Below are positions 1 through 33,296 of a stretch of 33,296 bases of DNA, one piece after another. How positions within the stretch are numbered: the stretch's first letter is position 1; the number at the start of each line of letters is the position of its first letter. Both the position numbers and the translations under genes were made by a program. The DNA comes from a bacterium (GTDB lineage: Bacteria; CAIWAD01): the NCBI GenBank assembly GCA_030685015.1, contig JAUXWS010000030.1, positions 1 to 33,296 of the forward strand. The letters run 5' to 3'. The notes under the pieces are model-generated. The model worked only from the letters and a program-made list of their open reading frames with translations. It was not told the DNA's origin and did no database searches.

Positions 1-126
1 GAGGCGACGCCGGACGGGGCGAGCGGGCGAGTGATCGCGAAACTCCGATGGTCAAGGTCCAGGCGGCGTAGATCCGGCCATCGTGCGGTGAAGGACGGCA
101 TGCTTAGCTGGGGAGATCCCGCCTTG
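1..126 (+). repeat. Direct repeat, copy 1 (group II intron domain I region)
   Basis: Aligns without gaps to 33171-33296, 115 of 126 bases identical. Both copies are on the plus strand and belong to the two group II introns. They are clearly distinct copies, so this is not an artificial overlap of a circular contig. Confidence 0.95.
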
Positions 127-413
127 GGCCTGAAAGGGCCACGCCGCGCAAGCGTCGGAGCGGTTAGTCAGCCGAGGCCGTCGTACATGCCACGAGACAG
201 GGAAGGGCCTAACGAAGAGGAGAGTGAAAGCCCTCGACCCTCGAAGGTGCCAGGCCACAGATGTCCGGATTGTAGGAGCTCCCGCTCCTGGATAAGGGTG
301 AAGCCCTGACAGGGGAGCAGAGTGTGGAAGCACTGACGGCGGGTAGAAATGGTGGACGCTCAGGCATGCTGGTGGCTGGCCAATGACCACCATGCGCGAC
401 CTCAACTCCTCGA

Positions 414-490
414 ACCGCCCGGTGCGGACCACATGCCGGGTGGTGTGGCAGGGGACCCCAGGGTTTCCTCCCTGGGGCCCCTATGCCGAT
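414..490 (+). ncRNA. Group II intron domains V and VI
   Basis: Domain V: ACCGCCCGG (414-422) pairs with CCGGGTGGT (436-444) around a distal loop; one pair is G-U. Domain VI: basal stem GGCA (447-450) with TGCC (484-487), then GGGG (451-454) with CCCC (478-481), then CCCCAGGG (456-463) with CCCTGGGG (470-477), loop at 464-469. T482 and A483 are unpaired on the 3' strand. A483 lies seven bases before the last intron base, as expected for the branch-point adenosine. The distal part of domain V (TGCGGACCACATG) looks one base shorter than the form I remember for this family, which could weaken catalysis; that comparison is from memory. Confidence 0.8.
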
Positions 491-1371
491 CAGCTCGGGC
501 ATCGGGCCGCAGCTGTGTGGCGAAGCGGGCCGGGGCGGCAAGGAGGTTTCCAGCAGGGCTACCGCCAGCTCGGCGGTCCATGTGTGCAAACGGCGATCCA
601 GTTCCGGATGCAGCCGCGCCAGACGCGCGGCGCTGCCCCGCGCCCGCCCGATGACGAGCAGGAGCTGGTTCGCCGCCACGATGTCGCCTGCCCGGACAAG
701 CAGGCGGGTGAGGGCCCTCCGCCGGGGAAGCCAGGCGGGCCAGGCGCACAGGCTCGACGCTGCCGGCCGGCGGCCTTGCCCTCCGTCACCAGATCCCGCA
801 GGACGGCAAGATGTTTCGACAGGGCGTGTCGGCGCCGACGAGCGCTTCGCAGTGCGCCCGCTGCGTGAGGATGGCATTGAAGAGCCGCGAGACACGGTGG
901 GCCAGCTCCGCGCGCGTCCGCTCGACCTCGTGGGCGCGGACCGCCACGGCCCATCGGGCGTGGCGGAGGGCGGGGCGGAGGCGTCCCGTGTGGAGAGGCA
1001 GGCTGGCCACCAGATCCCCGCCCACCAGGTGCCGCGTGAGGAGGGCGGGCTCGCTGGGCGTGGCCGCGGACACAAGGCGCTGCTCACATCGATGCTCGCT
1101 GAGGGTGGTCACGGCGTGCAGGTTGGGCCAGAGGGCGGCCGTGCTCGTCCAGCTGGGATTCCGCCAGGGTGACGGCGGTCCGCGCCGCCAAGAGTCCGGG
1201 ATTGGCGCGCAGCGCCAGCTCGATGGCCTGGGTCAGGTAAAGGGAATCCGGCGGGCTGCCTGGCGTGATGGGACGCTGGGCCGGCGCGTTGGGCGCCCCG
1301 GCCAGGATCATGACCATGGCTGCCGCCCGGGCAAAGGGCGGGAAAGAGCCCCGACGACGCCTGCCGATCAT
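491..1371 (-). pseudogene. Decayed TolC-family outer-membrane efflux gene, truncated by the intron
   Basis: The best start is ATG at 1371, preceded by GGAGGTGAAC, a strong ribosome binding site. The product opens with an arginine-rich signal peptide and then LTQAIELALRANPGLLAAR, the typical first repeat of TolC/outer-membrane-factor proteins. Homology-like text continues in other frames: ALWPNLHAVTTLSEHR after a shift near 1137-1147, then SKHLAVLRDLVTEGKAA after a shift near 820-824, then VEPVRLARLASPAEG, then LLVRAGDIVAANQLLLVIG. That makes at least four frame changes. The 3' half is missing because the group II intron begins at 490. It lies 60 bp downstream of arsG on the same strand and may once have been the outer-membrane channel of the ars operon. 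No functional product is expected. Confidence 0.75.
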
Positions 1372-1431
1372 GTTCACCTCCATCCCCTGACGCCCTCCCT
1401 GGGAAGGGGGAGCCTCGCCGGGAATGATTGA

Positions 1432-2127
1432 TCAGAACCCCAGCAAGGGAGCCCACACCCGCGTCCAGAGCAGGACCAGGCCCAGACCGATGAGGAAGAT
1501 GGCCGTGGCGAGGCGCATCCACCGTTCAAGGGTGGTGGCCTGGGCGAAGAGGCGGCCGACGGCGCCGGCGCTCCAGGCCAGGACAATGGCGAAGAGAGCC
1601 ACGGGCAGGGCCGTGCCCAGGCCATAGATGAGCGGAACCAGGATCGGTTGGCCGGAGGCCACGCCCAGCGGCAGCAAGCTGCCAAAATAGAGGGCGGCGG
1701 AGACGGGGCAGAAGGCCAGGGCGAAGAGAAGGCCCATGGGCAGGGCGCTCCACAGCCCCCAGCGTTCCCGGCGACCTTGCCAGGCTTGGTCATCCCTGCC
1801 ACCGCCCAGGCTGGGAAGCGGCAGCCAGCCGAGCAGGGCCAGGCCGATCAGGACCAGCAGCGGCCCCAACAGAGGGCTGAGCACGGTCTGCAGCCAGCGC
1901 GACAGACCAGGCGCCGAGAGAATCCCGAATCCGAGCAGGGCGCCCAGGGCGACGTAGGCCAGGCTGCGCCCGGTCGCGTAGAGCAGTCCGCCTCCCAACA
2001 CGCGCAGGGGCTTGGCTTCGCGGCCCAGGAAACTGATGGCGGCCAGGTTGGAAGCCAGCGGACAGGGACTGATCGCCGTGAGCAGGCCCAGCCACAAGGC
2101 GCCACCCACCCAGCCGATCGTCTCCAT
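1432..2127 (-). CDS. arsG: ArsG-like aromatic arsenical efflux permease (CcdA/DsbD-type membrane protein)
   Basis: A 231-residue polytopic membrane protein with about six hydrophobic segments, of the DsbD/CcdA transmembrane type. A cysteine followed by proline occurs in the first helix (ISPCPLASN) and again in the fourth (AFCPVSAAL), the cysteine pair typical of this fold. Its position directly after ArsE- and ArsF-like genes matches the ArsEFG group, in which ArsG exports trivalent amino-aromatic arsenicals made from nitro-aromatic arsenicals. The start is either ATG 2127 or GTG 2130; both overlap the arsF stop (GTGATG), implying translational coupling. The family and position are seen; the transported substrate is inferred from the named family. 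A cytochrome c biogenesis CcdA role is the alternative but fits the neighbours less well. Confidence 0.8.
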   Translation of the reverse strand: METIGWVGGALWLGLLTAISPCPLASNLAAISFLGREAKPLRVLGGGLLYATGRSLAYVALGALLGFGILSAPGLSRWLQTVLSPLLGPLLVLIGLALLGWLPLPSLGGGRDDQAWQGRRERWGLWSALPMGLLFALAFCPVSAALYFGSLLPLGVASGQPILVPLIYGLGTALPVALFAIVLAWSAGAVGRLFAQATTLERWMRLATAIFLIGLGLVLLWTRVWAPLLGF

Positions 2128-2600
2128 CACTGGCCCCCGGCCAGGAAGGCCTGGGTTTCCTGGAAGACGTACTCACGGAAGCCGACTGGATCACGCACCA
2201 ATTCCCAGGTGCGGGGCAGCAGTTTCCAGCGCCCATAGGGGCCGCGATCATCCGTGAGGACCAGACAGGCGGAGACCAGGCCAAAATCCTCGGCATAATG
2301 CTCGTGGACCGGCTCATCCACGTTGAGGGAGGCGAACTGCAGGCTTCCCGCCTCGATCTGCCGCGCGAAATCCTCGCGGATGGCCCGGGCGGCCTGCTCC
2401 TCGATGGAATTGCAGGTCTCGCAGCGGAAGGTGCCGTGCAGGTAGAGCAGTTTGACCGATCCGGTCGGGCCCGCCACCGCCAGGGAATCCGCCGCCGCCA
2501 GCCTCCCGGTTTGGCGCCCCAGTTTCTGCAGGCCGAAAGCGCCCAGGCTGGCCACCACCGCCAGCAACAACAGGTTGCGTACAATCGTCTTGGTTGTCAT
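2127..2600 (-). CDS. arsF: ArsF-like nitroreductase subunit
   Basis: 157 residues. An N-terminal membrane anchor or signal (NLLLLAVVASLGAFGLQKL) is followed by a thioredoxin-like region with YLHGTFRCETCNSIEEQA, a CxxC motif directly after the first beta strand. This arrangement matches the family named ArsF, described as working with ArsE in reducing the nitro group of nitrophenyl arsenicals before export by ArsG. ATG at 2600 has GAGGAAACGGGAC upstream; the gene lies 13 bp after arsE and overlaps arsG. It probably acts at the membrane, possibly with its redox domain outside the cytoplasm. Anchor, CxxC and context are seen; the reaction is known only for the family. Confidence 0.8.
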   Translation of the reverse strand: MTTKTIVRNLLLLAVVASLGAFGLQKLGRQTGRLAAADSLAVAGPTGSVKLLYLHGTFRCETCNSIEEQAARAIREDFARQIEAGSLQFASLNVDEPVHEHYAEDFGLVSACLVLTDDRGPYGRWKLLPRTWELVRDPVGFREYVFQETQAFLAGGQ

Positions 2601-2613
2601 GTCCCGTTTCCTC

Positions 2614-2853
2614 TCATGCGTGGGTCGTCAGCAACTGATGCAACTCGGCCACGGTCGGAACCTTGCCGCTCAGCTTGACCTGGCCGTCGATGGCGAGGGC
2701 GGGCGTGCTCATCACGCCATAGCCCAGGATCTCCGTGATGTCCGTCACTTTGACCACCTCGATCTCCAGTCCGACGCCGCGCGCCGCCTCGCTGGTCCGC
2801 TCCGCCAGCAGCTTGCACTTGGGGCAGCCGCTTCCCAGAATCTGCACTCTCAT
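2614..2853 (-). CDS. arsE: ArsE-like small thioredoxin (redox-active disulfide protein)
   Basis: 79 residues beginning MRVQILGSGCPKCKLLAER, with the CPKC active-site motif right after the first strand and a later VMSTPALAIDGQV segment containing the cis-proline typical of thioredoxin folds. This is the small glutaredoxin-like family (TM0996/MTH895 type) that includes ArsE. It has no signal peptide, so it should be cytoplasmic. ATG at 2853 overlaps the stop of the preceding degraded frame (ATGA), and arsF follows after 13 bp. Together with arsF and arsG it forms the three-gene group linked to resistance to nitro-aromatic arsenicals. An upstream in-frame ATG at 2976 would add a low-complexity tail and is unlikely. 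Confidence 0.82.
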   Translation of the reverse strand: MRVQILGSGCPKCKLLAERTSEAARGVGLEIEVVKVTDITEILGYGVMSTPALAIDGQVKLSGKVPTVAELHQLLTTHA

Positions 2854-3121
2854 GCACCCGTCTCCTTTTGTTTCGACCACGCCAGCGCCTCGGCCGCCGT
2901 GTCGTTGACCGCGGCCATCTTCATCAGCCGGGCCGCTTGCAGCCTGTCGGGCTTGGACCTTCGATGGCATTCTCATCCATGTTCGAACCAGCCATGCGCA
3001 CCAGCTTTGTCCACATCAGGCTGCCTGTGGAGGATGGGCTGGCCGCGGCCGCCTCCGGCGAGACGGCGCGCAGGATGTCCATGGGTGTACCTGCATCACG
3101 GCAGCACATCGGGCCTCCCAT
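2850..3121 (-). pseudogene. Unrecognised small gene, reading frame broken
   Basis: The permease and arsE are separated by about 280 bp. A frame opens at ATG 3121, ten bases after the permease stop, and reads MGGPMCCRDAGTPMDILRAV before ending at 2924. A second frame gives a plausible C-terminus (RLMKMAAVNDTAAEALAWSK) and ends in a TGA that overlaps the arsE start as ATGA, the spacing seen throughout this operon. The two parts are in different frames, so this looks like one small gene of about 90 codons with a frameshift around 2950-2990. I do not recognise the family. The neighbours suggest an arsenic-related accessory protein, but the sequence does not show a function. Confidence 0.4.
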
Positions 3122-3130
3122 GTCTCGAAG

Positions 3131-4306
3131 TCAAGCCACGCTTCCATAGATCAGACCGGCCACGGTGGACAAAGCCACGACCAGGCCGATGAAGACGACC
3201 GTTTTCTTCGTGCCCATCACGCTGCGGATGACCAGCATGCTGGGCAGCGAAAGCGCCGGGCCGGCCAGCAGCAAGGCCAGGGCCGGCCCCTTGCCCATGC
3301 CCGATTGCAGGAGGCCTTGCATGATGGGGACCTCGGTCAGGGTGGCGAAATACATGAAGGCGCCCACCACGGAGGCGAAGAGATTGGCCCAAAGCGAATT
3401 GCCTCCCACTGATTGCTGGATCCAGGCGTTGGGAATGAGACCCTTGTCCGTTCCGTCCGGCCCGCCCAGCAAGAGGCCGGCCACCAGCACGCCACCCAGC
3501 AACAGGGGTAGGATCAGCTTGGCGTATTCCCAGCTGGAGTCCACCCAGGCGCTCAGTTCGTCCTTGCGGAACCAGGAGATCAGGGTGGCCCCCAGACCGA
3601 GGAGGAGAACCCCGGTGATCACCCATTTGACGGAGTGGATCGCGGCCCATGGTCCAGTCTCGCCCGCCATGGGCCGGCCCCAGTTGGCGAAGACGAGGAT
3701 GCCCACCATGGCGGCGAAATAGAGGCCGTCCTGCCACAGGCGCCTGTCCTTGGCGTCGTCGGGGAGGATGACCGGACCCTCCGCCTGGCGCGCCTCCTCC
3801 TCCCGGCGGAAGATGACGTGCATGAGCAGGCCGATCACGACGGAGAAGACGATGGCGCCCACGGCGCGGGCAAGGCCCAGGCCGGGACCCAGGATGCGGG
3901 CGGTGAGGATGATGGCCAGGACGTTGATCGCCGGCCCGGAGTAAAGGAAGGCGGTGGCCGGACCGAGACCGGCGCCGCGCTTGTGGATGCTGGCGAAGAG
4001 CGGCAGGATCGTGCAGGAGCAGACGGCCAGGATGGTGCCCGAGACGGCGGCGACGGGATAGGCGATCCGCTTGCTGGCCTGCGGGCCGAGGTGTTTCATG
4101 ACGGCGCCCTGGCTGACGAAGACACTGATGGCACCGGCGATGAGGAAGGCGGGGATGAGGCAGAGGAGCACGTGCTCCTGGGCGTACCACCTCACCAGCG
4201 CGAAGCTTTCCCGCAGGGCGCTCCACAGGCGCTCGCTCTCCACCGGCAGGAACCAGCAACCGGCGAAGACGAGCAGGATGAGGAGCAGCTTGGTGCGCTC
4301 TTTCAC
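3131..4306 (-). CDS. arsP: ArsP/DUF318-family membrane permease
   Basis: 391 residues with about ten hydrophobic helices. The conserved block AVCSCTILPLFASIHKRGAG followed by GPAINVLAIILTARILGPGL is typical of the predicted permease family (PF03773) that includes ArsP, an exporter of trivalent organoarsenicals. A second repeat-like block (FATLTEVPIMQGLLQSGMGK) lies near the C-terminus. The chosen start is GTG at 4306, with GGGGG about eight bases upstream; longer in-frame starts would run through the palindrome at 4331-4352. The gene follows arsR by 67 bp and leads the arsE-F-G group. Efflux of arsenicals is inferred from the family and operon. Other members of this broad family have no known substrate. 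Confidence 0.8.
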   Translation of the reverse strand: MKERTKLLLILLVFAGCWFLPVESERLWSALRESFALVRWYAQEHVLLCLIPAFLIAGAISVFVSQGAVMKHLGPQASKRIAYPVAAVSGTILAVCSCTILPLFASIHKRGAGLGPATAFLYSGPAINVLAIILTARILGPGLGLARAVGAIVFSVVIGLLMHVIFRREEEARQAEGPVILPDDAKDRRLWQDGLYFAAMVGILVFANWGRPMAGETGPWAAIHSVKWVITGVLLLGLGATLISWFRKDELSAWVDSSWEYAKLILPLLLGGVLVAGLLLGGPDGTDKGLIPNAWIQQSVGGNSLWANLFASVVGAFMYFATLTEVPIMQGLLQSGMGKGPALALLLAGPALSLPSMLVIRSVMGTKKTVVFIGLVVALSTVAGLIYGSVA

Positions 4307-4330
4307 GTGGCGGAACCCCCAACTCTTTAG

Positions 4331-4352
4331 TGCCAAGGTGGCCACCTTGGCA
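4331..4352. promoter_or_regulatory. Perfect 22-bp palindrome between arsR and the permease
   Basis: Bases 4331-4341 are the exact reverse complement of 4342-4352, with the core CCAAGGTGGCCACCTTGG. It sits between the arsR stop (4374) and the permease start (4306). A related sequence (GGCAAGGTGGCCA) lies upstream of arsR at 4700-4712. The recurrence suggests a binding site for the ArsR encoded here, allowing separate control of the permease. There is no T-tract on either side, so a terminator is less likely. Confidence 0.55.
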
Positions 4353-4373
4353 ACATTCAAGCAATAAACAAGG

Positions 4374-4670
4374 CTACCGCAGTTCGTGCAGAACCTGGGT
4401 CGCGCAGGAGAAGAAGTTGAGCACGCAAGGCGTGAGCAGCCGGTAGTAGACGGTTGTCCCCTCGCGCCGGTCCTGGACGATGCCGTGGGCGCGCAGCAAG
4501 GCCAGGTGCTTGGAGACGGTGGTGCGGTCACAGCCAAGCAGTCCGGTCAATTCACCCACCGAGCATTCGCCATGGGAGAGGCGGTCCACGATCATCAAGC
4601 GGCTCTCATTGGCCAGGGCTTTCAGCACCACGGCCTGTTGCCGGAAGACATTGCTGGCGCAAGCCGTCAC
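4374..4670 (-). CDS. arsR: ArsR/SmtB-family metalloregulator (operon 1)
   Basis: 98 residues, a normal length for a winged-helix ArsR repressor. The recognition region is VGELTGLLGCDRTTVSKHL, with the wing REGTTVYYRL after it. Candidate thiolate ligands for As(III) are Cys36 and Cys47 around the DNA-binding domain and the C-terminal pair in TPCVLNFFSCA (Cys82, Cys89); the C-terminal pair resembles the site of ArsR proteins with ligands after the wing. The start is GTG 4670, preceded by GGAGG with a five-base spacer; an upstream ATG at 4721 would extend through the dyad at 4694-4715 and is rejected. It is the first gene of the ars operon and most likely represses it until arsenite or an organoarsenical binds. 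Confidence 0.88.
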   Translation of the reverse strand: MTACASNVFRQQAVVLKALANESRLMIVDRLSHGECSVGELTGLLGCDRTTVSKHLALLRAHGIVQDRREGTTVYYRLLTPCVLNFFSCATQVLHELR

Positions 4671-4693
4671 GGATACCTCCAAATTGGCGGCCA

Positions 4694-4715
4694 ATATGTG
4701 GCAAGGTGGCCATAT
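4694..4715 (-). promoter_or_regulatory. Candidate ArsR operator/promoter upstream of arsR
   Basis: An AT-flanked element, ATATG at one end and CATAT at the other, enclosing GCAAGGTGGCC. It shares the core AAGGTGGCCA with the palindrome at 4331-4352. The AT-rich edge stands out in this GC-rich DNA and could overlap the -10 region of the arsR promoter, but no convincing -35 box was found. Confidence 0.45.
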
Positions 4716-4745
4716 AATCAAGTGGGCACGATGATGGGGGCTGGG

Positions 4746-5417
4746 TCAATGCCGGCAGCGGCCATCCACCAGGTGCAGGCGCTGCCTGCCGATGGTCGCG
4801 GCCTCCGGACTGTGGGTGACCATGATGACCGTGCGACCCTCCTGCTGGTTGAGAGCCTTCAGGATGCCCAGCACCTCGCGACTGAGGGCGGGGTCCAGAT
4901 TGCCCGTGGGTTCGTCGGCCAGGATGACCTCGGGGTCATTGACCAGGGCGCGGGCAATGGCCACGCGCTGCTGCTGCCCCACGGACAGCTCGCGCGGCAG
5001 GTGCTCGGCCCGGTCGCCCAATCCCAACTGGTCCAGCAGGCCGAGCGCCCGCTGCTCGGTGGCGGTTCTGCCCTTCCGACCATTGGCCAGCAGCATGGGC
5101 ACCATCACGTTCTGCAGGGCGCTCAGGTAGGGCACCAGGTGAAAGCTCTGCAGCACGAAGCCCACGTTCCGGTTGCGGAAGTGAGCCAGCTTCCGGCTTC
5201 CCGAGAAAGCCAGCTCCTCGCCCTTGAAGCGGATGCTGCCGGAGCTTGGCCGGATCATCCCGCCCAGGGTCAGCAGCAGGGTCGTCTTGCCGGAGCCGGA
5301 TGGCCCCGTGATGGTCATCAGCTCGCCGGCCTCGATCGTGAGGGAGATCTCGTCCAGCGCTTTCACCAGCCCTCGCCGGCTGGTGTAGGTCTTGTTGATT
5401 CGTTCCAGTGTGAACAC
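4746..5417 (-). CDS. ABC transporter ATP-binding protein, MacB/LolD type
   Basis: 223 residues with a complete nucleotide-binding domain: Walker A GPSGSGKTT, Q-loop FVLQSFHLVPY, signature LSVGQQQR (valine in the third position, seen in some members of this group), Walker B VILADEPTGNLD, and the switch histidine in MVTHSPEA. It belongs to the class that powers FtsX/MacB-type permeases, which drive periplasmic extrusion rather than import. The start is GTG 5417, with AGGAG eight bases upstream, two bases after the permease stop; a longer frame runs back into the permease gene and is a shadow. It is the last gene of the arsR2 - thioredoxin-like - permease - ATPase operon. The cargo is unknown. 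Confidence 0.88.
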   Translation of the reverse strand: MFTLERINKTYTSRRGLVKALDEISLTIEAGELMTITGPSGSGKTTLLLTLGGMIRPSSGSIRFKGEELAFSGSRKLAHFRNRNVGFVLQSFHLVPYLSALQNVMVPMLLANGRKGRTATEQRALGLLDQLGLGDRAEHLPRELSVGQQQRVAIARALVNDPEVILADEPTGNLDPALSREVLGILKALNQQEGRTVIMVTHSPEAATIGRQRLHLVDGRCRH

Positions 5418-5419
5418 GA

Positions 5420-6640
5420 TCAAAGCTCCTGCAGGATGCTGGCGGGATCCAGGCGCGCCGCGCGACGGGTGGGACACCAGCTGCCCAGCAGCGAGATGAG
5501 GACGGAAAGGCCCAGCGCGAGCGGCAGCAGGGACCAGACCGGATCCACCCGCAGCTTGGCCAGTTCCGGTCCGATGACCATGGCCGCGCCCGTGCCCAGC
5601 ACGAAGCCGCAGAGGCCTCCCAGCAGCCCCAACACCGTGGCCTTGCCCATGAAGAGCCGGTAGATGACGCGGCGTGGGGCGCCCAGGGTGAGCAGGGTGC
5701 CGATCTCGCGGCGCCGCTCCTCCACATTGGACCACATGTAGTTGGCGATGGTCAGCGAGCCCACCAGGCCGATCAGCACCAGCAGCAGGCGGGACACGCT
5801 GGCCATCAACCGGTTGGTCTCGACCTGGGTGCTGACGATCTGCCCGATGGTGGTGATGCGCGTGTCCGGCAGGATGTTGCGCAGCTTGCCGAGCAGCCCG
5901 TCGGAGATGGCCGAGCAGCAGCCCATGATCTCCACGGCGCTCACCTGTCCCTGGATGCCGAGCAGGGCCTGCACCTCGTGCAGGTGGGCGAAGACGCGGC
6001 TGTCGTCCACCGTGCCCGTTGCCGCGATCACCCGGGCCACCGTGAAGGAGCGGCCTTCCAGCGTCAAGCTGCCGCCCTCCTGCAGGGCCAGGCGTTCCGC
6101 CACGGTCGCTCCCGCCAGGACCTCGTCCGGACCGAGGGACTCCACCGATTTGCGCTGCAGTCTCTCGTCCAGCAGGGCGCTGGGCTTGGTGATTTCCGGG
6201 CTGGTGCCGCAAGTGGCGGCCAGCTCGCTGCCGCTGATGCCGGAACTCTGCCAGATGGGCTTGGCCGCCAGCTCGTTGGCGGGCAGGATGCCGGTGAGGA
6301 TGACCGCCTGGCCGTCCACCTTGATGCGCCGGGTGAGCTTGGGCGAGAGATTGTCCACGCCGGGCAGGGCGGAGGTGGCGATGCGCTCCACATATTCCTC
6401 GGGGAAGGTGGGGGCGTCGATGTCCGCCGCGTAGTAGTCGTCCACGCTGGCCGCCTGGGGCAGCACCAGGATGTTGGCGCCCAGGTTGTCCAGCTTGAGT
6501 TGCACCGCCCGCTCGGAGACCGCCGAGACCGATTTGAGCCCGACGATCATGGCGATGCCCAGGGTGATGGCCAGCAAGCCGGAGAGGAGCCGCGACTTGC
6601 GCAGCAAGAGCTCCTTCCAGAGGATCGTGTTCAGCGTCAT
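5420..6640 (-). CDS. FtsX/MacB-type ABC permease with periplasmic cysteines
   Basis: 406 residues. One N-terminal helix (residues 18-38) is followed by a large extracytoplasmic domain of about 240 residues (MacB-PCD-like), then three C-terminal helices with the ERRREIGTLLTLGAPRR coupling motif, the classical FtsX layout. The periplasmic domain carries Cys144 (AATCGTSP) and a vicinal pair Cys241-Cys242 (EIMGCCSAI). Cysteines are unusual in this domain family and may bind a thiophilic ligand such as arsenite or another soft metal; that is inference. The gene starts six bases after the thioredoxin-like frame and is followed after two bases by its ATPase. A lipoprotein or peptide exporter is the alternative. 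Confidence 0.85.
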   Translation of the reverse strand: MTLNTILWKELLLRKSRLLSGLLAITLGIAMIVGLKSVSAVSERAVQLKLDNLGANILVLPQAASVDDYYAADIDAPTFPEEYVERIATSALPGVDNLSPKLTRRIKVDGQAVILTGILPANELAAKPIWQSSGISGSELAATCGTSPEITKPSALLDERLQRKSVESLGPDEVLAGATVAERLALQEGGSLTLEGRSFTVARVIAATGTVDDSRVFAHLHEVQALLGIQGQVSAVEIMGCCSAISDGLLGKLRNILPDTRITTIGQIVSTQVETNRLMASVSRLLLVLIGLVGSLTIANYMWSNVEERRREIGTLLTLGAPRRVIYRLFMGKATVLGLLGGLCGFVLGTGAAMVIGPELAKLRVDPVWSLLPLALGLSVLISLLGSWCPTRRAARLDPASILQEL

Positions 6641-6646
6641 GCCGGG

Positions 6647-7399
6647 CTACTTCGCGGGACCGCAGGAGGAGGCGCCGCCCTGGACGGAGGGCGGACAGCA
6701 GCCGCCCGCCTTCTTGGAGGCGTCCTGCACCAGCTTGGCCACGTCCACGTCGCTCCCGTAGCTTCCCGTCACCTGACCCTGGGCGTTGACCACCAGGGTC
6801 ACGGGCGTGGTCGAGTCGCGGTCGATCTTGAGTTGATCCAGGAAGGCGCGCTCCCGGGGGTCATCCAGATCCACCTTGACCGTGACGGGTTTGCCCTGCA
6901 ACTGGCTGCAGGCCGTTTCGCAGGCGCTCATGGCCTTGGGCACATCCCTCATGCCCTTGCGGCTGGCCACCACATAGACCGGCTGCTTGTCCTGGACGGC
7001 CTTGAGAATGGAGGCCTTGGCCGGGCTGGGCACCATGGCCGACAGGTTGTCGGCGCTTGCTTTGGCCGCCTCGACTCCTCCGGCCACCACACCGTTGCGC
7101 CCGGCCACCAGGATCAGCGGCACCGGGGCCGTCGCCACGCGCAGCTTCGCCACCAGCGCGGCGTTGGCCGGATCCTGGCGGTCCACCTCCACCATGATGG
7201 AATTGGCGGTCTGCTACATGGCCGTCTGGATGGTCTCGCGGGCGCCGTCCAGTCCCTGCGTGCCGGCGTCCTTGATCAAGAGGAAGGCCGCCTGGCCCTT
7301 CCGGGCCGCCTTGTCCAACTCCGCCAGGGGCGCCGCGAGCAGGGAAGCCGTCAGCAGGAGGACTGCCGCCAGGGCGAGTCCGGTCGTGCGCGTGGTCAT
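6647..7399 (-). pseudogene. Exported thioredoxin-like protein, interrupted by an in-frame TAG
   Basis: The frame starts at ATG 7399 (GGAGG five bases upstream) with a signal peptide (LALAAVLLLTASLLAAPLAEL), and stops at a TAG codon (7214-7216) after 61 residues. The same frame continues past the stop without a shift to 6647, giving QTANSIMVEVDRQDPANAALV and a thioredoxin-fold body. Total length would be 250 codons. The C-terminus is cysteine-rich (GGCCPPSVQ, then SSCGPAK), and an internal SACETACSQ is present. The second half could start at ATG 7195 but would then lack a signal peptide. It is either a recently inactivated gene, a suppressible amber codon, or a sequencing error. Its operon with arsR2 and an exporter suggests a periplasmic thiol carrier. 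Confidence 0.7.
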
Positions 7400-7455
7400 G
7401 GGGTCCTCCGGGGTGTGGCCTCGATCCTTTGGGAATCGCGGCGGGAAAGGTCCAC

Positions 7456-7824
7456 TCAGCGGGGGCAGCAGCCCCCTGTCGTTTTCAAATCAAGCAGGCG
7501 CTGGCCGTCAGCGGCCGCCTCGGGCACCAGGGACCGGCTTTGGAGCAAGGCCGGCAGCAGGAGACGGGGGCCGACCGACCCGTCATTTGCCAGCCGGTAG
7601 TAGCGCCAGAGGCCACTGCGCCGCATCTGCACGAGCCCGGCGCGACTCAGGTAGCCCAGGTGCTGGGAAACCTTGGCCTGCGGCAGCATCAGGGCCCGTA
7701 CGATGTCGCCCACGCACATTTCGCCCTCGGCCAGCAGGAACAGGATCCGGAGCCTTATTCTCTCGCTCAAGGCGCGGAAGATCCGTTCGAGAGGTTGTTC
7801 GGCGGGATCCTGTCTTGAATTCAT
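7456..7824 (-). CDS. ArsR-family regulator with C-terminal Cys-Cys (operon 2)
   Basis: 122 residues with an ArsR winged helix: ALSERIRLRILFLLAEGEMC, recognition helix MLPQAKVSQHLGYL and wing RRSGLWRYYRL. Cys37 lies next to the DNA-binding helices, and the protein ends GGCCPR with vicinal Cys119-Cys120, a likely thiolate site for As(III) or a similar soft metal. The start is ATG 7824, the only suitable one. No Shine-Dalgarno sequence precedes it, and the promoter at 7832-7859 places transcription start at or next to the ATG, so the mRNA may be leaderless. It heads the operon with the thioredoxin-like gene and the ABC exporter, and is divergent from the sensor gene at 7882. Confidence 0.85.
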   Translation of the reverse strand: MNSRQDPAEQPLERIFRALSERIRLRILFLLAEGEMCVGDIVRALMLPQAKVSQHLGYLSRAGLVQMRRSGLWRYYRLANDGSVGPRLLLPALLQSRSLVPEAAADGQRLLDLKTTGGCCPR

Positions 7825-7831
7825 GCGGGCG

Positions 7832-7859
7832 AATATAGAGCTTTGCCCCAGCTTGTCAA
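7832..7859 (-). promoter_or_regulatory. Sigma-70-type promoter of arsR2 with overlapping dyad
   Basis: Read on the minus strand: -35 TTGACA (7854-7859, perfect consensus), 16-base spacer, -10 TATATT (7832-7837). The expected start point is about 7825, one base from the arsR2 ATG. A 5-1-5 dyad, GCTTGTCAAGC (7851-7861), overlaps the -35 box and is a good candidate operator for the ArsR2 repressor. Confidence 0.7.
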
Positions 7860-7881
7860 GCATCAAACATGGAGGCGCCGG

Positions 7882-8855
7882 GTGATCCCCACCCGTCCAT
7901 CCCAGGCTCAGCAGGGGGAGTTGGCCGCCGACCGGCGCGGACGGCCCGTCGCGCGCCTGGGCCGGCCCTGCCTGCCCCTCCTCTGCGTGCTGCTGGCCTG
8001 CGCGCCGGATCGGGAAGAGCGCGTGCCGCTGGACTTCACCCAGCTGGATGCCGTGGTGGAAGCCGCCCCGACGGACTTGGTGCTGCGGGTGGCGGTCTCC
8101 GCCATGACCAGTCCCCAGGAGACCTTCCACCTGTACAATGACCTGATGGACCACATCGGAAAGCGCACGGGGCGTCGCATCCAGTTCGTGCAGCGCCGGA
8201 CCTATGCCGAGGTGAACGACCTGCTCCTGCGCGACGAGCTGGACCTGGCCTTCATCTGCACCGGGGCCTGGGTGGATCTGGAACCCAGCGGACAGGTGGA
8301 GCTGCTGGCCGTGCCCCAGATCCGCGGCCAGGCCACCTATCGAAGCTACCTGGTGGTACCGCGGGATTCCCCCGCCGCGGCCCTGCAGGATTTCTCCCGG
8401 GCCCGCTTCGCCTTCACGGACAGCCTGTCACTCACCGGCTGCTGGCACGTGCGGGACGCGCTGGCCCGGCGGGGCCTGCGTCCGGAGGTCTATTTCAGCA
8501 CCTGGTCTACACCCATGGCCATGACCGCTCCATCCGGGCCGTGGCGGAAGGTCTGGTGGACGGTGCCTGCGTGGACGGGTTGATCTACGACTACCTCCTG
8601 TGGCGCGCCCCCGCCTCCGTCGCCGGTCTGCGGGTGGCGGAGCGCAGCGCACCCTTTGGCATGCCGCCGCTGGTGGTGCCCGCCCGGCTGGACCCCCGCC
8701 TGCGACGGCAGCTGGCGGACGTGCTCTTCCACATGCACGAGGAGGAGGGGGGACGGCGCCTGCTGGACTCCCTGCTCATCGACCGCTTCATCCCGGCCGC
8801 GGACACGCTCTACCGCTCGGTGCGCGGCCTGCGCCTCCACCGGCTGCAGCCATGA
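7882..8855 (+). pseudogene. PhnD-like periplasmic binding lipoprotein (AioX/ArxX type), one frameshift
   Basis: The start is GTG 7882 with GGAGG six bases upstream. A hydrophobic segment ends in a lipobox (CVLLAC, Cys40), so the protein should be a lipoprotein. The body is a phosphate/phosphonate-binding-type domain (LRVAVSAMTSPQETFHLYND, then DELDLAFICTGAW). The frame breaks near 8499-8501: up to there it reads PEVYFS, and the continuation LVYTHGHDRSIRAVAEGLVD is in the next frame, ending at 8855. Restoring one base gives about 325 residues, a usual length. The stop overlaps the kinase start (ATGA). In AioXSR and ArxXSR a protein of this type senses arsenite for the kinase. Cys126 in the binding region could be compared with the As(III)-binding cysteine of AioX. 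The frameshift may be a sequencing error. Confidence 0.72.
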
Positions 8856-10342
8856 ACGGGGGAGAACTCCGCCTCGCCCGGGGTCCGTTGTGGTGGTACA
8901 GCCGGCGCTTCCCTGTGCCCATCCGCGTCAAGCTGCTGGTGCCCATGCTGGGTCTGATCCTGGTGTTCGGTGTTGTCCACGTGCTGGTCATCAACCGGCT
9001 GGTCTTCCATTCCCTGGAGCGTGAATACATCCGCAACAGCGTGGTGGCGGCCCGCGTGCTGTCCGCCCGCCTGGAGGAGGCTCTGCTTTACGGGGACCGC
9101 AACGAGGTGATCACCCAGCTGTGGGAGTGGAAACAGCTGGATGCGGAGCATGCCTACGCCTTCATCGTGGACAGCCGGGAACGGGTGACGGCCTCCACCT
9201 TTCCCCGGGAACTGCCCCGGGGGCTGGCCGCCCTCCAGTCGCCGGGCAACGGGAAGCCGGCCGTTCGGCGGATCCTGGACCGGCGCGAGCCGCTCATCGA
9301 CGTGGCCATTCCTCTGGTGCAGGGCGGCGCTGGATGGCTGCGCCTGGGTTTCCGCGAGGATCCCGTCGTGCTGCCGGCCCGGCGCGTGGCCTGGTTGGCC
9401 TTGTCGATGGTGGGCGTGTTCGTGCTGCTGGGCCTGGCGGGGGCTTGGGTCTTCAGTCACCTGTTCACCGCCCCCATCGGCCAGCTGTTGGAGAGAACGG
9501 CCGCGGTCAACCTGGACGGCCCGCCTGTGCGGCTGGATCTGCGGACGGGGGACGAATGGCAGGAGCTGGCCACCGCCTTCGAGGGCATGACCGATCGCCT
9601 GCAGGACAGCCACCGCGAGCTGGCCCAGGCCATCCGCCGGGCCTCGGAGGCGGAGCGCATGGCCTCGCTGGGCCTGATGGCAGCCGGCGTGGCCCACGAG
9701 ATCTCCAATCCGGTGGCGGGCGTCGAACTGGGCCTGAAGCGCATCGAGAAACGGCCCGAGGACGTGGCGCAGATGGCCAAGTACCTGCCACGCATGCTGA
9801 ACAGCATCGCCCATGTGCAGGAGATCGTGCGCGAGATGCTGGCCTTCGCCCGGCCCGACCAGCCCGCCCTGGGGTTGGTGGATCCGCGGGAGCTGATCAA
9901 CCAGACCTTGATCCTGCTCGCCCATCGCCTGGAGGAGGGGCGCGTCACGCTGACCCAGGAGCACGAGGGGGGCGACCTGCGCCTGATGGCGGATCCCCAG
10001 CAACTGCGGCAGGTGCTGGTCAACCTGCTGGGCAACGCCCTGGACGCCATGCCGGAGGGCGGCTCCCTCCTCCTGGGCACCCGGCGACGGGGCTCCGAGC
10101 TGGAGATCCGCATCCGCGACTCGGGGAGCGGCATGTCCCCCGCCGTGCTGGAGCGCATGTGGGAGCCCTTCTTCACCACCAAGCCGGTGGGCCGCGGCAC
10201 GGGCCTGGGGCTGGCCGTGACTCGTACCCTGGTGGCCCGCCACCAGGGCCGCATCGAGGTGGAGAGCCGGGTGGGCCTGGGCACGACCTTCACTCTGTCA
10301 TTTCCCTTGGAGGGGCCGCGTGAACCGCTTGCTGCTGATTGA
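8852..10342 (+). CDS. Membrane sensor histidine kinase (AioS/ArxS-like)
   Basis: 496 residues: transmembrane helix 1 (about 27-49), a periplasmic sensing region of some 125 residues, helix 2 (about 178-203), HAMP linker, then HisKA with the phospho-acceptor His282 in GVAHEISNPVAGVELGL and an HATPase domain (LLGNALDAM, DSGSGMS, GRGTGLGLAV). It is preceded by the PhnD-like lipoprotein with an ATGA overlap and overlaps the response-regulator gene by 23 bp, so the three are one translational unit. By analogy with AioS/ArxS, the lipoprotein would present a ligand to the periplasmic domain and the kinase would phosphorylate the NtrC-type regulator. The exact stimulus is inferred only from that analogy. 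Confidence 0.87.
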   Translation: MNGGELRLARGPLWWYSRRFPVPIRVKLLVPMLGLILVFGVVHVLVINRLVFHSLEREYIRNSVVAARVLSARLEEALLYGDRNEVITQLWEWKQLDAEHAYAFIVDSRERVTASTFPRELPRGLAALQSPGNGKPAVRRILDRREPLIDVAIPLVQGGAGWLRLGFREDPVVLPARRVAWLALSMVGVFVLLGLAGAWVFSHLFTAPIGQLLERTAAVNLDGPPVRLDLRTGDEWQELATAFEGMTDRLQDSHRELAQAIRRASEAERMASLGLMAAGVAHEISNPVAGVELGLKRIEKRPEDVAQMAKYLPRMLNSIAHVQEIVREMLAFARPDQPALGLVDPRELINQTLILLAHRLEEGRVTLTQEHEGGDLRLMADPQQLRQVLVNLLGNALDAMPEGGSLLLGTRRRGSELEIRIRDSGSGMSPAVLERMWEPFFTTKPVGRGTGLGLAVTRTLVARHQGRIEVESRVGLGTTFTLSFPLEGPREPLAAD

Positions 10343-11672
10343 GGACGAGGAAAGCCTGCGCACGGCCCTGGCCGACGACCTGCGCGAGGAGGGATTCCAG
10401 GTGGAGGAGGCGGGCAGCGGGGAGGAGGCGCTCGCCCTCGCCTCCCGGACCAGGTTCCAGGCGGTGGTCACCGACCTGAACCTGCCCGGCGAGCTGAGCG
10501 GCCTGGACCTGGTGGAGCGGTTGAAGGGGGAGGATCCGGCCTGCGCCCTGATCATGATCACGGCCTATGGTTCGGTCAAGACGGCCGTGGAGGCCATGAA
10601 ACGGGGGGCGGACGACTACCTGACCAAGCCCTTCCAGCCCGAGGAGCTGATCCTCGTCCTGCGTCGCGCCCTCAAGCTGGCGCAGCTGGAGGAGGAGAAC
10701 GCCGGTCTGCGGCGCCGCCTGGGGGAGGAAACCCGTTTCGACCGCTTCGTGGGCGTCTCCCCCCAGGCGCGGCAGATCCGCCAGCTGCTGCAGGTGATCG
10801 CCCCCACCGAGGAGGTGGTGCTGATCGAGGGCGAGACGGGCACGGGCAAGGAGCTGGTGGCCCAGGCCATCCACGAGCACTCGCCCCGGCGGGCAGGGCC
10901 CTATGTGGCGGTCAGTTGCGCCTCGCTGTCCGATGGCCTGCTGGAAAGCGAGCTGTTCGGGCATGAGAAGGGCGCTTTCACCGGGGCCGTGCAGCGCAAG
11001 GTCGGCCGCATTGAAAGCGCCGCGGGCGGTACCCTGCTGCTGGACGAGGTGGACGACACTCCGCTGGCCCTGCAGGTCAAGCTGCTGCGTCTGTTGCAGG
11101 AGAGGGAGTTCCAGCGGGTCGGCAGCTCGCAGACCCTGCGCGCCGACGTGCGCGTGCTGGCCGCCACCAAGCGGGACCTGTCGGAGCTGGTGGAGGCGGG
11201 GCGCTTCCGCGGCGACCTCTTTTACCGGCTGCAAGTCATTCCCGTCCACCTGCCGCCCCTGCGCCGTCGTTCCGAGGACGTGCCCGTGCTCCTCGACTTC
11301 TTCATGGACAAGCACGCCGCCGGGGCGCCCAAACCTGTCCTTGGCCCGGCCGCCCTGACCCGCCTCACCTCCTACAGCTGGCCGGGCAACGTGCGTCAGT
11401 TGGAGAACCTCGTCCGCCGCCTGCTCGTCCTCTCTTCGGGCGGATCCGTGACGGAGGACATGTTGCCGATGGAGGTGGCGACCGCCTCCTTCCCCGGTCC
11501 ACCCGAGGGCGAGATCCTGGACTTCCGCCAGCGCATGAGCGACTTCGAGCGAAGCCTGCTGGAGACCGCCCTGGCGCAGGCCGGAGGGAACAAGACGCAG
11601 GCCGCCGAGCGCCTGGGGATGAGGCCCAGCACCTTCCGCGATCGATTGGGCCGCCATTTCCCGGATCTTTGA
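10320..11672 (+). CDS. NtrC-type sigma-54 response regulator (AioR/ArxR-like)
   Basis: 450 residues, full NtrC layout. Receiver domain with Asp52 (VVTDLNLPG) and the KPF lysine at about residue 103; AAA+ domain with Walker A GETGTGKE (171-178), the GAFTGA sigma-54 contact loop intact in GHEKGAFTGAVQRK, Walker B TLLLDEVDD and SWPGNVRQLENL; C-terminal Fis-type helix-turn-helix (GGNKTQAAERLGMRPSTFRD). It starts with GTG inside the kinase gene. It should activate promoters of the -24/-12 class, and one lies at 14541-14557 in front of the oxidoreductase operon. Target assignment is inference from proximity; the domain reading is direct. Confidence 0.92.
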   Translation: MNRLLLIEDEESLRTALADDLREEGFQVEEAGSGEEALALASRTRFQAVVTDLNLPGELSGLDLVERLKGEDPACALIMITAYGSVKTAVEAMKRGADDYLTKPFQPEELILVLRRALKLAQLEEENAGLRRRLGEETRFDRFVGVSPQARQIRQLLQVIAPTEEVVLIEGETGTGKELVAQAIHEHSPRRAGPYVAVSCASLSDGLLESELFGHEKGAFTGAVQRKVGRIESAAGGTLLLDEVDDTPLALQVKLLRLLQEREFQRVGSSQTLRADVRVLAATKRDLSELVEAGRFRGDLFYRLQVIPVHLPPLRRRSEDVPVLLDFFMDKHAAGAPKPVLGPAALTRLTSYSWPGNVRQLENLVRRLLVLSSGGSVTEDMLPMEVATASFPGPPEGEILDFRQRMSDFERSLLETALAQAGGNKTQAAERLGMRPSTFRDRLGRHFPDL

Positions 11673-11695
11673 CCCGTGAGAGGAGGGGAGCCTGC

Positions 11696-12538
11696 ATGAT
11701 GCGAGAACCTTGGAATGTTCTGATGGCGATCCTGCTGCTGGCCATCCCGGCCGCGGCCCGCAGCCTGCTGGTCTACGCCGGAGCCGCCGCCAAGCCGCCC
11801 CTCGAGGAGATCGCCCGCGCCTACGAGGAGGAGTGCGGCGTGCGCGTCGATCTCGTCCTGGGGGGCTCCGGCCACGTCCTGGCTCAGATGCGGCTGACCG
11901 GGCGGGGCGATCTCTATCTCCCCGGCTCCTCGGATTACATGGAGCTGGCCAAGCGCCAGGGACTGGTGCGCCCGGAAACGGAGCGGCCGGTGGTCTACCT
12001 GGTGCCCGCCATCAACGTGCGCAAGGGAAATCCCCGTGGGATCCGCACCCTGCACGACCTGACGCGGCCCGGACTGCGCGTCGCCATCGCCAATCCGGAG
12101 GGCGTCTGCCTGGGGGCCTATGCGGTGGAGATCGTGACGGGCCAGCTGGACGCGGCCGGACAAGCCGCCTTCCGGCGCAACCTGGTCAACTACACCGAAT
12201 CCTGCGAGAAGACGGCCACGGCCATCTCCCTGGGCATGGTGGACGCCGTCCTGGGCTGGAGCGTCTTCCAGCACTGGGACTCCACGCGGATCGAGTCCCT
12301 TCCCCTGGATCCCGGGCAGGTGGCGCGGGTGGGAACCATACCCATCGCCCTCTCCACCTGCACGCGCGACGCCGCCGCGGCGCAGCGCTTCCTCGATTTC
12401 GTGACGGGACCGGCGGGGCGGGAGATCTTCGCCCGCCACCGCTACTTCGCCACACCGGAGGCGGCCTTTCGCTGGCTGGGGGCGGTCAGGCCGGTGGGAG
12501 GCGAGTTCGCGGTGCCGGCCGACTGGCTGGCACCATGA
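11696..12538 (+). CDS. modA: Molybdate-type ABC transporter substrate-binding protein
   Basis: 280 residues. Signal peptide (VLMAILLLAIPAAARS), then a type-2 periplasmic binding fold beginning LLVYAGAAAKPPLEEIARAY, with GSGHVLAQMRLTGRGDLYLPG, the serine/glycine-rich oxyanion-binding region of ModA/WtpA proteins. The start is ATG 11696 with GAGGGGAG upstream. It follows the response regulator by 23 bp and overlaps modB (ATGA). Because a molybdenum enzyme operon follows, molybdate is the most likely cargo. Tungstate or another oxyanion cannot be excluded from the sequence alone. Confidence 0.8.
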   Translation: MMREPWNVLMAILLLAIPAAARSLLVYAGAAAKPPLEEIARAYEEECGVRVDLVLGGSGHVLAQMRLTGRGDLYLPGSSDYMELAKRQGLVRPETERPVVYLVPAINVRKGNPRGIRTLHDLTRPGLRVAIANPEGVCLGAYAVEIVTGQLDAAGQAAFRRNLVNYTESCEKTATAISLGMVDAVLGWSVFQHWDSTRIESLPLDPGQVARVGTIPIALSTCTRDAAAAQRFLDFVTGPAGREIFARHRYFATPEAAFRWLGAVRPVGGEFAVPADWLAP

Positions 12539-13311
12539 CCGGGCGGCGCCCCACCATCCTGGCCGCCCTGGCCGTGCTGGGCATCTACGGCGCCCTGCTC
12601 CTCTCCCTGGCCTGGTTCGTCGAGCCGGCCGCCCTGGGAGCCATGCTGACCAGCCCGCGCGTCTGGTTCTCCCTGCGCCTCTCACTCGCGGCGGCCACCC
12701 TGGCCAGCGCGCTGGCTCTCCTGCTGGCCCTTCCCGCCGCCTATGCCCTCTCCCGCCACCGCTTCCGCGGGCAGGGGGCGGTGGAGACCGTGCTCGAGTT
12801 TCCCCTCATCGTCTCCCCGGCGGCCCTGGGCGCCGCCCTGCTCATTTTCTTCGCCAACCCGCTGGGCGCCTGGTTGCAGGAACACACCCTCCATGTCGTC
12901 TTCACCTTCGCCGGCGTCGTGTTGGCCCAGTTCGTCACCATCCTCGGCGTGGCCGTGCGCATGCTCAAGGTCGCCTTCGACGAGGTGCCGCCCGAGCTGG
13001 AGACGGTGGCGCGCAGCCTGGGCGCCTGTCCGCGTCATATCTTTCGCACGGTGACCCTCCCCCTGGCCCGGCGCGGCCTGGTGGCCTCCCTTGTCCTGGT
13101 CTGGGCCAAGGCCCTGGGCGAATTCGGGGCGACCCTGATGGTGGCCGGATCCATGGCCATGCGCACCGAGACCCTGCCCATCGCCATTTTCATGCGCCTC
13201 TCGACGGCGGACATCGAGGGCACGGTCGCCCTCATCCTGCTCCTGGTCTGCCTGGGCCTGGGCGCCCTTCACATGGCGCGGCGCCTGCTGAGGAGTCCGG
13301 GCCATGCTTGA
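12535..13311 (+). CDS. modB: Molybdate-type ABC transporter permease
   Basis: 258 residues with five to six membrane helices. The EAA-type coupling loop reads ARSLGACPRHIFRTVTLPLA and is followed by AKALGEFGATLMVAGSMAMR, a block typical of ModB/CysT-type oxyanion permeases. ATG 12535 overlaps the modA stop, and its end overlaps the start of the ATP-binding gene by eight bases, indicating one coupled transporter operon. It would form the inner-membrane channel for molybdate entry. Sulfate permeases share the fold, but the single-permease arrangement favours molybdate or tungstate. Confidence 0.85.
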   Translation: MTGRRPTILAALAVLGIYGALLLSLAWFVEPAALGAMLTSPRVWFSLRLSLAAATLASALALLLALPAAYALSRHRFRGQGAVETVLEFPLIVSPAALGAALLIFFANPLGAWLQEHTLHVVFTFAGVVLAQFVTILGVAVRMLKVAFDEVPPELETVARSLGACPRHIFRTVTLPLARRGLVASLVLVWAKALGEFGATLMVAGSMAMRTETLPIAIFMRLSTADIEGTVALILLLVCLGLGALHMARRLLRSPGHA

Positions 13312-14404
13312 GATCGACGGCCTGGAAGTGCGGTCGGGAGACTTCGTCCTGCGGGACATCCACCTGCGGGTCGAGGAGGGAAGCTGTCATGCCGTGCTGG
13401 GCCCCTCCGGCAGCGGCAAGAGCACGCTGATCCGGGCGCTGCTGGGCGCCCTGCCCGTCGACCGGGGCGCCATCCGCCTGGCCGGGGCCGAATTGGGGCG
13501 TCGGCCCATGGAGGAGCGCCGCTTGGGCTATGTGCCGCAGCAGCTGGGCCTCTTCCCCCACCTCACGGTGCGCGACAACCTGCTCTTCGGCCTGCGCGCC
13601 CAGGGGCTGCCCCTCGCCCCGGCCAAGCCCCACGTGGACCGCCTGATCGAGATCACGGGAATCGGCGCCCTGCTTGAGCGCCGTCCCGACACGCTCTCCG
13701 GCGGCGAGCGCCAGCGCGTGGCGCTGGCCCGCGCCCTGGCCCCCCAGCCACGCGCCGTGCTGCTGGACGAGCCCTTCAGCGCCCTCGACACCAGCTTGCG
13801 CCGCGAGCTGGGCCGCCTGGTGATGGACCTGCAGGAGCGCCAGGGATTGACCGTCCTCCTTGTCACCCATGACCTGGAGGAGGCCTTCCTGTTGGCCGAC
13901 CAGGTGACCGTCCTGATCGAAGGAAGGCAGGAGCAAAGTGGCGTGAAGGGACAGGTCTACCGCCAGCCGGCCAGCTTGGCCGTGGCGCGTTTCCTGGGCT
14001 TGCGCAACCTCTACGAGGCCCGCGTGCTGTCCGCCGGTGACGGCCGGATGCGGGCGGCCTGTCCCGCCCTGGGCACGGAGCTGCAGCTGGCGCAAGGACA
14101 GGCCGATGGGCGACCCGCCCCGGCGCCGGGCGCCATCATTCTTCTGGGCATCCGTCCCGAACAGGTGAACCTGCGCGACGAGGACCATCCAGCGCGAGGA
14201 GAGGAATGTGTGCTGGTCGGACGCGTCCACCTGCTGGATCGCGGCGAGAGCGTCCTGCTCTCCTTCATCGACGAGCGCGCCGGCACGGCGGTGGAGGTGG
14301 TGGCCTCCCATCGGCTGGTGGAGCGTTTCGCCCTGCACGACGGGGCGGGCCCGGTTCGCATCGGGATTGATCCGGCCTCTCTCTTCTGGGTGCCCCGCCC
14401 CTGA
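13304..14404 (+). CDS. modC: Molybdate-type ABC transporter ATP-binding protein
   Basis: 366 residues. N-terminal nucleotide-binding domain with Walker A GPSGSGKST, Q-loop GYVPQQLGLF, signature LSGGERQRVALARAL, Walker B AVLLDEPFSALD and the switch histidine in LVTHDLEEA. A C-terminal region of about 120 residues (ILLGIRPEQVNLRDE onward) resembles the TOBE/Mop oxyanion-binding domains of ModC. It completes the ModABC importer and is the last gene before a 246-bp gap that contains the sigma-54 promoter. Import of molybdate would supply the molybdopterin cofactor of the oxidoreductase encoded downstream. Confidence 0.87.
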   Translation: MLEIDGLEVRSGDFVLRDIHLRVEEGSCHAVLGPSGSGKSTLIRALLGALPVDRGAIRLAGAELGRRPMEERRLGYVPQQLGLFPHLTVRDNLLFGLRAQGLPLAPAKPHVDRLIEITGIGALLERRPDTLSGGERQRVALARALAPQPRAVLLDEPFSALDTSLRRELGRLVMDLQERQGLTVLLVTHDLEEAFLLADQVTVLIEGRQEQSGVKGQVYRQPASLAVARFLGLRNLYEARVLSAGDGRMRAACPALGTELQLAQGQADGRPAPAPGAIILLGIRPEQVNLRDEDHPARGEECVLVGRVHLLDRGESVLLSFIDERAGTAVEVVASHRLVERFALHDGAGPVRIGIDPASLFWVPRP

Positions 14405-14491
14405 GGGGGACCCAGCCCGCCCCTCCCGACCCGGATCCGGCGTCCGGCATCTCCCCACGGAAATCCGCGCCCATCCACGAAGAACCGTGCC

Positions 14492-14503
14492 TCGTGGCCA
14501 CGA
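14492..14503. promoter_or_regulatory. 12-bp palindrome upstream of the sigma-54 promoter
   Basis: TCGTGGCCACGA is a perfect dyad about 40 bp upstream of the -24 element. NtrC-type activators bind dyads upstream of their promoters, so this is a candidate enhancer site. The spacing is shorter than the usual 80-150 bp and there is only one copy, so support is modest. Confidence 0.3.
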
Positions 14504-14540
14504 CATTGGCTGAAAACAATTGATGGGCAATGGAAAGACC

Positions 14541-14557
14541 TTGGCACGGCATGTGCC
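14541..14557 (+). promoter_or_regulatory. Sigma-54 (-24/-12) promoter of the oxidoreductase operon
   Basis: TTGGCACGGCATGTGCC carries GG at 14543-14544 and GC at 14555-14556 with exactly ten bases between, and the -24 half TTGGCACG matches consensus. Expected transcription start is about 14567, leaving an untranslated leader of about 85 bases before ATG 14651. The nearby NtrC-type regulator with an intact GAFTGA loop is the natural activator. Confidence 0.82.
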
Positions 14558-14580
14558 TTGTCAGGGCCCATGGCCAGATG

Positions 14581-14604
14581 GCTCCCTTCTCCAAAGAAGG
14601 GGGC
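14581..14604 (+). other. Hairpin in the leader of the oxidoreductase mRNA
   Basis: GCTCCCTTCT pairs with AGAAGGGGGC (ten pairs, one G-U) around a CCAA loop. It lies inside the predicted leader, between the expected start point and the ribosome binding site. There is no T-tract, so it is not a standard terminator. It may stabilise the mRNA or serve post-transcriptional control; no known riboswitch was recognised. Confidence 0.45.
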
Positions 14605-14650
14605 CGATCGTCTCGTCCCAAACCAACCAGGATCAGGAATCGAGGTCCAC

Positions 14651-15562
14651 ATGAAGGAAGATCAGCACAGCAGGTCCACGTTGGAGCAGACGGGCCTGGG
14701 CCGCCGGGACTTTCTGCGTGGCGCGGCCCTGGCCGTGGGGAGCGCCGCCGCTTCCGTGGCCGCGGTCACCCTCGCCCGCCATGCCGATCCCCCCGCCACG
14801 CCGTCCGGGCCGGACACCGTGCGGGAGATCCCGGAGCTGGCCAGCGTGGCGCGGGGCGAGGGGGCGGACATCCTGGTGCGCATGCAGGACGAGCTGCGCA
14901 AGGCCCTGGCCAAGCCCATGGAGGAGCGCCGCTGGGCCTTGGTGATCGACACCCGCAAGTGCGTGGGTTGTCACGCCTGCACGGTGGCCTGCGTGGCGGA
15001 GAACAAGCTGCCGCCAGGCGTGGTTTACCGGCCGGTCATCACGGAGGAGAAGGGCGCCTATCCCAACCTGTTGATGCGCTTCTTCCCCCGGCCCTGCATG
15101 CAGTGCGACAAACCATCCTGCACCTCGGTCTGCCCGGTGAACGCCACCTGGAAGCGCAAGGACGGAGTGGTCGCCGTCGACTACGACAAATGCATCGGCT
15201 GCCGCTATTGCCTCTCCGCCTGTCCCTACGGGGCCCGCACCAGCGATTTCGGACACACCTACACCGGGGAGACGCCGGTGCCCCAGCTCTACGAGGAGCG
15301 CCCCAGCCACGAGTACGGCAAGGCCTGGTCCCGGCAGGGCCACGGCTCGCCCAAGGGCAATGCGCGCAAATGCCACTTCTGCCTGCACCGTTTGCAGGAG
15401 GGCGAATTGCCCATGTGCGTGACCACCTGCATCGGACGCGCCAACTACTTCGGCGATGCCGGCGACACCGCCAGCCTGGTGGCCGAGCAGCTCCGGCAGC
15501 ACAACCAGATCAAGCTGCTGGAGGAGAAGGGCACGCATCCGGCCGTCACTTACCTGATTTGA
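14651..15562 (+). CDS. Four-cluster iron-sulfur subunit of a membrane molybdoenzyme (TtrB/PsrB-like)
   Basis: 303 residues. A Tat signal (GRRDFLRG, residues 17-24) marks export of the folded protein. Four cysteine groups each suit a [4Fe-4S] cluster: 104/107/110/114, 149/152/157/161, 181/184/187/191 and 241/244/256/260. This is the electron-transfer subunit of PsrB/TtrB/PhsB-type oxidoreductases. ATG 14651 is chosen because GAGG lies five bases upstream and the Tat motif is then close to the N-terminus; the earlier ATG 14558 lies within the sigma-54 promoter region. It is the first gene of a B-C-A operon, the order known for ttrBCA and srdBCA. It would pass electrons between the quinone-linked membrane subunit and the catalytic subunit. 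Confidence 0.88.
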
Positions 15563-15569
15563 GGGAAGC

Positions 15570-16727
15570 ATGAAAAAGAAAACCCTTCGCCTGCTGTCCC
15601 GCTTGTGGGCCGCGGCCTTCCTCCTGGGGCTGGCGGCGCTGGTGGCCAAGTTCGCCACGGGCGAGCGCCTTGCCGGCTACGGCAGCTATGTGCCCTGGGG
15701 CTTGTGGGTCGCCCTGTACTTCCATTTCGTGGGCATCGCCGGCGGCGTCTTCGTCGCGGGCATGACCGGCTACTTCCTGGGGCTGCCCCACTTCCGGGAG
15801 CATCTGCGGGTCATCATGCTGGTCTCCACCGTGGCGGTGGTCACCGGCCTCTTCTCCATCTGGCTGGATCTGGGGCAACCCTTCCGCGCCTATCGCATGA
15901 TCTTCGCCCCCAACTTCGGCAGCATGATGGCCTTCAACGCCTGGATGTACTCCTTCTTCCTGGCCGTGGTGGCCGTCTGTTTCCACCTCAGCTACCAGAA
16001 GGCCAGCCAGGAGGACGTGAACGACCGCAGCGGCTGGCTGGCCCCGCTGCTGATGGCGGCCCTCCTCCTCTCCATCGCCTACCCCAGCCAGAGCGGCGCC
16101 TTCTTCGGCGTGGTGGACGCCAAACCCTTCTGGAGTTCGGCTCTCCTTCCCATCCTGTTCCTGGGATCCGCCGTCACGTCCGGCGCCGCCGTGCTGCTGC
16201 TGCTTTTCACCTTCCTGCTGCGGGAGGAGGCCGACATCCGCCAGCAACCCTTGCGCCTGCTGCGCCGCATGACCCTGGGCGGCATGGCCTTCTACTTCCT
16301 GGCCGAGTTCGCCGAGTACTCCATCGTCTATTGGTCGCCCATCTCGCACAATCGGGAGGCGGTCGACCTCGTCATCTTCGGCCCCTTCTGGTGGGTCTTC
16401 TGGCTGGTCCACCTGGGCGGCGCCCTGGTGGCGGCCTTCCTGATGATGAGGGGACGCAGCCTGCCGGCGGTGGGCACGGGCGCCTTCCTCGTGGCCGTCA
16501 CCTTCGTCTCGGCCCGCCTCAACATCCTGATCCCCGGCCAGGCCGTGGCTGAGTTGAAGGGCTTGAATGAGGCCTACACCCACGTCCGACTCAGCCACCA
16601 CTACCAGGCCACCTGGAACGAGTATCTCGTCGCGCTCTTCATCGGCGCCTTCGGCGTGGGGCTGGTGGTCCTTGGTCTCAAGCTGCTCGCCCGCCATTCC
16701 ATGAAGAAGATCGGAGCCGCCCTATGA
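15570..16727 (+). CDS. NrfD/PsrC/TtrC-family quinone-interacting membrane subunit
   Basis: 385 residues with nine to ten hydrophobic helices. Blocks such as YVPWGLWVALYFHFVGIAGG, SIWLDLGQPFRAYRMIF and PFWWVFWLVHLGGALVAAFL are characteristic of the NrfD family, which oxidises or reduces quinol and anchors the iron-sulfur subunit. It has no heme-binding pattern. ATG 15570 follows the B gene by seven bases with GAGGGAAGC upstream, and the stop overlaps the catalytic-subunit start (ATGA). It completes the membrane arm of the B-C-A complex, linking the quinone pool to periplasmic chemistry. Confidence 0.9.
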   Translation: MKKKTLRLLSRLWAAAFLLGLAALVAKFATGERLAGYGSYVPWGLWVALYFHFVGIAGGVFVAGMTGYFLGLPHFREHLRVIMLVSTVAVVTGLFSIWLDLGQPFRAYRMIFAPNFGSMMAFNAWMYSFFLAVVAVCFHLSYQKASQEDVNDRSGWLAPLLMAALLLSIAYPSQSGAFFGVVDAKPFWSSALLPILFLGSAVTSGAAVLLLLFTFLLREEADIRQQPLRLLRRMTLGGMAFYFLAEFAEYSIVYWSPISHNREAVDLVIFGPFWWVFWLVHLGGALVAAFLMMRGRSLPAVGTGAFLVAVTFVSARLNILIPGQAVAELKGLNEAYTHVRLSHHYQATWNEYLVALFIGAFGVGLVVLGLKLLARHSMKKIGAAL

Positions 16728-19700
16728 AGCAGACACCCCATGACGTGACCCGTCGCGCCTTCCTGGCCAAGGGCGCCCTGCTGGGGTCGGGCCTGGCGGC
16801 CGGCATGATGATGGGTGGCCGCGCCCAGGCCCAAGTGGAGCAGGCCATTCTCGCCGGGCGGCGTCCCGATGTCGACTATGGGTTGAACGATCCTGAGAAC
16901 CAGGTGCGCACCGTGTGCCTGAACTGCAACACGGGATGCGGCATCACGTGCAAGCTGCAGGACGGCGTGGTCACCAAGATCGACGGCAACCCCTTCAACC
17001 CCTGGACCCTGCTGCCGCACCTGCCCATGAAAACCCGCCTGGACGACGCCGCCCGGGTGGACGGGGCGCTCTGCCCCAAGGGACAGGCCGGCGTGCAGAT
17101 CGCCTACGATCCCTATCGCATCCGCCAGGTGTTGAAGCGGGCGGGCCGGCGGGGCGAGAACAAGTGGATCAGCATCCCCTTCGAGCAGGCCATTGCCGAG
17201 ATCGTGGAAGGGGGCGCGCTCTTCGCCCAGGTGCCCGGCGAGGAGCAGCGCCAAGTTGAGGGATTGCGTTCGATCATGGCCCTGCGGGACGGGGCCGCGG
17301 CCAAGGAGATGGCCGCCGACGTCAAGGCCATCTGGGATGAAAAGGACAGGGAACGCAAGGCGGCCTTGGTGAAGGAGTTCCAGGCGAGGCACGCCGCCCG
17401 CCTGGATACGCTCATCGACCCCGATCATCCGGACATGGGACCCCGCAACAACCAGTTCGTCATGGCCTGGGGACGCCTCAAGGGAGGCCGCAGCGACGTG
17501 ATGAAACGCTTCGGCGCAGGCTTTGGCACCACCAACCTGCACGGGCACACCACCGTCTGCCAGGGTTCGCTCTACTTCACCTGCAAGGCGATCAGCGAGC
17601 AGTACTTCGCAGGCAAGTTCACCAATGGCAAGAAGTTCTACTGGCAGGGCGACATCGAGAACTCGCGCTACATCCTCTTCGTTGGCGCCAACCTGTTCGA
17701 AGCCAATTACGGTCCCACCAACCGCACCGTTCGCCTGACGGAGAACCTGAAGTCAGGCCGCACCAGGATCGCCGTGGCGGATCCGCGCTTTTCCAAGCTG
17801 GCCAGCAAGGCGGAGAAGTGGCTGCCCATCAAGCCGGGCGAGGACGCCGCGCTGGCCATGGCCATTATCAGCTGGATGCTGGAGCACGACCGCTACGACA
17901 AGGCTTTCCTGGCCAATGCCAACAAGGCGGCAGCCATGGCCGGCGGTGAGAAGAGCTGGACCAACGCCAGCTGGCTGGTGGAGATCAAGGACGGCAAAGC
18001 AGGAAAATTCGTGCGGGCCGCGGATCTGGGCCTGGCCTCGGCCAGGAAGCTGGTCGTGCCGGATCCCAAGGACAAGGAGAAGGTCATCGAGTACGAGGAG
18101 AAGTCTTTCCTCGTCATGGTGGGCGGCAAAGCCGTGGCCATCGAACCCAATGACACCGAGCGCGCCGTCACGGCCGACCTCTTCGTTGACACCGAGTTGA
18201 AGGGCAGGGATGGCGCCACGGTCCAGGTCAAATCCTCGCTGCAGATCCTCAAGGAGTCAGCCTTCGAGCAGTCCTTCGACGAGTGGTGCGCCGTGGCGGG
18301 GCTGGAAGCGGCCGACGTGGCGCAGGTGGCCCGCGAGCTGACCAGCCACGGCAAGCAGGCGGTGGTGGACGTCCATCGCGGCGCCGCCCAGCACACCAAC
18401 GGATTCTACAACGTGCTGGCCTGGATGAGCGTCAACATGCTGCTGGGAAACTTCGACTGGAAGGGCGGCGCCTGTCTTGCCTCCACCTACGGCTATGACG
18501 GCGCCAAGGGCGGCCCCTACGATCTGGCCAAGGTACCCGGCAAGCTGACCACCTTCGGCGTCAGCTCCATCCGCCACGACGTGGCCTACGACAAGACCAC
18601 GCTCTTCGCCGGCTACCCGGCCCGGCGCAACTGGTATCCCCTGGCCAGCGATGTCTACGAGGAGATCATCCCCAGCATCGGGGACGCCTACCCCTACCCG
18701 GTCAAGGCCCTTTTCCTCTACATGGGCGCCCCCACCTACGCCCTGCCCGCCGGCCACACCAACATCGCGGTGCTGGCGGACGTGGAGAAGTTGCCGCTCT
18801 TCTTCTGCAGCGACATCCTGATCGGCACCACCAGCATGTACGCCGACTACATCTTCCCGGACTTGAGCTTCCTCGAGCGCTGGGAGTTCCAGGGCAGTCA
18901 TCCCAACATGCCCAACAAGGTGCAGCCTGTCCGCCAGCCGGCCATCGCCCCTGTCCCCGAGACGGTGCGCGTGTACGGCCAGGAGGCGCCCATCTCCTTC
19001 GAGACCCTCCTCATGGGCCTGGCCGAGCAGCTGGGACTGAAGGGCTTCGGACCAGGCGCCCTGGGGGAGGGGAGGGATTACCTACGCCCGGAGGATTTCT
19101 ACCTCAAGGGCGTGGCCAACATCGCCCTGGGCAGCGAACCGGGCAAGGAGGTGCCCGACGCCGATGACCGGGAGCTGGAGATCTTCCTCAAGGCACGGCG
19201 GCACCTGCCGCCCACGGTGTTCGACGAGGGGCTGTGGCGCAAGGCGGCGGGGGAGGAGCACTGGCGCAAGGTCGTCTACGTGCTGAACCGGGGCGGCCGC
19301 TACGAGTCCCACGAGAAGGGCTATGACGGAGACCATCTGGCCCATCCCTATGGCATGCTGCTCAATCTTTATCAGGAGAAGACGGCATCGCAGAAGTATG
19401 CGGGAACGGGCAAGCCCTGCAGCGGCATCGCACGGCATCTGCCGCAGCTGACCTATGACGGGCGGACGCTGGACGAGATGGGCCGGGGCCACGACCTGCA
19501 CCTGATCACCCATCGCTTCATCTCCCACACCAAGTCGAGGACGGTGGCCGCCTACTGGCTGCACCCGCTCATGGAGGAGAACGGCATCCTCATGAACAGC
19601 CGCGACGCCCGTCGCCTGGGGCTGGCCAACGGCGACCAGGTCAAGGTGGTCAGCTCCACCAACGCCAACGGCCAGTGGGACTTCAACAACGGCCGCTCCC

Positions 19701-19969
19701 GGACGATGAGCGGCCGCTTGCAGGTGACGGAGGCGATCCGCCCCGGCGTGGTCAGCTTCGTGCTTGGCTTCGGGCACTGGGCCACCGGCGCCGAGGACGT
19801 GGTGGTCAATGGCGAGGTGGTGAAGGGCGACGCGCGCCGGAGGAGGGGGATCCACGCCAACGCCGCCATGTGGACGGATCCCTCCCTGCGCCACAACACC
19901 TGCCTGGTGGATCCCGTGGGCGGCAGCGTGTCCTTCTACGACACCAAGGTGTCCATCCTGAAAGCATGA
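16724..19969 (+). CDS. Tat-exported molybdopterin oxidoreductase, catalytic subunit (TtrA/SrdA-like)
   Basis: 1081 residues. A Tat signal (TRRAFLAKG) leads to a [4Fe-4S] site with Cys65, Cys68, Cys72 and Cys117, followed by the Mo-bisMGD fold of the DMSO-reductase superfamily. Cys279 in HGHTTVCQGSLYF is the likely molybdenum ligand. The C-terminal dinucleotide-binding domain is present (MNSRDARRLGLANGDQVKVV). A charged helical stretch lies between the cluster and the Mo ligand (about 170-240). The length and the B-C-A gene order fit tetrathionate reductase TtrA or selenate reductase SrdA better than ArrA or ArxA, which are about 800-860 residues. Arsenate is also possible, since some TtrA-like enzymes are linked to arsenate respiration. 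The substrate remains open; context (arsenic genes, AioXSR-like sensor) favours a metalloid oxyanion. Confidence 0.85.
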   Translation: MKQTPHDVTRRAFLAKGALLGSGLAAGMMMGGRAQAQVEQAILAGRRPDVDYGLNDPENQVRTVCLNCNTGCGITCKLQDGVVTKIDGNPFNPWTLLPHLPMKTRLDDAARVDGALCPKGQAGVQIAYDPYRIRQVLKRAGRRGENKWISIPFEQAIAEIVEGGALFAQVPGEEQRQVEGLRSIMALRDGAAAKEMAADVKAIWDEKDRERKAALVKEFQARHAARLDTLIDPDHPDMGPRNNQFVMAWGRLKGGRSDVMKRFGAGFGTTNLHGHTTVCQGSLYFTCKAISEQYFAGKFTNGKKFYWQGDIENSRYILFVGANLFEANYGPTNRTVRLTENLKSGRTRIAVADPRFSKLASKAEKWLPIKPGEDAALAMAIISWMLEHDRYDKAFLANANKAAAMAGGEKSWTNASWLVEIKDGKAGKFVRAADLGLASARKLVVPDPKDKEKVIEYEEKSFLVMVGGKAVAIEPNDTERAVTADLFVDTELKGRDGATVQVKSSLQILKESAFEQSFDEWCAVAGLEAADVAQVARELTSHGKQAVVDVHRGAAQHTNGFYNVLAWMSVNMLLGNFDWKGGACLASTYGYDGAKGGPYDLAKVPGKLTTFGVSSIRHDVAYDKTTLFAGYPARRNWYPLASDVYEEIIPSIGDAYPYPVKALFLYMGAPTYALPAGHTNIAVLADVEKLPLFFCSDILIGTTSMYADYIFPDLSFLERWEFQGSHPNMPNKVQPVRQPAIAPVPETVRVYGQEAPISFETLLMGLAEQLGLKGFGPGALGEGRDYLRPEDFYLKGVANIALGSEPGKEVPDADDRELEIFLKARRHLPPTVFDEGLWRKAAGEEHWRKVVYVLNRGGRYESHEKGYDGDHLAHPYGMLLNLYQEKTASQKYAGTGKPCSGIARHLPQLTYDGRTLDEMGRGHDLHLITHRFISHTKSRTVAAYWLHPLMEENGILMNSRDARRLGLANGDQVKVVSSTNANGQWDFNNGRSRTMSGRLQVTEAIRPGVVSFVLGFGHWATGAEDVVVNGEVVKGDARRRRGIHANAAMWTDPSLRHNTCLVDPVGGSVSFYDTKVSILKA

Positions 19970-20019
19970 CGACTCCAGTGGCCGGCGGGGCGGGGGTGTC
20001 GCGCCGCCGGCGGTTGCAG

Positions 20020-20048
20020 GTGCGGCGCCTGTCTCATGGGCGCCGCAC
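20020..20048 (+). terminator. Hairpin between catalytic subunit and porin
   Basis: GTGCGGCGCC (20020-20029) and GGCGCCGCAC (20039-20048) form a perfect 10-bp stem with a nine-base loop. An ATTTTTC tract follows 13 bases later, so it may act as a weak terminator or attenuator that lowers porin expression relative to the oxidoreductase. A second possible stem (19982-19988 with 20004-20010) lies just upstream. Confidence 0.5.
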
Positions 20049-20082
20049 ATCATCCTTCTCATTTTTCAGCCAGGAGACACAC

Positions 20083-21051
20083 ATGAGCAAGAGCATCCTG
20101 TTGGGACTTCTTCTGACCACGGCGGCCGTCCAGGCGGCGGACCTGAGCAGCCTGATCTTCTACGAGTACACGCACAACGCCACCGAGGGCGTGGCCGAGG
20201 ACGGCAAGTTCGAGACGGGCCGCGCCTACCTGACCATCACGGACAAGCCGGCGGACAACCTGTCCTACAGGCTTCAGCTCGACGCGGGCCGCATGAACGA
20301 CGGCGCCGACGACAGCGACAAGATGTTGGAGGTCTTCGTTAAAAACGCCTGCGTGGATTGGAAGACGGGCCTGGGCAAGTGGACCTTCGGCATGCAGGGC
20401 ATGAACATGTTCAATATGCAGGAGGCCAACTTCGGCTACCGCTTCCTGGCCAAGCCCCTGATGGACGAGCACGGCTTCTCCAGCAGCGCGGATATGGGCG
20501 TGGGCTATGCCAATGAGTTTGGTGGCCTTGTGAAGGCTAGTTTGCTCTACACCAATGGAGGCGGCTTCAAGAAGGCCGAGAGTGATAAGTACAAGAAGCT
20601 CTCGCTGCAGGTGATGGCGGGCGAGTCCGCGCTGAGCAAGAAGGACGGCTGGAATGCGGGGTTGGTCTACAGCCTGGAGCCGGTCAGCGCCGACGACAGC
20701 AAGACGGTGATGGGCCTGTTCGGCGGCTGGGCGGGCATGGGCGCGCGGCTGGGCGCCGAGTTCGACACCAAGACCACCACGGGCGCCGTGGACGTGACGG
20801 AGCAGATCATCGGCTTCTACGGCAACTACAAGCTGCCCATCGGGCTGCCGCTGGATCTCTTCGCCAACGTGGCGATGGTGGATCCGGACACGAACACGGA
20901 CGACGACGGCCTCACCGACCTCATCATCGGCGTGGCCTTCAAGCCGGCCAAGGGCCTGGTCATCGCCCCCAACCTGCGGACCATCTCCCACGAGGCCTCG
21001 GGCTCCGACCCCGACACCTGGTACCGGGTCAACTTCGAGTTCAAGATCTGA
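20083..21051 (+). CDS. Outer-membrane beta-barrel porin
   Basis: 322 residues. A signal peptide (SILLGLLLTTAAVQAADL) is followed by alternating amphipathic strands and the C-terminal strand WYRVNFEFKI; ending on hydrophobic/aromatic alternation is typical of outer-membrane barrels. Glycine- and aspartate-rich turns (DPDTNTDDDGLTD) suggest calcium-binding or surface loops. ATG 20083 is preceded by CAGGAG. It lies 113 bp after the catalytic subunit and ends before a strong terminator, so it could belong to the respiratory operon and admit the oxyanion substrate. I do not recognise a named family; the role is inferred from position and fold. Confidence 0.7.
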   Translation: MSKSILLGLLLTTAAVQAADLSSLIFYEYTHNATEGVAEDGKFETGRAYLTITDKPADNLSYRLQLDAGRMNDGADDSDKMLEVFVKNACVDWKTGLGKWTFGMQGMNMFNMQEANFGYRFLAKPLMDEHGFSSSADMGVGYANEFGGLVKASLLYTNGGGFKKAESDKYKKLSLQVMAGESALSKKDGWNAGLVYSLEPVSADDSKTVMGLFGGWAGMGARLGAEFDTKTTTGAVDVTEQIIGFYGNYKLPIGLPLDLFANVAMVDPDTNTDDDGLTDLIIGVAFKPAKGLVIAPNLRTISHEASGSDPDTWYRVNFEFKI

Positions 21052-21075
21052 ACCTGGACAGAACCTGGTGCGACC

Positions 21076-21106
21076 GGGGGCGGGGCGGCGGCGCCCTGCC
21101 CCCTTT
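21076..21106 (+). terminator. Rho-independent terminator after the porin
   Basis: GGGGGCGGGGCG pairs with CGCCCTGCCCCC (12 pairs, one G-U) around a GCGG loop, followed by TTT. It lies 24 bases after the porin stop and closes the plus-strand block; the desaturase on the other strand ends at 21164. Confidence 0.75.
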
Positions 21107-21163
21107 GCTGAAGGCGGCCGGGGACCGTGACGTCACACCTCGCGCCGTGGTCTTCCCTCACCG

Positions 21164-21892
21164 TCAGGCCGGACCCCGCCTCACCACGACACCCAGTCGT
21201 TCGAGCAGGACAATCACCCAGTAGCCAGGATCCAGTTCGAACCAGCGGTGGGCGAAGTTGAGCCGCGTGGGGGAGTGATGGTGGTTGTTCTGGTAGAGCT
21301 CGCCCAGCATGAGGAGGTCCACCGGCAGCGTGTTGCGGCTGTGGTCGTCCGTGTCGGGGTGGTTGACGTAGCCGTACTTGTGCCCGGCCCAGTTGACGAT
21401 GGCGCCATGGATTGGCCCCATCAGCCAGTGCAGGGGCAGCAGGAGGAAGCACCAGACCGCAGGCGCCCAGAGAGCGTAGACCCCCGTCCACAGCGCGCCC
21501 ATGCCGATGCACGTCGGCCAGGTGTCGGCCAGGCGGTCGAAGGCCGGCCAATCCGGCGTGCATGACGCGAAGCGCTCCAGCTCGGGATCGTCGCGCCGGC
21601 GCGCCGCCTCGAAATGGGCGAGCGTGTCCTTGAGCATGCCGACCACCGTGCGGTGCCTGAGGGGGCTGTGGGGATCCCGCGCCGTGTCGCTGAAGGCGTG
21701 GTGCTGGCGGTGCAGGATGGCATAGGCCCTGGGGTTGAGGAAGGAGGGGCCCTGGGCGAGGAAGGCCAGGACGTGGATCACCCGTTCCGTCCGCCGCGAC
21801 AGCCTGAACATCTGGTGCGACGCGTAGCGGTGATGATAGAAGGTCTGGAAGAAGAGCGACGTGAACCAATGCACGATCAGCAGGATCACCAT
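21164..21892 (-). CDS. Fatty acid desaturase (acyl-CoA delta-9 type)
   Basis: 242 residues with the three histidine boxes of membrane desaturases in order: HHRYASH near the N-terminus, HRQHHAFSD in the middle and QNNHHHSP near the C-terminus. These bind the di-iron centre that introduces a double bond into acyl chains using oxygen. Four hydrophobic segments flank the boxes. ATG 21892 is the only possible start, because an in-frame stop lies shortly upstream; no clear ribosome binding site is present. Oxygen use contrasts with the respiratory genes next door and suggests a facultative lifestyle. It stands alone between two operons. Confidence 0.88.
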   Translation of the reverse strand: MVILLIVHWFTSLFFQTFYHHRYASHQMFRLSRRTERVIHVLAFLAQGPSFLNPRAYAILHRQHHAFSDTARDPHSPLRHRTVVGMLKDTLAHFEAARRRDDPELERFASCTPDWPAFDRLADTWPTCIGMGALWTGVYALWAPAVWCFLLLPLHWLMGPIHGAIVNWAGHKYGYVNHPDTDDHSRNTLPVDLLMLGELYQNNHHHSPTRLNFAHRWFELDPGYWVIVLLERLGVVVRRGPA

Positions 21893-21925
21893 GGGCCATC
21901 CGGGCTTTGGACATTAATTCGGACC

Positions 21926-21940
21926 ATCTTGATCCAAGAT
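21926..21940. promoter_or_regulatory. Dyad upstream of the desaturase gene
   Basis: ATCTTGATCCAAGAT is a perfect 6-3-6 inverted repeat 34 bp upstream of the desaturase start, in a locally AT-richer stretch. It may be an operator for a lipid-responsive repressor. The rest of the gap (21941-22146) shows no gene I can support, only an inverted repeat (22091-22097 with 22113-22119) that may end the minus-strand operon. Confidence 0.35.
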
Positions 21941-22146
21941 AGGGCGGCTGGCCGTCTTCGCAAGGCAAATCCATTGCGTGGCGAATTCTCCCGTGGTCCA
22001 GGTGGGTGTCCCACGCGTTCAGCAGCGTCTCGTGAATGGCGGGTGGATCAGCGGACGGCATGTGCGGGAAGCTGCCCGTTGCTGAGTGCCCGCCCGGCGC
22101 TGATGGACTCGTCCGGGCGGAGGACGCCACAGGATTGCGGTCCGTC

Positions 22147-22344
22147 TCAGGGTCGATCCAGGCCTACCGTTGCCTTCGCGGCACTTGGCCCGGCCACCTC
22201 AGGCCCGGGCTCGATCCCCATCCAGCGCGGACCCTCGCGCCGGTCGGGCGCCACCACGCGGCAACAGGTGGTGCGGGGCGGTCGTCGTCCGTGGACACAG
22301 CGGGCCTCGTCGCCCAGGCGTTGGATTCTCAGCACGTGGCTCAT
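22147..22344 (-). CDS. Small hypothetical protein at the end of the sensor operon
   Basis: 65 codons, beginning MSHVLRIQRLGDEARCVHGR, with a basic middle that includes a Cys-Cys pair (TTCCRVV). ATG 22344 lies 21 bp after the TorF-like porin stop and has GGGAG five bases upstream, so it is placed as a fifth gene of the operon. No signal peptide or membrane segment is visible. An inverted repeat at 22091-22119 follows its stop. I do not recognise the family, and chance coding is possible at this GC content. Confidence 0.45.
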   Translation of the reverse strand: MSHVLRIQRLGDEARCVHGRRPPRTTCCRVVAPDRREGPRWMGIEPGPEVAGPSAAKATVGLDRP

Positions 22345-22365
22345 GGTCTCTCCCTGACCCAGGCA

Positions 22366-23067
22366 TTACTCGCCGGAGGACAGGCTCCAGCTGACAGACA
22401 GCACCAGGCGGCGTCCCGCCAGGTCTCCCGCCACCCGGCGCCCGCGCGAGTCCGTGTCGTGCCAGGCCAGGCTCCATGCGAAGAGGGAAAGGCCGCCGGC
22501 CAGACCCAGATTCCAGTCGGTCATCAGCCGGTCCGCCCCGCTCCCGTAGAGCTGCTGGGCGGCCGAGGTGGAATGGCGCATGGCGCCCAATGAGGCCACG
22601 CCGCCGACCCAGTGTGCCAGGGGGAGGGCCAGTGCCAGTCTGCCGTAGGCGGCATCCGCTCCGCTGCCCGCGTAGTCGGGAGTCCAGCTGCCCAGCAGCG
22701 CCAGCGGTCCCCGCTCCAGGTTGAGGACCACTTCGCCGTAATCCCCCTCGCGGCTGGATCCCAGGTAGTGGTAGCGCTGGATCACGAGATCCCAGCCCAG
22801 GCCCCGCGTCTCGCCCGCCCAGCCGGCGCCCAGGTCCGCCTCCAGCCAGGTGTCGTCGCCATAGTCGACGGTGGAGCACCAGGCGTCGGCATGAAGCCCG
22901 GAGGGCAGGCTCCATCCGCAGCCCAGTTGGGGGGCCGGCCGGCCGTCGGTCTGGCTGATGCCGTAGACCAGATAGTCCGACACCACGCCCAGCTCCAGGT
23001 CCCAAGCGGCCGCCGAGGGGCGCCAGGGCACGATCAGGGCCAGAAGGACCATGTCGCGGATCTTCAT
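22366..23067 (-). CDS. TorF-family putative porin
   Basis: 233 residues. A signal peptide (MVLLALIVPWRPSAAAWDL) is followed by the hallmark start of this family, GVVSDYLVYGISQTDGRPA, in which the barrel begins with a VSDY..GISQT motif, then repeated amphipathic strands ending VLSVSWSLSSGE. It should be a small outer-membrane beta-barrel of unknown cargo. ATG 23067 has AGGAG eight bases upstream and overlaps the stop of the response-regulator gene (ATGA). Its coupling to a phosphorelay operon is notable: barrels of this kind are normally effectors rather than parts of a signalling unit. Confidence 0.75.
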   Translation of the reverse strand: MKIRDMVLLALIVPWRPSAAAWDLELGVVSDYLVYGISQTDGRPAPQLGCGWSLPSGLHADAWCSTVDYGDDTWLEADLGAGWAGETRGLGWDLVIQRYHYLGSSREGDYGEVVLNLERGPLALLGSWTPDYAGSGADAAYGRLALALPLAHWVGGVASLGAMRHSTSAAQQLYGSGADRLMTDWNLGLAGGLSLFAWSLAWHDTDSRGRRVAGDLAGRRLVLSVSWSLSSGE

Positions 23068-24745
23068 GTCGTCTCCTTGTGCAATTCCATCAACCAGCAG
23101 GCGCTGACGAAGTGATCTGGCGGAAGGGCCGCTTCGGCGGATGCATCCACCGCCTCGGCCCAACCGGCATCGGCCAGGCCTTGCATCCATGCCGGAGCAA
23201 AGGCTCCCCCCACCCGCAACTCCAACCCAAGCCCTTGGGCGAGCCGCGCCAGCTGGCGCACATGCTCCCCGGCCGCCCGCCCCGGTTGGTCGCCGCCCAG
23301 GGTGAGATGCACGCGCCGCAGGGTGGCGGGGGCCGGCCCACCGTCCAGCAGCGAGGCCAGCCCGGCCGGGGGGAGGGCGAGGACCACCCCCGGCATGGCG
23401 TAGGGCTCCAGCAAGCGCCTGATCTCATCACCGGAGCGAGGCAGGTCGTCGCCGCACTCCAGTTCCAGCCAGGACGATCCGTCGTGGGCGGACGAGACCA
23501 GGCGGCGCAGGGCGGCGGGCAGCGCCGAGCCCGGGAGCAGCTCGGCCAGCACCGGCAGGACCAGCCGGGCCGTCCGACCCGATACGCGGGTGGCGGTGGC
23601 CAGGTCGGCCGCCTGGTCGATCAGGGACAGATAGAGGCTGGCAAGGCGGCCGCCCTCCCGCGCCAGGGAGATCAGCGCGGACGGGGCAAGGCTTCGCAGC
23701 AGTTCGTGGGAGGACCAGGGCTGCAGGCGCGCTCCCAGCAGCACACCCCTTGGCGTGCGCAGCGGCTGGCAGCGCAGCTCCATGCACCTCGCCTCCAGCA
23801 CGGCCCCCACCGCCTCGACCAGCTCCGCTTCGCGGCGGGCCGCCTCCTCCCTCTCCCTGTCATGGAAGTGAAACGGATTCCCGGCCGCGCCGGACGTGGC
23901 GCGCAGGGCCTGGAGGGCGCGCTCGACCAGGATCTCCGCCCCGGCCCCGTCCTCCGGGAAGAGGGCGATGCCCACCCGCGGGTTGGTGGCGGCGGGGCGT
24001 GTCCCATCCTTCCCTGGCGCTTCCAGGGCCGCGCAGAGGCGACCTGCCACGCGGGCAGCGTCGGCGGGCGTGCGCAGGTCCTGCAGGAAGACGAGAAAGG
24101 CCTTGTCGACCACCACCTCCGCGACCTGGTCCCCATCCTCCCCGCCCATGGCCGGGCCCTGGTCGAGATTGTCCTCACGGCGCAGCTGGTCGCGCAGGCG
24201 GACGGCGGCCTCCCGCCAGGAATCCCCTTCGAGCAGGTCTCCGCCGGTGGTCCAGGGGCGGCCACCCGGGTGGATGGCCAGCACGGCCAGCCTCCCGCTG
24301 TGGCGGAGGGCGTGCGACACCAGGCAGACCAACCGTTCCAGGGCCGGCGGGGCGGCCGGGGCCGCGCCGGTGGCGCGCTGGTGTTGCAGCATCATGCGCA
24401 GCCGGCGGGCCAGCGAGGCGTAGTCAAGGGGCTTGCGCATGAAATCACTGGCGCCTGCCGCCACCGCCCGCTCCAGGGAGGGCTCGTCCTCCAGGCCGCT
24501 CAGCATGATGACCGGAACCTGGCGACCCCCCGGCAGGCTCCGGATGGCGGCGCAAGCGGCGAAGCCGTCCATGACGGGCATCAATCCGTCCATCAGCACA
24601 AGGTCACAGGCGTCCTCCTGGAAGCGCGCCAGCGCCTCCCGGCCATCCGCCGCCTCGGTCACGGCAAAGCCGGACGCCTCCAGCATGCTGCGAGCCAGGA
24701 AGCGCGTGGTGGCGTCGTCGTCGACCACCAGGATCCGTGCCGCCG

Positions 24746-24749
<4 letters not shown>
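23064..24749 (-). CDS. Response regulator with degenerate GGDEF- and EAL-like regions
   Basis: 561 residues. An intact receiver domain (acidic residues 10-12, Asp54 in LVLMDGLMP, lysine in RKPLDY) is followed by a region with the outline of a GGDEF domain: [18 protein letters not shown] where the GGDEF signature should be (about 202-206), then [19 protein letters not shown] and [16 protein letters not shown]. The C-terminal 240 residues resemble an EAL domain in spacing, but the EAL motif is replaced ([13 protein letters not shown]). Both catalytic signatures appear lost, so it probably does not make or break c-di-GMP and may work by binding nucleotide or protein. Start and stop overlap the neighbours by four bases. 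Confidence 0.75.
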
Positions 24750-27288
<2,539 letters not shown>

Positions 27289-27292
<4 letters not shown>

Positions 27293-29253
27293 GCGCTCAC
27301 CTGCGCCGGTTGATGGATGGCCGTCACGTGCTGGTCGTCCTCCCAGGGAAGGCTGATCCGGAAACTGGCGCCGGCGCCGGCCCCCGCACTCTCGGCCCGG
27401 ATCCAGCCTCCCATCGCCCCCAGGGTGTTGGCGCACCAATGGAGCCCCAGGCCGGTCCCGGCGCGGGCCGCCTTGGTGGAGAAGCCGCGGCCGAAGATGA
27501 GGTCCAGCAGGCCGGTCTCGATGCCCACCCCGTCGTCGCGCAGGAGGAGCTCCAGGCGGCCCGCCTCCCCGCGCCGCGCCGAGATCCACAGGTTCCCGCG
27601 GTCGCGGTCGGCGCGGACCACGGCCTCGGCGGCGTTGATCATCAGGTTGGAGAGGATCTGCTGCAGGATGACGCGGGCCACCGGCGCACTGCCTGTGATC
27701 CGCACGGAGGGGTCCAGTTGGATCTCCATCCGCCGGCTGAGGGCGGGGTCCAGCAGGGCGGCCGTATCCGTGAGGAGGGTCTCCAGCTCGACCGTCTCGC
27801 GGACCTGGCCGCTGCGGCTGTGCGATTCCTGGCGGGTCAGGATCTGGTTGACGTGTCCGACCAGTTCCGTCACGGCGGCGGCGGAGCCGCGGGCGCGTTC
27901 GAGGACTTGCCGCAGCTCTTGCTGGGCCAGCAGGGCGTAGGCTTGCAGGTCGGCGCGGCGGGACTCGTCCAGGCCGCCCCCCGCCAGTTCGCCCAGCGCC
28001 AGATCGAGATCGGCCACCGGGGCGGATTGGATATCCCGCTGCAGCTGGTCGGCTTTCACCGTGAGGGGAGTGAGGGCGTTGCCGATGTTGTGCAGGATGC
28101 CGGCCGCCATCTCCGAGCGGCCGGCGCGGAAGGACTGGTCCAGGAGCTGGCGCCTTGCCTCACCCAGTTGGATGACCATCTCGTCCAGGCGGCGGGCGAG
28201 GAGGCCCAGCTCATCCCGGCGCTCGCGGTCGAAGGCGGGCGACGGCACGCCCGAGCGGCTGATGCGGTCGGCGTGCTCCGTCAAGCGCCGGGTCGGCTCC
28301 AGCACCATGCGTCGCAGGGCGGCCAGCAGGGCGCCCAGGACGAGAATGCCGGCCAGCGAGAGCATGGCCAGGGCGATGCGCGTGGCCCGCTGGCCTTGTT
28401 CCAAGATGGTGCGGGGCAACCTGATCCGCAGTTCCTGGACGGGCCGTCCCTCCACATCGCGCAACAGGTGCCGCACCGTGGTGAGGGCCCCCTCCGACTG
28501 GATGAAGTCGTCTCCCGGGACCGGGGCGCCCTTCATTCTGTCGCCTTCCACCTCCACCGGGAGCAGGCGCAGGTCGAGGCAGGCCTGGGCGGCCAGGGCG
28601 GCCACGCTCAGCGTGTCCAGGAAGCGGCCGAAGAGGACCATGCCCATCACCGGACCGGTGCCTTCACTGGTGGTGATGGGCCGCGCCCCCACCAGCACGG
28701 GGCCGCCCTCCGTCATGAGGAGGCCCTTGGGCGACTGGTCCATCCTGCCGCTCGACCGGAGAGGGTGGCCGGCCGGGAGGGGCCGCCCGTCCAGCTCCGG
28801 CAGGGGCCGCCGCTCCTCCGCGGCGCGGTCGATGGCCATGCCCCACACCGGCACGCCGGTGCTGTCGTAGATGTAGAGCATGTCCGCCCGCAGGGCGAGC
28901 AAGGCATCCATCGTCAGGTTTTCCTCGACGTAGGTCGTGTTGCGGTCCTGCAGGAAGAGCCAGGTGGCCGTCCAGGTGCCCCAGTCCGAGGCCGTCACCA
29001 CCAGGTGCTCGGCTTCGCGGTCCAGCATCTGCAGGACGCGCTCGCGGTGCTGCTCCGCCTCCTGGCGCTCCAGATGCAGGAAGCTGGGCATGATGAAATG
29101 GTGCCCGATGCCTACACTGAGGGCCATGAGGAAAGCGAAGAGGGCCAGGATGAGCAGGGCCACCTTGCTTTGCAGGGGCAGCCCTGTGAGCTGCGCCTCC
29201 TGCTCCGGATGGTGCATGGCGCCCGTGGCGCCGGTCTTGTCGGGCTCCTTCAT
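27289..29253 (-). CDS. CHASE4 membrane sensor histidine kinase
   Basis: 654 residues. Helix 1 (about residues 28-50), a CHASE4 extracytoplasmic domain ([20 protein letters not shown]), helix 2 near residue 300, a HAMP region, and a kinase core with the phospho-acceptor histidine in [15 protein letters not shown], an H-box of the HNxGN type, then an N-box ([10 protein letters not shown]) and [13 protein letters not shown]. It is the first gene of the five-gene minus-strand operon and overlaps the hybrid kinase by four bases. CHASE4 domains sense unknown small ligands; nothing here identifies one. The upstream gap to 29412 holds the divergent promoters. Confidence 0.88.
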
Positions 29254-29349
29254 AGGTGCTCTATCGACACTTCGAACATGGAGTTGAAGCTGGTGGAAAT
29301 GAGTTTCAGTGCTGGGCGGTGGTTCAGATGACTAACTGTTCATATGACT

Positions 29350-29377
29350 TTGAGTTCAGGGCCGAAGCTGTTAATCT
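29350..29377 (+). promoter_or_regulatory. Sigma-70-type promoter of the nfnA operon
   Basis: -35 TTGAGT (29350-29355), 16-base spacer, -10 TAATCT (29372-29377), in the only AT-rich part of the 158-bp gap between the divergent operons. Transcription would start near 29384, about 28 bases before the nfnA ATG. Confidence 0.5.
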
Positions 29378-29411
29378 TTTGGCTTGAATCCCGACAAGTG
29401 GAACGGAGTGC

Positions 29412-30275
29412 ATGAACACCATCATCCGCAAGACCATCCTTGCCCCCGGCGTCAAGGACCTGCTGGTCGAGGCGCCCCGCATCGCCCGCAAGCGGCGGGC
29501 CGGCCAGTTCATCATGCTGCGCGTGAGGCCGCAAGGGGAGCGCATTCCCCTCACCATCGCCGACGCCGACCCGGAGCAGGGCTGGATCCGGCTCATCTTC
29601 CAGGAAGTGGGCCGCTCCACGGTGGAACTGGGACGGCTGGAGGAGGGGGACTCCATCCTCGACCTGGCCGGTCCCCTGGGCCGACCCACCCACATCGAGC
29701 GGCGTGGCACGGTGGTCTGCGTGGGGGGCGGCATCGGCACGGCGCCGGTCCACCCCATCGCCAAGGCGATGAAGGAGGCGGGCAACCGCGTCATCTCCAT
29801 CATCGGGGCGCGCACGGCGGAGCTGCTCATCCTCGAGGCGGAGATGGCGGCCGCCAGCGACCGGCTCATCGTCTGCACAGACGACGGCAGCAAGGGCCGG
29901 CCCGGCTTCGTCACCGACGCCATCGCCGAGCTCGTCGCCGCCGGGGAGGAGATCCACGAACTGGTGGCGATCGGCCCCGTGGTGATGATGCGCGCCGTGA
30001 GCGAGCTGACCCGTGCCCACGGCATCCCCACCGTGGTCAGCCTCAACGCCACGATGGTGGACGGCACGGGCATGTGCGGCGGCTGCCGGGTCACGGTCGA
30101 CCACCGCAGCCGCTTCGTCTGCGTGGACGGACCCGAGTTCGACGGCCACGCCGTGGATTTCCAGGAGCTGATGCAGCGGCAGCGGGCCTACACCGACCAG
30201 GAGCGACAGGCGATGGCGGCGGACCATGTCTGCCAGATCGGCCGCGAGGCCGTGCAGGAAGGGAGCCGCCCATGA
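29412..30275 (+). CDS. nfnA: NfnA/SudB-type ferredoxin-NADP reductase subunit alpha
   Basis: 287 residues. An FAD-binding barrel (KRRAGQFIMLRVRPQGERIP) is followed by an NAD-binding domain (VVCVGGGIGTAPVHPIAKAM) and a C-terminal [2Fe-2S] cysteine cluster (GTGMCGGCRVTVDHRSRFVC, with a conserved following aspartate/glycine). This is the small subunit of NfnAB, which couples NADH, NADPH and ferredoxin by flavin-based electron bifurcation; the same protein type is also called SudB. It overlaps nfnB by four bases (ATGA). Domains are direct readings; bifurcation is known for the family. Confidence 0.85.
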   Translation: MNTIIRKTILAPGVKDLLVEAPRIARKRRAGQFIMLRVRPQGERIPLTIADADPEQGWIRLIFQEVGRSTVELGRLEEGDSILDLAGPLGRPTHIERRGTVVCVGGGIGTAPVHPIAKAMKEAGNRVISIIGARTAELLILEAEMAAASDRLIVCTDDGSKGRPGFVTDAIAELVAAGEEIHELVAIGPVVMMRAVSELTRAHGIPTVVSLNATMVDGTGMCGGCRVTVDHRSRFVCVDGPEFDGHAVDFQELMQRQRAYTDQERQAMAADHVCQIGREAVQEGSRP

Positions 30276-31705
30276 GCGCCGTCACCCCGCTGCCCAAGGC
30301 GCGTCCGGGCCAGGTGGCGCGCGTGCCCATGCCGGAGCAGGAGCCGCTGGTGCGGGCCCGCAACTTCCAGGAGGTCCCCATCGGCTACACGCCGCAGATG
30401 GCCCAGGTGGAGGCCAGCCGCTGCCTGGAGTGCAAGGATCCGGCCTGTGTCAAGGGCTGCCCGGTGGGCATCGACATCCGCGGTTTCGTGGTGGCCATCC
30501 GCCAGGGCGAGTTCGCCGAGGCGATCCGCCTCATCAAGCAGGACAATGCCCTGCCCGCCATCTGCGGTCGCGTCTGTCCCCAGGAGACCCAGTGCGAGCA
30601 GGTCTGCATCGTGGGCCGCAAGCACCCGCCGGTGGCGATCGGCCGCCTGGAGCGTTTCGCCGCGGACTGGGAGCGCGCCCAGGGCGACGTGGCCATTCCG
30701 GCGCTGCCGCCGCCCACCGGCCGTCGCGTCGCGGTGGTGGGCAGCGGACCGGCCGGCCTCACGGTGGCGGGCGAGCTGGCCTTGCGCGGCCACGCCGTCA
30801 CCATTTTCGAGGCGCTGCACAAGCCGGGCGGTGTGCTCATGTACGGCATCCCCGAGTTCCGTCTGCCCAAGGAGATCGTGGAGGCGGAAGTGGACTATGT
30901 GCGGAAGCTGGGCGTGGAGATCGTCTACAACGCCGTCATCGGCAAGATGATCACCGTCCAGGAGCTGCTGGAGGAGGAGGGCTTCCACGCCGTCTTCCTT
31001 GGCCTGGGCGCCGGGCTGCCCTACTTCATGAACATCCCGGGAGAGAACCTCAACGGCGTCTACTCGGCCAACGAGTACCTCACGCGGGTCAACCTGATGA
31101 AGGCCTATGAATTCCCCCGGGCCGACACGCCGGTGCGGCCGGGGCGCAAGGTGGCCGTCTTCGGAGGTGGCAACGTGGCCATGGACGCGGCGCGCACCGC
31201 CCTGCGCCTGGGCGCCGCCGAAGTGAGCATCGTCTATCGCCGCTCCATGGAGGAGATGCCCGCCCGCCGCGAGGAGATCCACCACGCCGGGGAGGAGGGC
31301 ATCCAGATGCGTCTCCTCTGCAATCCGGTGCGCCTGCACGACGATGGCCAGGGCAATGTCCGCGCCGTCACCTGCCTGCGCATGGAGCTGGGCGAGCCCG
31401 ACGCCAGCGGCCGCCGGCGCCCGGTGCCGGTGGAGGGCAGCGAGTTCGAGATCGAGGCGGACACAGTGGTGGTGGCCATCGGCAACGGGGCCAATCCGCT
31501 GCTGACCGAGGCGACGCCGGAGTTGAAGCTCAACAAGTGGGGCAACATCGTGGCTGACGAGGCCACCGGCCGCACCTCCATGCCCGGTGTCTACGCGGGC
31601 GGGGACATCGTGATCGGGGCGGCCACGGTCATTCTGGCGATGGGTGCCGGCAAGCAGGCGGCCCTTGCCATCCACGAGGAGATCATGGCCAGGGAGGTGG
31701 CATGA
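30272..31705 (+). CDS. nfnB: NfnB/SudA-type NADPH-dependent oxidoreductase (GltD-like)
   Basis: 477 residues. The N-terminal domain carries two [4Fe-4S] cysteine groups (CLECKDPACVKGCPVGIDI and AICGRVCPQETQCEQVC), then an FAD site (VVGSGPAGLTVAGELALRG) and an NADPH site (VFGGGNVAMDAARTALRLG), with YAGGDIVIGAATVILAMGAG closing the fold. It is the large subunit paired with NfnA. Proteins of this type are often annotated as glutamate synthase small subunit, but no glutamate synthase large subunit is present and NfnA is adjacent. It overlaps both neighbours by four bases. Confidence 0.87.
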   Translation: MSAVTPLPKARPGQVARVPMPEQEPLVRARNFQEVPIGYTPQMAQVEASRCLECKDPACVKGCPVGIDIRGFVVAIRQGEFAEAIRLIKQDNALPAICGRVCPQETQCEQVCIVGRKHPPVAIGRLERFAADWERAQGDVAIPALPPPTGRRVAVVGSGPAGLTVAGELALRGHAVTIFEALHKPGGVLMYGIPEFRLPKEIVEAEVDYVRKLGVEIVYNAVIGKMITVQELLEEEGFHAVFLGLGAGLPYFMNIPGENLNGVYSANEYLTRVNLMKAYEFPRADTPVRPGRKVAVFGGGNVAMDAARTALRLGAAEVSIVYRRSMEEMPARREEIHHAGEEGIQMRLLCNPVRLHDDGQGNVRAVTCLRMELGEPDASGRRRPVPVEGSEFEIEADTVVVAIGNGANPLLTEATPELKLNKWGNIVADEATGRTSMPGVYAGGDIVIGAATVILAMGAGKQAALAIHEEIMAREVA

Positions 31706-32157
31706 CCGCGTTCGCCAATGTCGAGGAGGCCCTCAACTTCGCCATCAAGCGCGAGATCGAGGCCGCCCGCTTCTACACGCAGCTGGCCGCCCGCATGCAG
31801 CGGCGCGAGATGAAGGAGGCCCTGCTCGAGATGGCGGAGGAGGAGAAGGGCCACCGCGATCGACTGATCACCGTGCGGGACGGGGGAGGCTTCCAGGCCC
31901 GCCCCCGGGAGTTGCGCGACCTGAAGGTCGCCGACTACGTGGACATGCCGGAGATCACGGCGGACCTGGACTGGGCGCAGGCCCTCATCGTCGCCATGAA
32001 GCGGGAGGCCGCCGCCCGCGACCTCTACCTGGAGCTGGCCCGCCTCAGTCCCGACGAGGCCATTCGGTCCGTCTTCGAGCGGCTGGCCGAGGAGGAGGGC
32101 CTCCACAAGAGACGCTTCGAGGCGGAATACGAGGAGCGCGTGCTGGAAGGCAACTGA
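31702..32157 (+). CDS. Ferritin-like (rubrerythrin-type) di-iron protein
   Basis: 151 residues forming a four-helix bundle. The metal-binding carboxylates are spaced as in rubrerythrin: EIEAARFY, EEEKGHRDRL, KREAAARDLY and EEEGLHKRRFE, giving two Glu and two ExxH motifs for a di-iron site. The C-terminal rubredoxin domain of classical rubrerythrin is absent. ATG 31702 overlaps nfnB. It likely handles peroxide or iron, drawing electrons from the NfnAB-linked pool; that link is inferred from the operon. A terminator follows at once. Confidence 0.85.
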   Translation: MTAFANVEEALNFAIKREIEAARFYTQLAARMQRREMKEALLEMAEEEKGHRDRLITVRDGGGFQARPRELRDLKVADYVDMPEITADLDWAQALIVAMKREAAARDLYLELARLSPDEAIRSVFERLAEEEGLHKRRFEAEYEERVLEGN

Positions 32158-32182
32158 CGGGATGTGACAGCCGATGGATCCA

Positions 32183-32204
32183 GGGCGCCGCGGGGCGCCC
32201 TTTT
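32183..32204 (+). terminator. Rho-independent terminator after the nfnAB operon
   Basis: GGGCGCC pairs with GGCGCCC around a GCGG loop, followed by TTTT (32201-32204), 25 bases after the ferritin-like stop. A clean terminator for the plus-strand operon. The gap from here to 32375 shows no gene. Confidence 0.85.
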
Positions 32205-32375
32205 CCTTGCATCGAAGAGAGGGCATCCTGCCGGCTCATTTGACCCGGATTGGGGGTGGAGGCTCACGCACCCCAGGCCAGACGTGAAGGATCATTTAGG
32301 GTGACGGGGATCCCGTTCCCTTTCCTTTGGCATGGAGTTCGCAAAAGGACTTGCCGTCAACCAAAAGGTGAATCC

Positions 32376-32954
32376 ATGGACAGATCCCCGCGCCCCCTCA
32401 ACCGTTTGGCCATCCTGTTGCTGCCGCTGCTGCTGGCCTGTTCCCAGACATCCCTGCAGGAAGAGGGCACCGTACGCCTGCTGGACGCCGAACAGGTGCG
32501 GCTCCTGACCCCGCCGGCCGCCAAGGGGGCGCTCACGGACTGGCCCGGGGATTTCACTTTGGCGCTTGACCCGAGCCGCGCGGCCAACCACAACCAGGCA
32601 GGCTTCCAGCTCAGGGCGCCGCGGGGCTGCGTGGCCCAATCCCTGGTGATCACCGGCCGCTGGCTGGGCACGGATGTGCCGCCGGCCCTCGGTTTCGATT
32701 TTGGCCCGGACGGCACCGAGTTCCTGCTGCCGTTGGAGATGCAGTTCCGCCTCCTCCGCCAGGACCTTGAGGGCGTGGATCTCTCGCTGCTGACCGTCCT
32801 CCTCGATCGCGAGGATGGAACCTATGAAGTGATACCCACTGTCATCGATGAACAAATGCCCGGCATCGTGAGGCTGACCGCCAATGCGGAGCATTTCACG
32901 CGCTATCTGATTGCCACGGGTCCTCCCCCGGACACCAGAACCAGCACGTACTGA
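32376..32954 (+). CDS. Small lipoprotein of unknown function
   Basis: 192 residues. A signal peptide ends in a lipobox (LLPLLLACS, Cys22), so it should be anchored to a membrane by lipid. The mature part is soluble. Its C-terminal half (GTEFLLPLEMQFRLL, then DREDGTYEVIPTVID and VRLTANAEHFTRYLI) resembles beta-sandwich ZU5-like modules found in surface proteins, a resemblance I hold loosely. ATG 32376 has AAGGTG upstream. It is monocistronic, with a terminator before it and another after it. The codon use and GC content match the neighbours. Confidence 0.75.
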   Translation: MDRSPRPLNRLAILLLPLLLACSQTSLQEEGTVRLLDAEQVRLLTPPAAKGALTDWPGDFTLALDPSRAANHNQAGFQLRAPRGCVAQSLVITGRWLGTDVPPALGFDFGPDGTEFLLPLEMQFRLLRQDLEGVDLSLLTVLLDREDGTYEVIPTVIDEQMPGIVRLTANAEHFTRYLIATGPPPDTRTSTY

Positions 32955-32987
32955 CGGTTCCAACTGACTCCCAGCGGACAGGGAAGG

Positions 32988-33015
32988 AGGCTGCCCCCCG
33001 AGGGGCAGCCTATTC
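32988..33015 (+). terminator. Rho-independent terminator after the lipoprotein gene
   Basis: AGGCTGCCCC pairs perfectly with GGGGCAGCCT around a CCGA loop (32988-33011), followed by ATTCC. The group II intron begins eight bases past the stem, so the T-tract expected after the stem may have been separated from it by the insertion. Confidence 0.75.
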
Positions 33016-33019
33016 CGTG

Positions 33020-33296
33020 GTGCGCCCAGCGTGGGCGCCGTCCTGGAGGTGCAAGTCCTCCCGTGAGCAGACCAACGTGAGCGAAGTGAAGCGCAGCTGC
33101 GGAAGGGCGACCGACCGTGGGAAGGACGCGTGGAGCGTAAACCGCGGGTGGATGAACAAGAACCGGATAGGAGGCGACGCCGGACAGGGCGAGCGGGCAC
33201 AGGATCGCAAAGCTCCGATGGTCAAGGTCCAGGCGGCGTAGATCCGGCCATCGTGCGGTGAAGGACGGTGTTCTTGGCTGGGGAGATCCCGCCTTG
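33020..33296 (+). mobile_element. Group II intron, 5' portion
   Basis: The sequence switches at 33020 to GTGCGCCCAGCGTGGGCGCC, a group II intron 5' end (GTGCG), followed by domain I elements such as GGTGCAAGTCCTCCCGTGAGC and AACGTGAGCGAAGTGAAGCG. From 33171 on it matches the start of the window. The window stops inside the intron, so whether this copy carries a reverse transcriptase cannot be seen. It sits directly downstream of a transcription terminator, the insertion preference known for class C introns; the class itself was not proven. Confidence 0.85.
33171..33296 (+). repeat. Direct repeat, copy 2 (group II intron domain I region)
   Basis: Matches 1-126 at 115 of 126 positions, same orientation. 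Recombination between the two copies could delete or circularise the intervening 33 kb. Confidence 0.95.

Follow-up and report, generated by a model that had tools for sequence, protein, structure and literature searches.

A group IIC intron copy with a deleted reverse transcriptase gene and an altered domain V in a multi-copy bacterial intron family

The first 490 bases of the window, i.e., of the whole stretch of 33,296 bases that was analysed, hold the 3' part of a group II intron copy that lacks most of its reverse transcriptase (RT) gene and carries lesions in its ribozyme, most evidently in domain V, while RT genes of the same family occur elsewhere in the genome. We consider it probable that this copy belongs to a group IIC family as a non-autonomous, ORF-deleted member, was once mobilised in trans and has since decayed. 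The window represents the entire contig C30 of genome G000 (3.61 Mb in 105 contigs), and both of its ends are occupied by copies of one intron family detected with Rfam RF02001. The match at 1-102 (34.8 bits) covers model positions 70-170 and is cut at its 5' side, placing position 1 inside domain I; a second match (96.3 bits) lies at 33101-33273. The features discussed below are:

1..490, + strand: 3' three quarters of an ORF-less group IIC intron (intron positions 152-641), from RF02001 and the overlap with contig C20
29..33, + strand: EBS1 candidate GAGTG, complementary at five of five positions to IBS1 CACTC, the last five bases of the 5' exon on C20
139..208, + strand: domain II-III region, a weak match to RF01998 (28.0 bits, below the gathering score of 35)
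261..369, + strand: remnant of the RT start, approximately 36 codons with an in-frame stop TAG at 273-275, from sequence and translation compared with copies C15e and C92
370..411, + strand: deletion join at which the RT body is absent, from comparison with sibling copies; the same join occurs in copy C38
412..444, + strand: domain V, 33 nt instead of 34 nt, with the distal helix altered at approximately 425-433, from sequence comparison and fold prediction
446..490, + strand: domain VI with unpaired A483 and GAT 3' end, from fold prediction and covariance model R1
32988..33011, + strand: terminator-like hairpin before the second intron copy, from hairpin prediction
33020..33296, + strand: 5' 277 bases of a second family copy (C30e), cut by the contig end, from RF02001 (96.3 bits) and overlaps

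The missing 151 bases of the 5' end of the intron are situated on contig C20, the end of which equals window positions 1-141 exactly over all 141 bases; fifteen contig ends were compared and no other end fits. In a search of the genome with this stretch, C20 was the sole other place at 100% identity, the other copies among the matches listed reaching 82-94%. Joining C20 and C30 yields an intron of 641 nt, from GTGCGCCCAGC to ATGCCGAT, in agreement with an earlier examination of the window from its letters alone (the sequence-only reading), which had assigned the 5' part to a neighbouring contig and had reconstructed a length of approximately 640 bases. The 141-base overlap is the sole basis of this join, and the flanks in two genomes of the same genus and one of the same family gave no confirmation. 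In the sister genome G001 separate contigs carry the C20 and C30 flanks, and 1.1 kb beyond the C20-like stretch showed no match to window 491-2600; among the matches listed for G002 and G003, none to the C20 flank was convincing. The end of contig C15 overlaps by 141 bases with both C30e and contig C21. When window 1-490 was compared with 60 genomes (G000 included), two gave a match, i.e., G000 and its sister G002; the latter also contains two 3' ends of the same intron family near contig ends (L055 and L056), with differing 3' flanks. Downstream of the intron, the minus strand of 491-1372 gave no match in a Pfam search; by eye it resembles what we take to be the start of a frameshift-broken outer-membrane efflux, TolC-like protein.

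Domains I-IV and V-VI follow each other in order on one strand (RF02001 at 1-102, model R1 at 412-490), and the sequence is unbroken from domain I through domain VI. None of the six RT matches in the genome lies on C30, all being on other contigs. The sequence-only reading thus correctly reported the absence of an RT between domains I and V, and a copy with an RT at this locus, the case that it had named as speaking against it, was not seen. Two RT genes with a YADD motif do occur in the genome, as had been anticipated for a maturase of the same family, on contigs C31 (352 aa, its 5' part cut off by the contig end) and C25 (395 aa, truncated at its 5' end and with the 5' part of the intron absent); a whole RT gene of the family was not seen among the contigs of the genome. 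Both exceed the cut-offs of TIGR04416 and of Pfam RVT_1 and GIIM, the only domains found, a match to an endonuclease domain being absent. The nearest solved relative of the C31 RT is the GsI-IIC RT (370 bits, E 8.4e-110; next best 267 bits), and by this best solved match, rather than by a tree, the family RT groups with those of IIC introns. A scan of genome contigs delivered 517 relatives, 80 of which (64-72% identical to the C31 RT) were kept. All 57 relatives inspected for it possess CGC at positions 5-7 of domain V and a G-U pair, the triad being assigned by analogy with the Oceanobacillus iheyensis intron as described in passages of PMC3669008.

The target sites point in the same direction. 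All six intron 5' ends seen have a stable hairpin in the 50 bases upstream (-23.2 to -30.5 kcal/mol). However, 9 to 158 of 2000 random 50-mers from the window were equally stable, so that three of the hairpins rank in the top 0.5% and three in the top 1.8-7.9%; given the G+C-richness of this DNA, hairpin energy by itself offers modest evidence. On the 5' exon of the window copy the candidate EBS1 pairs completely, as listed above. Five copies in G000 can be tested in this way; at their best offset, C92 and C30e pair at four positions, C21e at four plus a wobble and C15s at few, and the C92 loop fits the exon of C30e slightly better than its own. In 59 of the 61 de-duplicated relatives covariation was evident, with a mean pairing score of 8.29 for the own exon against a mean of 7.11 and a maximum of 7.59 in 2000 shuffles. 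Insertion of group IIC introns after terminators has been reported (PMC4424553 and PMC8919778), and both the hairpin position and the EBS1-IBS1 pairing fit group IIC.

Comparison with the sibling copies indicates that the window copy is a deletion derivative of an RT-bearing intron. Besides the start remnant, the sequence from approximately 396 onwards resembles what lies between the RT gene and domain V in C31 and C25. Since a full-length relative (L058, 1641 to 3480) measures 1840 bases, approximately 1.2 kb is missing from the window copy. Its domain IV retains nothing of an RT/maturase other than the start remnant with its stop, and it is therefore not an autonomous retroelement. An intron that was ancestrally ORF-less and never contained an RT gene would also lack an RT match, as the window copy does, but this is contradicted by the RT start at 261-369 and the post-RT bases at approximately 396-411, and we regard it as highly improbable. 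An inverted repeat in the join, TGGTGG/CCACCA, was considered as a new domain IV hairpin and discarded, as CCACCAT is instead predicted to pair with an upstream ATGGTGG. The exact pattern of the join was absent from the viral contigs searched.

The same join is found in C38, which has another 3' flank and is itself cut by a contig end. A second RT deletion is common to four further copies, C15e (C15:26188), C26 (C26:13382), C50 (C50:212) and C77 (C77:299), in which the RT after RHTTRR is fused to domain V and whose 3' flanks all differ from one another. Instead of YADD, C15e and C77 have CADD; in C26 more is missing, and C50 begins past that point. The two lineages thus differ, nearly the whole RT being gone in C30/C38 and the C-terminal part in the other four. 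Beyond this family, C63:8862-8964 holds a group II intron from another family, the sole RF00029 match in the genome. Among the relatives, L111 (a Rhodoferax MAG) shows a tandem pair, in which a full-length IIC intron begins at 435, directly behind an ORF-less one whose end occupies 1-433 and whose 5' part is off the contig. In L074 and L097 the sequence past domain V no longer follows the family consensus, and another partial match occurs approximately 1.4 kb further on, as if something were inserted after domain V.

Domain V is where the window copy stands apart. RF00029 misses the domain V of this family and, therefore, a separate covariance model (R1) was built from 57 of 58 reference relatives (L083 being omitted from the alignment). 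It recovers window 412-490 with 73.2 bits (E 1.2e-13 for the genome), a score lower than those of six of the seven other copies in G000 (C25, 90.6; C31, 90.1; C15e and C26, 87; C50, 85.3; C77, 80.2; C38, 66.0); a weak match on C34 (18.4 bits) was set aside. Of the 78 R1 matches in the relatives, at 76 of the 80 loci and including the 57 sequences used to build the model, 69 outscore the window copy. Distal domain V of the window copy reads GCGGACCAC, whereas the seven other 3' ends in the genome retain GCGGACCCGC, and the change is confined to the window copy among these eight; the suspicion in the sequence-only reading that this part might be altered proved right. All 66 domain V matches counted in the relatives retain GCGGA[C/A]CCGC; eight of 74 pattern matches were dropped from this count for want of a recognised 3' end (one is not an intron), and eight of the 80 loci had no match. 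In two of the dropped rows (L093 and L104) the loop differs, though not in the way of the window copy. The predicted fold of the window copy has lost most of the distal helix and its two-base bulge is destabilised, the probability that the second bulge base is unpaired being 0.10, against 0.97-0.99 in the siblings. Hence it does not possess the 34-nt domain V with two-base bulge and distal helix, and it remains a degenerate group II member by descent. The bulge belongs to the active site, according to PMC3669008, which cites work in which mutations of the bulge reportedly block splicing.

Domain VI has fared better. It is predicted to be well paired, with A483 and U482 unpaired and the intron ending in GAT at 490, consistent with the earlier description of an intact domain with a bulged A483. 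Its distal arm differs in sequence from that of the siblings and is still fully paired. C38 shows a different picture, with a sound domain V and three bases lost at the foot of domain VI. In the 5' part the comparison covered positions at which 61 relatives (68 with enough 5' coverage, reduced by removal of duplicates) agree to at least 95%, and the window copy deviates at 12 of 155. Five of these deviations (intron 37, 193, 251, 315 and 333) are private, i.e., occur in no other copy in G000 that covers them, with private changes at three positions that are invariant in 61 of 61 relatives. Window position 182, A in all 61 relatives, is a C. The relatives themselves deviate at a median of 2 and a maximum of 13 positions, and the excess of the window copy is small, since its siblings also deviate (C92, 7 of 155; C15e, 7 of 101; C15s, 9 of 140; C30e, 8 of 126; C21e, 7 of 126). 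Judged from these comparisons, the whole family in G000 has drifted, the 5' part of the window copy only somewhat more so, and the domain V change is its distinguishing lesion.

The most plausible history, in our view, is that a full-length copy lost approximately 1.2 kb, comprising most of the RT gene, within domain IV, and that a sibling RT then acted on the RNA of the deleted copy, whose domain V was still sound, splicing it and inserting it into new terminator sites by reverse splicing. Such mobilisation in trans, for which a sibling RT is the most likely agent by analogy with the ORF-less introns of Thermosynechococcus elongatus, would have produced copies with the same deletion at different places. 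The window copy would have been inserted on C20/C30 after a terminator-like hairpin, by pairing of GAGUG with CACUC, and would later have decayed, domain V included. We infer the reason for this decay from its position, because a copy after a terminator-like hairpin need not splice for its host. Today it is probably a poorly splicing intron or a dead relic. The dependence on a maturase elsewhere that the sequence-only reading deemed necessary is, consequently, unsupported for the present day, given the damaged domain V, the five private changes and the post-hairpin position.

It could be argued that the window copy is still active, with a sibling RT/maturase providing splicing and mobility in trans in spite of the domain V change. 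Domain VI and the EBS1-IBS1 pairing are intact, most conserved positions are retained, family RT genes are present in the genome, and forcing the two-base bulge upon its domain V costs only 1.6 kcal/mol. The restriction of the distal domain V alteration to this copy among eight, the low probability of an unpaired second bulge base, and the private changes at otherwise invariant positions all argue against activity, which we consider unlikely. An assembly artefact, in which the start of C30 combines pieces of different copies and the ORF-less intron, or its unusual domain V, is not real, is also rather unlikely. Many contigs do terminate in intron copies, and C30 and C38 are identical over window 301-428 (128 bases) and then show many differences in the last 62 positions, a pattern that either recombination among copies or a chimeric assembly could produce. 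This sharp divergence, together with the contig-end cut of C38, weakens the argument that the same deletion occurs at two places. However, the deletion join recurs in C38, the exactness of the C20 overlap sets it apart from the other copies listed, and the domain VI arm of C30 is fully paired in spite of its differing sequence.

The closest precedent is formed by the ORF-less introns of T. elongatus. As the relevant parts of PMC2882425 describe for TeI3, a common internal RT deletion left N- and C-terminal remnants in a broken frame, RT-bearing relatives occur in the same genome, and the EBS varies among copies, mostly fitting their own sites. There, however, 17 ORF-less copies with IIB-type pairing are known, and mobility by RTs of other introns was assayed, whereas the family in G000 belongs to IIC, lies after terminator-like hairpins, comprises two copies with the C30 deletion and is known from sequence alone. 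With bacterial group IIC introns such as that of the GsI-IIC RT it shares RT similarity, the RVT_1 and GIIM domains only, the CGC of domain V and post-hairpin insertion, although the window copy has no RT and its domain V is altered. PMC4424553 describes bacterial ORF-less introns as rare, and, as there, an ORF-less copy co-occurs with related RT genes; the window copy differs in belonging to a multi-copy family, the copies seen being mostly broken or incomplete, and in being damaged in its ribozyme.

We make no assertion of priority for ORF-less IIC introns. An ORF-deleted intron of this sort is an already known and fairly ordinary genomic parasite, and the single window copy adds little by itself. 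It is conceivable, though we would stop somewhat short of favouring it, that a IIC intron repeatedly gave rise to RT-deleted lineages (C30/C38 and C15e/C26/C50/C77), which spread after the deletion by means of a sibling RT and were retargeted by changes in EBS1; this would constitute the IIC counterpart of the T. elongatus case.

Follow-up and report, generated by a model that had tools for sequence, protein, structure and literature searches.

A conserved carrier, permease and ATPase operon with periplasmic cysteines, associated with arsenic and heavy-metal genes

Three adjoining genes, coding for an exported carrier, a permease and an ATPase, form a previously unnamed operon whose products have conserved cysteines and predicted folds of the thioredoxin and MacB/LolCDE types, and which is associated with arsenic and heavy-metal genes. 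The best explanation, held with somewhat better than even confidence, is that the module handles soft metal(loid)s in the periplasm through thiolate or selenolate groups and expels them at the expense of ATP. If this is true, arsenic and heavy-metal defence gains an ATP-driven periplasmic step after the inner-membrane pumps, with a carrier of its own. The module also provides a testable and name-worthy unit for genes without a curated family model, present in about a tenth of the sampled Planctomycetota genomes.

The window, i.e., the whole stretch of 33,296 nucleotides that was analysed, carries the genes on the minus strand (7824-4746) in the order ArsR, carrier, permease, ATPase. All four genes, and the cysteines that the original prediction had listed in them, were found there. 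The features of this unit and of the neighbouring ars unit are:

7456..7824, minus strand: ArsR1, ArsR/SmtB-family regulator of 122 aa, C-terminal ...TTGGCCPR
6647..7399, minus strand: exported carrier, two predicted thioredoxin folds without CxxC, C-terminal Cys tail GGCC...SSCG
5420..6640, minus strand: MacB/LolC-type (type VII ABC) permease with periplasmic Cys144, Cys241 and Cys242
4746..5417, minus strand: ABC ATPase of the LolD/MacB type, GTG start (PF00005 / ABC_tran, 4.7e-34)
4374..4721, minus strand: second ArsR-family regulator, in the neighbouring ars unit (NF033788, 86.6 bits)
3131..4303, minus strand: ArsP_1 family permease (PF03773, 4.2e-75)
2614..2853, minus strand: ArsE/MTH895-type thioredoxin-like protein (TIGR00412, 103 bits, cut-off 62)
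2127..2600, minus strand: ArsF-family protein (NF040494, 86 bits, cut-off 60)
1432..2130, minus strand: ArsG-family efflux permease (NF040495, 245 bits, cut-off 200)

The gaps between carrier and permease and between permease and ATPase are 6 bp and 2 bp, respectively. ArsR1 matched HTH_5 (1.3e-14) and NF033788 (89 bits against a cut-off of 55), and no Pfam or NCBIfam model reached its cut-off with the window carrier.

Carrier, permease and ATPase constitute an obligate operon. The census covered Planctomycetota and one other large phylum. Matches to the carrier profile were present in 40 of 392 sampled Planctomycetota genomes, and in all 40 carrier loci fetched the permease and ATPase genes followed. 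The reverse search returned 42 permeases from 37 of these 392 genomes, every one of them (42/42) adjoining a carrier. The original prediction had counted ArsR as a fourth member, but only 7 of 43 loci have an ArsR gene next to the module; hence the core has three genes, with ArsR as an occasional member. Nor was a MacA-like adaptor a regular member of the set among the recurring neighbours surveyed. That the gene set is undescribed was supported: no name for it was found in Pfam, NCBIfam or the literature. None of the four further genomes of the window's phylum had the module, and no carrier was detected in 396 genomes of the phylum of an Aminicenantes relative, a sample that holds no positive control. 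A scan of genome contigs for permeases was steered by artificial alignment rows, used solely for this purpose, around motifs of the real permease; it samples only relatives with [FY]AHLH[DE]VQ, and every match was confirmed by tblastn against the window protein. The permease scans found no relatives in viral contigs, and no carrier relatives were found in plasmids, viral contigs or the PDB.

The carriers have a signal peptide and, in 42 of 44 cases, the tail cysteines; the window protein ends in ...GGCCPPSVQGGASSCGPAK. The structure predicted for the carrier of locus L020 contains two thioredoxin folds, with Foldseek matches to PDO/PDI. Between signal peptide and tail, none of the 44 carriers has a CxxC, which sets them apart from the PDI/thioredoxin oxidoreductases. 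Homology to ArsF was unsupported (hhalign probability 0.6%). The tandem folds and the LolCDE/MacB/FtsEX fold of the permease would also suit thiol-disulfide or envelope maintenance, in which the ABC machine works mechanically on the carrier or on metal-damaged periplasmic proteins (to release, secrete or refold them), and the cysteines pair in carrier-permease disulfides with no metal site. Cys or Sec pairs are typical of redox sites too, and a sister family, described below, lacks metal genes. We nevertheless regard such a role as unlikely, although deserving consideration, because no carrier domain has a CxxC active site, ACR3 and RND pumps are enriched nearby, and ArsR-type regulators and arsenic operons occur at the loci.

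In the window, the carrier frame is interrupted by an in-frame TAG at codon 62 (7216-7214). Recoding of this codon was rejected: homologues vary widely at that residue, which lies outside the conserved positions. The gene is broken or misread, and for this reason the local copy of the module may not work. PhnD-like and TolC-like genes near the window module are also broken.

The window permease matched FtsX (PF02687, 74.6 bits, gathering threshold 25.5) and MacB_PCD (PF12704, 43.2 bits, threshold 27). Its predicted structure (mean pLDDT 74) retrieved LolCDE/MacB/HrtBA in a fold search, with Foldseek values of 2.6e-17 for LolE and 9.9e-16 for MacB, so that domain scores and predicted fold both place it among the type VII (MacB/LolCDE/FtsX) ABC permeases. 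With LolCDE and MacAB the module has in common the permease fold, the FtsX and MacB_PCD domains, a LolD-like ATPase and a periplasmic partner. It differs from them in its invariant periplasmic Cys triad, in its occurrence in metal islands, and in a partner that is Cys-tailed and of predicted thioredoxin fold, whereas LolA or MacA plays this part there. It is not LolCDE proper (61 vs 362 bits with the LolC/E model, 216 vs 308 bits with LolD), nor MacAB-TolC proper, since ATPase and permease genes are separate, the MacB model gives 49 vs 966 bits and there is no regular adaptor. The MacB fold, together with the signal peptide and Cys tail of the carrier and the TolC/RND genes found near many loci, could also mean that the permease secretes the metal-loaded carrier as a disposable scavenger, much as MacAB-TolC exports periplasmic polypeptides. 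The lack of a regular MacA-like adaptor argues against this, as does the carrier, which has no feature marking a secreted substrate, and we consider such secretion very improbable.

Three of the five cysteines of the window permease lie in the periplasmic domain: Cys144, Cys241 and Cys242, the latter two within ...VEIMGCCSAI... The same three, and no other of its cysteines, are invariant in all 43 permease rows (identity 35-99%), and Cys144 is the sole invariant residue in the otherwise variable W130-L169 loop. Judged from the alignment, the permease cysteines thus reflect more than chance. A three-thiolate site formed by Cys144, Cys241 and Cys242 is a guess, because the loop of Cys144 has a pLDDT <50 and the models cannot place this residue. 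Homologues without the cysteines would have spoken against the original prediction; this check was run and did not refute it, the recurring cysteines being conserved in carrier and permease.

Natural variants bear on the same positions. One further permease, in genome G286, has an in-frame UGA at Cys241, and in both tandem carriers of genome G291 UGA takes the place of the tail Cys; in each case the conserved sequence continues beyond the UGA. SelB scored above its cut-off in both genomes, and it is therefore likely that these codons specify selenocysteine. tRNA-Sec was found in G291 and was not found in G286. Hairpins fold after the UGAs with z of only -1.1 to -2.8, and there was no Rfam SECIS match. 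Apparent stops inside several other carriers were mostly the genes' own terminal stops, since the query profile ran past the gene ends; only the G291 and G286 UGAs precede conserved tail or permease sequence.

The neighbourhood of the module is enriched in ACR3 and in heavy-metal RND pumps: ACR3 occurred near it at 4 loci against 0.07 expected (P = 8e-7), and RND genes at 20 against 1.7 expected. True arsenic islands are present at five loci from three separate lineages: the window, L075 (ArsE/F/G, ArsR, ACR3), L087 (ArsC, ArsM, ACR3, ArsR), L096 (ArsM, ArsA, ArsC, ACR3, ArsR) and L101 (ACR3). An ArsR1 homologue ending in SGGCCEP stands at the same place in the full ars operon of L096. The predicted association with metal genes in other genomes was borne out, but 20 of the 42 Planctomycetota loci lacked any metal gene within the sequence read, among them one whole clade of modules that lies in housekeeping surroundings. 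Given the broken carrier and neighbouring genes of the window, and the lack of the module in the four further genomes of its phylum, the arsenic association could be incidental and the window set a decaying hitch-hiker. We give this little credence, since arsenic-linked sets recur in separate lineages, in four genomes besides this one, and the ACR3 enrichment is strong in P value.

Alternatively, the module could serve metal acquisition of the P19/Cj1658-1665 type, a kind of periplasmic iron (copper) uptake in which metal-binding proteins work alongside FtsX-type permeases, an ATPase and thioredoxin-like proteins of the periplasm; its Cys sites would then hold incoming Cu(I) or Fe. On the Pelobacter plasmid pPRO1, a relative of the permease (28-31% identity, with a Cys at the equivalent place) adjoins a protein with a heavy-metal-associated domain and another with DUF2318, the latter of a family belonging to iron/copper uptake systems. 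This neighbourhood counts against expulsion and makes uptake possible, and half of the module loci lie outside resistance islands. In Campylobacter jejuni, Cj1658-p19-Cj1660-1665, annotated as an Fe2+ ABC transporter with periplasmic thioredoxins (PMC6338021), likewise combines an FtsX-type permease, an ATPase, periplasmic thioredoxin-like proteins and metal handling. This comparison was drawn from the literature and not by sequence; the Cj1658-1665/DUF2318 set serves iron uptake and has two permeases, DUF2318, P19 and FTR1, none of which is in the module. DUF2318, P19 and FTR1 were not seen in the window minus-strand unit or among the recurring neighbours, single-locus neighbours being read by eye. 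Recurring neighbours are instead efflux or detoxification genes (ACR3, ArsC, ArsM, RND pumps), and those type VII permeases that come nearest in structure work outward or on the periplasm. Uptake therefore appears improbable to us.

We know of no MacB/LolCDE-type ABC transporter among the listed ars efflux transporters. Those listed in PMC9144182 are ACR3, ArsB, ArsG, ArsJ, ArsK, ArsP, ArsQ and ArsW, some of which share islands with the module. The SAO (selenocysteine-assisted organometal) and Tso selenoprotein systems of Haft and colleagues resemble it in ABC transporter parts, an ArsR-type regulator and Cys/Sec pairs in metal(loid) handling (PMC13188914). Membership was rejected: no Sao/Tso model matches carrier or permease, and ArsR1 scores 45.6 bits with TsoR against a cut-off of 115. 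A sister family, likewise unnamed, was found in Armatimonadota/Aminicenantes MAGs (L021-L035). It has permease and ATPase in unchanged order, and a two-domain partner homologous to the carrier (hhalign probability 94%, E 2e-7) that ends in a hydrophobic segment. Partner and permease both have CxC where the module has CC, and Cys144 is absent. No metal-gene neighbours were seen at L021-L035; that this family keeps the architecture without them counts against a metal function.

For expulsion of soft metal(loid)s, we infer metal binding, the identity of the ligand, the direction of movement and the hand-over from carrier to exporter as follows. The exported carrier, with its tandem thioredoxin fold, Cys tail and no redox CxxC, would bind a thiophilic ion in the periplasm. 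Its docking partner would be a homodimeric type VII ABC transporter, contacted at the periplasmic domain, where Cys144, Cys241 and Cys242 would provide another thiolate site. ATP hydrolysis in the cytoplasm would, in the manner of LolCDE and MacB, act mechanically on the periplasmic domains and so drive the ion outward, off the carrier or out of the periplasm, into an RND/TolC pump or the medium. For the arsenic-linked lineages, the window among them, the most likely ligand would be As(III) or a trivalent organoarsenical that ACR3, ArsP or ArsG had already moved into the periplasm; for the RND-linked lineages it would be a different soft metal. Only tentatively do we propose the full relay: a carrier of thioredoxin fold, itself redox-dead, would hand As(III) or a similar ion over, from thiolate (or selenolate) to thiolate, to a mechanotransmitting ABC ejector. 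This would be a type VII ABC machine for a bare metal(loid), existing in selenocysteine versions as well. The likely natural exchanges of Cys for Sec, at positions predicted to bind the ligand, open the mechanism to direct testing. A ligand shared by carrier and permease would predict a parallel change from CC to CxC in both sister-family partners, as well as Cys-to-UGA changes at both carrier and permease sites, and both were seen.

In the window, an arsR gene is followed by genes for an exported tandem thioredoxin-fold protein with a cysteine tail (the carrier), a MacB/LolC-type permease and an ABC ATPase, and then by a second ars unit:

Module and second ars unit of the window
7824-7456, minus strand: ArsR1, first in transcription order
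7399-6647, minus strand: carrier, second; in-frame TAG at codon 62
6640-5420, minus strand: permease, third
5417-4746, minus strand: ATPase, fourth
4721-4374, minus strand: ArsR2, opening the second ars unit after the ATPase
4303-3131, minus strand: ArsP_1 permease, second ars unit
2853-1432, minus strand: ArsE, ArsF and ArsG, second ars unit, all three above curated cut-offs

All the cysteine residues listed in the original prediction were found in these genes. The window carrier has no match in Pfam, NCBIfam or PDB, and its frame is intact from the signal peptide to the cysteine tail, except for the TAG. This module is interrupted, and may be a dead copy, or the TAG may be a sequence error. 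The window's own genome has SelB and tRNA-Sec; there is no case for a recoded codon, because the stop is TAG and falls where relatives vary. Three broken genes lie within 8 kb: the carrier, an apparent TolC-type gene start, judged by eye (1084-1383; frame not continued, no Pfam match) and a PhnD-like gene, and they reflect either decay or assembly errors.

The module was absent from four other genomes of the window's phylum. A single scan of ∼85,000 species genomes, steered to one permease motif, gave close permease relatives in a Phycisphaerae MAG (48% identity) and Blastopirellula marina (41%), both with a carrier homologue directly upstream and an ATPase directly downstream, and more distant ones at 25-33% identity. 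Sampling then covered Planctomycetota and one other large phylum, with short MAG contigs. The carrier profile matched 40 of 392 Planctomycetota genomes, and permease and ATPase adjoined the carrier in all 40 fetched loci. In the reverse search, a permease profile matched 42 permeases in 37 genomes, and each of them adjoined a carrier; the three genomes with a carrier and no permease match had weak carrier matches. These three genes therefore form the core. The four-gene set originally proposed thus holds for carrier, permease and ATPase, but not for ArsR, which adjoins the module in only 7 of 43 loci (the window, L019, L075, L087, L096, L104 and L108).

The expected conservation of the cysteines across homologues was borne out. 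Permease Cys144, Cys241 and Cys242 are invariant in 43/43 aligned rows (35-99% identity), Cys144 being the sole invariant residue of the variable loop 131-168. All three are located between TM1 and TM2, a stretch that homology to MacB/LolCE assigns to the periplasmic domain, with Cys144 in a low-confidence region of the model. Of the 44 carriers, 42 end in three or four clustered cysteines (e.g., KCCDDPNCKH, SCGVEGCKHCK, CCPGGKCG and GCGGGCGPSGCG), and apart from signal peptides no CxxC was found elsewhere in them. In its AlphaFold model, the B. marina carrier consists of two thioredoxin folds followed by a tail that is disordered, and Foldseek groups it with PDO/PDI proteins. An extra cysteine pair (DPCxC) occurs near the permease C-terminus, as in LDPCICFREV of locus L020; positions 400 and 402 are cysteine in 31/43 and 23/43 rows.

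The two carriers lacking the tail are a tandem pair in genome G291 (locus L087). Both have TGA exactly at the relatives' tail cysteine, and the conserved tail reads on in frame (SGSG-U-GGGGCAPAGCK alongside SSGCG-GGCGPSGCGPRK). Similarly, the permease of genome G286 (locus L148), which lies outside the 43-row alignment, has TGA at the Cys241 codon (EVVG-U-CKEI), followed by normal family sequence to its end. The tail of the G286 carrier contains a TGA as well; this may be a regular stop codon. The OsmC-like gene of the G291 arsenic operon carries an in-frame TGA and weakly matches, below cut-off, an OsmC-related selenoprotein model.

In-frame TGA sites
L148:1021-1029 and 1865-1867 (G286): cysteine position of the permease
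L087:5591-5593, 6433-6435 and 2137-2139 (G291): both tandem carriers and the OsmC-like gene

SelB scored above cut-off in both genomes; tRNA-Sec was found in G291 and not in the fragmented G286 genome. Hairpins 3′ of the UGAs were not clearly beyond those of shuffled sequences. The G286 permease, the G291 carriers and the OsmC-like protein are likely new selenoproteins. Selenocysteine at exactly the sites of these cysteines is strong evidence for a role of theirs in chemistry or ligand binding.

The 25-33% relatives (L021-L035, Armatimonadota/Aminicenantes MAGs) mostly keep the order two-domain partner, permease, ATPase. An hhalign comparison shows homology between partner and carrier (probability 94%, E 2e-7, 199 columns, terminal cysteines aligned). 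Cys144 is missing, and the CC of the main family corresponds to CxC in both partner and permease. Such a parallel change is expected from a shared ligand or contact, and is suggestive of one, though not proof. These loci showed no metal genes. Partner ORFs (e.g., L021:1046-2263) start CPYSIRDAGF, contain an invariant CxC and end in a hydrophobic segment; the sets, a system without a name, often adjoin genes for large PQQ-like repeat proteins.

An association with metal genes in other genomes was seen in part. Heavy-metal RND genes occur in 16 of 42 Planctomycetota loci (20 genes, where genome density predicts 1.7) and ACR3 in 4 of 42 (0.07 expected, P 8e-7), P values here being optimistic because independence is assumed whereas related loci share neighbours. 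However, 20 of the 42 loci had no RND, ACR3 or other arsenic/metal gene in the stretch read, where genes were assigned by similarity to few reference genes, so that others may be overlooked. Besides the window, four loci are arsenic islands:

Gene content of the other arsenic islands
L075: ArsE, ArsF, ArsG, ArsR, ACR3
L087: ArsC, ArsM, ACR3, ArsR
L096: ArsM, ArsA, ArsC, ACR3, ArsR ending SGGCCEP
L101: ArsE-like match, ACR3

In the permease tree, arsenic-island rows fall in three separate lineages and RND-linked rows mainly in one later group. Regulators beside modules have either CxC at the position known from R773-type ArsR or, near the C-terminus, vicinal cysteines. The latter resemble Type 2 ArsRs, such as AfArsR (Cys95-Cys96-Cys102), or SpArsR, which responds to MAs(III) without the third cysteine (PMC11868830).

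MacB and LolCDE, type VII ABC transporters, couple ATP hydrolysis to motion of periplasmic domains; no path for small ions across the membrane is known in this type. The data show the operon, the conserved and probably selenocysteine-replaced residues, the predicted folds and the gene association. Given a periplasmic partner with a cysteine tail, one scheme is the simplest. ACR3, ArsP and ArsG would supply a soft metal(loid) to the periplasm, where the carrier would catch it and pass it to the permease thiolates, for ATP-driven outward release. Metal binding, the ligand's identity, carrier-to-permease transfer and direction are what we infer here. No named resistance system with these genes came to light, as predicted: no ABC transporter of this type is among the ars efflux proteins listed in PMC9144182, and searches of the literature yielded no account of one. 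In function, the Campylobacter P19 locus comes closest to the module, and in concept the SAO/Tso selenoprotein systems do; by their membership tests the module belongs to neither.

Small cysteine-rich proteins of ∼150 amino acids (neighbour clusters 5 and 7) recur near many modules, with ORFs upstream in L082, L084, L085, L088, L089 and L091-L093, and also at L020:8506-8976 and in L069-L074. In the window, divergent from ArsR1, 7843-11672 encodes a PhnD-like binding protein (apparent frame shift near 8541-8583), an AtoS-like kinase and a sigma-54 response regulator, an arrangement that we take to resemble AioX-AioS-AioR. A ModA-like/ABC transporter set (11669-14404) adjoins genes for a TAT-signal Fe-S subunit, NrfD and a TtrA-like molybdoenzyme (14558-19969). 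The latter scored 451 bits with TtrA and 106 bits with ArrA, both below cut-off, and these genes, which are close neighbours of the arsenic genes, possibly encode a respiratory enzyme acting on an oxyanion of a metalloid or of sulfur.
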